Below are positions 1 to 64,000 of a stretch of DNA of 64,000 nt, piece by piece. A model generated the notes under the pieces. The model searched no databases. It was not told the origin of the DNA and was given only the letters and a program-made list of their open reading frames with translations. Made by a program: the position numbers and the translations under genes. How positions within the stretch are numbered: the first letter of the stretch is position 1; each line of letters opens with the position of its first letter. The DNA is from Pseudeuparius sepicola. Its lineage: Eukaryota; Arthropoda; Insecta; Coleoptera; Anthribidae. The DNA lies in the NCBI GenBank assembly GCA_963920635.1, contig OY987299.1, positions 66,074,692 to 66,138,691 on the forward strand. The letters are read 5' to 3'.

Positions 1-770
1 AAAGTAGCGGTGACCACGCTGCTACGTCTCCACCACGTTGCCGGAACGTAAGTGAGTCGTAGCGGTGTAAGTTGCTAGGTGGTCGCCGTTACGTATCTAT
101 CACCCTCAAAATGTTCCCCATTTTGGTCGCAGGGACGTAATAGGAACGTAGTAATTACATTCCTATCAGTAGTAATCACAACTTTAAAGTTGCAAACAAA
201 AGTCGCCGGAAGGTAACGGCGACTAAAAATGCTGCTTGGGAGTATACTCAATATTGTAATTTGTTCAAAATGGCGGTGTGATGTCATAGGTAATAAATAA
301 AATATGATGGCCACCCCAAGATGGGGATTACCTATTTCTTCACAACCTCCTTGACTTATATATCAAGTGAAAGGGTTTGATAAGATGAATGACGTCATAC
401 TAAATTCAATATGGAGGATGCCCCAAGATGGTGGATGCTCCAAGATGGCGGACTAAATTTCTTTACCACCTTCATGAATAAGTTTAGGTTTTCGTTACGG
501 TAAGTCAGTGCCAAATTGAGACAAGCTTATTTAAATCAAAAAGCTTGTCGCACAAATTTTAAACAAAATACTTCGGCAAGTATGTAGGTACTTGCTTATC
601 AATCAGTCACTGTCCAATAAAATTAATTGGTTATCTACTTTTATTATGAATATTTTGCGCAACAGGCTTTTTGATTTCAAAAAGCTTGTCTCAATTTGGC
701 AATAAATTAGCTTAACAAAAACATTAACTTATTTTATTGATTTTGGTACAAAAGCTTGTTTTTATTTTTT
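1..770. repeat. Dispersed repeat with AAGATGGCGG/TGACGTCAT motifs and a foldback tail
   Basis: Part of this stretch repeats at 51,780-52,741 and 54,770-55,490. About 240-480 carries several copies of (C)CAAGATGG(C/T)GG and one TGACGTCATACTAAATTC. About 480-730 is a foldback segment whose ends read as inverted copies (GAGACAAGCTT and AAGCTTGTCTC, around CAATAAAATTAATTGG). The first 220 bases are different: they repeat short CGTAGC/GGTGACC and GTCGCCG-type words. The 79-aa minus-strand reading frame here starts inside the repeats and is not convincing. No gene is seen. Confidence 0.6.
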
Positions 771-1389
771 TTATTTTTGCAAGATAGATTATTTAAAATT
801 CAGCAATTTTTTTCCTCTTGATTGTTTCATTAACTTGATAATTTGACTGGAAAAATAAAATGTCTTTTTTGTTCCCTATTTTGATAAGTTATTAAAAATT
901 AAACATACTAGGCGGGCTTAATTTTTGTGACTTTCTTATTTTACTATTTACAAGCATGGTAGTGAGTAGTTTTCCTACATTCGGAAGCATTTAAATAAAA
1001 AAATATTTTAAGGAAAACAAAATAAAAATGGTACCAAGGCAGGAATTCAATTTTTTTATTTAATAATGTTTAGGAATATGAGCAACCCACCTTACAATGA
1101 CTTTTTCTACAAAATGTCAAAGCCCTGATCAAAAAACCTGGGACACCCTGTAAACACACTTGTACCTAATGCAGTGCGCATCATTTTTTTGCTCTTGCGC
1201 TACTTACAGTGAACGATAATTTGAATTTGAAAGGAATCTTGAAATCTTCAGAAAACCATCTGGTAAAAATATAATCAGTGGCAAAACCTAAGAATTCTTT
1301 GCCGGCAGCTCATTCGGCTGCCATTGCTGGCAGCAGGGGCACAGCCTAAAAAATACTTCTGTTCGAAACAATTTTAACGCAAATGATTG
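771..1389. other. Unassigned A/T-rich stretch
   Basis: No reading frame or RNA structure stands out. GGGACACCCTGTA near 1,141-1,153 looks like the terminal word shared by mariner-type MITEs in this window, so part of the stretch may be an old MITE, but its other end is not identified. Confidence 0.4.
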
Positions 1390-1795
1390 ATACATTGATG
1401 ACGTGTCCTCATTGGGATATTTTCTAACACATAGTGTTTAAGATTAATTATTTTTATTTGTAGACAATAAATAATGCTAATAAATGAAATACCAAACTTA
1501 CAGACAATAAATTTAAATAAAAGTCGGGATATTTCAGAGGATATTTCAAAGGAAAATTTTATCGTATTAATGGTTACATAATTAGTGAATTATCGGTTTC
1601 ATCGTAGCTATTCTCATCACCAGAGCAGTGGTCCTCGTTATCGGAATCATCAGACATCTTATACTCTCTTTCCATGTCATCGTCTGTAACTACATGGAAA
1701 CAAAATCTAATTGTTTAAAATATATATTTATAACTTAGATAGGTACAATATTTGCAGCAATATTAATACATTGTTTGGTTGGCAACTGAAATATA
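1390..1795. repeat. Left arm of a large foldback element
   Basis: Read in reverse complement, this block recurs in order on the right side at 2,148-2,220, 2,664-2,745, 12,185-12,386 and about 13,379-13,470, interrupted there by three insertions. The outer tip reads TGATGACGTGTCCTCATTGGG at the left and its complement near 13,440-13,465. Before the insertions the element was about 1.5 kb with arms of roughly 400 bp around a spacer at about 1,796-2,147. Confidence 0.75.
1574..1683 (-). pseudogene. Acidic exon-like reading frame inside the foldback arm
   Basis: On the minus strand, a TTACAG acceptor-like site precedes an open frame of 36 codons ending in TAA. It is strongly acidic, rich in D, E and S, and ends NSLIM-stop. 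The second copy of the same exon on the + strand has a better acceptor (TTTGTTTCCACAG at about 2,678-2,690) and is split by the gypsy insertion, the remainder resuming at 12,185. Similarity between arms shows that this piece belongs to the repeat. It may be the tail of a transposase or a captured host exon. No domain is recognised. Confidence 0.4.
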
Positions 1796-2147
1796 TTTCT
1801 GACAAACTGTTTTGAAAAGAGCATGACATATTTTTATATTTTTTCGGTTGTCACCTTGAAGTTCGTCAATTTAAATACGAAGAAATTGATAAGCGTAAAA
1901 AGGGCTCAAGAAACATATTTGCTTTCTCTACAATAAAAATAACACTTGACATTTAATTTTTTAATTGGGTTTTTCGCCATCAAACTAATTAAAAGACAAC
2001 TTTTTCAAGTTGCCTGGAAAATTCATAAATTCTTAACAGTAAATGAATGAAACTGAACGTTTAACTCAAAAATAACTTCAACAAATTTGTTTTCTGAGCT
2101 TTCGGAGAATAAATCTTCCTCCTTTCTCAAAGATCATGGCAACTTGA

Positions 2148-2220
2148 TAAAGTTTCAGTTGCCAACCAAACAATGTATTAATATTGCTGCAAATATTGTA
2201 CCTATATAAGTTAAATATAT
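2148..2220. repeat. Inner right-arm segment of the foldback element
   Basis: It is inverted relative to 1,722-1,795 and shares GTTGCCAACCAAACAATG and TTGCTGCAAATATTGTACC. It ends directly at the solo LTR beginning at 2,221; the arm resumes at 2,664. Confidence 0.75.
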
Positions 2221-2663
2221 TGTCACGACTGGAATCGTGGCTGGGGGTGTGCATCAGAGGCAGATCAATAAGTTTAATTAGATTTAAAAAACATAAGGAT
2301 TATTTATTTTTCTCATGTAGGGTCGGAATGTGACATTCCCAGAAGAGAGTAAAATACATGTCGTCGAGAGGGGGAAGTCGCCGGCTGCCAACCAGAGTAC
2401 TATCTTAGTCCGTTGTTTGCCCGGAAGAGTATCTAGGGAGTCTAGTAGAGTTGAGCAGGTGTGCAGCAAAATGCGGACCACCAGTTTTTAAACCTTTAGT
2501 GGAAACCGAGTCAGCACTTCGCGGGCAATCGCCCTATATGGTTCGATTCGCCATTAACGGAAAAGTTGGATTTGCAATTTAGCAATAATTTTGAGGTTTA
2601 TGAACTTTCCGAATTTGTCTAAAAATTTGTTAGGACCCGATCTTATTTGCTCCAGTTGTGACA
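2221..2663. mobile_element. Solo LTR, 443 bp, TSD TATAT
   Basis: The segment begins TGTCACGACTGG and ends CCAGTTGTGACA, an LTR-style TG...CA with a 12-bp imperfect inverted end. TATAT precedes it (2,216-2,220) and follows it (2,664-2,668), a 5-bp target duplication as made by Ty3/gypsy or BEL/Pao integrases. No internal region is present, so this is best read as a solo LTR left by LTR-LTR recombination. The 65-aa frame on its minus strand has no recognisable domain. The retroelement family is not determined. Confidence 0.8.
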
Positions 2664-2745
2664 TATATTAAAACAATTAGATTTTGTTTCCACAGACGAT
2701 GACATGGAAAGAGAGTATAAGATGTCTGATGATTCCGAGAACAAG

Positions 2746-2890
2746 TGTAGTGCCTTCTTATAATTATCATTACCATTATCCATATCGTTATTTTATTTAA
2801 TAGTTTAAACTTAAATATAGCTAGGCAGCAGTTTAGAGTGTAGGACACTAAAGTAGGTAACTACAACAATTGTATATTGGGAAGACAAAA
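2746..2890 (+). repeat. Truncated 5' LTR of G1
   Basis: It matches the first half of the 3' LTR (11,731-11,840) and continues to TGTATATTGGGA, which corresponds to the 3' LTR just after its MITE. It then departs and runs straight into the first gag-region frame. The last roughly 70 bp of the LTR, the primer binding site and the leader appear to be missing. Confidence 0.75.
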
Positions 2891-3152
2891 CAAGGTAGAT
2901 ACATTCAAAGACGAGTTAATAAAAATTAAAAGTAGATTTAATTCAGCTAAAGTTGAGGAAAAAGATATTGTAGAAGCTAAGGATTACATTGAATCTATAG
3001 ACAAGTATTTTAATATCTTAGATAAGCTTTTGCAAGAAAGAATTATAATTAGTCAACAAGCAAGCAATGTCCAGCAGGATGACAATTTAGATAGTTTCAG
3101 TAGTTCAGATTCAGAAAATTGTCACAACATACCTACCTTTAAAAGTCACTAA
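2877..3152 (+). pseudogene. G1 upstream small ORF, gag region
   Basis: This is a 91-codon open frame, charged and lysine/glutamate-rich in its first 50 residues and serine/aspartate-rich at its end. The first codon in the open frame is TTG, not ATG, because the junction with the truncated 5' LTR has removed whatever lay upstream, so the true start is lost. It ends just before the ATG at 3,154 that opens the capsid frame. Small ORFs before gag occur in some gypsy elements. No domain is recognised, and the assignment rests on position. Confidence 0.4.
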
Positions 3153-3153
3153 A

Positions 3154-3969
3154 ATGGATTTTGATTTTAAAACAGCAAGTCAACTCTTAACAGAATTTTC
3201 AGGGGAAGCTGACAAAGATATTGATTTTTTAGACACTGCGGAATACTATAACGATTCCTTTAGGGATGAAACTAACAAAAATTCATTACTCCAATTTATT
3301 TTGAAAGCCAAACTAAAAGGTAAAGCAAAAAATTCTATAACTACACAAAAAAATTTCACAGAAACTTAAAACCTACCTTATTCATCGATTTAGGCCACGA
3401 AAAACTTTAGCATCGATTCAATCCAAACTAAGTAAGAGCAAACAAGCAGAAAAATGTATCTCAATTTATGCCTCCGAAATAGAATCTCTCAGTGATTTAA
3501 ACATAGTTAGTCTGAACTCCCAAAGTAGCAGTGCTCGAGAGCCAATAATTCAACTAAACGATCAACAGGCTCTTAATTGTTTCAAAGTAGGTCTGAATAG
3601 GGAAATAAAAACAGTCGTGTTGGCCTCTAGACCCCAAAGTTTCACTGAAGCTGTGGAAATCGCCCTAGATGCCGTTCTCAAAGTCATTCGCAAAATAACG
3701 TTTACTGTATAAATCGACAATATAATATAAGGGGAAGAAACAATAGGTACTCAGGAAATTTTAGAGGAAATTATCTCGGACATGGACAGTACCAGTTTAG
3801 AGGACAAAGCAGCGTACCTAGTGGTTCGTACAATGGTAACATATCCCGCGGTAGAAATAATTTTAGAGGTAATCTCAATCACTCTTATCGCGGAAAACGT
3901 AATTTCAGATACAACAGGTATAGGGGAAATCAAAATATTCGCTTTATTGAAAGGAACGATTTCTACTGA
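3154..3969 (+). pseudogene. G1 gag (capsid and RG-rich nucleocapsid), frameshifted
   Basis: The frame from the ATG at 3,154 starts like a gypsy Gag (MDFDFKTASQLL) and is open to 3,369, where a one-base shift moves the capsid reading to another frame for about 3,364-3,700. That part contains FRPRKTLASIQSKLS and a C-terminal-capsid-like segment around 3,570-3,690. From about 3,735 to 3,969 the original frame encodes repeated FRG/RGN/NRY words, an RG-rich nucleic-acid-binding tail in place of CCHC zinc knuckles. The tail overlaps the protease frame that begins near 3,782, in a +1 relationship typical of gag-pol frameshifting. It is not functional as it stands. Confidence 0.65.
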
Positions 3970-4579
3970 ATCAGTCGGCAACAGTAGGAGAGTTGGTCAC
4001 CCGAAACTAATTTGCATAACCACAAATAACTCAAACTATGTGAATATTTACTGTGAAATGACAGGTAAAATCACATCTTTCTTAATAGATTCAGGAGCCG
4101 ATGTAAATCTTTGCAAAGTTGGCATAGTAAACAAATCACAAAAATATTTCCCTGGAGAAAAATGCGAATTAGGTGGTATAACTCCGCACAAACTTTACAC
4201 TTTATGTCTCACTGCAACAAATTTAGTCGTAAGAAACAAAGTTTTCTCACAAGAATTTCATTTGATAGACGATAACTTTCCTATTCTTACAGATGGCATA
4301 ATAGGTAGAGATTTTTTAATAAATTATACTTGTTTTATTGACTATCTTACTTGGTCATTCACTATACATACGAATAATGCTCAAATAACACCCCCCATGA
4401 AAACAAAATTACCGCTCGTTGCCAAAATAACTATCCCAGCGCGAACTAAAATAATCCAAGCCGTAAATAAACACATCAGCGAAGATAGTATAATTCTTAA
4501 TAAACAAATAACCCCAGGTGTATTTTTAAGCAACACTCTAGTACCTATAGTAAGGACATCCCTCATGTTTTCTTGGTAA
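3782..4579 (+). pseudogene. G1 pol: aspartic protease region
   Basis: The pol frame overlaps the gag tail; its 5' third is an out-of-frame reading of the RG-rich region, so the functional part starts at about 3,960. The retropepsin motif FLIDSGADVNLC lies at about 4,078-4,113, where DSGA is the catalytic Asp triad. The downstream GIIGRDFL (about 4,298-4,320) is the conserved second protease motif of gypsy elements. The frame stops at 4,579 just as the next pol segment opens in another frame at 4,573, so the polyprotein is broken here. Confidence 0.7.
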
Positions 4580-5850
4580 ACACAACCAGTGAAGATGTAA
4601 TTATCGATAATAATTTTAGCGTAGATATGGAACCCATTGCTAAGTATGAAATATGTGTTATTACTGACACAAGTAGTGCCCAAGACGTCGCGCACAGATC
4701 AGCAAAATTGCTTAATAATATACGATTACAAGGTGAGGACAATAAGGCTAACAAAACTATTTTAGACATTTGCAAGAATTATAACGACATATTTTATTTG
4801 GAAGGTGATAAACTTCCGGCAAACAATTTCTACAAACAAAAAATTTCATTGCTTGATGAAAATCCAGTTTTTATAAAAAAAATACAGATTGCCCCATTCC
4901 CAGAAGGAAGAAATAAAAAAATCAAGTTTCACAGTTATTACACAATGATATTATCGAACCCTCCATAAGTTCATATAATTCACCATTGCTAATAGTAAAA
5001 AATAAATCAGAGGACGAAAATTAAAAATGGAGATTGGTCATAGATTTTAGACAACTAAACAAAAAATAGTAACAGATAAATTTCCATTGCCCTGTATAGA
5101 AGATATTCTTGATCAACTAACTAGGTAGAGGGAAATATTTCAGTACTTTAGATTTGGCAAGTTCATTCCACCAGATAGAGTTAGAAAAAAAAATTGCGCC
5201 CTCTCACAGCCTTCTCATCTGACTCAGGTCATTATCATTTTAAAAGACTTCTTTTCGGTCTCAATATTTCAACAAATAGTTTTTCCAGAATGATTAGCAT
5301 AGCTATGGCCGGACTGGACGCAGACGTTTTCTTATATGTAGAAGACATCATCGTTTTCAGATGCAGCCTAATGCATCACAACAATAATTTGATAAAGGTT
5401 TTTGAACAATGTCGAAAATACAATTTGAAACTTAATCCGTTAAAATGTAATTTTTTACAGAAAGAAGTAACATATCTAGGACATTTAATCTCTGATAAAG
5501 GCATTTTACCTGACCCAAAAAAATACGAAGCCATAAACAATTACCCAACACCTCAAAACGCCGATGATGTAGGTAAGACGCTTTATTGCATTCATGAACT
5601 ATTACCGCAGGTTCATCCACAAATTTGCAAGCACAGCATACCCACTGAACCAGTTATTAAAGAAAAACAAACCGTTTGTTTGGTCATCTGATTGCAACAA
5701 TTCTTTTATAATTTTAAAACAAAGACTTATTGAACCTCCTATTTTACAGTATCAGGATTTTCAAAAAACTTTTATTCTAACTACTGATGCCTCAAATTTT
5801 GCTTTAGGTTGCGTTTTATCCCAAGGCATAATAATGCTGTTCAGCACCAA
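4573..5850 (+). pseudogene. G1 pol: reverse transcriptase and partial RNase H
   Basis: Several frames together cover RT fingers and palm. The segment around 4,970-5,190 is crowded with stops and small indels. The palm at 5,194-5,691 carries the active-site box as YVEDIIVF instead of Y-x-D-D, followed by the usual connection (NPLKCNFLQKEVTYLGHLIS). A frameshift near 5,594 leads into the RNase H start (MNYYRRF, then TTDASNFALGCVLSQ with the first catalytic Asp), which ends abruptly at about 5,845 where foreign sequence begins. The Asp-to-Glu change and the breaks mean no active RT. Confidence 0.75.
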
Positions 5851-8100
5851 TCTGAAAATGATTTTTTTTTATGCAAGTCGATAGCATTTTGTGTATATAT
5901 GATGTTACCAAAGTTTCAATTTTATTGCTTCGGCGAAACTCCCAATATTTCTAAATCAAAACGGCACTGCGCTCGGCGCGTGGATCCGCCTGGTGACGTC
6001 ATGGGTTCCTACGCTGCCGGGGCAAGAAGCGAGCGACCGACCGTACGCGATCGCCGGCCCGCTATCAGTGCGCGATTAAACAGCAGAGCACAATCTCGGC
6101 CATTGCGAAAAGCTTTTCTAAAGAAAATTCAAGTAATCTACCCCAGGTAGATATGGATTATTTCAATAATAACAAAGACTTTATAAGTGCCGAGATGCGA
6201 GGTGTTAAGCTTAAAAAGTAACTTTGATTTTATTTAATTTACTAGAATACGTCTAAAACTTAGAATATAGGTACTTAATAAAAACTAGACATTTATCACG
6301 GAAATCCCGAGACAATCTTTTACTGCGATTTTCTTGTCAAAATATGCGTATCTTGTCTATTTCTACGAAAAACATATCTTGTATTTTATTGAATTTATTA
6401 ATAATTATTATAGATGCCCATTTCATATTATCATTTTGTACAAATGTTAAAATCTTACAGGTCTGGAAGGCAAGATTATGGAGATAATGCAGTGGGGTAT
6501 GTGCAGTTGAAAATAGAGCAACATATATGTTACCTAAAGGCAAAAATTACCCCTGAGCATAAAAGATTAAATCTACATATTACGATATCTCTTACACGTT
6601 AAATGAATTCGATGTACGGATTTTTTATACTAGTGCTTGTACACGCGCGGCCTCAGAAATCGTTCCACTAGGCATGAGAAATAAGCAAGAAATCAAGAAT
6701 TTCGGGTAAGTGCGGCAACGTTGCGCCAATTCCACGGCTACTCAAATCAACAAATTCCCCTACATTCCCTCGTACCGACCCGCTCCTCCCCGTAGAAAAT
6801 AAAAATTGCGTTAAATTGCGTTAATATCTAAGTATAACTGTGTTATTATAGAAGAATCTCGTAGTGGTTTTTTACATTGGTTGGTGAGGTTCTGATGCTT
6901 CCCGGGCCTCCGAAAAATCGAGAAATGAGAAAAAACAAGCAATTTCCAATAGTGGTTTCAGAGGATTTTCCGTCGGGTTTCGTTGATTCTACAGCCGTCC
7001 CGTTTCTCAAAAGTGGTTAATCGTGAATCGGGAATTTCTCTTAGATATCAGATTTTCGAGGTTCTTTTTGGTACCAGAGGAAAGTATGACACCCAATTAA
7101 GAGATTTACCACCTTCTTCAATTTTTAGAACGGCTCTATTCGAGGTTGTCGAAAGACTTTTGCGAAAAAAGCCGCCAATGTCCGAGGGCAGGGTTATAAG
7201 ATTTTGCACTATTATTCAGGCAATCTAAGGCCAACCTAACAGTGCCGAATTTACTGTTTTTTGCACTGTAACTGGCAATGTCACGTAATAAGATGTTAGA
7301 TTTGCCGTCACTTACGCTTTTAAGGTTATCGCTGGCTTTCAAACCGCGAGAGAGGGGAGGGGTAATTGCAACGTTGTCAGTTGAACGTCTTTGCGTCCGC
7401 ACGTATTGGAACGATTTCAAGGGCCGCGCGTGTACGCCCAGGAACTAAAAAATATTTGTAATATTTATATCGGCCTCCTTGTGATTTTCTGGTTCTCTGC
7501 TTGATCCATTTTTGTTATATCTCCTACAGAGTAAGAATTTTAGAAACTACTTGTAACACAAATATAAACAGCTGAAGGCTGTAGCATTGAATAAGGAATT
7601 CGTATACCTTAATCAATGGCTGTAGCAGACCAGCGAAAAACAAAGCACGAAAGCACCGGTCGACGCGCCGTGCAGTGTGTCTATGCGGATATCTGCCGGA
7701 GCAGCCAGCGCGCGTAGGGACTGGTGACGTCACGCCTCAGGAGCGTCGCGATTAATCCAAGCGCGCATACAATAATTTATTTATCATAGCATGATACATG
7801 TTACAGTCGTCCAAGCAGTACAATCGGCGAGTACGATTATTTATTTTTCCATTTTGGCGGGCGCCGGGCGTGTTAATTAATTTTATATATACCATCATGG
7901 GGACAGTTTGAACCCCCTAACCCCCCCCCCCCCCTTATATACGGCCCTGGGTCCAAATGACAATCAAAAGCCACTAAACACACCAAGCCAACAGCCTGAT
8001 CAACTGGGGACTTGGGGAGTGACGTCATTAACCGAAATTACAAAATTACTAAAATTCAATATTATTGACAAGCGCGCTATCAAAATAGATTTAAAAATAA
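5851..8100. other. Insertion(s) interrupting G1 RNase H
   Basis: Gypsy homology stops at about 5,850 and resumes by about 8,190. The stretch contains a complete copy of a palindrome-ended element (6,639-7,435, listed separately). It also has GC-richer segments around 5,960-6,090 and 7,640-7,760 that share GGTGACGTCA, and a run of C at 7,918-7,934 followed by TTATATACGGCCCTGG, a word often seen at MITE ends. The small ORFs have no recognisable domain. No clean target duplication was found for the whole block. Confidence 0.5.
6639..7435. mobile_element. Element A, copy 1 (about 0.8 kb, palindromic ends)
   Basis: The ends are GTACACGCGCGGCC and its complement, followed inside by a shared GAAATCGTTCCA, giving inverted repeats of about 28 bp. 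A second copy in opposite orientation lies at 17,154-19,514, where it carries a LINE insertion. Two frames on opposite strands (about 6,983-7,228 and 7,136-7,420) are also open in copy 2, but no domain is recognised and overlapping antisense frames suggest chance. No clear target duplication is seen. Confidence 0.65.
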
Positions 8101-8191
8101 TATTGAAATAAAAGAGAAAAATGTTAAAATTACACTACTGAGTGATAATCTGGAACAAAACTTAGGTACTGTTCTGGAGAAACTTGTAGCG

Positions 8192-9287
8192 ATGAATTTT
8201 AAAAAGCTAGCACTTTCGTTAAAAGACAATATATTTGCTTATTTAGAAGTCATGACTTTCAAAGAAATGTATAATGAAGTATATAAAAAGTATGATTCCG
8301 GAATAATTATTTTATTATATGAACCCCCAATTAAGGTAGAATCAAAAAATTTACAAAATGAGCTCATAGAAAAATACCATAATTCTTTATTGGGAGGACA
8401 CACCGGTGTGAAGAGAACAATTAATAAATTAAAGTAAAAATATATATGGAAGAATATGTCAAAAATGGTAAAAAAGTTCATATCTAGTTGCGAGAAATGT
8501 CATAAAAATAAGGTAACTAGACATACAATTGAACCAATGGTCATTACAGAAACTCCGTCGACTAGTTTTGAAAATATCTCAGTAGACACAGTAGGACCGC
8601 TAAAAATCACAGAAAACAATAACCGTTACATCTTAACTATACAATGCAATCTAACTAAATTCATTCAAGCTATACCTTTAGAAAGCAAACACTCTAAAAG
8701 CATAGCCAAAGCGTTATTTGAAGACTTTATGTTATAATTTGGAATTCCAAAAATTTTGAAAATAGATCTAGGCACAGAATACATAAACGAAACTCAAAAA
8801 TTAATTAATAAGTCGCTAGATATAAAGCATAGCACTTCAACTGCTTTTCATCATGAAACCTTAGATAGTTTAGAGAGAAATCACAGAGTTCTAAACGGAT
8901 ATTTAATCACATACTCAAATGGCTCAAATTGGGAAACATTTTTACAATACTTCGCTTTTGCCTATAACACAACCCCTCATTCGGTAACGAACTACTCTCC
9001 TTATGAACTAGTATTTGGAAAAATTCCAAACTTACCAAATGATATTTACAGTAGGTACATCTAACTCTGTATATAACACTGATAATTACGCAGATGAATT
9101 AAAATATAAATTAAATGAAGCGCATAAGAGAATTCAAGAGCTACATAACAACGCTAAAACAAAGTCTAAGTCAAATTACGACGAAAAAGTTAATCCTTCA
9201 AACTTTTGCATTGGAGATTTGGTGTTGTTAAAAAGAGGTTTTCAACATAAATTAGCTAGCTCTATAAAGGTCTATTTAAAATCATAA
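8192..9287 (+). pseudogene. G1 pol: integrase
   Basis: Three frames together give a gypsy integrase. The HHCC zinc domain has H-N8-H in KYHNSLLGGHTGVKR and CEKCHKNK around 8,490. The DDE core has Asp in SVDTVGPL (about 8,580), Asp in KIDLGTEY (about 8,760) and Glu in LERNHRVL (about 8,870), followed by WETFLQYFAFAYNTTPHS and the usual ...YELVFGK tail. Stops separate 8,437/8,456, 8,737/8,756 and 9,064, so it is a pseudogene with all three catalytic residues still visible. Confidence 0.8.
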
Positions 9288-9423
9288 AGCAAAATGGTGT
9301 AAATTCACCTATTCTAAACCATAACGTAGAACAAACTGTTCACAACAACAGATTGAAACTGTACAAAAAGGTGGTTAATTGCTTTGCTTGTTTTCTAAAA
9401 AAAAGAGAGAATTTTTTTTTATA

Positions 9424-10955
9424 CAGTGTCCCGCTTTTCATGAATACACCCCTGAAAATCTAAGTAGGCTGAAGGAATTGAACGGGTCAATTTTTTATAG
9501 ATATGTCCCTGAAAGGTCATCATTTGCGAAGTATTGGTTTGGCATTGCCGCGAAAGCCTGGCCTACTGTGATTTTTTAAAGGGGTGCGTTTTTCGAAAAA
9601 CCATATTAGGCATTTTTTATTTAAAATCTGACACCACACAGTTAATCAGGACACACCTAAACCCCCATATACCAAATTTGAACAAAAAATATACAGGGAG
9701 TTCCATTCTGCAGGGTGTCAATGTTGAGCAAAATAGGAATATTAAAGGCATCTGCCGAGTCAAGTGTGCCATAAAATTACCTCAAAACAGTTGAATGGTC
9801 AATAGGACCACTCAAAGTGTTGCTGTGCAAGGATTCAATACAAAAATATACAGGGTATTTTTCTCTAGACCATCTCAAAATGCTGAATTTTTGAAAGGCT
9901 GGGGGAATTGATAGGCTGGGGGAATCGAAAGTGAAATTTTTTTAGCTGGTGCTCTATAAGAGGTCATCATTTGCAAGATATTATTTCGATATTGTCTGAA
10001 AAGCCTGGCCTACTGCGATTTTTAAAAATGTCGATTTCTCCGAAAAACAGTTTAGGGTTTTTTTTTCCAAAAAAATGACATCATGGGCTTGTCCCGCATG
10101 CTCTAAAACATAAACGTACCAATTTAAATAAAAAAAATATAGACTGGGTATTTTTTATGGCAAGTTTCAAAATTAGTTAGTACTAGGTTTTGCGTACACA
10201 TCACAGTGGCCATAAAATAAGGTGACAAATTGCAGATAGGGCAAAATGAAACAATTTTATACTAATAAACACTTTATTTTACTACATAAAAAACAAAATT
10301 AAGTAAACTATGATGGTACCTGACTTTATATTTTGCTACTTTCTACTAATCCTCCCTGTAGCATGATACATTTTTCTAACCTTTTGTACAAAGTATTGTT
10401 GATATTTTTTAATTGTTGAGGTGTAATTTCCAAACAAGCCTCCCTTATTTTCCTGCAAAGTTCTTCTCTATCTGTGGGGCGATTTTTATAGACTTTGCTT
10501 TTGATTATCCCCCAGAGGAAGAAGTATATTTTTGTATTGAATCCTTGCACAGCAACACTTTGAGTGGTTCTATTGACCATTCAACTGTTTTGAGGTAATT
10601 CCATGGCACACTTGACTCGCCAGATGCCTTTAAAATTCCTATTTTGCTCAACTTTTACACCCTGCAGAATGGAACTCCCTGTATATTTTTTGTTCAAATT
10701 TGGTATATGGGGGTTTTGGGGTGTCCTGATTAACGCTGTGGTGTCAGATTTTAAATAAAAAAATGCCTAATATGATTTTTCGAAAAATGCACCCCTTTAA
10801 AAAATCGCAGTAGGCCAGGCTTTCGCGGTAATGCCAAACCAATACTTCGCAAATGATGACCTTTCAGGGACATATCTATAAAAAAATTGCCCCGTTCAAT
10901 TCCTTCAGCCTACTTAGATTTTCAGGGGTGTATTCATGAAAAGCGGGACACACTG
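9424..10955. mobile_element. Mariner-type foldback element with about 430-bp inverted repeats
   Basis: The ends are CAGTGTCCCGCTTTTCATG and its complement GGGACACACTG, bordered by TA. The left arm 9,424-9,850 and right arm 10,530-10,955 are inverted copies of each other, including the words TTCCATTCTGCAGGGTG and TGACCTTTCAGGGACATA. A transposase tail lies between them (10,326-10,580). The element inserted in G1 downstream of integrase. Confidence 0.8.
10326..10580 (-). pseudogene. C-terminal fragment of a Tc1/mariner-like transposase
   Basis: The 84-codon frame contains FFLWGIIKSKVY, the usual context just after the third catalytic Asp of this transposase group (DFFLWG), then PTDREELCRKIREACLEITPQ and a C-terminal LYKRLEKCI. 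The catalytic D residues themselves are gone and the N-terminal part partly overlaps the right inverted repeat. It is a remnant showing which transposase family made the foldback element, not a working enzyme. Confidence 0.65.
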
Positions 10956-10967
10956 TATAAGTTCTTA

Positions 10968-11555
10968 GGTAAAACTTTCCTTTGGTGTATGTCTGCCCCG
11001 ATTTTTTTGAAATTTTGGCTACCCCCTTATTTTCGAGGTCCCTGAACACGAATCTCACCTCAGTTTTCGGCGCTCGGACGTAGTTTCCGAGAAAATGAAT
11101 TTTCAAATTTCCTTTGACACCTCGCTTTTCACGGCGATATTTGTAGTTATAATCCGGATGAATTTTTACTGTATGCAGCTCAAATTGATCACCACCCTAT
11201 ATTGCACCCTTTGCGCGCGCCGCCTGTCGGGCGAAAACAGCGGCCGGGCCGGGCGTCAACACGGCAAAAATCTTTCAAAATTTCGGATTTTCCGCGGGTT
11301 TTCCCGAAGTTTCGAGGTGGCAAAGGGTGCAATATAGGGTGGTGATCAGTTTGAGCTGAATTCATCTCAATTATAACACAAATAACCCTGTTAAAAGTGG
11401 GGTGTCAAAAGGAAAATTGAAAATTCATTTTCTCGGAAACTTCGGCCGAGCGCCGAAAACTGAGGTCAGATTCGTGTTCAGGGACCTCGAAAATAGGGGG
11501 GTAGCCAAAATTTCAACAAAATCGGGGCAGACATACACCAAAGGAAAGTTTTACC
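10968..11555. mobile_element. hAT-like foldback MITE, copy 1 (TSD AGTTCTTA)
   Basis: The ends are GGTAAAACTTTCCTTTGG and its complement, flanked by the same 8 bases AGTTCTTA at 10,960-10,967 and 11,556-11,563. An 8-bp duplication is the hAT signature. The arms of about 250 bp are separated by a CpG-rich centre (CGGGCGAAAACAGCGGCCGG). Related copies are at 19,808-20,376 and 24,760-25,315. Confidence 0.8.
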
Positions 11556-11718
11556 AGTTCTTAGATAAGAAATAGTGTATTATGTATTTATACTTACAAT
11601 AATAATTGTTTAATTAAGTTATATAATATTATGATTATGACAAAATAGGGTATAATATTCATAACATAATCTATTTATTGGGTTAAATAGGAATAATAGA
11701 TATTAAGCAAACTTTTCG

Positions 11719-11730
11719 AAAGGGGAAAGG
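11719..11730 (+). other. Polypurine tract of G1
   Basis: GAAAGGGGAAAGG lies directly before the 3' LTR start TGTAGTGCC, exactly where the plus-strand primer of a gypsy element is expected. Confidence 0.8.
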
Positions 11731-12184
11731 TGTAGTGCCTTCTTATAATTATCATTATCCATATCGTTATTTTATTTATTAGTTTAAACAGCAGCAGTTT
11801 AGAATGTAGGACACTAAAGTAGGTAACTATAACAATTGTACAGGTTGTATCGGTCTGAAATGAGACAACATTGCGCTGTCCCCTCTCCCAATCTAATGTA
11901 TTTCCCCTCCATCGCCTGGGGAGAAGTAATACCTCCCCGCTAAGCGCTTTCAGCGAGACTCCAGCAGCGTCCATAAAGCACAGACAAACATTGATTTGCC
12001 CCATTTTCTAAACATCGAGTAAAAACTTTTTTTTTTTGTTTTTTGACTTCATGGGGCTTCCCGATTACGTGGTTAAAATTAATGTACTGATGACCGATAC
12101 ACCCTGTATATTGGGACAGACGAATTGAAGCGTTCATAGAATAAAGATGTAACATCGACAACCAACCTGTTTGATTCCACTACA
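11731..12184 (+). repeat. 3' LTR of G1, carrying a MITE
   Basis: It begins TGTAGTGCC and ends CACTACA at the CAAG duplication. Without the 266-bp MITE it would be about 188 bp. AATAAA at about 12,140 is a candidate polyadenylation signal within the LTR. Confidence 0.85.
11841..12106. mobile_element. Mariner-type MITE, 266 bp, TSD TA
   Basis: The ends CAGGTTGTATCGGTC and GACCGATACACCCTG are inverted repeats flanked by TA. The empty site TTGTATATTGGG is preserved in the 5' LTR, which proves the exact insertion point. A diverged second copy in opposite orientation is at about 36,707-36,965. Confidence 0.9.
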
Positions 12185-12386
12185 CAAGGACCATTGCTCT
12201 GGTGATGAGAATAGCTACGATGAAACTGATAATTCACTAATTATGTAACCATTAATACGATAACATTTTCCTTTGAAATATCCTTACAAATATCCTTAGA
12301 AATATCTTTAGAAATATCCTTTGAAATATCCCCACTTTTATTTAAATTTATTGTTTGTAAGTTTGTTATTTGATTTATTAGCATTT
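12185..12386. repeat. Right-arm continuation of the large foldback element
   Basis: This is the reverse complement of about 1,440-1,640, including CTCTGGTGATGAGAATAGC and the second half of the acidic exon, then a decayed AAATATCCTT repeat. It resumes at about 13,379-13,470 after an inserted foldback element. Confidence 0.8.
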
Positions 12387-13378
12387 AACAAATAAAAAAT
12401 TTAAATATCAAATCGATAACTTAAGGAAATTCACAGGTTTCTTTATCATAAATAATGGTATATTACAACTTTACACCATAACTTTCAGTTATCCAAGCTC
12501 TCTCTCTTTGAGAACTTTGTCAGGGAATTGATTTATGGTTATGTTGTAATAATAAATTTTATGATATTAAAATTATTAATAATTTTACAATTTTTATAGG
12601 ACCTTTTTCTGTTTCCATCTGTTTGATCTTTCCTGGTCGCCGTTGAATTTATTAATTTCCATTAACATCCTGGGAATCGACCATGTTTTATTTATTTAAA
12701 TTTCACATAAATTACATTTTACGCATTTCAGCTGATAGCCATCATCAGAATTAAACTATATAATGCTAAAAACAGATAAAAGATGTAAACACACTAAAAA
12801 ATTTTTAAAAATTATACAGCCAAATAGAAAATACTTACAATCAAGTATGAGTTCATGTCAATTTACAATTTAGCGTTTCAGCCGAAATGCGTAAAATGTG
12901 ATTTATGTGAAATTTAAATAAATAAAACATGGTCGATTCCCAGGATGTTAATGGAAATTAATTTTTCTGTTTCCTGCCGCCATTTCGTGATTTTCGACCA
13001 TTTTGTACCAAATGTCATAAAATTTTTAATAATTCATTTTAAAATTTTGAATAATTTATTTTTAATAAAAATTTAATTTAAAATTTTTATTTTTAACAAT
13101 TTATTTTTATTAATAATTTTACAATTTTTATACAACCTTTTTCTATTTCCTGCCACCATTCTATGATTTTTGGCCATTTTGTACCAAATGTCATAAAATT
13201 TATTATTGCAACATAACCATAAATCAATTCCCTGACGAAGCTCTCAATATTAAAAGCGAAAGCTTGGATAACTGAAAGTTATGGTGTAAAGTTGTAATAT
13301 ACCATTATTTATGCTAAAGAAACCTGTGAATTTCCTTAAATTGTGAATGTTCATAGCAGTGATCTTCTGTAATAACAT
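12387..13378. mobile_element. Foldback MITE inserted in the right arm
   Basis: The outer inverted blocks are at 12,420-12,560 and 13,195-13,345 (sharing CCATAACTTTCAGTTATCC). An inner inverted pair is at about 12,655-12,740 and 12,880-12,960 (sharing CATGGTCGATTCCCAGGATG). Homology of the host arm stops at ...TTAGCATT and resumes at TTATTTATTGTC. The left inner arm contains the hammerhead-like motif listed at 12,715-12,765. Confidence 0.7.
12715..12765 (-). ncRNA. Hammerhead-ribozyme-like motif (candidate)
   Basis: On the minus strand CTGATGA is followed by a GCT-ATC-AGC mini-stem, GAAA and then ATGCGTA, which can be read as a three-pair stem III with cleavage triplet GTA. Stem I is weak. 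Two further copies of the same core arrangement occur at 62,291-62,345 and 63,715-63,775. Confidence 0.35.
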
Positions 13379-13470
13379 TTATTTATTGTCTATAAATAAA
13401 AATAGTTATTCTTAAACACATAATATATAGTTAGAAAATATCCCAATGAGGACACATCATCAATGTATGT

Positions 13471-14314
13471 ATGTATGAACTTTTAATCGCTTGCCAGACA
13501 ACTTTTTCCCCATTAGAATTATGCCAGAAAAGTTGTTTTAATTATTTATGGTGTAAATAAACATATAAAACAAGGTTTAACTTTACTCGACTCAGACATT
13601 TAGGATTCCATTCCGCATTGTTCGTTGGTTAAACAGAAAGCTTTTGCACCATCGGAATGGTGCCAGAAAAGTTTTTAATGACTCTTTACGGTCTACATAA
13701 ACAAATTAAACAAGGTTTAGCTTTGCTCGATTCAGACATTTTTTATTCTTTTCTGGAGTTTTTGAAGCCCTGTAGCGAAACGTTGCACTGCTAAAAGCTA
13801 GCCAGAAAAGTGAAATTCACATTTCCGAGGTACAAATTAAAAAATAAATGGGATTTTAACTTTGCGCGAATTGTCACAAAATAATAAAATTGCTAAATGG
13901 TTTTCTTGAAAATCGAGGGTATAAAAAATTGCAGCCGGCTCTGGATGTGCATTTTGAAAATGATAGGAAGGTCAAAGAAGAGGCTTTTGAAGGCCTTTCA
14001 AGATTTTTTGTATTTCTATATGCTTGAAGGTAGACACCCTGTATATTGTGTCAAATTAGGTAAGTTGAAATATTTAGTTTAGCATTGGAAGGCTAAAACA
14101 TTATGTACTTACTTATAATTCTTACGTATGTGGTCTGCTTGCAAGCTATTGCTTATTATCAAAACATCCATTATTGCAAGATGACTCAATTTGTTGTACT
14201 GAATTAAATTAGAATAAATCTAGAGGTGATGTAGAAAGGTTTGTTATTTCACACCTTCTCTGAACTCCCAAAAGACTGAAAGATATCACATAGATAAAAA
14301 ATAAATAAAATAAA
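13471..14314. other. Unassigned repeat-like stretch
   Basis: Two blocks of about 120 bp (around 13,535-13,605 and 13,665-13,750) are similar: AACAAGGTTTA(A/G)CTTT(A/G)CTCGA...CAGACATTT. Each is preceded by GCCAGAAAAGTT. GACACCCTGTATATTGTGTC at about 14,032-14,051 resembles a mariner-type MITE end. The + strand frame 13,897-14,082 has no recognisable domain. Confidence 0.4.
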
Positions 14315-15566
14315 AAAAAAAAGATGAAAAATGACCCACTCCAACGTGGTCATGTGACTTTCGTTATCTGTTAAAAATGACATTTAAAAAAAATATATCG
14401 CCAAAAACGAGTTTATTTGTTAAAATATCAAAAAGTTTTACTTGAAAAAGTTGTTTCTTTTTCAATTTTACTTAAGTGTACCAAATTTAAACGCTCTAAT
14501 AAAAGATTTAGTTTTTTGCCAATTTTTAATATTTATGAAATTTCTCAAAATTTTAAAAACTTGTAACTTCCTAAAAACTTTTTTATGTCACTAGCGTTAT
14601 CATTATATTAACTTTTTATTACTAATTACCTATAAGAATAGGTATTTTTTAAAAGAAAATGATATTAACGCTTTAAAATTATGTTATGTTTGCTGCAAAG
14701 TTGCTGTACCGTTTAGCATTTAGGGCATACATTTAGTTACATTACGTTTAACAGTTCTAAATTGATGCCAAAATAATAATAAATTAAATTATCATCAAAC
14801 TATTTTACACATCTAAGCAAAATTCTTGACTTTTATGGAACAAATAATTATTACCTTTAAGTTTAATTACACATTAATCGATATTGATGAGTAGGCCATG
14901 GAAGGAATTGAAGCAATTGTTTTTATTTGACAGTTTAATTATCAATACTCTTGAAACGGAGAATGGTAAAAACAATTGCTTCAATTGTCTCCATGGCTTA
15001 CTCATCAATATCGATTAATGTGAAATTAAACTTAAAGGGAATAATTATTTTGTTCCATAAAAGTAAAAAATTTCGCTTAGGTACTTAAAATAGTGGATGA
15101 TAATTTAATTTATTATTATTTTGGCATAAATTTAGAAAACGTAATGTAAATACATTTATACCCTAAATTCTAGACGGTACATCAACTTTGCAGCAAACAT
15201 AACAGAATTTTAAAGCGTTAATATCATTTTCTTTTGAAAAATACCTATTCTTATTGGTAATTACTAATAAAAAGTTATAGAATGATGAAGCTAGTGATAT
15301 AAAAGAGTTTTTAGGAAGTTACAAGTTCTTATAATTTTCAGAAATTTCATAAATATTAAAAAATTGCAAAAAACTAAATCTTTTATTAGAGCGTTCAAAT
15401 TTGGTACACTTACGTAAAATAAAAAAAGAAACAAGTTTTTCAAGTAAAACTTTTTGATATTTTAACAAATGAACCAATTTTTGACGATATATTTTTTAAA
15501 TGTCTTTTTTGACAGATAACGAAAGTCACATGACCACGTTTGAGTGGGTCATTTTTCATCTTTTTT
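14315..15566. mobile_element. 1.25-kb near-perfect foldback element
   Basis: The left arm starts AAAAAGATGAAAAATGACCC and the right arm ends with its complement at 15,566. The arms are about 600 bp and meet around 14,940 with only a few tens of bases of spacer. The centre itself is an inverted repeat (CGATATTGATGAGTAGGCCATGG and complement). There is no coding content. Such a structure would fold into one long hairpin if transcribed. Confidence 0.85.
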
Positions 15567-15659
15567 CAAGCAAAAGGTAACCCCAAAATTAAATTTCAAA
15601 ATAGAACATTAATTAAAAATTTTCCCCCTATGCTGCGAACTTTTTGGAGGACACTGTAT

Positions 15660-16355
15660 AGTGTGTCCCAATTTGATACTATAGACACCTCAGAAATATA
15701 TGAAGGGCAAGGAAAACAAATGGTCTCTATTTTTTTGTTGGTAGTCCCAAGGGAGAGTAACTCATAGGCGGTGGTATTTGGATGGGGTAATTATTTCATG
15801 GCCTGCTATGATTTTTTAAAGTAGCAAATTTTCAGGAAACCCCATTAGGGATTTTTTTACAACAAAATGTTATTAAGAAATCTTGTTCAGAATGAAATAC
15901 TGAGTAGATTCGCAAAATTTCTAAAGGCTAGGCCTAACTACTTTGATTTTTAGATTTATCTCCCACTTTTGTCTTAGAAAAGTGTCCTGTCTGGAGCTTT
16001 CACGTTAAAATTTTATTTTTTCACGATGATCAAGTTTCCTTAATAATATTTTGACGTGAAAGCTCCAGAAAGGACACATTTCTACGAAAATAATGGGAGA
16101 AAAAGGCGAGAAAGTTAAAAATCAAAGTAGGCCTAGACTTTTGAAACATTTTGTCGTAAAAAAATCCCTAATAGGGTTTCTTGAAAATTAGCTATTTTAA
16201 AAAATCATAGCAGGCCATGAAATAATTACCCCATCCAAATACCACCGACTATGAGATACTCTCCCTTGGGACTACCAATAAAAAAATAGAGACCATTTGT
16301 TTTCCTTGTCCTTCACATATTTCTGAGGTGTCCAGTATCAAATTGGGGCACACTG
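15660..16355. mobile_element. 0.7-kb foldback element, mariner-type ends
   Basis: The ends (T/C)AGTGTG(T/C)CCCAATTTGATACT are inverted at 15,660 and 16,355 with TA at both sides. The arms of about 330 bp share TTCTGAGGTGTC-like and CCATCCAAATACCACCG-type words. The spacer near 16,010-16,030 separates two inverted TGGAGCTTTCACGT words. A diverged fragment of this family may lie at about 45,480-45,560. The 75-aa frame at 15,540-15,767 lies across the junction and is not credible. Confidence 0.8.
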
Positions 16356-17042
16356 TATATCCCATATCAAATAAATCAAATGTTGCGTTCGCTGAACGTA
16401 CCCATTATCATAAACTTTCGAAATGTACCTAATCTTCCAACGGCAAAAGCACAGTGATCAAATTGTACACTATTTTAGGTTGTTTAAAATGATTTGAATA
16501 TTTTTTAGTTGTTGCTGTTTTCATTAGATTCATCTTTCACATTAAATATTTTACTAAATGACACTAAGGTCCTCTTTTATTGAGAAAACAAGAGGAAAAC
16601 ATACATGATGATGTGATTTTGTAGTTGATTATGCCTCACTTAAACTATTTGTCCTATTTCTCAAAATAATTTGCCTGCGGTGCATTTTAGTAAACAGACA
16701 CTTCTACTTTTTTAATACCCGCTTGAAAAATGCTGTTTATGGCCCCTCCTATGGCACTATTTGTGTTCACGTCTGATTTTCCCTTTTTGGTACTCACCGG
16801 TGGGCTTCCTTATAGCCTCTTTTATTTAAGAAAGGAAAAATCGGACCTCCGGTGAAACGGTTGCTCAGGCGCCAGTTTTTTAGAGCGGTATGCTCCGCTT
16901 TATACCCGGGATAGCTTTCGTCAGAAAAAAATATTTCCCAGGGGTCTGTGGTTCGTCGAGGATAGGGTATAAATAAAGAATGTTAAGCAAAATTAACACG
17001 GTTTATTTTGTACAATTTTCTAGTGTATGTGATTTTTACAAT
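16356..17042. other. Unassigned intergenic stretch
   Basis: No gene is seen. A GC-richer patch at 16,840-16,960 reads TCCGGTGAAACGG...TACCCGGGATAGC, without recognised function. Confidence 0.4.
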
Positions 17043-17828
17043 TACAGTAGAACCTCGCTTATCCGGGCTGACGGGCTGGCTGGGACCAAGCATTTGCCGG
17101 ATAATTGAAAACACGGATAATCCAAACACCTCATTTTTCATTTTTTTTTATATGTACACGCGCGGCCCTTGAAATCGTTCCAATACTTGTGGACGCAAAG
17201 GCGTTCAACTGACAACGTTGCAATTACCCCTCCTCTCTCTCGCGGTTTGAAAGCCAGCGATAACCTTAAAAGCGTAAGTGACGGCAAATCTAACATCTTA
17301 TTACGCGACATTACCTTACGTGACATTGCCAGTTACAGTGCAAAAAACAGTAGGCGCTGTTAGGTTGGCCTTAGATTGCCTGAATACTGAATAAAATAGT
17401 GGAAGATCTTAAAACCCTGCCCACGCATTAGCGGCTTTTTTCGCAAAAGTCTTTCGACAACCTCGAATAGAGCCGTTCTAAAAATCGAAGAAGGTGCGGT
17501 AAATCTCTTAATTGGGTGTCGTACTTTCCTTCGGTACCAAAAAGAACCTCGAAAATCCGATATCTAAGAGAAATTCCCGATTCACGATTAACCACTTTCG
17601 AGAAACGGGACAGCTGTAGAATCAACGAAACCGAGGGAAAATCCTCTGAAACTACCATTGAAAATTGCTTGTTTTTTCCCATTTCTCGATTTTTCGGGGG
17701 CCCGGGAAGCATCAGAACCTCACCCGAGGACTCCAGGGAAGCTTTAAAAATTGAAATAAACCAAAGATTTGGTTCGCGGTTAAGATAAAGAAGTGTAATA
17801 AACCAATGTTATTTAATGTTATTTAACA

Positions 17829-18824
17829 GATCGAAGGCAATTCGTCTCGTTTGCAGGTGAATCATCAGATAACTTATCAATCAAAACAGGGGTACCACAA
17901 GGTAGTGTTCTTGGCCCTCTATTGTTTCTCCTATATTGTAATGATTTAGACTACTTTATAAAACTGTATCATTGTGCATTTGCAGATGACATTACCTTAG
18001 TGGCATACAACAAAGATCACCATGATTTAACAGCACAAATTAATTCAGAAATGCAGCTCATCTCTAGTTACTTTAAAGATAACTTACTACACTTAAATGA
18101 AGAGAAAACCCAAATGCTACAATTTTATCCGTACCTAGCTTACTATCAATCAAGTCCACTAATAAAAATTAATTCTAAATCAATTCAACAGGTAACGAGC
18201 TTTAAATTATTAGGTTTATATATTGATTCTTCTTTAAATTGGAAAAATCAAGTTGACTATGTGTGTCGTAAATGTGCGTCGATATGTTTTGCACTCAAGA
18301 GACTAAGATTGATCGCAGGTGAGCATTCTGCAAGAATCTTCTACTTTTCAAATTTTGAATCAATTCTTAGATATGGTATAGTGTGCTGGGGCATGTCAAG
18401 TGAATCAAGAAGAGTTTTTTTGCTTCAAAAGCGTGCAATCAGAAATCTTTTTGGCTTGAGTTATCTTGAGTCTTCCAGAAGTACCTTTATCAGTAAACGT
18501 TTGTTAACTTTCCCATGCCTTTTTATTGTGGAGCTTCTTAAATTTGTGAAAGGTAATCTACATGAATTCATCAACTTAAATCAATATCACGATTACAACA
18601 CCAGACATGGTTCAGACTTACAATACACTGCTCACAGGCTAACACTCTTCGAATCCAACCCTTACTACAGTGGTGCAATTCTTTATAATAAACTACCGAA
18701 TTATATAAAGAATAAAGAGTTTAAAACATATGTTAAACTGATAAAATCGGTGCTCCTAGAAAACGCCTTTTATACCATAGATGAATATATGCATTTTGAT
18801 TTTACAAATTTTGTACATGATTAA
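17829..18824 (+). pseudogene. LINE ORF2 fragment: RT palm and C-terminal domain
   Basis: An uninterrupted frame enters from the truncated 5' side at about 17,829 and runs to the stop at 18,824. It contains GVPQGSVLGPLLFLLYCNDL (motif 4) at about 17,889-17,948 and the catalytic box FADDITLV at about 17,980, then the LNEEKTQ thumb segment. The C-terminal region includes the YGIVCWG and QKRAIRNLFGL motifs shared by Jockey/CR1-type ORF2 proteins. No in-frame stop appears over more than 330 codons, so this is a young copy. The endonuclease and the N-terminal half of RT are absent, so it is a dead-on-arrival insertion. Confidence 0.85.
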
Positions 18825-19098
18825 TCTACTACTGCACTGACTTGTCATATATCCCTGTCTGTGATAACTGTGATCAATAAACTATTATTATCTCGACTTA
18901 GCCAAAAGGCATTCGCACTCCCTCTACGGGGAACATTCACTCAGATCCCGGGTATCCCGGATACCAAAAGGATCTGGCTCGGACGAGACCCTTGCCATGT
19001 TATCGGGCTTTAGGTGACATTGATGTTGTTGGATGATCCTGCATTCCCCATGAATTTCCTGACGGTTCGGGCTGTCGCAAGTAGTACCGCTTTCTGCA

Positions 19099-19099
<1 letters not shown>

Positions 19100-19126
<27 letters not shown>
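19100..19126 (+). repeat. (ATT)9 microsatellite, LINE tail
   Basis: Nine ATT units end the LINE at the target duplication AATGT. Confidence 0.9.
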
Positions 19127-19131
<5 letters not shown>

Positions 19132-19807
19132 AAAAAACCACTACGAGATTCTTCTATAATAACACAATTATACTTAGATATTATACCTTATTTAACTAAT
19201 ACCACTTTGGCAATCAAAGAAATCCGCGTAATTTCACGTTACGTGAATCTCGAAACACCAAGAAACTGTGTAAAACTTTAAATCCACTTTATTATAATGA
19301 TAATGGAGCGATTTATTAACCTATTTTCATTGACTGACGTATCGCAATTTTTATTTTCTACGGGGAGGAGCGGGTCGGTACGAGGGAATGTAGGGGAAGT
19401 TGTTGATTTGTGAAGCCGTGGAATTAGCGCAACGTTGTCGCACTTATCCGAAATTCTTGATTTCTTACTTATTTCTCATGTCTAGTGGAACGATTTCTGA
19501 GGCTGCGCGTGTACATACACATTTTATGTATGAAGGTACATATATGTACTTACATGCATTGTACTCTATATAAACATGTGAATAAAATCACTTGAAAAAT
19601 CAGTGATTTTTTTTTCTGTTTTGAGCTTCGTAAATTCTTTTCCTTATAAATTCCTTCATTTTCCGTAGCTGAAGTAGATCAATGCTATCAGTTTCAGGTT
19701 GTTTGGTTCCGCACGGAAAATCTGCCGGCCGGATTAAACGCGCACGGATAATTGAGGTTCTACTGTATAGATAAATAGACGTCATACGAAAGAAAATATG
19801 GGGTTGT

Positions 19808-20376
19808 CAAAAGCGCGCGCCGATTGTCGGGCGAAAACAGCGGCCGGGCCGGACGTAAACACGGCATAAATCTTTCAAAATTTCGGTTTTTCCGCGGGTT
19901 TTCGCGAAGTTTCGATGCGGCAAAAGGTGCAAAATAGGGTGGTGATCAGTTTGAGCTGCATACAGTAAAAATTCATCCGGATTATAACCACACATAACGC
20001 CGTGAAAAGTGAGGTGTCAAAGGCGCGCGCCGATTGTCGGGCGAAAACAGTGGCCGGGCCGGACGTAAACACGGCATAAATCTTTCAAAATTTCGGTTTT
20101 TCCACGGGTTTTCGCGAAGTTTCGATGTTGCAAAAGGTACAAAATAGGGTGGTGATCAGTTTGAGCTGCATATAGTAAAAATTCATCCGGATTATAACCA
20201 CACATAACGCCGTGAAAAGTGAGGTGTCAAAGGAAATTTGAAAATTCATTTTCTCGTAAACTACGTGCGAGCACCACAAACTGAGACCAGATTCGTGTTC
20301 AGGGACCTCGAAAATAGGGGGGTACCCAAAATTTTAAGAAAATCGGGCGGTGCATACGGTGTGTTCCATAATTACC
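19808..20376. mobile_element. hAT-like foldback MITE, copy 2, with internal tandem duplication
   Basis: It is related to 10,968-11,555. The right end is complete (CGGTGTGTTCCATAATTACC) but the left arm is missing. The GCGCGC...GTGTCAAAGG unit of 210 bp occurs twice in tandem (from 19,813 and from 20,023), so the CpG-rich centre and inner arm are duplicated. The four overlapping minus-strand frames simply reflect this duplication. Confidence 0.7.
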
Positions 20377-20836
20377 GAAAATCTTTTGAAAAATACATAC
20401 CTAGAGTAGTTATAAAGTACCAAAGTGGATATTATAAATTATATTGATACGGCTCTGTCTATTGTTTACATTACCTGTGAAATGTTTTTCCTGTGAATTT
20501 CTTTTTGTCCACTTTAGAATTGCTACTGCAACAACGTACAGCACATGACATATTTATTGCCAGAGGTCAATAGCTTGCAATAACAAGGAAAACTGCACTT
20601 TTAGCCACTTTTAATGCGCTTTTAGCACCGAGTCAGCAAATTGACGTTGTTCTGGTAATCTATGACGTAGTTGAACCCGTTTTGGGTCACGTGACAGCTC
20701 GCCTCCATACTACCTCAATGGGACAGAAGGAAAATGACGTTTGACAAGAGACCTCCGGCCGTTCGTTTGAAGCACAGGTCACAAAAAATAGAAGTTAGGA
20801 TAGACAGTTTGACGTTTTACCTATTTTGTGTTATGT
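20377..20836. other. Unassigned stretch
   Basis: No gene is seen. GC content rises at 20,670-20,830 and CACGTGAC occurs at about 20,688. This could be a promoter-like region but nothing supports a start site. Confidence 0.35.
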
Positions 20837-20844
20837 GGTTTTTG

Positions 20845-21398
20845 CAGAGAAATGGAGTAGGGAGAATACGTTACAAGCTGTGCGAACTGCCTAATAAAAG
20901 TGGCGGCCATATTAAACCAACTTCATCCATGGGCGTATCATTGTTAACAGACTTGGCACTGCAGACTGCTTTAGAGGTCTTCGTCCTCGTTCGCCACGAT
21001 GCACAATAAAGACATCAGCAGCAAAATGTTTTGAACAAACAAATTTGTTTGGACTCAAAGTCCAATCAGTCCCCACGTTAAGAATTTTTAACCACATATT
21101 CAATCATTAAAATTATACAGATGCGCGCCTATGGTGCCCAAAATTTTGGCGATTGCTTTTACTAAACTTACCGAAAAAATGATACTCCCGGAGGTCTCCT
21201 AGACTTATAATTCTTACAGCTTGGTACTGCACACGACATTTTCAAAAAACACTGACCATTTCTCTGCTGAAAATACAACAACCACCGCTGAGAACAAACT
21301 GCAAACGTCAAAGTGAGGACAATATGGCGGCCATTAAATTCGCCTGGAAATAGGATGCGCAGGATCGCAAAGCGCGTTCTCCCTACTCCATTTCTCTG
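20845..21398 (-). mobile_element. P-like element remnant, 554 bp, TSD GGTTTTTG
   Basis: The terminal inverted repeats are CAGAGAAATGGAGTAGGGAG at 20,845 and its complement CTCCCTACTCCATTTCTCTG at 21,398. Exactly the same 8 bases GGTTTTTG flank both sides (20,837-20,844; 21,399-21,406). An 8-bp duplication, ends beginning CA and an internal THAP domain together fit the P superfamily, whose transposases start with a THAP zinc finger. Only the THAP part remains, so it is a deletion derivative. Confidence 0.75.
20912..21239 (-). pseudogene. THAP zinc-finger remnant of a P-like transposase
   Basis: Exon 1 (minus strand, 21,239-21,172) starts with ATG and encodes MSCAVPSCKNYKSRRPPGVSFF, the C-x4-C start of a THAP finger, and ends CG followed by the donor GTAAGT. 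Downstream, 21,097-20,912 encodes WLKILNVGTDWTLSP, VCSKHF (the C-x2-H pair) and LKQSAVPSL, the AVPxL end of the THAP fold. About ten residues that normally join the halves are missing, and an in-frame TGA lies just before the second part, so no intact acceptor is apparent. THAP domains bind DNA through this C2CH zinc site; here it would have recognised the element's own ends. Confidence 0.7.
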
Positions 21399-21406
21399 GG
21401 TTTTTG

Positions 21407-22735
21407 CCGGAATCAGCTGATTTATTTACTATTTCACTTACTCAAGTTTGGCTGCCAGTTTCTCTCTCTACACTATTTCCATCTACTTTACAATTCAATG
21501 TGTATTATGCATTATTGTATTTTGTCTCCGGGAAGCGCACTGTGAGCCAGAGAACTGTCAAATATGACAGCCGTGAGCAGTCTTTATTAATAAGCCAGTC
21601 AACGCTAATTACCTTGTTCGGGCTGTTGGTATCACAAACTTGTGTGTGTATTATGTCGATTAAATTTTTTTCATTTCCAAAGGTGCACATAATAAGGCAT
21701 AGGTACCTCCATATCTTTGTTAATAACAATTTTTTTTAAATTACCGCAAAAGAAGGAGTTTCATATGTAACTTTAGTTAATATCACGTAATTTGTACGAA
21801 AAAATTTGGAACGAGCCACACGGGGTCACTACAGTATTTTATATGTTCACGACTGGGGGACTGCGGCGGGAGTGCGAGCCTCGAGACCGCAAAGAGAGGA
21901 AATTATGTAACTGCGCACGCGCGGTCATAGTGGTAAATAGGTTCATATTTGTGACAAGTCTAGTGTTTATTTGTTACTGCATGATACTTTATTTACAACT
22001 AATGAGTGCGTATATTACTTCAAACTTTGTTGTCGTAAATAGGAGCTGATTAGCCACAAATATATTTTTAATTTTTTTATTGGCGCCTAATAAGTAACTT
22101 ATTAGTAGCAAAAAAGACATCTTAGCAAAAAATGTTAGTTGTGACAACAAAATGAAAAATTTGTCATTAATAGAAATCTATTAGTCTCAAGTAGTGGGTC
22201 GTAGCAAAATACTCTATTAGGTCCATTTTCCTCAGTGACTGATGTAAAAGCTATAACTAAATTAAAATACCTATACCTCAACTTAGTATCGAGTCCTAAG
22301 AATTGTAAGACATTACAAGTGATCTGTTCTAATTTTTTTTCGCTCCAAAATTAAAGTTTGAAAGTTGGTGTAGCGGGTTTTTTTGTGGACGGTTTCAACA
22401 ATTCTTGTGACTATGGCTCCTTTAATCTACGATAAATGGTCCTGATTTTTTATGGGATGAGAATGGATAATGGTCCTGTTGCCGAATCCAATAAGTAGAA
22501 TGAAACAACAACAAAATTAACTTAACCTAACCTGTTCTGTGATTATTCCATTGAGGTACCATACTAACTCAATGGATTATTCTAACCTCTAGTTCATAAC
22601 TTTATTATCGAGTGATAATAACATCAGAACTTAAGCAGAAGTACGTATTTTGTTGAATTATTATGCTAAATCTAAATATAAGAAATGCCTGAGAGCAGAG
22701 GTTGGCATGCTGTAGTTGTGGGAGTTGTTTTATAA
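21407..22735. other. Unassigned stretch with a dispersed repeat
   Basis: About 21,510-21,620 (TTGTATTTTGTCTC...CAGTCTTTATTAATA) recurs at about 29,790-29,890, so it is a dispersed repeat. At 22,505-22,535 AACTTAACCTAACCT resembles two units of insect telomere repeat, too short to interpret. A short GC-rich patch (21,850-21,930) has no recognised function. No gene is supported. Confidence 0.4.
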
Positions 22736-22744
22736 TTTACCTAT

Positions 22745-24006
22745 GGAAGTGGCTATTTATACGTCCGACGGATACAAACGTCAGTATACGTCTTGCGCTC
22801 TCATTGGCGGGCTGAGTCACGTGACTTCTTTGGACGTGCATTTAACTCCGTACACGTCCGAAGCCGAAGTAAACTAATATTTAGATACGTCGGAAGTGCA
22901 TTTTTCTCAAGCATCTTTGCAATAAGGAGCGTATGCACTGCTCCTTTTTGGGGGATAGACGCTGCCGTATGAAAAAAGTAGTGGTAATAATTTCCAATGG
23001 TGTAACTCATCCCCGGTTTTCTTGAAATTTTGGCTATACCCCGATTACTGTTAAGAAGTCCCGACTTTGTCAGATGACATTCTTCACAAAATCCCTAGGA
23101 ATTTTCTGTTAATCATGGGTATAACATTGGTATATGTGTCTCAACCAGTTAATGACGTCACTTATTGATTTATGATGTGAAAAGTTACCCAAGTGATACG
23201 AAAAAAAGAGCATAATAAAATAAAAACCCTATTGCAATCACGATTATACAGCTATAAATAACAATAACTATGACTACAACTCATTTTAATAATAATTTCA
23301 AACGTCATGGAAACACTTTTCATTTTGGTATTTCGTAATAATCAGCTGCTTTTGGCAGCGTCTATGGGCGGACTCAGGCAAATTTAGCTTGGGTGTGTCA
23401 AAGTGACAGTGAAGGTTTTCCAGATCGTTCAAACTGGTTCAAACATTCGGCAATGAAAATATTCGCGGGTTTTCTACGTTTCGTGAGTTTTACCATCATC
23501 TGTGTTGTTCTTGTTCGAGTTACTTTTCGTGTTATTAGTGCAAATGGGCTAGTTACTGACCTGAACTTATGACCCGGTTGTATGTTATTCTGCATTGATG
23601 CCAAGTTAGGATATCGAAATTACCAATTGACAGTCTCAGTAAGGACTTCTTAAAATAATTTTACTATAGGTAGGTACCCCGTATTTTCGCCCGATGCGAC
23701 GTTCGGCGTTGTGGGTTATATCATTGTAAATAATAAAATAACCACTTCATTTTTCATTCGCAGCGCCCATCGCGGAAAAAGTAGGGCATACGCAATATAA
23801 AATGAGACAAGATAGGTCTGAATAATCTCGGACATCATCCAATCGACTTAGTAAACCACAAAATATATAGGTTATAGTAAACAAGCCGATTCATAATCCA
23901 TCGGACGGTAGAAGTAAGGTTATGTGTCACGTGGCTCAATCGACCAATGAGAGCGCAAGACGTATACTGACGTTTGTATCCGTCGGACGTATAAATAGCC
24001 ACTTCC
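22745..24006. mobile_element. Mutator-like (9-bp TSD) non-autonomous element
   Basis: The inverted ends GGAAGTGGCTATTTATACG and complement extend about 80 bp inward (through AAACGTCAGTATACGTCTTG and CTCATTGG). The 9 bases TTTACCTAT flank both sides (22,736-22,744; 24,007-24,015), as for Mutator-like elements; Merlin (8-9 bp) is an alternative. No transposase frame is evident in the 1.26 kb. Each end holds a TATTTATA box-like word and a GTCACGTG E-box-like word a few tens of bases inward. Confidence 0.7.
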
Positions 24007-24015
24007 TTTACCTAT

Positions 24016-24751
24016 TATACCTACTCTCACAACGTGTGGACTGTTTTGATTATTTTATTGGTACGTAGTAGTATATTATATCAGTTATTAATATTTAAAA
24101 AAGTATACTGCTCATAAGGGATTTTTCCTTTTATAATGTGAAGATTTTTGGGTGAAAAGTATAAGTACACTTTTTGTAAATTCTGATTTGGAAATAATAT
24201 GATTTCAAACAATACTGTACTAAAAACGGAATTCACTTTTTGAACTTTCAAATAGACAAATCAGAGGACAAATCATTGCATTATCAACAGGCGAATTCAA
24301 TGTTAAACAATTGTAAGGACATGCTGTGTGCATACCTTTGTTCGACAACTGGCCGATAGACATTTAAGTGTCATTGAAAAACCTTTTTATATTTGTAGTG
24401 TTGTTCTTGTTTTTGAGGTGCCCAGCTGTGGTTTACATAATTACTTCCGTTGCGATGTGATAAAATGACATAAATCAGATGTTTTATGAACTATCAACTT
24501 TCAGTTTAGCGTGTGTTTAATACAAAGTAATAATACTTTTATTATTTTTTATGCACAACTTTATCTTTTCATAGCAGCAAATAGCCATGTTTTATTGGTG
24601 TTGACAGTCACTATTGTTAATTGTTTTTTAGTACAGGTATAGAAAGAAAACAGTAAAGAAGGGGTGTTAAGGGCTGTAACCCCGCATGATGCAGATCCAA
24701 AGAAAAAATAGAGAAACGATCAGTATTCTTTGGTTTTGAGACAGTAGAGCC
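24016..24751. other. Unassigned A/T-rich stretch
   Basis: No open frame longer than chance, RNA-like structure or recognised repeat is visible. Confidence 0.4.
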
Positions 24752-24759
24752 GAAAATAG

Positions 24760-25315
24760 GGTAATTATGGAACACACCGGATGCACCGCCCGATATTCTT
24801 GAAATTTTGGCTACCCCCCTATTTTCGAGGTCCCTGAACATGAATCTGACCTCAGTTTGTGGTGCTCGGACGTAGTTTCCGAGAAAATGAATTTTCAAAT
24901 TTCCTCACTTTTCACGGCGCTATTTGTGGTTATAATCCGGATGAATTTTTACTGTATGCAGCGCGCCGAATGTCGGGTGCGCGCCGAATGTCGGGCGAAA
25001 ACAGTGGCCGGGCCGGACGTACATGGCAAAAATCTTTCAAAATTTCGGTTTTTCCGCGGGTTTTCGCGAAGTTTCGATGTTGCAAAAGGTGCAAAATAGG
25101 GTGGTGATTAGTTTGAGCAAATTCATTTCGATTATAACCACATATATTGCCGTGAAAAGTGGGGTTTCAAAAGGAAATTTGAAAATTCATTTTCTCGGAA
25201 ACTACATCCGAGCACCACAAACTGAGGTCAGATTCGTGTTCAGGGACCTCGAAAATAGGGGTAGCCAAAATTTCACGAAAATCGGGCGGTGCATACGGTG
25301 TGTTCCATAATGACC
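24760..25315. mobile_element. hAT-like foldback MITE, copy 3 (TSD GAAAATAG)
   Basis: The ends are GGTAATTATGGAACACACCG and complement, flanked by GAAAATAG on both sides (24,752-24,759; 25,316-25,323). The arms and CpG-rich core match copies 1 and 2. GCGCGCCGAATGTCGGG is locally duplicated at 24,961-24,998. The overlapping short frames in two phases are not credible genes. Confidence 0.8.
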
Positions 25316-25344
25316 GAAAATAGTTAGGGTAAATAAAAAGGAAC

Positions 25345-25470
25345 CCGTGTTCGCTTAATGTTTCAAATAACCGGCTAATCGGTTAAATCACAATGAAAAA
25401 TTAACCAGTTATTAACCGGTTAATCACAAAAATAACCAGTTATTGGGATAACCGGTTATTTTTGCCCATC
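25345..25470. repeat. Cluster of AACCGGTTA-type palindromes
   Basis: AACCGGCTAATCGGTTA, TTAACCAGTTATTAACCGG, ATAACCAGTTATT and ATAACCGGTTATTTTTGCCC occur within about 110 bp. AACCGGTT matches the Grainyhead consensus, but the ...TTTTTGCCCATCC end suggests the border of a short DNA transposon, so this is more likely an element end than an enhancer. Confidence 0.45.
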
Positions 25471-26045
25471 CTAACCAAGACATTACCTATATGCCTTGTG
25501 CGGTCGCGGTAGCACGACTTGTATCCGTTGAATGTTCTGTGATCTGAAAATAATCATTCTAGGCATGGCATATATGGCATAGTTTTTTTGACCATAACTT
25601 TTGTATTTGTGGCTTGTCTGTTTTTACGGTATTCGATTTCTTGGAAAAAAACTACACAAGCTTAGTTTTTGAACCATCAATTTAGCCTAAAAACTGCCGA
25701 GATAATCGAGCGTAATGTCTTACCTGGGACACTGTGTACCAATTGGTGTAGGCTGTACCTATTCATATACATACATAATTTTTCAGCTTGGGTCAGGTGG
25801 GGACCATTGATAAGAAATTTAAAGAAATTATCACTGAAAATTTCCAGCTTCTACTAGCATTTATTCAGTGCGGTAGGTAGCACACTCTAAAATTTCCTAG
25901 CCTCAATTATTGTTCTTGTAAAATTAGGGGTGCACTAGCAGGAGGTTGGTCCGGGAATTCTCGCCATTCCAACCACAGGTACTAAGGATTTTCTATTCTT
26001 GAGGAAGGGGTAACTAGGAGGGAACAACCTAACAATACTCACCCG
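25471..26045. other. Unassigned stretch
   Basis: No gene is supported. The right end (25,925-26,047), GC-richer, may continue at 28,033 beyond the mariner element, whose insertion split it. Confidence 0.35.
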
Positions 26046-26050
26046 GTATA

Positions 26051-28032
26051 CAGGGTGTCCGGAAATAAATGCACCAACTTGAAAAATTAAAAAGAAAAAT
26101 GGAAAATATGACGAAAAGTTCATATGAACATGGATCCGCAGATGTTTGGTTTTCGAGATGCAGGGTGTTGAAATTTAAATTTTATTTTCGATTTTTTTAA
26201 ATAACTTTTTGAGACGACAAAATTTTCGTGCAAAATTTGGTAGTCATGTTTTTTTTGGGATGAGAAATCATAATTTGGTATTATTTTTGGTGCAATACGT
26301 AGAGGGCGCTGCGTACGCTATCATTATTTAATTTAATTTGCCCTAACTTTTTTGACAGTAAACTTTTACGACATTTTGTGAATGTATCCTCTTCCCACAC
26401 GTTTTCTAAGCAAAAAAGGTATACTTGGTGCATAACGCCAAAGGTGACCGTTTTCGAGAAATTTTCAAATTTCTGCAACGATGCAGGTGCATATCGACAC
26501 TCGTATGCAATTAAATTCTAGGCGTTAATCATAGGTGCCTGGCGTTCACAATAAACAAACACATTTAAACTTACGCCAAAAGGTGAACAAAAAAAATTGC
26601 TACATTAATTCGGTTAGAATCATCGGAAGATGGCATTATCATACCATGTTTCATGTCCCCTGTCTAAACTCGGAAACTTACCTGCATTTCATAGAAAATT
26701 GCAAACAAGAAACCATGAATGTTACAAATTATTTTCATGAAACTTTTATTAAGAGTTCGATTCTTACAATTGAATTTTATTAGGTAAGTGAAATTAGTCA
26801 ATTATGTAAAACGTGTTCAAAGTGGGAACCGTTTTGTTGAACACAAACCCGCAGACGTTTTACAAAATTTTGACGTATTTTCCAATGAATGTTTGGTATC
26901 TGTTTAATATCTTCAGCCGCGGCAAGGATTCGTTGTTGTAAGTGATCGCGATTTCTAATTGGCACGGCATAGACGCGATCCTTCATGGCCCCCCAGAAAG
27001 AAAAGTCCATAGCGTTTAAGTCCGCAGAACGGGGAGGCCATGCTGCGTTGGGGGAATTGTTACCAATCCAACGTCTTGGATAATTTTCATTCAGCCATTC
27101 GGTTACGATCTGCCCTCGGTGTGGTGGGGCACCATCATGCATAAACTCTGTCTAATATCAAGGGGAATATCTTCCATAAGAATTGGTAGTTCATGTTCCA
27201 AAAGATACCGGTAAGTTTCAGCATTTAACCGAGGGGGCAAGAAATGTGGACCAATGATGTAATCTCCGACGATTCCAGCCCAGCAATTGACTGAACATCT
27301 ATCTTGTTGCACTGTTAACAAACGACGTCCTCCTGCATTAGATTTTGTTACATTTACAGAACCCGTTTCCATAAGTTGCCGGTGCACACGTGAAAACATT
27401 GAATGATATGGAAGTATTCGTTGGGGAAATCGGTCAGAGTACAGTCTCCGCGCGAGACGTGAATTTCCACGGGCCTCTCCATACATCAGGTGCATTTGAA
27501 CCTTTTCTTGCATGGGTAATATCACCATTTTTTCAGAAAAAAGTAGAAAAGATAATCTAACAACATACATACAATCATACGAGTGTCGATATGCACCTGC
27601 ATCGTTGCAGAAATTTGAAAATTTCTCGAAAACGGTCACCTTTGGCGTTATGCACCAAGTATACCTTTTTTGTTTAGAAAACGTGTGGGAAGAGGATACA
27701 TTCACAAAATGTCGTAAAAGTTTACTGTCAAAAAAGTTAGGACAAATTAAATTAAATAATGATAGCGTACGCAGCGCCCTCTACGTATTGCACCAAAAAT
27801 AATACCAAATTATGATTTCTCATCCCAAAAAAGCCCCGACTACCAAATTTTGCAGGAAAATTTTGTCGTCTCAAAAAGTTATTTAAAAAAATCGAAAATA
27901 AAATTTAAATTTCAACACCCTGCATCTCGAAAACCAAACATCTGCGGACCCATGTTCATAAGAACTTTTCGTCATATTTTCCATTTTTCTTTTTAATTTT
28001 TCAAGTTGGTGCATTTATTTCCGGACACCCTG
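26051..28032 (-). mobile_element. Mariner-like (IS630/Tc1 superfamily) element, about 450-bp inverted repeats, TSD TA
   Basis: The ends are CAGGGTGTCCGGAAATAAAT and complement, flanked by TA. The inverted arms run 26,051-26,510 and 27,570-28,032, and a 65-codon stretch read from the two arms is identical in protein, so they are almost unchanged. The minus strand carries the remains of its transposase. Confidence 0.85.
26798..27528 (-). pseudogene. Mariner-like transposase, internally deleted and frameshifted
   Basis: Translation probably began at the ATG at 27,528 (MVILPMQEK), since upstream codons lie in the inverted repeat. An N-terminal helix-turn-helix-like part (EARGNSRLARRLYSDRFPQR) runs to ...GGRRLLTVQQD and then joins WAGIVGDYIIGPHFLPPRL, so the intervening block with the first catalytic Asp (the usual DEA-F-RDG segment) is deleted. 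A frame change at about 27,125 leads to MHDGAPPH with the second catalytic Asp and SADLNAMDFSFWG with the third. It ends in the usual QNGSHFEHVL tail. The enzyme cannot be active; near-identical ends suggest it was moved by a relative. Confidence 0.85.
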
Positions 28033-28640
28033 TATATCGGCACAAGAGGCCAAAGAAGAAGCAGCCAGAAGCGGAGAGCGCAGAGAGCGAGAGATCAGAG
28101 AGTAGAGAGTAGTGAGAGAGCGTCCTCGGTGACCGCAGCCTTTTTATATCATGTGGCGGCGCCACCATCGTCGAGTGCACTGGCCACCCATTGGTCGGGA
28201 CCACGGCAGGTGATCGTCCCCACTCTTCTAGTAGCCAAAACGGTCGCCGGGGGCTAGACGGGCAGTTTGGGATGGTTGCACCCCGTACAGGTCTCGGCCG
28301 GTAGTCTCCCTGGATCGGGCATGTCTCATTTACCCGGTTTTCCAAAAAGAACGGTGGCTCTAGCTGCAAGTTGAGTTAGTAATTCGGTTCTACCCCTTTC
28401 CTTTATGGTAACATAAAAATTTATTATTCGGCGGCGGAAAGCCGGAAAATAATCAAAACCAGGATTTAATTAAATGCAATGAAACTCTCGAATATCGGCC
28501 TACTATGTAGAAAAAGTCATCGGTGTGAATATAAAAACTACTACGGCGGACGGCCGGCCGCTAAAAATAGCGCGGCGAGGAATTAGGCGGGTGTAAAATA
28601 AAAATTTAAACTGGAAACTAGTAACTTTATTACACTCCTT
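28033..28640. other. GC-rich, LTR- or promoter-like region
   Basis: It contains a GAGAG-rich run (28,065-28,125), TTTTTATATCA (28,140), CGGCGGCGGAAAGCCGG (about 28,430) and CGGACGGCCGGCCGC (28,550). The base composition is unlike its surroundings. It could be an LTR or leader of an unrecognised retroelement, or a CpG-rich promoter. Frames on both strands overlap and lack domains. Confidence 0.35.
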
Positions 28641-29389
28641 CAAACAAATTTTAATTTACCTTTTTAACACTGGTTAGAAAAACGTGCTTGTAAAAATTAT
28701 ACATATAATGTGGCCTTTTGAAAGGATATGGTAATTCATTGCGTGCAGCAAAAATTTTATAAGCACTAACTTGTATTATTTTTACTTCTACATCACTAAG
28801 GAGTGTTATGTGTCATCACTGAAATAATTGAGTTTTTGTCAGTTGAAAATTAACAATAAAATATAACTTTTGTCTCTTCTAAGAATGAAAAAAGATATCT
28901 TGCTTACTGCATAAATATTTATATGAGACCACATAGTTAACCACCAGTTGATTGGCCTAATACTCCATGATCAATTGATTGCTTCGGTAATTAATTGATT
29001 CCTTAGTAATATTTTATGTTCATATTAAGTTACTTTCAAATGTTTTTCTTACATTTAAACTGTTTGGCCTTGGAAATTTGACTAATTTTTACCTGGAGCG
29101 CAATTTTTAGCAGCAAAATTAAGTTTCATTTGTTTTTGTTTATAACCCCCTGCCCCATCGATAAAGTATAGCTACCGCCCTGTGGGTACCTATCCCTCAC
29201 TTTTCAAATGTGTACCTACTGCCCTGACACAAAAGTCATAAGATAGGGTGTCTTTTTGATATTCCGAGAAAAAATCTTTTTTGGCCTTTCACTTTTGCAC
29301 TCAGTTTTATTTTAATTCCAATCATATATTTATAAAATTATTCATTCTTCTGAAAATAGGTCTATTTCAATAATTATAATTATTTACAG
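28641..29389 (+). other. Presumed intron upstream of the polo exon
   Basis: A/T-rich and without reading frames. It ends with a good acceptor (ATTATTTACAG at 29,379-29,389). Earlier polo exons (ATP-binding loop, VAIK lysine) were not found anywhere upstream in the window. Confidence 0.5.
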
Positions 29390-29618
29390 TCTATGATGGA
29401 ATTGCACAAACGCAGAAAAGCTATCACCGAGCCAGAAACAAGATTTTATATGAAGCAGATTTTAAGTGGTGTTCAATATTTGCACCACAACAGAATAATA
29501 CATCGTGATTTAAAATTAGGTAACTTGTTTTTAAATGATGAACTGCACGTAAGGATAGGAGATTTTGGACTTGCAGCTAAGATTGAATATGATGGTGAGA
29601 GGAAAAAGACACTATGTG
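29390..29618 (+). CDS. polo: Polo kinase, one internal exon (catalytic loop to start of activation segment)
   Basis: The exon follows the acceptor TTTACAG and ends G|GTAAGC, in phase 1. It reads [20 protein letters not shown], then [20 protein letters not shown] with the HRD catalytic loop (Asp is the base, KLGN completes the Mg site), and [20 protein letters not shown], starting the activation segment with DFG. The MELHKRRK hinge and [10 protein letters not shown] are diagnostic of Polo-like kinase 1, the mitotic Ser/Thr kinase of centrosomes and kinetochores. The next exon would carry the activating Thr and GTPNYIAPE but was not found downstream. Only this exon is visible, so it may belong to a gene with long TE-filled introns or be a detached duplicate. 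It is intact, which favours the former. Confidence 0.85.
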
Positions 29619-30425
29619 GTAAGCAAATTATCATAAAAGATATTTTGAATGGGTGTTTCAATGGGCATCGGCCCATGGTATACTATGGGAAACAAAAAGA
29701 AAAAGTAATATGATTGACTGATGTATTTATAAAATTTTAATTTCATATGCAGGAAAACAGATGGCGCTCATGGCTAACAATGTATTTTGCATTGTATTTT
29801 GTCTCAGGAAAGCGGGTGGGACAAAAAAGTATTGGATGTGACAGGTTTGATCAGTCTTTATTAATACGTCAGTCAACGGTAATATCCTGATTTGTGGTTG
29901 TTAAATGGAGCATATTAGATAATAGATTTTTTAATAAATGAACATTTATATGGATGCTTTTTGTCACGATCCACATCCATATTATTTATCCAGGAAGATA
30001 CGTATTTTGTTTCATTTGAAAATATTGGTATTAAAATATTTAAATTTTCCTTCTAATTACATTCTTTACCAGAAATTTTCAGTGCGTAACTTATGGAGCA
30101 TACAGAAATACAAAAAATAAAAATAAAATTCTTATTTACCATGTTTCTATCGTATTTAGTTTCTTAGATACAAGGCGACCAAATTTACTCTTTAAAATTG
30201 AATATTGACCGTATCTTCTACTTTATATTAGGTACATTATTGAAATTTGACACTGCTGGGTTTTTGGGGATGGAAAATAATCTCAAAATGTCAATTTCTA
30301 CATTTCTCACACAGAGCCCAACTTGTGCTAATTTTGGATTGTGCTTTTACTCGTAACTTTTCGAGGTTATGTTTTTGGTCTTGCAGGTCAAAAAATGTAT
30401 TAGTGCGTTGAATGCCATTTTCAGA
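29619..30425. other. Post-exon sequence with dispersed repeat
   Basis: GTAAGC begins an intron. At 29,790-29,890 a repeat also present at 21,510-21,620 occurs (TTGTATTTTGTCTC, CAGTCTTTATTAATA). No further polo exon is recognised. Confidence 0.45.
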
Positions 30426-30429
30426 GAGC

Positions 30430-31185
30430 TATTCAACAAAAAAAAAAGTTTTAAAAATCGGGAGGGCGCTGGTAGCAGCATAAAAATTAAAATCGCATGA
30501 GGTAAAGTGCCTTTTCTGTGCGAAATATTGAAAAATTTTATTAGAAAAACTTACTTAGAATTAAAAAATATGTCGTATCAAATTACAAACCTAAATAATA
30601 TTTTTTTATTTATAATTTTTTTAATATTATAAATGTAATCATAATTTAAATTTATTTATTCTACCCATATTCCTCCATTTTCAGCACACATCTCAACCCT
30701 GTTTTTAAATTCGTTGTAGCTATTTTGAATGGCTTGAAGGTCAATTGAATTTATAGCATTTGTAATTTTAATGTTTTAAGAAGAGTATGCCATGGAAACA
30801 AAAATAAAAGTGATCCGTCTTTGTTTCAGAATAATTTATTGTTGGAGAAACATGGGTAGAATAAATAAATTAAAATTATGATTACATTTATATTATTTAA
30901 AAAAATATATAAATAAAAAAATATTTACTTCTGTAATTTGATACGTCATATTTTTTTAATTCTGAGCAAGTTTTTCTAATACAATTTTTCAATATTTCGC
31001 ACAGAAAAGGCGCTTTACCTGATGCGATTTTTATTTTTAAGCTGCTACCAGCACCCCCTATAAATTTTTTAAAGTCCAAGATACTAAAAATAGTTTTTGG
31101 GTAAAGCAAGAGCAGAATACAAAAATTGTGTTTGTAATGCAAAAAAATTGGCATATACACCTATAATACTGCTTTACCGTGGACA
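30430..31185. mobile_element. Foldback element with mariner transposase tail
   Basis: The arms at about 30,455-30,665 and 30,850-31,075 are inverted copies (sharing TCTGTGCGAAATATTGAAAAA and TATGATTACATTTATA-type words). Between them, minus strand 30,770-30,650 encodes AIQNSYNEFKNRVEMCAENGG, the C-terminal tail pattern of Tc1/mariner-like transposases. The outer ends were not pinned down. Confidence 0.6.
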
Positions 31186-31203
31186 CATTGTATATATATA
31201 TAT

Positions 31204-31422
31204 ACAGGGTGTCTTAAATAACTGGCATTCTTTTTTTGGGTAATAGAGATGGTCATTCTGAACCACTTTTCTTAATAATTTTTTTTCCTAGCACCGAGAT
31301 TTTTCTAGAATTCATCCCCTCAAAATCCCTCCTCTATGAAAACACGGCACTGGCGCCCTGCCAACAACCGAGTAGAAAATGGTAAATCATCAACTATTAA
31401 AGTATAGTATTTTGAGACCGAG
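31204..31422. mobile_element. Left part of a mariner-type MITE split by gypsy element G2
   Basis: TACAGGGTGTCTTAAATAACTGGCATTC begins it after a TATATA run. The inverted right end ...GGATGCCAGTGATTTCAGAC lies at 36,650-36,706. Gypsy G2 sits between, with CCGAG duplicated. Confidence 0.75.
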
Positions 31423-31651
31423 TGTTATGTCTTGTGCAATAAAATAATATAATAGGATATTAAGTTATAATTAGAAATAAGACAACCATTAACTTGAACA
31501 GTTTTCTGTATTCACTTTATGCGCCCAGTTCCCAAAATCGATATAAAAAGTAACAAGTTTTTTTATGATACAAAAACTCCAACGATTTACTGTCTGTCGT
31601 AATTTATATACTATACCAAATGTCCTTACAATATTTGTTAACCATATAACA
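31423..31651 (-). repeat. 3' LTR of G2 with adjacent polypurine tract
   Basis: On the minus strand the LTR is preceded by AGTGGGGGAGG (31,652-31,662), the polypurine tract. Confidence 0.9.
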
Positions 31652-31711
31652 CCTCCCCCACTAATTAAATTGAACATACCTATGGATACTAATCTTAACC
31701 AAACTACTATA

Positions 31712-32860
31712 CTAACTTAAAATTAATCTATCGGGAGCTTTTAATTGGCTCCTACGCCTTAGCACTCTTTCAGCAGAAGATACATCCTTTATTATACAAT
31801 CAGTGCCATCAGGCTCATTCGTAGTTAACCTATCGTTGTTGACTTTCTCATTAACCAATTCTGAGCGTGGAATGATTTGGAGATCCTTTTGAGGTCTTGC
31901 CGACTCATTTATTTTAAGTTGGTTAGTGTGTCGTTTCCAAAGCATTCCCTGATCAGTTTGAACTTTATAGGTTCGACTTCCAAGAACTTCTACAATAGTC
32001 CCCGGACACCACCTTGGTTGTTGAATTCTGTAATCGCGCACCCAAACTCTGTCGTTTTTGCTATACGAGGGATTAGTTGGTGTAGAGTAATATTTTTTTG
32101 AATACTCCTGTTTACCTTCTACAATAGTTTGAGTGGAGGGTAACAATAAATCGAAATTTGTCCCAACATGCCTCCCCATAAGTAATTTCGAAGGTTTCTC
32201 TCCTGTAGTGCTATGAGGGGTGTTTCGATGATGAAATAAGAAACGTTGTATTATTAAATGAAGATCATAGTCGGGTTTTTCATAAGTACCTTTAAGTAGA
32301 GCATTTTTCATTATCCTAACGGCACTCTCTGCTAACCCATTTGTTGCGGGATGATAGGAAGCTCCGGTGAGATGTTTAATGCCACTATTCTTCAAAAAAT
32401 TTTTGAACTCATCTGAAGTGAAAGTGGTTGCGTTGTCGGTGCAGATTTCCTTGGGCAAACCGAAACGTGCAAACATTTCTCGAAATATTTTTATAGCTGT
32501 TTTTGATGTTAGATTTAATACTTCAAAACATTCGATCCATTTAGAAGTCGCGTCCTGAACTACCAAAAAAATTTTATTTTTGATTGGCCCAAAAAAATCA
32601 GCATGTAGTCGAGTCCAAGGAGTTTTTGGCCATTCCCACATTTCTAAAGAATTATGTTGTTTGTTACTGGCATATATGGCACATGCATGACTCGCTTTTA
32701 CAGTTCTCTCTATGTCTGCGTCTATGGTTGGCCACCACACATATGACCTTGCAAAGTTTTTAATTTTTACTATACCCATATGTGTTTTATGCAATTTTGT
32801 TAAAATAAGATGTTGTAATTTAGGTGGAATAATCAGGCGATATCCCCACGAGACACTCAT
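31712..32860 (-). pseudogene. G2 pol: integrase
   Basis: This open frame of 382 codons starts near the HHCC zinc domain (LHKTHMG supplies the histidines; the Cys pair is degenerate, C-A-I-Y). The core follows with Asp in LHADFFGPI, Asp in CTDNATTF and Glu in NGLAESAVRIMK, the DDE triad, then RFLFHHRNTPHS and the GRHVG tail. The C-terminal part has the small SH3-like DRVWVRDYR segment. No chromodomain is seen. The frame is intact, but its start is created by a one-base shift against the preceding pol frame, so it could not be made as part of the polyprotein. Confidence 0.85.
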
Positions 32861-33605
32861 TTTCTAAAGTTATTTCATTTTTTCTAATAAAAAAAGGCTT
32901 AATTTTTTCTTCTCCACACCGTTCACGCCATCCATTTCTAGTATAAAAAATTATTTTATTTATAGTTGGATCTGTTAGTGTTGCCTTTTTAACATCCAAA
33001 AAACTTGTTGGTAACCACGATTCGTTAAAAAAATTCAAATAGGACACTTCATCCGAATAAGAATTTAAATAGAAAAAGCATTTATTTTCTTTTTCGATAG
33101 TGTTTAAAGGTAATCTGGACAAAAAATCCGCAGTGTTCTTTTCTGATGGTACGTATTGCATTTCGTAGTTGAAGGCCGACAATATATGTGCCCATCTTTG
33201 TAGACGATTTGCCTCAAAAATCGGGATTCCTTTTTTATTTTCGAAAATTACCAGTAAAGGTTTGTGGTCTGTAACTAAATAGAATTTCTGTGCGTAAATA
33301 TATTGGAAAAACTTTTTTACGCCAAAAATTATAGCCGCCGCTTCCTTTTCAATTTGAGAATAAGCAATTTCAGCTTTATTTGACAATCGCGATGCGAATG
33401 CAAAAGGTTTCTCAGTATTATCTTCATAAATGTGACTCAAAGTGGCTCCTAATGCATATTGCGATGCGTCAACTATTAATTTAATTTTTCTATTAGGATC
33501 CTGCGTCCATTCCCATCGAACATCTTTTTTTAGTAGATTGTAGAGTGGTTTTAAAATTGCAGAGGAATTTTTTAGAAACTTGCAATAAAAATTTAACATA
33601 CCCAA
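32820..33605 (-). pseudogene. G2 pol: RT connection and RNase H
   Basis: It begins at the conserved LGMLNFYCKFLKN segment after the RT thumb and contains RNase H motifs: LIVDASQYALGATL (first Asp), IEKEAAAIIFGV (Glu) and VTDHKPLL (Asp), then the VPSEKNTADFLSR segment with its terminal Asp. It ends by frameshift into integrase near 32,850. Upstream it is separated from RT by a stop at about 33,745. Confidence 0.85.
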
Positions 33606-33743
33606 AAAAGATTTTAATTGTGTAACAGATTCAGGACATGGAGCATTTTTTACAGCAATTACACGTTCTTCGGAAGTATGTAATCCGTCTTTGTCTATTT
33701 TATGTCCTAAATATTCTACGGAATTTTGAAATAAGAAACATTT

Positions 33744-35027
33744 TTATTTTTTTACTTTTAATCCACATTCCTGAAGTCGCCAAAAAACATATTCTAACCT
33801 TCTTAAATGTTCATTGTCATCTTTTCCCGTAACTAAAATATCCAGAAAAGTGTCCACTCCCGGGGAAACAAAAATTTGTACCATAATTTTTTGAAAAATA
33901 GCTGAAGCACATGTTATACCGTAAGGCAACCTAGTATATGAGAAAAGACCTTTGTGGGTGGAAATTGTTACCAGTTCCCGAGATTCTTCATTTAATACAA
34001 TTTGTTGGTATGCCTCGGACAAATCGATTTTTGAAAATTTTTGGCCACCCTGTAATTGTGTAAATAAATATTCAATACACGGTAAAGGAAATTGCTGATT
34101 TTCTAAATGAGGATTTAAAGTTATTTTAAAATCACCACAAATGCGTATACCTCCATTCGGTTTTAATACAGGAACTATAGGCGTGCCCCATTGTGAAAAT
34201 TCACGTGGTATCAGCACCCCATTATCAACCAACCTCTGTAGCTCTTTTTCTATTTTCGGCTTTAACGCAAAAGGTACAGGTCTGGGCTTGCAAAATTTTG
34301 GTATAGCCCCTTCTTTTAACTTTAAAGGCACTTTAAATTTTGTGAATTTACCCAATTTTCCATCAAAAATTGACGGGTACCTATTTATTAAATTCTTGGG
34401 GGACGAACCTTGAGTTACAACATTTAAGCAACTGTAGTTCGGGATAATTTTACTTATACCTAAGCCTAGTATTGCTAAATCATTTCGACCAATCAGTGGT
34501 GGTCCTCCATTTTGTACAATATAAATTTTTAACATGAAAAATTTATTTTCGAATTTTATATTTAATTTTACAAACCCTAAAGGCTCAAAAATAAATCCAA
34601 CATAATCTTTTAAAGATAGATCATTTGTATACAATTTTACTGATCCAAAATGTTTTTTAAATAATCTTTCCGAAATGGCGGAATGTGCAAACCCGGTATC
34701 GGCTTCGAAACTTATGGGAATATTTTCTACCAATAATTTTATGTAAATAGGCTTAATATTTCCATTAGAATCTGAATAAATATTATCAAACGCATAGCTT
34801 TTGTTTACATTGTAAGTTTGATCATTTCTAATTTTTTCCCTAATGCAAAAAATACTATCCTCGGCTATGTTTTGATCATTTGCATCATTGTTTGTAGATT
34901 TGGCTATAAAATTTTGAGTGACACAAGTCGATTTAGCAGCCTTCGTGGCGATGTTAGTACAAGCCCCGAATTGGGGATGTGCTGACTGAAGCTGCAAATG
35001 TACTGTTGGCTCCTGCCTGGACTTCAT
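33744..35027 (-). pseudogene. G2 pol: protease and reverse transcriptase
   Basis: The protease domain is in the N-terminal third (ISFEADTGFAHSAIS, with D-T-G as the active site) followed by PPLIGRNDLAILGL. RT follows with RPVPFALKPKIEKELQRLV, GGIRICGDFKITLNP, FSKIDLSEAYQQI (first catalytic Asp) and RLPYGITCASAIFQK. The YxDD box reads TFLDILVTG: one Asp of the pair is missing by an in-frame loss of one residue, so the polymerase is catalytically dead. The frame stops at KVKK-stop, after which the RT thumb continues in the same frame. Confidence 0.85.
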
Positions 35028-35844
35028 TTGTTGCTTCCCAAATCATTCCTATCTTTTTGATTTGGTTGATGTTACACCGTACTGATGATTGCCAAATAGC
35101 ATGAAACTCGTGTATGCGGTTACTAGTTTTTTTTTGTTTTCTAACTTTGAGTGCTTATGCCCATTATCACTTTTTCTTGTATTAACTTCGGCGTAACAGG
35201 CATATTTGCATGTTTTTATTTTATAACAAATTCTGCAACAATGGTGTTTTAACTAAAACCATCGTGTAAATTTGTTTCGTCGTGTGGCGCCAGTGGCGAT
35301 CGCTTGAAACAGCGCTATGCACAGTTCTTTAATATAGTGTTGGTCCAGATCAAACCTGAGACTATACAATGGTCAAACTGTGCAACAAACCCTCACATTT
35401 CAAATTCGTATTGAAACATGAAACCTGCCCTTATTATTGCGTTACGGAAGTGATATAGTGTTCAACTGAAAATATAATTTATTATTGAAAAATAACAGGA
35501 AATAAAATAGAAATACGAGTAATACAAAAATTAACATTTTTTGCCACTATAGATATCACATTAGCATAAGTTATAAAATAATCACAAATTAAAAACAAAC
35601 CTCCATTACAAATAAAAAATTATTAGGCGGGTGCATCCATTTTCAAGAATTCGAAAATATATTTTATTTTTTATCCGTTCACTCTCTTATTTTTTATCTT
35701 TGGAGGATATTTCGAGAGCGGGCAAAACAAATTCTGCCCGCCCAGCCTCCCCAGCTTCGACTTTGCCCCTACCACAACAGGAGGGCCCCCGCGGCTAAAT
35801 AAAAATGTATTTTTTTCTTTCTCAGCTCGGTTCCGCCCCCTCCT
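35028..35844 (-). other. Insertion/deletion-scrambled gag-pol junction of G2
   Basis: Gag homology stops near 35,930 (about residue 105) and protease begins near 35,000. The zinc-knuckle region is not seen. The sequence contains a GC-rich part (35,690-35,920) with GGTGCGCCACTGCACC and an A/T-rich part, probably a further insertion. Its borders are not clear. Confidence 0.45.
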
Positions 35845-36249
35845 TTATCGCTGTCCCCGACACGAACAAAACATAAGCATACTGTGCCCCTCCCATAAGT
35901 AAGTCCTGGGTGCGCCACTGCACCGGCACCTTTCTGTCTCTTCTCTTTTACCATTATAAAATTTTAATCTTTCAGCAAAATGTGATTTAACTGGCGTAAA
36001 ATGGTCCATCAGTAACTTGATCAATTCTTCATATGAGTTTGCTTCTGGTAACTGTGGTATGCACAAGTTTCTTACTAAAATATAGCAGTCTGCGGAGAGC
36101 AAATTTAACAATATAGCTCTTTTTTGCTCTGCTTCCGTTACTTTATTTGCTATGAAAAACTGCTTTAATCGTTCGCTGAATACACAAAATGATGACGTTT
36201 TAGGATCAAATGTACTTAAATATCCCAAAGTTCCTGCACTACTTGCCAT
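35845..36249 (-). pseudogene. G2 gag, capsid N-terminal part
   Basis: It starts MASSAGTLGYLSTFDPKTSS just inside the primer binding site, as expected for gag. Through YEELIKLLMDHFTPVKSHFAERLKFY it has the helix pattern of gypsy capsid proteins of the K02A2.6-like group. After about residue 105 the frame continues into unrelated sequence, so Gag is truncated. Confidence 0.75.
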
Positions 36250-36291
36250 TTTTTTCTTCTTCCCTATTAACTTACTAGGCTATTTTATAGG

Positions 36292-36313
36292 CTCTTAAAA
36301 CCTCGTCGCCATT
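36292..36313 (-). other. Primer binding site of G2
   Basis: On the minus strand, two bases after the 5' LTR end, the sequence reads TGGCGACGAGGTTTTAAGAG. TGGCGAC-type starts are normal for tRNA-primed gypsy elements. The primer tRNA was not identified. Confidence 0.6.
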
Positions 36314-36532
36314 TGTTATGTCTTGTGCAATAAAATAATATAATATGATATTAAGTTATAATTAGAAATAAGACAACCATTAACTTGAACAGTCTTCTGT
36401 ATTCCCAGTTCCCAAAATCGATATAAAAAGTAACAAGGTTTTTTATGATACAAAAACTCCCAACGATTTACTGTCTGTCCTAATTTATATACTATACCAA
36501 ATGTCCTTACAATATTTGTTAACCATATAACA
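36314..36532 (-). repeat. 5' LTR of G2
   Basis: It has the same ends as the 3' LTR and lacks about 10 bp (TTTATGCGC-type insertion at 31,518-31,528). Confidence 0.9.
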
Positions 36533-36537
36533 CCGAG

Positions 36538-36706
36538 TTTACGCTATTTTATCCGCTGTGTATGAAATAAATGTTGGTAAATTTAAAAAAAAAATTAGAG
36601 AAAAATTTCAGCAATAGCAAAAAAAATTATTAAGAAAAGTTGTTCAGAATGACCATCTCTTTTACCCAAAAAAAAGGATGCCAGTGATTTCAGACTCACT
36701 CTGTAT
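36538..36706. mobile_element. Right part of the MITE split by G2
   Basis: It contains the inverted counterpart of 31,204-31,300: TTCAGAATGACCATCTCTTTTACCC and ...GGATGCCAGTGATTT. It ends at TGTATACAGAGTG, where the next MITE starts. Confidence 0.7.
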
Positions 36707-36965
36707 ACAGAGTGTATCTTTGATAGGTACAGAAATTTTAACCACATAATCAGGGACGTCCATAAAGCCTGAAAATGAAAAAAAATTTTAGTCGATGTTT
36801 AGAAAATGGGGCAAATCGATCTTTATCCATGCTTAATGAATGCTACTGGACTCTCGCTAGAAGCGCTTAGTGGAGAGGTGTTACCTCTTCTCTAGTTGAT
36901 GGAGGGGAAATACGTTAGATTGTGAGAGGGAATACCGCGACGTTGTCGCATGTCAGAGTGGAATA
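36707..36965. mobile_element. Diverged copy of the 266-bp MITE
   Basis: In opposite orientation to 11,841-12,106, it shares CGATGTTTAGAAAATGGGGC, CTCGCTAGAAGCGCTTAG-type and GATGGAGGGGAAATACGTTAG words. The left end TACAGAGTGTATC is preserved; the right end has decayed. Confidence 0.75.
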
Positions 36966-37460
36966 AATCTGCTTGCAGAATGAGGTAGGAAAATTCCTGT
37001 TGGTAGGTATTCACCAAATAAATGTCGTTTGCTATGCCACGAACTGTTTATTGCTTTTTTCACGCGTGCACACAATAATTTAACAAACATGTCAACACCT
37101 AACTTTTTATCACTATACCGATATTTTTACCTAGGCAGCGGAAAGTTACAGAATGATACAAACATCTTTTACTGAGACTTACATTATCTTTTAGAAAACC
37201 CAACAATTTTTCATTCGATGTTTTGTCATAACAATAAGTAAGCCCTTTTTGAATAAAATAAATTTGTTGTAGTCTTTTGTGGAGTAGGTACCTACCTACC
37301 TAGTTTACAACTAAGTACTTATTTTCAGGCCGCAATTTGTTTCCTAATTGGCTACACTCAGATCCGAGTATTTTTGTGTTTTTGAATAGTTAGGCTTCGG
37401 TAAACTATTAGAAAAAAATATGGTGCGATTTGTTCAAACTTCAAACGCCGATATAGGGAA
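36966..37460. other. Unassigned stretch
   Basis: No gene or recognised repeat is visible. Confidence 0.4.
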
Positions 37461-37812
37461 ATTGGCAAATTACCGCGCGGTTTGAAAATTTTAATTTTTT
37501 TCAACCCTTAAAACGAGCAGACAAAGAAAACTGTTTACTCACAAAGTTACCCCCAAGTATGCCCTCTCTAGCTGCAGTATTGGTCTCATGAAACGGAACT
37601 GGAAAACTTGGAGTATTATCACTGTATTGGCAAATTACCGCGCAGTTTGACAAACTTTAATTTTTTCAACCCTTAAAACGGGCAGACAAAGAAAACTGTC
37701 TACACTCAATGTCACTTCTAAGTATGCCCTCTCTATCTGCAGTATTGGTCTCGTGAAACGGAACTGGAAAACTTGGAAAATTCTCATTGTGTTGGCAAAT
37801 TACCGCGCGGTT
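37461..37812. repeat. Tandem repeat, period about 165 bp, 2.1 copies
   Basis: TTGGCAAATTACCGCGC(G/A)GTTTGA recurs at about 37,462, 37,626 and 37,792, and the intervening AACGGAACTGGAAAACTTGG is repeated. The array ends about 80 bp before the Polinton-like element. The 86-aa minus-strand frame across it is a repeat artefact. Confidence 0.85.
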
Positions 37813-37919
37813 TGAAAACGTTACCCGAACACCGGCAATGTAAAAACTGTTTAGTTCTCGTCTAGACACTACACACCGACTGGCTGGATCTGTGCCAGTA
37901 GTAATACAAAGAGAGTACG

Positions 37920-38125
37920 GGCTCACTTTGACCTCAGTTGACCCCTTGATCCTGAGAGTCCCCTACGGCCCGAGGTCACGGGAGCAAAGTGGCTACGTCA
38001 TGCCCGAGGTCGCGTGACGTCACCGGATGACCCCAGTTGACCCCTAGATCCTGATAGGTTAACCTTTGACCTTTGGGCCACGTGTGACCCCCAGTTGACC
38101 CCCCCCCCACTCCAACGACGGGGCA
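37920..38125 (+). promoter_or_regulatory. Arm control region: TGACGTCA, AGGTCA half-sites, repeated CCCCCACTCCAACG
   Basis: TGACGTCA is at 38,015-38,022. A direct-repeat-1 nuclear-receptor site occurs at 38,060-38,072 (TAACCTTTGACCT, i.e. AGGTCA-A-AGGTTA on the other strand). GTTGACCCC/TGACCTC words recur at least five times, CACGTG is at 38,080, and CCCCCACTCCAACG occurs twice at 38,106-38,145. The same block is present in the right arm (51,125-51,345). The motif matches are direct; regulatory use is inferred. Confidence 0.5.
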
Positions 38126-38155
38126 ACCCCCACTCCAACGGCTTGGTGGGGTGAG

Positions 38156-38166
38156 GTCTATATATT
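38156..38166 (+). promoter_or_regulatory. TATA box of the left-arm two-ORF unit
   Basis: TCTATATATTCG lies about 75 bp before the ATG at 38,236; a start of transcription around 38,190 would fit. A second TTATATACA lies at 38,191-38,199. The right arm has the same arrangement at about 51,100-51,110. Confidence 0.6.
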
Positions 38167-38235
38167 CGTGCGCAAGAGCAGTTTTCCCGTTATATACACT
38201 TACAATTTCCCACAGTCTGATTTGCCGAGTTCAAA

Positions 38236-38544
38236 ATGCAGTCGTTCCTGAATCACCTGAACAAGAATTTGATCGTCAAGAAATTCGAAAGCGTTCAAAA
38301 TATGGACGTGGATGAAAATTTTCAAATCACGAGCGTGGACAAAGTGAACACGCAATACGGAGAGAAGGTCTACGTAGAGTTCGAAGAATTTAAGACGGTG
38401 CTGCCGCAACGATACACGGCCGAGTTTACGCCCCAACGGATCGAAGAAATTAATAGGGATATCGGTAACGGAAGGAGGTATTACATGAAGAGTCTTGGAC
38501 CCGTCGGCCGATCTACAAATATCGAATTTATTGTAGAACCATGA
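38236..38544 (+). CDS. Arm protein 1, 102 aa (left copy)
   Basis: ATG follows CGAGTTCAAA and a TATA box. The protein has a basic/hydrophobic start (MQSFLNHLNKNLIVKKFES), a beta-rich middle (KVNTQYGEKVYVEFEEFKTV) and the segment LPQRYTAEFTPQRIEEINRD, ending with G-rich turns and short strands. The YGEKV-x-V-(D/E)-x-(F)-x-(V)-x-LP-(K/Q)-RY layout resembles small OB-fold-like proteins that accompany invertebrate DNA viruses and Polinton-like elements; that likeness is from memory and unproven. A single-stranded-DNA-binding role would suit such an element. Its TGA overlaps the ATG of the next ORF. The right copy is identical in protein. Confidence 0.75.
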   Translation: MQSFLNHLNKNLIVKKFESVQNMDVDENFQITSVDKVNTQYGEKVYVEFEEFKTVLPQRYTAEFTPQRIEEINRDIGNGRRYYMKSLGPVGRSTNIEFIVEP

Positions 38545-38663
38545 CGAAGCTGGAGTACAGAAGAAAACTGCAACAATATTTGAAGAATTTAGAAGCATTG
38601 AAATATGAACTTATGTTATATGAAATTAAAATGAAGATAAAACATATTGACTTACACAATTAA
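38541..38663 (+). CDS. Arm protein 2, 40-aa coiled coil (left copy)
   Basis: Its ATG lies in the ATGA that ends arm protein 1 (38,541-38,544). This stop/start overlap suits termination-reinitiation on one mRNA. It has 40 codons, TAA at 38,661-38,663, and an AATAAA signal follows at 38,669-38,674. The peptide is lysine- and glutamate-rich with leucine/tyrosine spacing (LEYRRKLQQYLKNLEALKYE) that would form one amphipathic helix or coiled coil. The right copy differs at one codon (Ile to Phe near residue 29). Nothing known was recognised. It may be a partner of arm protein 1. The conserved frame in both arms argues for coding, but the arms are so alike that selection cannot be judged. Confidence 0.6.
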   Translation: MTKLEYRRKLQQYLKNLEALKYELMLYEIKMKIKHIDLHN

Positions 38664-38668
38664 TTTTT

Positions 38669-38674
38669 AATAAA
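38669..38674 (+). terminator. AATAAA polyadenylation signal, left arm
   Basis: It lies six bases after the TAA of arm protein 2 and has an inverted copy in the right arm near 50,594-50,599. Confidence 0.6.
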
Positions 38675-40213
38675 CGTTTAAAAATCTTTTGTTGTGTTTT
38701 TTATAAGAATCTTTGTGTTGAAGGGAAAACACCTGAAGCATCATATTATAATAAAACTCTCACTCTAAGCAATAATATCACTCTATTCCACTGTTATGTG
38801 TATACAGGGTGATTCTTAACTTATACACATAAATTTGGAAAATTGTAGGTTATGTCAAGTAATGGCTAATAATGAAAAAAAAAGTCTAATAAAATTGTTA
38901 TCGATAAGGTCTGCGTTTGTGATCTTATGAACCATAATTTTTAATTTATTTGTGCAAATAAACCCCGAATTGTTCAAGTACACAAAAATATAACTCAGCT
39001 GTTGCGTCGCATCGGGTTACTCGCTGCGAACGCGTGACCGCATAGTAAATATATAGTAAGAGAAAACACGTGGAATAGTTCACGACAGACGCCTGCTTTG
39101 TTTGGTCGAAGGCCTCCGTCCGACTGGCATGTAATTGCCCGAACAAAATCCACCCTTCCCCCTTGCACGCGTTTCGCGCATGCGCAGTTCCGCACTTTTG
39201 ATACCTATGAAAATTCGAAAAATTTTGAAAATTTTTTATTCAAAAAATGTAATTTTAAAAAGGTCCTGATCCTATAATCCCGATAACATTTTGGGAAATT
39301 TTCATTTTTTGACGGTAAAATGTACAAGACAAGACTCAGACGAATGTTTTATATACAAGTGCAGATAGAATTTTTTCGAGTGACTGATAAAAACATTATT
39401 ATAATAGTTAATCGGAAGGGCCCAGATAACATAGGAAATTTTGTTTGAACAAAATCTGTAAAAAAATCCAAGACGTGAAAATGTAGGTAGAATTTTCGAA
39501 TAAGTTTTGTATACCGGGAAAAATATATGTAAAGGTAAAAATAACGTCAGTTTCACTTGGAAAAAAATGATGAAAAAATTTCAGTAAAAAAAATACGATG
39601 TAGAGGTTGTACCAAAAAAAATTGGAAATAATTATTTATTCCAGTAAAATATACACAAGACCGAAAAAGGTAATTGCGCAGCTGTCCCATTTTATACACC
39701 CTAGCTGTTTCAGTTCATCTCGTTTGGAAAAATTTTAGGGGTTATTACTTTTTTAAATACCGGTTTCCTCAACCTTATTTGAAAGTAAATATTTTTTAGT
39801 TCCCCACAGAAGGAAATAATGACGATATTTTATACCGGTGGATTCAAAAAATATATAAGGTTAGGAAAAAACCTTGGTAGGCAAACGCGGCTCTGCTGAC
39901 CAGACAAAAAAAAAACCTTAGTCGACAAATAATGGCCTATAAGAAGGGTGCGTGATTCCACGTATCAGTTCGAGTGCTCCAAGATGCAAGTAAGTATATA
40001 CCAGCTGTCCCATTTTTAAACAGCTAGATATTTGGAAACCTTTCGTAAAAAAATTCCCAAGGATTACATGAGCAAAAGAAAGAAAAAAATGTAAATATAC
40101 CAGCTGTCCCATTTATAAACCGCTTGATATCTTGGAAACGAAAACTTATATAAAGGAAGTAAAAGCTATATCTTAATAGGCGGAGGACCGACTGTCATTC
40201 AGACAGGTGAAAA
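38675..40213. other. Non-coding part of the left arm with repeated AGCTGTCCCATTT motif
   Basis: GCAGCTGTCCCATTTTATA (39,678), CCAGCTGTCCCATTTTTAAA (40,001) and CCAGCTGTCCCATTTATAAA (40,102) occur here, and GGCTGTCCCATTTTATG at 41,384 just inside. A TACAGGGTGATTC word at 38,803 resembles a mariner-type MITE end and is also in the right arm. No credible gene is seen; short frames lack domains. Confidence 0.5.
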
Positions 40214-40612
40214 TTTTTTGTGATTTTTTGTAGAAGTTTTTTGCCAAAATTTTTTTTTGTCAATTTTTTTTTCGTCAAAATTTTTTTTTGTAAAATTTTT
40301 TTTTGCCAAAATTTTTTTTTGCCAAAATTTTTTTTTGGCAAAAATTTTTTTTACCAAAATTTTTTTTACCAAAATTTTTTTTTGCCAAATTTTTTTTTGC
40401 CAAATTTTTTTTTTGTCAAAATTTTTTTTGTCAAAATTTTTTTTTGCCAAATTTTTTTTTTGTCAAAATTTTTTTTTGTCAAAATTTTTTTTGTCAAAAT
40501 TTTTTTTTTTTAAATTTTTTTTGACATTTTTTTTGCCAAATTTTTTTTTTGTCGAATTTTTTTTTGCCAATTTTTTTTTTGCCAAATTCTTTTTCGACAA
40601 AATTTTTTTTGA
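40214..40612 (+). repeat. T-rich minisatellite, unit like TTTTTTTTGCCAAAA
   Basis: About 25 imperfect units of 14-18 bp alternate T runs with G(C/T)CAAAA. The right-arm counterpart (48,600-48,945) has fewer units. The Phe/Lys-rich frames that span it in three phases are artefacts of the repeat. Confidence 0.9.
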
Positions 40613-40950
40613 TACAAATATAATTGCTAACGTTTAATTTGTTTACCCCATTTACGAAAATGATAACAAAATTGGATCAGACAAGATGTTTTTTCGAAGT
40701 ATAGTTTTTAAACACAGGGTGCCACCACCGGTTTTACGATATAGGTTTCAAAATGCGACGCAAGTACATAAAAAAAATACCCTAGAGATAAGAAAACAAA
40801 ATACAACTCACCGAAAGATTCTTGATGATGTATAAAAAGAAATCAGGTTACATGTAATGCCCCAGACAGTAAAATAAACATCCCCGAGCTATCAGATATA
40901 ACCAAACATCATTTTTCTAACGGCACAGTCATTTTCACGGGAAAAACAAC

Positions 40951-42935
40951 CAGTAACCGTTCAAATTCCATAGATAGGTACTGCCGTAATCCAAAATTTC
41001 ACTGAACTACGCGTATCTATTATACTGAAGTAGGTACTGATACACTTCCATCTTTCCAAAGAAAAACAAACACGAAACTCAGACTTTTCATATATTTATT
41101 ACAACGCCTCGATAGAGTCTTTATTTGTGGCCACGACCAAGAATCTACTGAAGCAAGTGCGACGCATAGGACGTGAAAAGTGCCGAGTTGGTTTTATTAA
41201 ACAATGAAACTTATACCTACGTATATATAAAATAAATGAGAAATATGCCAGAGATGTGAAACCTAATTGTGTTGCAAGTTTGAGGGTCCAAAAAAAATAT
41301 TGGCTTTAATTTTTTAAGGTGAGAAACACATCTAACAGCCAGTTTGGAAATATACAAGGCAAAAAAAGTAGTGATGTGGCTGTCCCATTTTATGTTTTAT
41401 ACAGGTTGGGTTATTTTAGAATAGTTGTTCAATAGACCGAGACAACATCATAAACGCTTCCCGTTAGAACAGAATGTGATGAAAAGAAAAATTCCATCTG
41501 GGTCAAGCTACTACATAACCAAAATAAAAAATACTGAACGTTATAAAATTTAAAAAATCATATTTTCTACGGATTTTTATCCTCTGAAAATTGTTCTTGT
41601 GTAAAATTCAGTTTCTCTGGGTCAAGCTAGGTGGTAACTATATAACCAAAATAAAAAATACTGAACGTTATAAAATTTAAAAAATCATATTTTCAAGGGA
41701 TTTTTGTCCTCTGAAAATTGGTTTTGTATAAATTGAGTTTCAATAAGTTACTAATTGAGATAATAGGAAAAAAATCTTAAGAATCTCTTATAGAATTCTG
41801 AGACAACGACCCTGAGAGTAAATATCATACAAAAATCTTTGTGCGTTGACTTTCAACTCAATTTAATAATTAGGTTTAATAATGACAATTTTCTCGATTA
41901 TCTAGAATCAAAAATATTGCGAGTGGCAATTTTCTAGATATCATGTGAAGCCTTATTATTGCGTCGTAAGTTAGAGGATCCAAAAATATTGGCTTAAATT
42001 GTTTAGTAAATGCGATTAAAATATGTTTAGTTTATCAACAGTTAATTGTAACAGCTTATAATCTTAGAAGCTAAACTCTTTAAAAAAATTTTTAGACAAA
42101 AAGTTGTAGTTTAATAATGGTCAGTTGGATTCCTTTTGAATCATGTTTGCATATTACCTACAAGGAGTTACAACCTCAAAACATAGAAATCGCTCATTTT
42201 AAACCGATTTAATAAAAATTTCACCAAAACAATACTTTCACTCATATGATACACTTCTGATTAATAAAAAAGGCACCATAGGTAGTAATAATAAGATATT
42301 CAACGGAATTTTTATCGACTGTTTGCCCATTTTGCTAGCTTTTGGGGGTATTCCTTGATATTTTAGACTGATAAAAATGAATAATAAAAATTAAAAATAA
42401 AAATTTCACCAAAACAATACTTTCACTCATATAATACACTTCTGATTAATAAAAAAGGCACCATAGGTAGTAGTAATAAGTTATTCAACGGAATTTTTAT
42501 CGACTGTTTGCCAATTTTGCTAGCTTTTGGGGGTATTCCTTGATATTTTAGACGGATAAAAATGAATAACTAAAATACAAAACGCACTGTTGACTTTACT
42601 TACGTGAATAGTAAGCCTATAATACGTATCGAAAACAGAGAAATATTCAGGTCAAGAAAAAAATGGCCTAATTTACAATAAAAAATATAGCAGACAACAT
42701 AGCGATGACACCGATTGACCCGTTTTGCTGGTAAAAAGTAAACAAAGGTACCTATTGCGATTCTAATCAGGCATTTCCAACGGAGATGCCTTCAATACGC
42801 CCACGTGGGAGAGCCGCCGGTGTTTCGTCACATGCAAATCGCCGCTCGAGATGGAAGCATCTCGGCCTTTCGACGCATTGCGCGCCACTTCGTTTGTTGA
42901 AATCTGGCCGCCGCGCCGCCGTCAACTTGCCCGGA
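40951..42935. other. Left-arm-only segment, 1,985 bp
   Basis: The right arm joins the flanking sequences directly (at 48,261/48,262), so this piece was lost from the right arm or gained by the left. It contains a tandem duplication: about 41,470-41,590 and 41,610-41,730 (CTGAACGTTATAAAATTTAA) and about 42,205-42,380 and 42,395-42,570 (CAAAACAATACTTTCACTCAT). No gene is supported. A CpG-rich patch begins at 42,780. Confidence 0.7.
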
Positions 42936-43135
42936 GATGCCTCGCTACGTGGTGCGTCGCATACTCGCCGTCGCGTGGTGTATGGGCGCCAGCTTTTGGC
43001 CAATTTCAAGGGAATCGTTTTTCATATTTTCGACGGATTTTCGTCCTTTTTGCAGACGTTACACTGCTAAATTGATCCGTTTTGCTGGCAAAAAATATTT
43101 CTATCGCCATGACTGAGTCACGACGCTTGGCCTTA
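42936..43135. repeat. Left inverted arm, inner block
   Basis: It pairs with 48,060-48,262 (CTCGCTACGTGGTGCGTCGC and onward to GACTGAGTCACGACGCTTG). Together with 37,897-40,950 it makes up the whole arm. Confidence 0.85.
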
Positions 43136-43770
43136 TGCGATAAACAATGTGTGTGGGTAGAGACATTCGCGTTAAAAGGTGTAACATAATATGCATGCTT
43201 TCTTCATGCAATGAATTGTAAATAAAATTCATACATCGAACTGTGACTGGTGACTGGATAAAAATGCCGTAATAAGAATCGACTGTTTTCATGAATAACC
43301 TCATTGAATTTTATGCAGTTTTAGAAAGTTAATGTGGGTTGGAAAATTTGTATTATATGCTGGATGCAGAGAAAAAGTGGAAATTTCATATAAGTTGAGC
43401 TGTTTATGAATGAAAAAAAGTTGAGAGAACAATACCTACTTATACAAACACAACAGAACGAGACAGTCTTAAAGAAAATGGGCAATTCACTCTTTGTGTA
43501 TAGGACTCGAACAGCGACTTATTATTTTAATCGGTACTGTTGTAAGAAATTCAGAAATGGAATTTTGGTTTATTTAATAAAAATATATACTTACACATTT
43601 TATCTTTATCTTTTTATGGTGCACTTTAACATATTTTCAGTTTGTAACATGTTTCTCAGGAGAACAAAATCAGGAAATACTTGTCTCTAGGATTATATTA
43701 TTATTACATTTTAGTTTCAACATGTTTTTGCACTTATAAGGGAGGATAGAAAAAAAACCAAAAATATACA
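43136..43770. other. Unique centre, no gene supported
   Basis: A/T-rich. The + strand frame 43,406-43,690 is hydrophobic with no domain. TTTATT at about 43,773 is the complement of an AATAAA signal for the minus-strand gene above. Confidence 0.4.
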
Positions 43771-43928
43771 TAAAACATATTTATTGTGTATAAAAATATA
43801 AAAGAAAATATACTTAAAAGCTAAGAATACGTATTAAATTTAAAACTAAAAGAAGGATAGGTATCTATAAACAACGTTGGAAAATAAAGACTCAAAAATT
43901 TTTTAAAAATATTTAATGTGAGAAAAAA

Positions 43929-44671
43929 CTACTTTTTTACCACATTAAATCTTTTTAAAATACCAGCAGACAGCCGTTTATCCCTCTCCATTTTCTCAAT
44001 TTTGGCTATAGATACCTGCTCCCTTTTTCTCAGTCGTTCTTTCTCTCTCCTAATAGTCGCCAGTCGATGTTGCTCCTCTCTCAAGGATTTTAGATTTTCG
44101 GCGTCCTTTTGTTTCAGCCCTTTTGAGACCTGTAATATATAGGAACCGAGTGAAGTACTCCCAGGACTAGTCAGCTCCTCGAATTCATCCTCGCTGTCCA
44201 TCTGCTGACTAACACTAATGTGCACGTCACTAAAGGAGTCCTCGCTGTCCATGCCCAACTGACGCATGTCTTTACCACCATTTCCTTTCAATTGTGGGTT
44301 ATTCGTGTTTTCCACACCACACTGCTCGACGTCCTCTTGCCGATGAACCGGTGAAATAATGGAATTCGGACAGAATGCCATTATCTCGTCGTAACAAGGC
44401 ACTTGGGAGGGCGACACGAAGGACGCACTATTCAAATCGGGCATGTTGTATGACTGTGCAGAGTCGATGGTTGGCTGAAAAGAAAAAAAATAATAAGTTT
44501 AATTTAGAAAAAAAGTATTTTTCAAAAATAAAGTTTAAAAAATAATTTTGTATGAAAAAAATTGTTGAAGATTACCAGAAAACCAAGATTTATACTTACA
44601 GGCATTATTAGCATATTGCTAAGGATAGTAGGTTTCTTTGTCGAGAGAGACAACTTCTTAGGGTGCTGCAT
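43929..44671 (-). CDS. Two-exon acidic/coiled-coil protein, 205 aa
   Basis: Exon 1 is 44,671-44,600 (24 codons, starting MQHPKKLSLS) and ends CCT|GTAAGT. Exon 2 starts after TTTTCAG at 44,474 and runs to the stop at 43,929. The frame is continuous across the 125-base intron. The N-terminal half has conserved-looking short motifs (NMPDLNSASFVSPSQ). The middle is acidic and serine-rich (MDSEDSFSDVHIS, QMDSEDEFEELTS). The last about 65 residues form a charged coiled coil (SLREEQHRLATIRREKERL) ending in a basic tail. TTATAAG at about 44,732-44,738 is a possible TATA box and AATAAA lies past the stop. The family is unknown; the layout suits a nuclear regulatory or scaffold protein. A captured host gene is possible. 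Confidence 0.65.
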
Positions 44672-44739
44672 TGTAAGTATCCAAAATACACAAAAAACAC
44701 ACCACTGGAACTACTATTGTGAATCAAGAAACTTATAAG

Positions 44740-47355
44740 AGAGGAGGCTGTGAACTGGCTAATGGCCATTCAACAAACCTCTTTAAAGGGAAAAAATTCG
44801 ATGTCAGTCAAAAAATATAGTAGGAGAAAAACGATTTGCCCACTCTAGAATTTTTAAAAAACTTGTTTATTGATCTGAGCGAGACTGTGTGGCGTTATGC
44901 GTGGTCATTAAATTTAATATGTGGTAAACAAGAGGCCACGGGGATGAACGATATAATGCAATGTAATCCAAAAAAAATTAGCTAGACTGTATGGCGTTAT
45001 ACACGTTCTTTAGGGCCGGACTGGGCTGATGGACTAGGGGGAATTAGATTGTTAATACATCGCAGAGTCTTTGCGAAATTGAATGTGATAATGTTTAAAG
45101 AAACAAATCGCGCATGGGTTGTCCAATCATATCGTTGCACAGTTAATTAAAAATGTAGACGCAAAAACATATCTCCCAAAAAAAAAAGTTCAACCTACTT
45201 TCCGCTTAAAAATCGAACAACAGAGGTATCTCCCATCGCTCACAAAACCAATTCCAGAAAGGACAAGAACGCCAAGGCCGGGCGCACTCAAATTTCGTAT
45301 CGGTGTTTTCTTTTAGTCGAAAAATATTTCCAAGGTAAAAGCTGAACTTTTGGGGTGTATGTTGAAAATTTACATTTTGGGGTACGAATGAGGTTGATCG
45401 CGGCGTCTCGGCTAGAAGGTCAAAATGGGTCAAAATGGGCCTAAGGTTTTGAAATTTTTTTTTACACCTACCTAATTCTTCATCTTGAACAAGTTTCATT
45501 AACAACATTTTAACGTGTAAGCTACAGAAAAGGCACTCTTCTAAAATAGTATAATATTTTTAATTAAAAGATACCTCTGTAAGGATATTAGGCAGACTTT
45601 TAGGCTATGTGTTCTCTAGAAAAATTGTTAGAGTGCTTGCTTTAGGTAGCGAAAATCGCAGGGGTGGAAAGTCACGGTGGAGTCATTGATAAACGGTTCC
45701 ACTTATCGAAATTTGGAAGGAAGTCACTGTGGTAATCATCGTTAAAATCTTCTATTACCTACGCTGCTATAATTAAATATTTATCTACGGCTTGGTTCTG
45801 TTTCTTTTCCAATGCCTAAATAGTACATTTTATAATATTAATTTTGTTTCCTCTCCAATATATTGTACGGTGTTTGTATCACATATATCTGTGAAAAACA
45901 ACGTTTCAGATATTTCTCAGTTTTTAAGAGCGGTGTTTGGTCAGAAACGATCTAGTGGATGATGGGGTAGTAAAAAGGCCGCCGTTTTTCCAGAGCCTGT
46001 TTTGAATACACCCCACCAAGTCTTGACTTGTCATTATGATAGGTATTGCATACTTTTGTATAGGAGTCAGCTTTTGTTAACCCAACTTCTTTCTGTTATC
46101 TTCTTCCACCATTTTAATCTCAATTCATCTACCCGACGCCACAATATGTTACTAATCGTGAATAAATAGCACATTTCATAGTGAAGTTTATAAACCAGTG
46201 GGATTTGGCAATTTTGTTTAAATATAATGAAAAATAGCTCGTTTTGGTCTTGATTATTGTTAGACAAATTATCGCAAACTTCACTTTTCAGAAGAATGAT
46301 TTTATTGTGATGTAATGATTGTACAAAGACGCCAGCGCAAACACGATCACGATAATTAACTGCTAACCTTAAACAAAACAGCTGACGATTTTATGCGATT
46401 TTTATTATGACTTAGCTTGTTGTTCCTTTGTTCCGCGCTGACTTAGCCTATTCTTCCCGTGTATGGGTATTTTAAAGTAATACGTATATTGTGACCTAGC
46501 CTGTTTTTCCCCTGACTATTACGTTGGTTTGAAAGAGCACACAATTTACCACAAGATGGCACTGTAATCCCAATTTCAACAAAAAATGACTTGGCCTGTT
46601 TTTCCCGTGTACCCTTCATATGGTTTTGTTTCTCTCAAGATTGGGTTTCAACCCCAGTGGCGAAAGAAGGAAGGCCCCAACTTGCATTATCTAGTTTTTA
46701 CTCTAATCTTTTCTAGTCTATATTGTTTAGGATTTGTATGAAAAAATGAATTTTGTATCATCAAGTTGGCGACTCTCCCTGCAGCTCGAAACGGTTGTTT
46801 GTGATTCCATACTTTCATAATATAAGCTTATAAGGTAATATCCCATATTTTTAAATTACACTATTCTTTGTATCTCTCTAATATGTTTGATCAAACATGG
46901 ATTAGACCTCCTGCGCCCTGCATTCTACCTCAAAGGTGGTGGGAAAATGAATGCATATAGTTTTGTTACAATTTAAAAATATATATAAAAGAACAATTCA
47001 ACCTATTTATAACTAATATCCATATGAAACTGTACGTCTAATTTGCGATTAAAAATTTTTGTTGAAGGTGTGAAACATTTTCGATTTTTTTTTATTGCGT
47101 TCTGTATTCTACCTCGAAGTAGGAAACGAACGCATGATGATTGTCAGTTAAATGCGACGTGGTTCTTCAATTTCTCGGCCACGCTCGTCGGCCAAATTTT
47201 TTATCGAGACTTGCACAGCAAAACGCCGGGCGCCACGGAGCGCCGCTGCGTCTAGGGTTCCGATGCAAAATATCTCAGCCGCGCTCGTACCTGGATCGTG
47301 GGAGCACAGATGTTTGATGACACCCGGATTTCAGAGGCGTACATCAGGGTGTAGT
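44740..47355. other. Unique centre between the two genes
   Basis: No gene is supported. Features: a pair of GACTGT(G/A)TGGCGTTAT words at 44,884 and 44,993; a possible diverged fragment of the 15.66-kb foldback family at 45,480-45,560; four copies of a TGAC(T/C)TAGCCTGTTTTTCCC-type word (46,408-46,610). A CpG-richer segment at 47,140-47,350 has no recognised domain. Confidence 0.45.
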
Positions 47356-47862
47356 CTAATTTCTTGCTGAATCATCAATGTTGGAGGATTTCGGCAATAA
47401 TGGACCCGATTTTGAGGTGCTTTGTGAAAAAAAAAAAAGAAGAAAAATTGACACAAACATTTTATTAGGGGATCTATACATGGTGTTATAATTTATTTCT
47501 CCGTAATTAATACATGAACAGTTTTCAAAAAGTTTTTCTGAATTGGTATTAGAACAGAAAGACGTAAATTGATTAATTTTCTTAATATGATTCACTAGTC
47601 TTGACGCATATCCTCTTCGACGATATTCTTCATGGGTAAAAACAAAATTGAGATTTTTCGGGTTGGAGTGTTTGTTTAAAGGGTCGAAATCAATTTTTGA
47701 CATTAGGACAAATGAAACCGGTTTAGCATCAACGTATAATATATAGCACGATATTTTTTTATCTAGGCACCACTGATCGAACATACTTCTTGCAATACCA
47801 TCTCTCACGACTTGTCTTATTTTGTTTACTGCTTGTCGATCAAAAAAGAATCTGATCTCCAT
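47356..47862 (-). CDS. GNAT-family N-acetyltransferase
   Basis: The first ATG in frame is at 47,862 (MEIRFFFDRQAVNKIRQVVR); upstream codons exist only after a GTG. Strand-rich segments CYILYVDAKPVSFVLMSKI and NLNFVFTHEEYRRRGYASRL follow; the latter holds the acetyl-CoA-binding motif R-x-x-G-x-A (RRRGYA). FCSNTNSEKLFENCSC matches the C-terminal GNAT pattern in which a Cys/Asn region precedes the substrate site. GNAT enzymes transfer acetyl from acetyl-CoA to amines of proteins or small molecules; the substrate cannot be told. The last 40 residues are low-complexity, and an AATAAA lies within the frame at 47,461-47,466, so the true end may be earlier or spliced. It is cargo unusual for a Polinton-like element. 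Confidence 0.7.
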   Translation of the reverse strand: MEIRFFFDRQAVNKIRQVVRDGIARSMFDQWCLDKKISCYILYVDAKPVSFVLMSKIDFDPLNKHSNPKNLNFVFTHEEYRRRGYASRLVNHIKKINQFTSFCSNTNSEKLFENCSCINYGEINYNTMYRSPNKMFVSIFLLFFFSQSTSKSGPLLPKSSNIDDSARN

Positions 47863-47892
47863 GTTGCACAGACGTTTGAATGAAAAATCATC

Positions 47893-47985
47893 GGTCACAC
47901 ACTTTTAAGACATTACCCCCACCACTTTTATATTTTTCCATACACTTTTTAAGACGTTACCCCCACCACTTTTATAAATTTTAAA
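47893..47985 (-). promoter_or_regulatory. Duplicated TATA-containing unit before the GNAT gene
   Basis: On the minus strand (A)TATAAAAGTGGTGGGGGTAA occurs twice, about 47 bp apart (47,896-47,932 and 47,943-47,980), each followed by GTCTTAAAA. Duplicated core promoter units directly upstream of the ATG are the simplest reading. Confidence 0.55.
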
Positions 47986-48599
47986 CTAGCCGAAACCTTG
48001 ATCCATTTGAGATGTTAAGATATTTGGGGAAGCGTTTGGAAGTTGCGCCAGCAGCGAATTGCATAAGGTCAAGCGTCGTGACTCAGTCATGGCGATAGAA
48101 ATATTTTTTGCCAGCAAAACGGATCAATTTAGCAGTGTAACGTCTGCAAAAAAGACGAAAATCCGTCGAAAATATGAAAAACGATTCCCTTGAAATTGGC
48201 CAAAAGCTGGCGCCCATACACCACGCGACGGCGAGTATGCGACGCACCACGTAGCGAGGCATGGTTGTTTTTCCCGTGAAAATGACTGTGCCGTTAGAAA
48301 AATGATGTTTGGTTATATCTGATAGCTCGGGGATGTTTATTTTACTGTCTGGGGCATTAGATGTAACCTGATTTCTTTTTATACATCATCAAGAATCTTT
48401 CGGTGAGTTGTATTTTGTTTTCTTATCTCTAGGGTATTTTTTTTATGTACTTGCGTCGCATTTTGAAACCTATATCGTAAAACCGGTGGTGGCACCCTGT
48501 GTTTAAAAACTATACTTCGAAAAAACATCTTGTCTGATCCAATTTTGTTATCATTTTCGTAAATGGGGTAAACAAATTAAACGTTAGCAATTATATTTG

Positions 48600-48945
48600 T
48601 ATCAAAAAAAATTTTGTCGAAAAAGAATTTGGCAAAAAAAAAAATTGGCAAAAAAAAATTCGACAAAAAAAAAATTTGGCAAAAAAAATGTCAAAAAAAA
48701 TTTTACAAAAAAAAATTTTGACAAAAAAAATTTTGACAAAAAAAAATTTTGACAAAAAAAAATTTGACAAAAAAAAATTTTGACAAAAAAAATTTTGACA
48801 AAAAAAAAATTTGGCAAAAAAAAATTTGGCAAACAAAAATTTTGGCAAAAAAAATTGTCAAAAAAAAAATTTGACAAAAAAAAATTTTGACGAAAAAAAA
48901 ATTGACAAAAAAAAATTTTGGCAAAAAACTTCTACAAAAAATCAC
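48600..48945 (-). repeat. A-rich minisatellite of the right arm
   Basis: This is the inverted counterpart of 40,214-40,612 with fewer units, showing slippage after the arms were made. Confidence 0.9.
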
Positions 48946-50026
48946 AAAAAATTTTCACCTGTCTGAATGACAGTCGGTCCTCCGCCTATTAAGATATAGC
49001 TTTTACTTCCTTTATATAAGTTTTCGTTTCCAAGATATCAAGCGGTTTATAAATGGGACAGCTGGTATATTTACATTTTTTTCTTTCTTTTGCTCATGTA
49101 ATCCTTGGGAATTTTTTTACGAAAGGTTTCCAAATATCTAGCTGTTTAAAAATGGGACAGCTGGTATATACTTACTTGCATCTTGGAGCACTCGAACTGA
49201 TACGTGGAATCACGCACCCTTCTTATAGGCCATTATTTGTCGACTAAGGTTTTTTTTTGTCTGGTCAGCAGAGCCGCGTTTGCCTACCAAGGTTTTTTCC
49301 TAACCTTATATATTTTTTGAATCCACCGGTATAAAATATCGTCATTATTTCCTTCTGTGGGGAACTAAAAAATATTTACTTTCAAATAAGGTTGAGGAAA
49401 CCGGTATTTAAAAAAGTAATAACCCCTAAAATTTTTCCAAACGAGATGAACTGAAACAGCTAGGGTGTATAAAATGGGACAGCCGCGCAATTACCTTTTT
49501 CGGTCTTGTGTATATTTTACTGGAATAAATAATTATTTCCAATTTTTTTTTGGTACAACCTCTACATCGTATTTTTTTTACTGAAATTTTATCATCATTT
49601 TTTTCCAAGTGAAACTGACGTTATTTTTACCTTTACATATATTTTTACCGGTATACAAAACTTATTCGAAAATTCTACCTACATTTTCACGTCTTGGATT
49701 TTTTTTACAGATTTTGTTCAAACAAAATTTCCTATGTTATCTGGGGCCTTCCGACTAACTATTATAATAACTGTTTTTATCAGTCACTCGAAAAAATTCT
49801 ATCTGCACTTGTATATAAAACATTCGTCTGAGTCTTGTCTTGTACATTTCACCGTCAAAAAATGAAAATTTCCCAAAATGTTATCGGGATTATAGGATCA
49901 GGACCTTTTTAAAATTACATTTTTTGAATAAAAAATTTTCAAATTTTTTCGATTTTTCATAGGTATCAAAAGTGCGGAACTGCGCATGCGCGAAACGCGT
50001 GCAAGGGGGAAGGGTGGATTTTGTTC

Positions 50027-50160
50027 GGGCAACTACATGCCAGTCGGACGGAGGCCTTCGGCCTCCGTTCCTCCTGGCACGTAGTTATTTAGAAGATAAT
50101 TGGGTGAAATTTGTAGCCTATTGTTCTATATGCGGTTTCAGCAAAATCGCTGAGTGCTCG
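50027..50160. other. Hairpin and 100-bp segment present only in the right arm
   Basis: ACTACATGCCAG...GGACGGAGGCC is followed after TTC by GGCCTCCGTTCC...CTGGCACGTAGT, an imperfect stem of about 26 bp including the perfect CGGAGGCCTTCGGCCTCCG. The left arm lacks one half plus about 60 bp, with TCG at both edges of the gap. Confidence 0.7.
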
Positions 50161-50604
50161 ACCAAACAAAGCAGGCGTCTGTCGTGAACTATTCCACGTG
50201 TTTTCTCTTACTATATATTTACTATGCGGTCACGCGTTCGCAGCGAGTAACCCGATGCGACGCAACAGCTGAGTTATATTTTTGTGTACTTGAACAATTC
50301 GGGGTTTATTTGCACAAATAAATTAAAAATTATGGTTCATAAGATCACAAACGCAGACCTTATCGATAACAATTTTATTAGACTTTTTTTTTCATTATTA
50401 GCCATTACTTGACATAACCTACAATTTTCCAAATTTATGTGTATAAGTTAAGAATCACCCTGTATACACATAACAGTGGAATAGAGTGATATTATTGCTT
50501 AGAGTGAGAGTTTTATTATAATATGATGCTTCAGGTGTTTTCCCTTCAACACAAAGATTCTTATAAAAAAACACAACAAAAGATTTTTAAACGTTTATTA
50601 AAAA

Positions 50605-50727
50605 TTAATTGTGTAAGTCAATATGTTTTATCTTCATTTTAAATTCATATAACATAAGTTCATATTTCAATGCTTCTAAATTCTTCAAATATTGTTGCAG
50701 TTTTCTTCTGTACTCCAGCTTCGTCAT
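50605..50727 (-). CDS. Arm protein 2, 40-aa coiled coil (right copy)
   Basis: It mirrors 38,541-38,663, with the same ATGA overlap (50,727-50,724) and stop TAA at 50,607-50,605. One codon differs (GAA-TTT against GAA-ATT, changing Ile to Phe). The + strand frame 50,670-51,068 over the same bases is antisense and not credible. Confidence 0.6.
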   Translation of the reverse strand: MTKLEYRRKLQQYLKNLEALKYELMLYEFKMKIKHIDLHN

Positions 50728-51032
50728 GGTTCTACAATAAATTCGATATTTGTAGATCGGCCGACGGGTCCAAGACTCTTCATGTAATACCTCCTTCCGT
50801 TACCGATATCCCTATTAATTTCTTCGATCCGTTGGGGCGTAAACTCGGCCGTGTATCGTTGCGGCAGCACCGTCTTAAATTCTTCGAACTCTACGTAGAC
50901 CTTCTCTCCGTATTGCGTGTTCACTTTGTCCACGCTCGTGATTTGAAAATTTTCATCCACGTCCATATTTTGAACGCTTTCGAATTTCTTGACGATCAAA
51001 TTCTTGTTCAGGTGATTCAGGAACGACTGCAT
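50724..51032 (-). CDS. Arm protein 1, 102 aa (right copy)
   Basis: It is identical in protein to the left copy (38,236-38,544) and transcribed outward-to-inward from its own arm promoter, so the element has two convergent copies pointing to its centre. Identity between the arms suggests recent origin or continuous homogenisation by copying one arm from the other. Function: see the left copy; an OB-fold-like DNA-binding role is possible but unproven. Confidence 0.75.
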   Translation of the reverse strand: MQSFLNHLNKNLIVKKFESVQNMDVDENFQITSVDKVNTQYGEKVYVEFEEFKTVLPQRYTAEFTPQRIEEINRDIGNGRRYYMKSLGPVGRSTNIEFIVEP

Positions 51033-51379
51033 TTTGAACTCGGCAAATCAGACTGTGGGAAATTGTAAGTGTATATAACGGGAAAACTGCTCTTGCGCAC
51101 GAATATATAGACCTCACCCCACCAAGCCGTTGGAGTGGGGGTTGCCCCGTCGTTGGAGTGGGGGGGGGGGGTCAACTGGGGGTCACACGTGGCCCAAAGG
51201 TCAAAGGTTAACCTATCAGGATCTAGGGGTCAACTGGGGTCATCCGGTGACGTCACGTGACCTCGGGCATGACGTAGCCACTTTGCTCCCGTGACCTCGG
51301 GCCGTAGGGGACTCTCAGGATCAAGGGGTCAACTGAGGTCAAAGTGAGCCCGTACTCTCTTTGTATTACTACTTGTGCC

Positions 51380-51779
51380 TGTGACAGAATTGAGCAATGT
51401 TGCCAGTGCCAGACTGGCAAAACGCAAAGCCAACATATGCTGGTATGAAAAGTCATCAATTTGTCGTCACATGACAGTTGCAATAAGAGTAAGCAACCCA
51501 TAAAACGTAAATATTCTGTGTTGCATATCTAGAATACGATTCTTTTTGTATGTGAAACTAAAAAATAAATGGAACCGGTCCTTCTATTTTAGGCTCCAAA
51601 ATTAAAAAAAATATATTTTTTCAAAAACACATTTTATAAGTAATTTTAAACAAACTAAAATATCAAAATCTAAAAATAAACTTCGCTTTAATCTGATTTT
51701 TTTTGTTTAAAACTTTTATTTAGCTTTACCTTTTAGTATATTAGTATCATAGCATAGCCGAACTAAACATTGTTAATAT
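51380..51779. other. Unassigned stretch right of the Polinton-like element
   Basis: It has no gene. The minus-strand frame 51,253-51,501 crosses the element border and is an artefact. Confidence 0.4.
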
Positions 51780-52395
51780 TATTTACTTATGTGTGGGTAA
51801 AATCTTGTAAGTGAATTTTAAACCTCTTCCACCCAACCGATTGAGCTGAAATTTTGCACACACTGTTGGTACTAGTGACACTACAATCTAGTATACTCAA
51901 TAGCTTTGTTCCAACAATAGTTCTGAACCAGTTTGTTCTGGAACAAACCCAATATTGCAGTTTGTTCAAAATGGCCGCCGCTCCAAGATGGCGAATTACA
52001 ATAGTTCTGAACCGGTTTGTTCTGGAACAAACCCAATATTGCAGTTTGTTCAAAATGGCCGCCGCTCCAAGATGGCGAATTACCTTTTTCTTTTATGACA
52101 ATCTCGAGATATGGATATCAAAAAAATGAAAGGAAAAAAAAGACAATGTGAGTGACGTCATACTAAATTCAATATGGCAGCCGGCCTGAGATAGCGGATT
52201 TCCTATTTTTTCACAACCCTTGACATGGGTATGAAATGAAAGGGTTTGACGTGGGGTGAAAGGTGAAAGACGTCATACTAAATCTGATAGGGCCAATGCC
52301 CCAAGATAGCGGACTAAATTTATTTACCACCTCGTCACATGGGAATAAAAAATACTAAAAAGAACAAAATAAAATAAAAAAAGCCCTTTTAAAAA
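51780..52395. repeat. Repeat array with AAGATGGCGG and TGACGTCATACTAAAT motifs
   Basis: It contains two tandem 84-bp units (51,914-52,083), each with AGTTCTGAACC...TTCTGGAACAAACC and AAAATGGCCGCCGCTCC-AAGATGGCG. TGACGTCATACTAAATTC (52,154) and GACGTCATACTAAATCTG (52,270) follow. The same repeat occurs at 240-480 and 54,770-55,200. AAGATGGCGG(C) is the YY1/Pho core and TGACGTCA the CRE/AP-1-like palindrome. The 91-aa frames across it are not credible genes. Confidence 0.7.
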
Positions 52396-52399
52396 CAAG

Positions 52400-52741
52400 C
52401 TTTTAGTTAAGCCATGTAGGTACTAAAACGAATAAAATAAGTTTATGTTTTCGTTAAGGTAATTCAATGCCAAATTATGAAATCAAAAAGCTTGTCGCGC
52501 AAATTGTAAAGAAAATACATAATTTGGCAAGTATGTAGTATGTAGGTACTTGCTTATCAACCAAGCATTGTCCAATAAAATTAATTGGTACCTGCTTTTA
52601 TGAAAATTTCACGCAACAAGCTTTTTTATTTCAATTGCGAAATTTCGCAATTTGGCATCGAATTAGGTAAGTACCTACTTACCGAAAACCTAAACTTATT
52701 TTATTCGTTTTAGTAGGTACCTACATGGCTTAACTAAAAAG
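52400..52741. mobile_element. 342-bp foldback MITE
   Basis: The ends CTTTTAGTTAAGCCATGTAGG and complement have arms of about 60 bp. Partial copies lie at about 480-730, 55,255-55,490 and 58,955-58,985. The body contains CCAATAAAATTAATTGGTACCTGC. Confidence 0.75.
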
Positions 52742-54769
52742 TCGCGAAAAATAACTCATTTTGAAAAATCGTCGCCAGGCTTTCATGAAGTGAAAAGCCC
52801 TCAGTTTGACCACATGTCGCTATAAACGGCAACACTGAGTAGTGGACGGCGGGGGAAGAGATTGCGCGGATGTGCGGCGCTTGGTTTGCCATTGTGTTTC
52901 TAAAACGTGGATGCGTATTATGCAAACATCGTTCTAATTATAACCGATACTGTTTTTCTGTGTTTCGTCAGAAGTGCTCCGTAAACTGTGCGCGACGTAG
53001 CTCTTGCACATTTTCCCAGACCCGTTGGCTATTTTCTGGACTAGCAGCACAGAATAAATAGCTTTGAAGAAGCCTCCTTACGGATATGTGACAAAAGTAA
53101 GGGAGTCTCCATTTCAATTTACAAAAAGATATACCATATTTTATACATAAATTTGGTTCTAATTCAATCTCTTTGCCATGTAGATTAACGTAAAATCAAA
53201 TAAAATGCACATTATTAATGTCTTTAGAAGATATTTTGCTAAAATGCGTGTCTCCTTTTGACACATGTCGCTAAGGAATTGTCTGTATTACTCATTAGTC
53301 TGTGCTATCAGTGATGACCAAATCGCCGCTGAAAGTTTGGTGGGGATCCAGCTTGTCGGCGTGGTCATCGGTACCTGAGTAGGTACCCCGTTGGAATTAG
53401 ATTGTCTAATCAGTTGGGGAAAATCAAGAGGTTCCTGTGATGACGGGTCCTCCCGCCATAATGTAAATGTTGATTGTCGCACATGCGCGATCCCAAGCAG
53501 TCGATAAAACCAAGTGGTTTCGGACAGTATTGATCCCGGACTTGAGAACCGTTGAGATGGACTTCCTAATGTCCTAAGTAACTAAGTATAGTATGTTAGT
53601 AGTGAGAACATGTGAACCTGTGATACTAGTCGTGTAATAGCAATACACTCCTGTATCGAGAACCGTAGTCTCAATGACCCCCTTTTGCACCCTTCAGTCG
53701 AGACAACAGTAAGTAACGCGTGGTCACACAGGCCACGACGTCACAGTTCCTAATATTTGAAATCGCCCTGCTTCAAGTGTGCGGTAAAATAACGAGTGTT
53801 TTGTTAGTATTTCCGTAAAAAAGACAACGCAGTGTAATACGTTCACGACCATCATGTAAAAACTTTGGTAAAAACAGTGCAATTACCTAGTTTCTTTGTG
53901 CTTTTTGTGACAGGATTTTTGGATAATAAACACAAGAAAGGAGTACGACACTCGCAAGGAAAATCATCGAGGCATCTGAAGGTAGTTTTTTGCATGCTAT
54001 TCGCTAAAAGAACCGTTAAAGATTTGTCCAAAAATGAGAAAGATATTCTTGAAATATTGTGAAAGAGCTACACGTTTGACAATGCTGTACAAGGGAATTG
54101 GGGGGGAACCGGCTTCAGTGCCAGCTGGTTCCGGCAAGGTGAAGGACCTCTGGCTGTGGCGTCATAAATAGGGGTTTTAAGAGCGTTTTAAAAATTATTT
54201 CTGACGTTAATATATACTTTACAAAAATTTTAATTGCATATTTATATAGGGAAAACCAAAGTTACCTTAGGAATAAAGGTGTCTTATTTTAAGAACTACT
54301 ACAAAATGTTATTAATAGAAGTTGTTTCTAATAATAAGAAGATATAGAATATCGATAGATTCAATTATTTTTTAGTTAATACCTAACTTGCTCCTAATAT
54401 CGAAATTGTCTCAAACTAAATATTAACAAAACGAATATTCAGATAACTTCAGGATATCGCTCATCATGTCTTGCCTCAAAATGTGAGAGAGGTGGGCCTT
54501 TTATAACATTTGGATCAATTGATTGAGAGTTAGTATTTAAGCTATTTTAGCATTAGAAACAACTTTACTGTACTGAACGTACAATTCGATAATGACTCGC
54601 AGTTAATAAATAATGTGGTAGTAAATATATTTTTCTACTTGGAAATTATGAAAACTAGGATGTTTACATAAAATGAAATCAATTTAAGCTAAATATTTCA
54701 ATTACGTTTATGAGATTTGTTAACATGAAAAAATAATAAATAAATAAATAATAAATAAATAAAACTGAT
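52742..54769. other. Unassigned region, GC-richer between 52,780 and 53,760
   Basis: No gene is firmly supported. On the minus strand a 65-codon frame (53,482-53,288) starts at the border of a 270-bp TG...CA segment (53,748-53,478: TGTGACGTCGTGG...ATGTGCGACA), which might be an LTR and gag start of an unrecognised retroelement. No target duplication or second LTR was found. The + strand frame 53,865-54,062 is lysine-rich without a domain and could be an exon (AAG|GTAGTT at about 53,980). GGAACCGGCTTCAGTGCCAGCTGGTTCC at about 54,106-54,133 is a small hairpin. Confidence 0.35.
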
Positions 54770-55490
54770 TGAGTTGAAATTTTGCACACTCACTTTTGGT
54801 TCTGGTGACAATGCAATCTAGTATACTGAGTATTGTAATTTATTCAAAATGTCCTCCGCTCCAAGATGACGGATTACATATTCACCACCTTCTCGACATG
54901 GGTATCAAATGAAAGGGTTTGAGAATAGAAAACGACAACGTCAGCGACGTCATACTAAACCCAAGATGGCGGCCGCCCCAAGATAGCGGATTACTTATTT
55001 CTTCACAGGCTCCTTGAGATGGGTATCACATGAAAGGGTTTCACGAGTAGAAAACGATAAGGTGGGTGACGTCATACTGAATCCAATATGGTGGCCACCC
55101 CAAGATGGCGGATTACCTAACCTTGACATGGGTATCAAGTGAAAGAGTTTGACGAGTAGAAAATGATAAGGTGAGTGACGTCATACTAAATCCAATCCAA
55201 TATATCTACTAAAAGACACAAAACAAAATAAAAAATTAAAAACTTTTTGAAAACAAGCTTTTATTTAAGCCATGTAGTAAAATGAATAAAATAGGTTTAG
55301 GTTTTCGTTAAGGTAATTCAATGCCAAATTGCGACATCCATTTTGAAATCAAAAAGCTTGTCGGGCGAATTGTAAAGAAATTACATACTTTGGCAAGTAC
55401 TTGCTTGTCAACCAATCACTGTCCAATAACATTAATTGGTACCTACTTTTATGAACATTTCGCGGGACAAGCAATTACCTTAATGAAAAC
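54770..55490. repeat. Third copy of the AAGATGGCGG/TGACGTCA repeat with MITE tail
   Basis: CAAGATGGCGG occurs at 54,961 and 55,101 and CCAAGATGACGG at 54,861. GACGTCATACTAAA is present at three positions (54,947-55,190). 55,255-55,480 is a partial copy of the 342-bp MITE. Confidence 0.7.
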
Positions 55491-55573
55491 ATAATAGTTA
55501 TTTACATTGCAAGATTCGACCACGCTCGGTGATACTAGGGTGGTGATGAGGCACAACAAGATTTGTTTTATGC

Positions 55574-56400
55574 CTAGTGGCATACCCATGCGTAAAGAGG
55601 GAAGACTGAAACCGAGACCCGTTTGAATGAAGCAACATCAGGCAAGCGAAAATGTCTGCCTGGAGCAGTGAGAATATCATTATCTCGAAAAATACCTCTG
55701 CATGAATCATGTACTCCTCTGTCAAAAACAATTCTCAGAGCTCTCTTTTGATAGACAAAGACCTTCCTGATATCTGATGATCTGCCCCAGAAGTCAATGC
55801 CATATTTCAGAATACTATAAAAATTGGCGAAATAAACTGTCCGCAATGTTGATGAATCAAAGGTCTTTGACAGGATTCTTAACACATAACAAACACGACT
55901 CAACCTCTTTTCCATCTCTGCCACATGAAGGGACCATTTGCAATTTGCCTCGACTGTAACACCAAGCAGCTTTGCATGAGATACTGCAGCGATGCTCCAG
56001 CCATCTGATATAGGCACCTGCACTGAAGAGTTATGAGCCCTGAATACAATACAGCTGGATTTGGACTCATTAAGTACAAGTTGATTATTGGAAAACCAAA
56101 CCTTTGATATCTCCAGTTTGTTATTATCAAGTAAATTCACTTCCTGTATTTTTTGCCCGGTAAAGATGATAGTCGTATCATCGGCATAGTTTATAATTTG
56201 AGTGTTTGATCTCTAATCACAGAGGCAAGTTCATTCAGGTAAATTATAAAGAGGAGTGGTCCTAGAACACTTCCCTGGGGGACACCATGTTCTAGCCTCA
56301 AGATATCAGATTCCAAATACTGGTTATTTGCCAATAAACATACCTGTTAAGACCTGTTCCGCAAGTAGGACGAAAACCAATCATGGCTGACCCCCCTGAA
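55574..56400 (-). pseudogene. LINE ORF2: RT palm and C-terminal region
   Basis: RT motif HGVPQGSVLGPLLFIIYLNE lies at about 56,290-56,230, then the frame shifts and the catalytic box NYADDTTIIF follows at about 56,185. The 188-codon frame from 56,140 includes LVLNESKSSCIVF, the (K)LLGVTVE-like segment, YFANFYSILKYGIDFWG and QKRALRIVF, the same C-terminal organisation as the 17.8-kb LINE. Confidence 0.8.
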
Positions 56401-56401
56401 T

Positions 56402-57327
56402 CAGTGGTGTAGCGAGACTTTGTCTGGCCCGTAAGCAAATAATACCATGCCCCCCCCGCAAACGGCAAACCCCAAACAAAATTCTAAGGAGAAAAAACAA
56501 TACAACTCAAATTTTGGAAAAATCAGTTTATTAGAAAAAACTAATATAAGTTATCAGTACCTAATCCATTCACCTAAGTCAGCGGAATTCAAATGGTTTA
56601 ACGAATCATTTGTATCAGATGATTTTTGAATATCCAGATTATCAGTATCGGTAAGAGCAAGAAAATCTTGAATTTTATTTGTATCATCTGAGGCTTGAAT
56701 ACTATCGATAATGGGCCTAGATTCAGCAATCACCGGGGTTATCAAAGTAGTGTTTGATAAGTCTAAAGTTGTACTCGAAGGTGAAACACAATTTTTGGGA
56801 ATTTCATGGTTAATTTGGTTACATTCAGGTATTCAGGTGTGTTAAATAAAAAACTGTCTATTTTCTGCATCTTTTTAACTTTCTTTTCATTTTCTTTCCT
56901 TATTTTTCTTTTGTATGCTCCACTCGTTTTCTTCTCCATTTTCCAGGAATATGAGTATTTAAAATTAAAATGACAACTATCAACTGTACTGGAAATAAAC
57001 AACGCATGCACATGAACCAGTAATAATAGCTATAGCTAATAGCCAGTGATGGTCACACGTCACACCGCTCGAAGCTCGTCCGCATGTCCGCTCGTGCTGT
57101 CAACCATGGACTGAAATAATAGAACTGGTTGAATCAGTTCTTGATGATGCGCAGTGACGACGTCGGTGCGCTCTCTTATTTAGTAAGCCCGACAGCCAAC
57201 AGACTTGCCAGTTGTTTGCTTTGCCAGATTTTGGTTTTAGTTTTATTATTTAACTTGGTAAGGGCCCCTTACGGGCCTTAGGCCCGTAAGCGATCATTAC
57301 TCCCACTATATGATAGCTACGCCACTG
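56402..57327 (-). mobile_element. hAT element (ZMYM type), deletion derivative
   Basis: The ends are CAGTGGTGTAGC and complement GCTACGCCACTG, with CCTGAAT on both sides (7 of the 8 duplicated bases match). Minus strand 57,011-56,763 encodes MEKKTSGAYKRKIRKENEKK, the N-terminal start seen in ZMYM1-like hAT transposases. Another frame (56,745-56,554) continues the acidic linker. The BED/TTF zinc finger and the catalytic DDE domain are absent. Confidence 0.75.
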
Positions 57328-57329
57328 TC

Positions 57330-58325
57330 CTGAATCCAATGTCACTCAGTCTACCCAATAGACACGAGTGGTTAAGGGTGTCGAAAGCCTTGGACAAATT
57401 GCACCTGACTCCAAAGGCAATGTCACGTCTGTCCTCCAACACTCCCTAAAGAATTCTAAAAAGAGCTGGGGTTGTGCTTTTCTTTTTGAGAAATCCATGC
57501 TGGAACCCGTCAAAGAAGTTGAATTTGTCGAGAAAAGAAACAACCCTTTTGTATAGTCGTCTCTCCAGCTCTTTAGCAAAAACAGATAACATATTGACTG
57601 GGCGATAGTTTCTGATTTCATTCGCGTCCCCTTTTTTGTATAAGGGAATGACGCTCTGGAAAAATTCCAGAGGAGAAAGAGGCCTTGAATTAGCCTCAAG
57701 AGGGACTGAAAGTACTTTGATAGTTCTCCTCAATAGACGAGCAGAAACACCATCGAAACCACTAGAATTTTTGGAGGAAAATTTACTCACAATATCGCAA
57801 ACCTCCTGCCTGGAGGTAGCATGTATAAAGAAGGAGTCCCCTTCCAGTGGAAACTGAGGGAGAGTTATCCTTAACAACCGCACTGCAGCCAGATTCATTG
57901 ATCAAAGTAGGTATTGAATTAACAAAGAAATTATTAAAGTCGTCCAAAAGATTGTTGGTCTCTGGTAACTTATTATTCTTTGTTTTGCCAATTGTTGAGT
58001 TAACAAGATTCCACATGCATTTTGATTTGTTAGGAGATCCGCAGATCATGTTTTGAAAGTACGCTTTTTTGGCCTCCTGCAACTTGCTTATCTTCATCTC
58101 CTGGATTACAGGTTTAAAGAGTGGATCTACATGCGCTATAGTTTCAATCAATTTAAGATGTTCTCTAAAATCAACAAGCTCTTTGGAGATCCAGCCAGAC
58201 TTGTTACTTTTCCTAATTTTGCACTTCACCAGTGGAAAACAATTCAAGAAGGAAGTGTTTACAATATTAAGGAAGATATCCATCTTACTGTCAACTGCAT
58301 CACAGTTAAAAACCTCCGAGGTCAA
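57330..58325 (-). pseudogene. LINE ORF2: linker and RT fingers
   Basis: The frame at 58,325-57,783 carries the region before RT (SGWISKELVDFREHLKLIE). Frame 57,898-57,446 includes GFDGVSARLLRRTI, FQSVIPLYKKGDANEIRNYR and FQHGFLKKKSTTPAL, the classical LINE RT fingers motifs, with a frame change at about 57,790. No intact ORF remains. Confidence 0.8.
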
Positions 58326-58534
58326 AAAAGAGCTTACACATCATGCAATGTATTATATTTTTCCTGCTTCCGACAAGTTCCTGTTAGGTATAAGGTATAG
58401 GTAATTTTAATTAAATGCTATGGTGTAGATTGTGAGTAATAATATACAAAATAACCATTGCTGAATTACTAAAAATTAAAATCAGTAATAAATATAAGTA
58501 GAATGCAGTGATAATAAAAAAATACTTTAGTTTT

Positions 58535-58605
58535 GTGTGGGACTCGAACCCATGACCTACGCTTTACTATCCCGACGCTTTTAACCCAGCGCTATGTCCA
58601 CGGTT
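58535..58605 (-). repeat. tRNA-derived SINE head
   Basis: On the minus strand TAGCGCTGGGTTAAAAGC fits a pol III A box (about 58,594-58,577) and GGTTCGAGTCC a perfect B box (58,550-58,540), about 35 bases apart. The acceptor stem does not pair, so it is a tRNA-like SINE or pseudogene, not a tRNA gene. Confidence 0.55.
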
Positions 58606-58619
58606 GCTTGACTTTGCTA

Positions 58620-60320
58620 TTAGACACTTTACTTCTCAATGGAAAATATATCCATATTCTTAATTTTTCTTTGGCATAATTCGTACTCTTTTTGATAAAA
58701 ACCAGTTTATAAAACAATCGATGTGAAACATATTAAATTTGACGCCAGTTTCAAGTTGCTACATAATATATTTTATTAATGGTTTTAAGGTCCTTGCTGC
58801 ATAATCGTTGCATCGTTTGCTAGGCAATACTTTTTGTACCTAGCAACCACTTTTTGTACCTGCAACAGGGCACCTCGAACATTTCACTTTCGCTTTCGGA
58901 CCTGTTGGCGAACATGTAAAGTCAACATAAGGGGGAGGGTGCAGGAAAACTTATTTTATTCATTTTAGTACATGGCTTAGTAGATAGGCTATGAGAGTAC
59001 GGGGCCACTTTTACCATGTTAATTCTTATGGGCCTATAAATGGGTAAAAACGTGACCAACCGTCCGCGAATGAGCTCGTATACTTCGGACAAAAATATTA
59101 ATTTTTTTTATCTATCGGTAGAAAATGAGATAAAAATCGACCCATGTCTTTCATTTTTTTCATAGTTGCTTTAGATTTGCTGTAATTTTATAAATAATAC
59201 TTTCCCGCCAAAGGTTGTGACGTAGTTGCCCTTCCTTATACAAGTGGTATTTCATAATTTTTACTGGAATTCTGATCTAGTTTGTTAGCATATTATGGTA
59301 TTATTAAATACCTGATGTACCTTTTATTAAAAGAATTTATTATTGTTAATATCTTTCAATATAATTTCAATGCAGATCATGGTAATTAACAAAAATATTA
59401 TCATTAAATTAATACATTCTATACGACCCCGGTCGCCAGGTAAACGGCCATGCAAGTTTGGCAATACTGCTTATTTACGACGATTCATTTGACACTCAAC
59501 GTTCGACGTGTGCACCGGCCGCTGATACGCCAGTTCCGACATGGCTGGCGCGTCGGCTCTCGCTTCTTGTAAACCTTGTACCGGAAATACACACCGTTGA
59601 GAAGTAAACGCCTCGTCTTTATTTACGATAAACCCTAATGGAGGACATAACAAACAGAACTGCGAAACTGTAGATTTCAGCCTGAGCAAAATTGTGCAAC
59701 TCCGTCTTTAATTATCATAAATAAATAAGGGTTAAAAGCCGTTGTTTCATTTATTACGTGTTATGTTGGTGCATCTACTGTAAACTAAGTAATACAGTTC
59801 AAATTTGCACTCCAAGTTTGTGCTATTATTTGAATAGTCTTTTACATAACAAATCGAACTTTTCAAAGTATGGAGCAAGGATTAGTGAAGGCGACATCGG
59901 ACAATCTGTCATATTATGTGGAATTGGAAATGGTGTGTTCGTTTATTAAACTCGGGGGGACCTCGCAGGATCGGCCATGCTGCGGCTTTGCCGCCGCGAT
60001 GTTCGCCCGCTTCGCGGCCTCACGTCCGTCCCGCGCGGGATTCGCCGTCCAATTTGAAGCCGTGGGTTTACGTCCCTGCCCACCTCTCCTGTCTCTCTGC
60101 TATGATTGTAGAACGTTTCTTCTTTTTTAGGTTCTGAATATTTGTCATTAACAAAAAGAAAATGAAAATATCACTTTAGACATGAATTATTATTCAAAGT
60201 TTACTATAAAAAGGTAACCAATTAGGGAAAGAATGAACACAACATAATTTACAGTTTATTGAGCAATAATTTACAATACAACTTAACTATTTAACTTAAT
60301 TATATTTCATAAAATTAAAG
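58620..60320. other. Unassigned region
   Basis: A CpG-rich patch (59,955-60,075) has three small palindromes (GCGGCTTTGCCGC, GCCCGCTTCGCGGCC, CGTCCCGCGCGGGA). 59,500-59,700 is GC-richer and includes TAAACGCCTCGTCTTTATTT, LTR-like in appearance but without a second copy. No gene is supported. Confidence 0.35.
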
Positions 60321-60323
60321 GCC

Positions 60324-60960
60324 TCACAAAATAACCATTATGTGATCTAAAAGGTATATTAATTGATGGTTTACCCTCGAATGTATATTGAGCATTGCAA
60401 ATTCTTGAATTCGTCTTATTATCCCCTCTAAATGAATTGGAAGGGAAGCAATTCGTTTGCTTTTTATGTAGCGCTGAGGCACAACTTCCTTTTTCAAGAT
60501 AATTTTGCTTCGCACAGTTTTGAAGAACATCCAATTCTTATCATCAGGCTCAAGCTAAAAAAAGAAAAATGTATCTTACTATTCTTATACAAAAATTATT
60601 GCAATAAAAGTTGCTCGAGTAGGTAAGTAAGAACTTAAATATGAAATAAAATTTTGAATTTATAATGAAAAGAATTGATTTACGAGTACAATAATATAAA
60701 CTATATATACTTAATATTATTTTGAGGTTTATTACATTCAGGTAGATGTAGTCTTATAACCCCAAGACAGTAAGTAAGTATTAAAAAAAGAAGTAAAAGT
60801 GCTTCAAACTATCTATAACAGATAATAGGTATGTACTTACATTGAAATGGTCTTCGCAACAATACAAAAACGTTTTCTTCATTGGAAGACCAACTGTTTC
60901 CAACCACCGTTTTCGGCGAATTTCGTAGGTGTCGATAAAAACAATTTTCCAGAGTTTCTG
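60324..60960 (-). CDS. THAP-domain protein, two exons visible (N-terminus missing)
   Basis: The 5' exon (60,960-60,841) follows CTCCAG and encodes YEIRRKRWLETVGLPMKKT then YCCEDHFN, the W and C-x-x-H parts of a THAP finger, ending AAT|GTAAGT. The next exon (60,554-60,324) follows CTTTTTTTAG in the same phase and reads LEPDDKNWMFFKTVRSKIIL and VVPQRY, the terminal (A/V)VP motif, before about 40 further residues and a stop. The CCEDHF(D/N)LE arrangement is typical of insect THAP proteins. THAP fingers bind DNA and are found in P-element transposases and host regulators. The first exon with the C-x(2-4)-C pair was not found and may lie upstream or be lost. Confidence 0.65.
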
Positions 60961-61144
60961 CTGGAGTTTTCACAAGAGGGAACGAACAACCTGCATGACT
61001 ATTATAACGACGCGCAAACTAGTAAACTAAAGATCACTTGCTTATTTTCTGCTAACGCATTGCGCAAAGGGCTGATAATCTTCGCAGGTAGAAACGTTTT
61101 CAGACAACTATTGATAGTTTGTTGGCGGTTGTATTTATAAAGGT

Positions 61145-62240
61145 TAACAGGCCATGTCAGGTTATTTTATTTGACGGAAGACGAAGAGGGGAGTAGGCGA
61201 CGTTGCCGGTTCTTAAATTAATGCTAACTACGTCACAGCCATTTCATTACATATTCAACTCAATTTTGCAACTAAACTACCGCGAAAAAATTTTTTTTCT
61301 TTAGTGTTTCCGGACGTTTAAAGCGATATCTAGCCATTGCAAAAATAAAAAAAATGTGGTATACGAGCCCATTTTTCCAAAAATTTTCTGCAACGTTTTT
61401 GCAGAGGTCATTTTTCAGGAAAACTCCCCAGCAAGTACTAAGAATTTTCTGTACTAATAAGAATTTACCCAAACTTGAGAAAACCTAATTCTTGTGCCGA
61501 AGTGCCAATTACACATGTGGCTAGGGTCGACATAACTGGGATAGCATTCGACCACAATTTCCCGGTTTTGAATTTGACAGTTGGGAAAAAGCACCACTGC
61601 ATCCAAGCGGACCTGAGGTGGTAAGAATTTTTATCTGGGCGGGCTTAGAGATATTTTCAATAGGATAGGAATAGACATTTCAAACTAAAATTTCCACCCG
61701 ACATTTTTCAGATTTTCATTCCCGGTAACCTATCTATTGCCATCAGGTAGTCAAGGTTCTTGCTCGTAGGTAGAAGACAAAAGTCAATTATACTGGGAAC
61801 CATTTGTGGCCAATATTTCCACGCGACTTTTTTCAGATTTTCATTTTCGGTAACCTATTAGGAATATGTGAGACAAGACATACACAAGTGTTACTAAGAT
61901 TTGATTGGTGAAAATAAAGGAATTTTCCGAATATGCTTTGATCAGTTTATGCGAGAAATTTCAACTTTTGTACAGGAATGGATTTTTTGTGACTGTAGCT
62001 GGAACCAATGGAATTCTGAGAAATAAACGTTTGGCTTATCGATCGGGTACCAAACAAGTTCTAACCTGAGGATTGGATATACATATTTTCAGATTTTAGG
62101 GCTATCGATTTTTTAGTGGCGATTTTAGTGGGGTATACTCGGGGTTAGGATATTCTTATATACTATGATTTGAATAGTGAAAATGGCATCAAATTGTATT
62201 CACAAAATCATTTTCCGATTTATTTTTGTTGAATACGTAG
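61145..62240. other. Unassigned region with a tandem duplication
   Basis: About 61,687-61,735 and 61,814-61,862 share TTTCCAC(C/G)CGAC-TTTTTCAGATTTTCATT and GGTAACCTAT, period about 127 bp. No gene is seen. Confidence 0.45.
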
Positions 62241-62290
62241 AAATAAGATTCTCCAAGTCCAAAAAACCACAATATAATAAATAAATAATA

Positions 62291-62345
62291 CAACAGTTGT
62301 GACTAGTTTCTGCTGTACTGAGCTATCATCAGACTAGTAACTCTA
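62291..62345 (-). ncRNA. Hammerhead-ribozyme-like motif (candidate)
   Basis: On the minus strand CTGATGA, then a GCT...AGC mini-stem, GAAAC and TAGTC, where ACTAGT can form the short stem III and GTC is a cleavage triplet. Stem I (…CTAGT with ACAAC…) pairs poorly. Confidence 0.35.
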
Positions 62346-63560
62346 AAATAAAAGAAGCTAACATAATTTACAATGGAAATAGTTATCTTACCAAAGGTTT
62401 TTAGAAATTATATAATATTAAAAATTTTTTTTATAGGTATTAGAATAATTACATTGATAGAAGTTGATTTCAGCTTTTAATTGTTTAATGTTTAATAGAC
62501 TTTTTTCAATACCTTTATCAAAAAAATTTCAAAATTACCTAATACCTAATTTGTTTTTTTATACTGGAGCATTTTTTAATTAGCAAATATGTTTTTTTTT
62601 GTCTTGTTTTACGGACCTCAGTTTCACCAATCGTTTGTTTTTCCCCTGACAGACAAATACTTCTTGGTTATTTGTAGTCGTCCCATGGTGACAGTAGGTA
62701 CCTAAACAAAAACTACAGCAAAACACACGCAACATGGTAAAGGCACGAGAGTAATGTACTCTGGTTCCAAATTGGCACAGAGAGTACAAATAAATGATAA
62801 GCAGGTCGCTAAATAAATGGTGCAAGAAAGTATGACAAGAGGTACCAAAAGCGGATCCCAACTGAACTTTACAATCCACATATCATCCCATCCACTTTAG
62901 GCAATATGGTCCATTATAGTATTTTAAATTGTGGTTTAATAAAAAAAGCTCCTTGGTTATTTATACGCTGCTGTTTTCTAAATTAATACGTAATATGTTT
63001 TTATTATTCCTGGTCGTCAATTTCATCTGTCTTTTGGATAAAATTCCTGGGTTTCGACCATCTAAATTTTTTGTTTAGTAACACATTAAAATTTTTTTAT
63101 CATACTTCTTTGAAAACACCTTATTTTCATTTGTTTTAGCAATAATTAAAGATGGGGGTTTTCGGGCTAGCGCACGGAAACATGGAAAAACTTTCCGTGT
63201 GCTGAATAAAAATACCGAATATATGGCTTTAAAATAGAAATATACAGCAAAGTAAACTAAATTTAAGAAACTCTATATGCTCTCTGATATTTAACGTATA
63301 CCTATTTTGTATTTTAATTCGTAAGTGTTTCAATATTTAGATACATTTCTGTAATATTTTTGACGTTTTATTGACCTTATCTGACAATAACTAATTTACA
63401 ATAAAGCACCTTTGAAATAATTTAAGAGTAACCATGGAAACGCATCATACATACCAAACACTATATTTATTGTCTGCATTGTTTATTTTTTGTCAATTAA
63501 ATTTATTATAATATGCCGATAAAATGTTTTAAGTTTCCGTTTTCAAAGAAGTATAATAAA
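62346..63560. other. Unassigned region related to MITEs elsewhere
   Basis: CTGGTCGTCAATTTCATCTG...GGGTTTCGACCATC (63,010-63,062) resembles the inner block of the 12.4-13.4 kb element. GCGCACGGAAA...TTTCCGTGTGC (63,171-63,204) is a hairpin. No gene is supported. Confidence 0.4.
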
Positions 63561-63570
63561 AAATATCGTT

Positions 63571-63688
63571 CATTACACGTCCAGAAATAGATTTTTCCGT
63601 GCTTGCATGACTTCCCGTGTTCGGCTGCGCCTCACACGGGAATTTGTCACGCGCGCACGGAAAAATCTTTGTTTCCAGACTCGTAATG
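63571..63688. repeat. Nested inverted repeats around CACGG
   Basis: The outer stem, about 32 bp, pairs 63,571-63,602 with 63,655-63,688 (GATTTTTCCGTGC and complement). The inner hairpin TTCCCGTGT...ACACGGGAA is at 63,612-63,642. It could extrude as a cruciform, or be a short foldback element end. Confidence 0.65.
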
Positions 63689-63714
63689 AAATATACTTTC
63701 TATTAAAAGTTTTT

Positions 63715-63775
63715 ATTAGAAAAAAACACTACACGTGTTTCAGCAATTAAGCCATCATCAGGTATCAAAGGAATA
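63715..63775 (-). ncRNA. Hammerhead-ribozyme-like motif (best of three)
   Basis: On the minus strand GATAC-CTGATGA, mini-stem GGC...GCT, GAAAC, then ACGTGTA|GTGTT. Stem III would be the palindromic ACAC/GTGT, the cleavage triplet GTA, and stem I five pairs (GATAC with GTGTT, two wobbles). All invariant core bases CUGAUGA and GAAA are present. Confidence 0.45.
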
Positions 63776-64000
63776 TTTTTCTTTAATATAATAATTTATA
63801 GTTTTACCACTTAAATAATAATAATTTATCTACAAGAGAAAAAGGTTTTTGTTATTTTTAAGGGAATATACGGAGAAATTCAGGATCACATAAATTTAAA
63901 TATCACTAGTAACATATGATTACTTACATTAATAGATTATTATTTTTAAGAGTTTCTCTTCCTCTTGTTTTTCTGTCATTGTTCTCACGTTCTATCATAT

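What the first reader, a model, noticed from the sequence alone, without database searches (positions are those of the whole stretch)
37897..51373. A 13.5-kb Polinton/Maverick-structured element with arms over 3 kb and no recognisable core genes
Seen: perfect 6-bp duplication TGTGCC, AGT...ACT termini, near-identical inverted arms (about 3.26 kb aligned) and three gene units with no polymerase, integrase, protease, ATPase or capsid. Known: Polinton/adintovirus integrases make 6-bp duplications and the ends start AGT, but the arms are usually hundreds of bases. Inference: a non-autonomous cargo-carrying lineage, or a new type of self-replicating element.
Basis: partly seen in the sequence, partly recalled or inferred. 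Interest (0 to 1): 0.92.

Follow-up and report, generated by a model that had tools for sequence, protein, structure and literature searches.

The report
Coreless Maverick-ended element with long arms
A 13.5-kb mobile DNA element, in what looks like an arthropod genome, has the end signature of Maverick/Polinton virus-like transposons but none of their recognisable genes, so it most likely moved with a relative's enzymes; other copies could not be looked for.

Summary
A 13,477-bp element (37897-51373) is flanked by a perfect 6-bp duplication, TGTGCC; of 96 AGTAGT...ACTACT pairs in the window only this one has such a duplication. The arms are 99.3% identical over 3,004 aligned bases. AGTAGT...ACTACT is the commonest end motif of vertebrate Mavericks, which also have 6-bp duplications (PMC8097293, passages). 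Six-frame Pfam scans find no polymerase, integrase, protease, ATPase or capsid, only an acetyltransferase; the longest open frame is 189 aa. Gene units: a 102-aa ORF with an overlapping 40-aa ORF in each arm, an inferred two-exon gene, and a GNAT gene. The left arm spans 5,245 bp, the right 3,316. Best reading: a non-autonomous element inserted by a Maverick/adintovirus integrase supplied in trans. Rivals: a Maverick that lost its core, another 6-bp superfamily, a new replicator. The decisive test, other copies or a helper in the same genome, could not be run: the genome search did not complete 18 times and the protein database was switched off. New variant of a known kind.

The parts
37891..37896 (.). 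left target-site duplication TGTGCC
51374..51379 (.). right target-site duplication TGTGCC
37897..43141 (+). left arm, 5,245 bp, starting AGTAGT; 40953-42936 is absent from the right arm
48058..51373 (-). right arm, 3,316 bp, ending ACTACT; about 100 bp near 50064-50163 absent from the left arm
37897..38196 (+). GC-rich terminal region (0.567 against 0.352 in the window) with CAGTTGACCCC at 37935, 38034 and 38092; candidate origin or integrase-binding end (inference)
38159..38235 (+). TATA-like sequence and leader of the arm gene (promoter inferred by eye)
38236..38544 (+). arm gene, left copy, 102 aa, DNA identical in both arms
38541..38663 (+). second arm ORF, 40 aa, its ATG overlapping the TGA of the first (ATGA); AATAAA at 38669
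50724..51032 (-). arm gene, right copy, 102 aa; the 40-aa ORF follows with one amino-acid difference
40237..40611 (+). 15/16/31-bp minisatellite of the left arm (right-arm partner 48603-48928)
44600..44671 (-). inferred exon 1 of the two-exon gene, followed by GTAAGT
43929..44474 (-). inferred exon 2, preceded by a pyrimidine tract and CAG; 125-bp intron; no family match above a cut-off
47356..47862 (-). GNAT acetyltransferase ORF from ATG at 47862 (Pfam PF00583, 30.7 bits, cut-off 20.7, scored on the frame read from 47904)
43142..48057 (.). unique core, 4,916 bp

Best explanation
A non-autonomous, Maverick-ended mobile element. Shown: Maverick-type ends, a 6-bp duplication, near-identical long arms, and no recognisable replication, integration or virion gene. 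Inferred: a retroviral-type integrase supplied in trans by a full Maverick or adintovirus in the same genome recognised the AGTAGT ends and inserted the DNA, leaving the 6-bp duplication; replication, if any, used the helper's protein-primed polymerase starting at the ends, which could also keep the arms alike. The arm gene, present twice, the two-exon gene and the GNAT gene are what it carries; the arm protein may bind single-stranded DNA (weak).
For: Ends AGTAGT//ACTACT with a perfect 6-bp duplication (1 of 96 pairs) match the commonest vertebrate Maverick motif. Rve integrases of polinton-like viruses typically leave 6-bp duplications (PMC12220804), and 6 bp is given for Polinton (PMC10045372). 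Size 13.5 kb lies in the 12.7-24.6 kb range of intact vertebrate Mavericks. No core gene in six frames, longest frame 189 aa, although the same library finds rve and RVT_1 in the window's Gypsy element and GNAT through a six-frame read. Yutin et al. 2015 suggest that integrated polinton-like viruses without integration enzymes could use resident Polinton integrases in trans (PMC4642659, passages).
Against: No second copy, helper or autonomous relative has been seen: the own-genome search did not complete (18 calls), and scans of viral and prokaryote contigs found no relative. Arms of 3.3-5.2 kb exceed the 1,447 bp maximum of intact vertebrate Mavericks. The motif statistics I could read are from vertebrates, and the host here is not identified. 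Core genes too divergent for Pfam, or split by many introns, would be missed; only the integrase search has a positive control in this window.
Confidence: 0.6

Rival explanations
1. A single decayed Maverick/adintovirus copy that lost its core genes by internal deletion or replacement; a remnant, not a mobile lineage.
For: No core genes. Decay is the rule among known Mavericks: in vertebrates most are mutationally degraded, and in the Hessian fly 408 copies are fragmented with deletions (PMC8504770, passages). About 2.7 kb between the inner genes (44672-47355) shows no Pfam match and holds a fragment that to the eye resembles a DEAD-box helicase. The 1,984-bp difference between arms looks like a deletion from the right arm.
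Against: Arms 99.3% identical, perfect duplication, arm ORF identical in both arms and GNAT frame open: the insertion looks young, yet the whole core would have to be gone.
Confidence: 0.2
2. A cut-and-paste transposon of another superfamily with 6-bp duplications, moved by a DDE transposase in trans.
For: IS3EU and GingerRoot make 6-bp duplications; long internally repetitive arms recall Galileo and Foldback (start of one abstract).
Against: IS3EU ends are TA..TA and GingerRoot ends TA..TA or TG..CA, not AGTAGT..ACTACT; Galileo and Foldback duplications are 7 and 9 bp (recalled).
Confidence: 0.1
3. A self-replicating linear element of a new kind whose own enzymes have no recognisable family.
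For: Gene-bearing arms, duplicated arm gene with overlapping ATGA ORFs; arm and two-exon proteins match no Pfam or NCBIfam family above its cut-off and PHROGs only at E 0.036 or weaker for the two-exon protein and not at all for the arm protein.
Against: The coding content found (102, 40, about 205 and 168 aa) leaves little room for a polymerase and an integrase; ends are those of a known class.
Confidence: 0.06
4. Assembly artefact of a palindromic join.
For: Inverted arms are a known assembly hazard (recalled); no reads seen.
Against: Arms differ by 21 substitutions and by 100- and 1,984-bp stretches, and a 6-bp duplication bounds them.
Confidence: 0.04

Closest known systems
Maverick/Polinton elements (vertebrate reference set, PMC8097293, passages)
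   Same: AGTAGT//ACTACT ends, perfect 6-bp duplication, inverted arms, 13.5 kb size
   Different: no PolB, integrase, protease, ATPase or capsid found; arms 3.3-5.2 kb against 46-1,447 bp; one gene apparently spliced, while the intact vertebrate elements have intronless genes
Drosophila-associated adintoviruses (PMC8363768, passages)
   Same: 13.3-14.6 kb contigs of Polinton-type elements
   Different: adintovirus 1 encodes PolB, integrase and homologues of capsid, protease and FtsK proteins, and the second nearly the same set; none found here
Integrated polinton-like viruses without integrase (PMC4642659, passages)
   Same: inserted without an own integrase; trans use of a resident Polinton integrase proposed
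   Different: those keep capsid and packaging genes and lie in algal genomes
IS3EU / GingerRoot transposons (PMC10045372, passages)
   Same: 6-bp duplications
   Different: TA..TA or TG..CA ends

Membership tests
Maverick/Polinton | (AGT)2//(ACT)2 or (AG)3//(CT)3 ends | tested here: met
   AGTAGT...ACTACT; motif from PMC8097293
Maverick/Polinton | 6-bp target-site duplication | tested here: met
   TGTGCC both sides; 1 of 96 pairs
Maverick/Polinton | terminal inverted repeats | tested here: met
   99.3% over 3,004 aligned bases; longer than the published vertebrate range
[quoted passage not shown]
   no Pfam match in six frames; longest frame 189 aa; no positive control for PolB in this window, very divergent or many-exon versions not excluded
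Maverick/Polinton | retroviral-type integrase | tested here: not met
   no rve match in the element; rve found in the window's Gypsy element
Maverick/Polinton | capsid, protease, packaging ATPase | tested here: inconclusive
   no Pfam match, and longest frame 189 aa; but no positive control and Pfam's coverage of these Maverick proteins was not checked
Non-autonomous Maverick derivative | ends shared with an autonomous Maverick in the same genome | not tested
   The genome search unanswered in 18 tries
Non-autonomous Maverick derivative | several copies, each with its own 6-bp duplication | not tested
   same; within the window there is no second copy
IS3EU/GingerRoot | TA..TA or TG..CA ends | tested here: not met
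   ends are AG..CT; family ends

The most novel reading that the evidence does not exclude
A satellite of Mavericks/adintoviruses in an animal genome: it keeps only ends, cargo and a duplicated arm gene for a single-stranded-DNA-binding protein, is copied by the helper's protein-primed polymerase and packaged and integrated by the helper, a virophage-like parasite of a virus-like transposon. (A special case of the best explanation; its probability lies inside that one.)
Probability: 0.2. Interest if true: 0.82.

Novelty: new variant of a known kind. Interest (0 to 1): 0.55.

Why it matters
In the papers I saw, Mavericks are found through their polymerase, integrase or capsid genes, so coreless elements with their ends could be missed. 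If this one has siblings, Mavericks mobilise other DNA in trans. That has been suggested for algal relatives (PMC4642659); under the names 'non-autonomous/nonautonomous Polinton' or 'Maverick' I found no paper (3 papers of the library hold any of six phrases, each only 'Polinton-derived'; subscription papers and Repbase reports are not covered). It would give Mavericks a deletion-derivative or satellite class and a route for carrying genes.

Tried and rejected
Led nowhere: relatives of the arm protein, the 171-aa frame and the GNAT protein in viral contigs (14, 23 and 74 stretches matched a pattern, none confirmed by tblastn) and of the arm protein in genome contigs (84 stretches, none confirmed; that collection is bacterial and archaeal). 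The 17-base end pattern in viral contigs matched 6 stretches, about what my own rough estimate gives by chance; the loci were not examined. The terminal repeat pattern matched 0. PDB by sequence: best E 1.9 for the arm protein and 0.76 for the GNAT protein. Rfam: 0 matches.

Rejected: HC2 histone-like Pfam matches are below the cut-off and I place them in the low-complexity minisatellite; DUF3613 and DUF3919, GerPC and clathrin light chain are below cut-off. The GNAT protein's NCBIfam matches to aminoglycoside acetyltransferases (best 21.1 bits, cut-off 140) are far below cut-off and say only GNAT; PHROGs also says acetyltransferase (1.4e-6). The difference in divergence between outer and inner arm (2 of 1,200 against 10 of 1,479, minisatellite left out) is not significant (Fisher p = 0.077), so terminal homogenisation is not claimed. 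Coding evidence for the arm frame is modest: 18 of 2,000 Markov simulations reach its length and an antisense frame of 132 aa is open too; third-position GC is 0.563 in the sense frame, 0.436 in the antisense one, 0.51 in the two-exon gene, but 0.296 in the GNAT gene, below the window's 0.352.

Papers seen as passages only: PMC8097293, PMC12220804, PMC10045372, PMC4642659, PMC8363768, PMC8504770, PMC11071296, PMC2836005, PMC6431247, PMC10120064, PMC6035795. All others: search listings.

Full report
The structure. The window contains an insertion of 13,477 bp at 37897-51373, bounded by TGTGCC on both sides. The element starts AGTAGTAATAC and ends GTATTACTACT. The inverted repeat ends at the duplications; the flanks beyond are at background (52 of 200 inverted, 54 of 200 direct). 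Of 96 AGTAGT...ACTACT pairs between 0.5 and 40 kb apart in the window only this one has a 6-bp duplication.

The arms. They align from 37897-40952 to 48263-51373 with 21 substitutions in 3,004 aligned bases (99.3%), two of them in the outer 1,200 bp. A further 205 bp at 98.5% lie inside. The left arm therefore spans 5,245 bp and the right 3,316: 1,984 bp at 40953-42936 occur only on the left. I see no duplication at the junction printed, so a deletion from the right arm is the simpler account (inference). The right arm holds 100 bp near 50064-50163 that the left lacks, and the minisatellite in both arms (40237-40611, 48603-48928) differs by 49 bp. The first 300 bp are GC-rich (0.567 against 0.352 for the window) and contain CAGTTGACCCC three times.

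The genes. Each arm has, reading inwards, a TATA-like sequence (38159 on the left), a 102-aa ORF (38236-38544) identical in both arms, a 40-aa ORF whose ATG overlaps the stop of the first, and AATAAA at 38669. The core has a minus-strand gene, by eye with a GTAAGT donor and a pyrimidine-CAG acceptor, that joins in frame across a 125-bp intron (44600-44671 and 43929-44474); no transcript was seen. It also has a minus-strand GNAT acetyltransferase ORF (Pfam 30.7 bits, cut-off 20.7). No other Pfam family passes its cut-off in six frames, and the longest stop-to-stop frame of the element is 189 aa. In the same window the library finds RVT_1, RNase H and rve of a Gypsy element, so a conserved integrase would have been seen; a highly divergent one might not, and there is no such control for polymerase or capsid.

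What it is. Vertebrate Mavericks most often begin with AGT twice and end with ACT twice, have 6-bp duplications, measure 12,723-24,620 bp when intact, and have arms of 46-1,447 bp (PMC8097293, passages). Rve-type integrases typically leave 6-bp duplications in polinton-like viruses (PMC12220804, passages). Two other 6-bp superfamilies, IS3EU and GingerRoot, end in TA..TA or TG..CA (PMC10045372, passages). So the ends say Maverick, and the contents do not. By definition it is not a Polinton, of which PolB and integrase are universal signatures (PMC4642659, passages). It works like the product of a Maverick integrase acting in trans (confidence 0.6). The main rival is a decayed copy: most vertebrate Mavericks are degraded and Hessian fly copies are fragmented (PMC8504770, passages), but this one's arms, ends and duplication look fresh.

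How unusual. Long arms alone are not decisive: complete polinton-like viruses are described with arms of hundreds to thousands of bp. The combination of Maverick ends, gene-bearing arms and no core gene I did not find described. The direct search was (3 papers, all listed, none with 'non-autonomous' or 'nonautonomous' before Polinton or Maverick). Broader listings, seen only in part where long, had no such title: 20 of 403; 13 of 13; 15 of 50; 12 of 12; 4 of 4; 10 of 30; 10 of 23; 3 of 3. Subscription papers and Repbase reports are not covered. The idea of trans-integration is in print for algal relatives.

What could not be done. The source genome could not be searched and the protein database was switched off. 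Thus copy number, helper and host are unknown. The host is probably an insect or other arthropod, judging by its retroelements and the DUF4817 ORF, and this rests on recall only.

Noticed in passing
31712-35042: Gypsy-type LTR retrotransposon, minus strand, in adjacent frames: RVT_1, RNase H, integrase zinc finger and rve core.
   Followed up: partly
17817-18824, 5185-5691, 57446-58340: Further reverse-transcriptase fragments: RVT_1 matches in the first two; the third looks like a non-LTR element by eye, but its frame 57446-57901 has no Pfam match in that call.
   Followed up: no
26043-28040: 465-bp inverted repeats (97.8%); the ORF 27103-27780 with a DUF4817 helix-turn-helix match lies between them and runs into the right one. 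A possible DNA transposon.
   Followed up: no
10968-11555: 588-bp palindromic element flanked by an 8-bp repeat AGTTCTTA, with similar sequence near 20022 and 24789.
   Followed up: no
45924-46095: Minus-strand fragment that by eye resembles the Q-motif region of DEAD-box helicases, broken across frames; the piece 45924-46076 has no Pfam match.
   Followed up: no
50064-50163: About 100 bp only in the right arm, by eye forming an inverted repeat with the neighbouring GGCCTCCG sequence; possibly a hairpin lost from the left arm.
   Followed up: no
39681, 40004, 40103, 41379 and 49051, 49150, 49472: GCTGTCCCATTT recurs four times in the left arm (the last in its left-only stretch) and three times, inverted, in the right; meaning unknown.
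   Followed up: no
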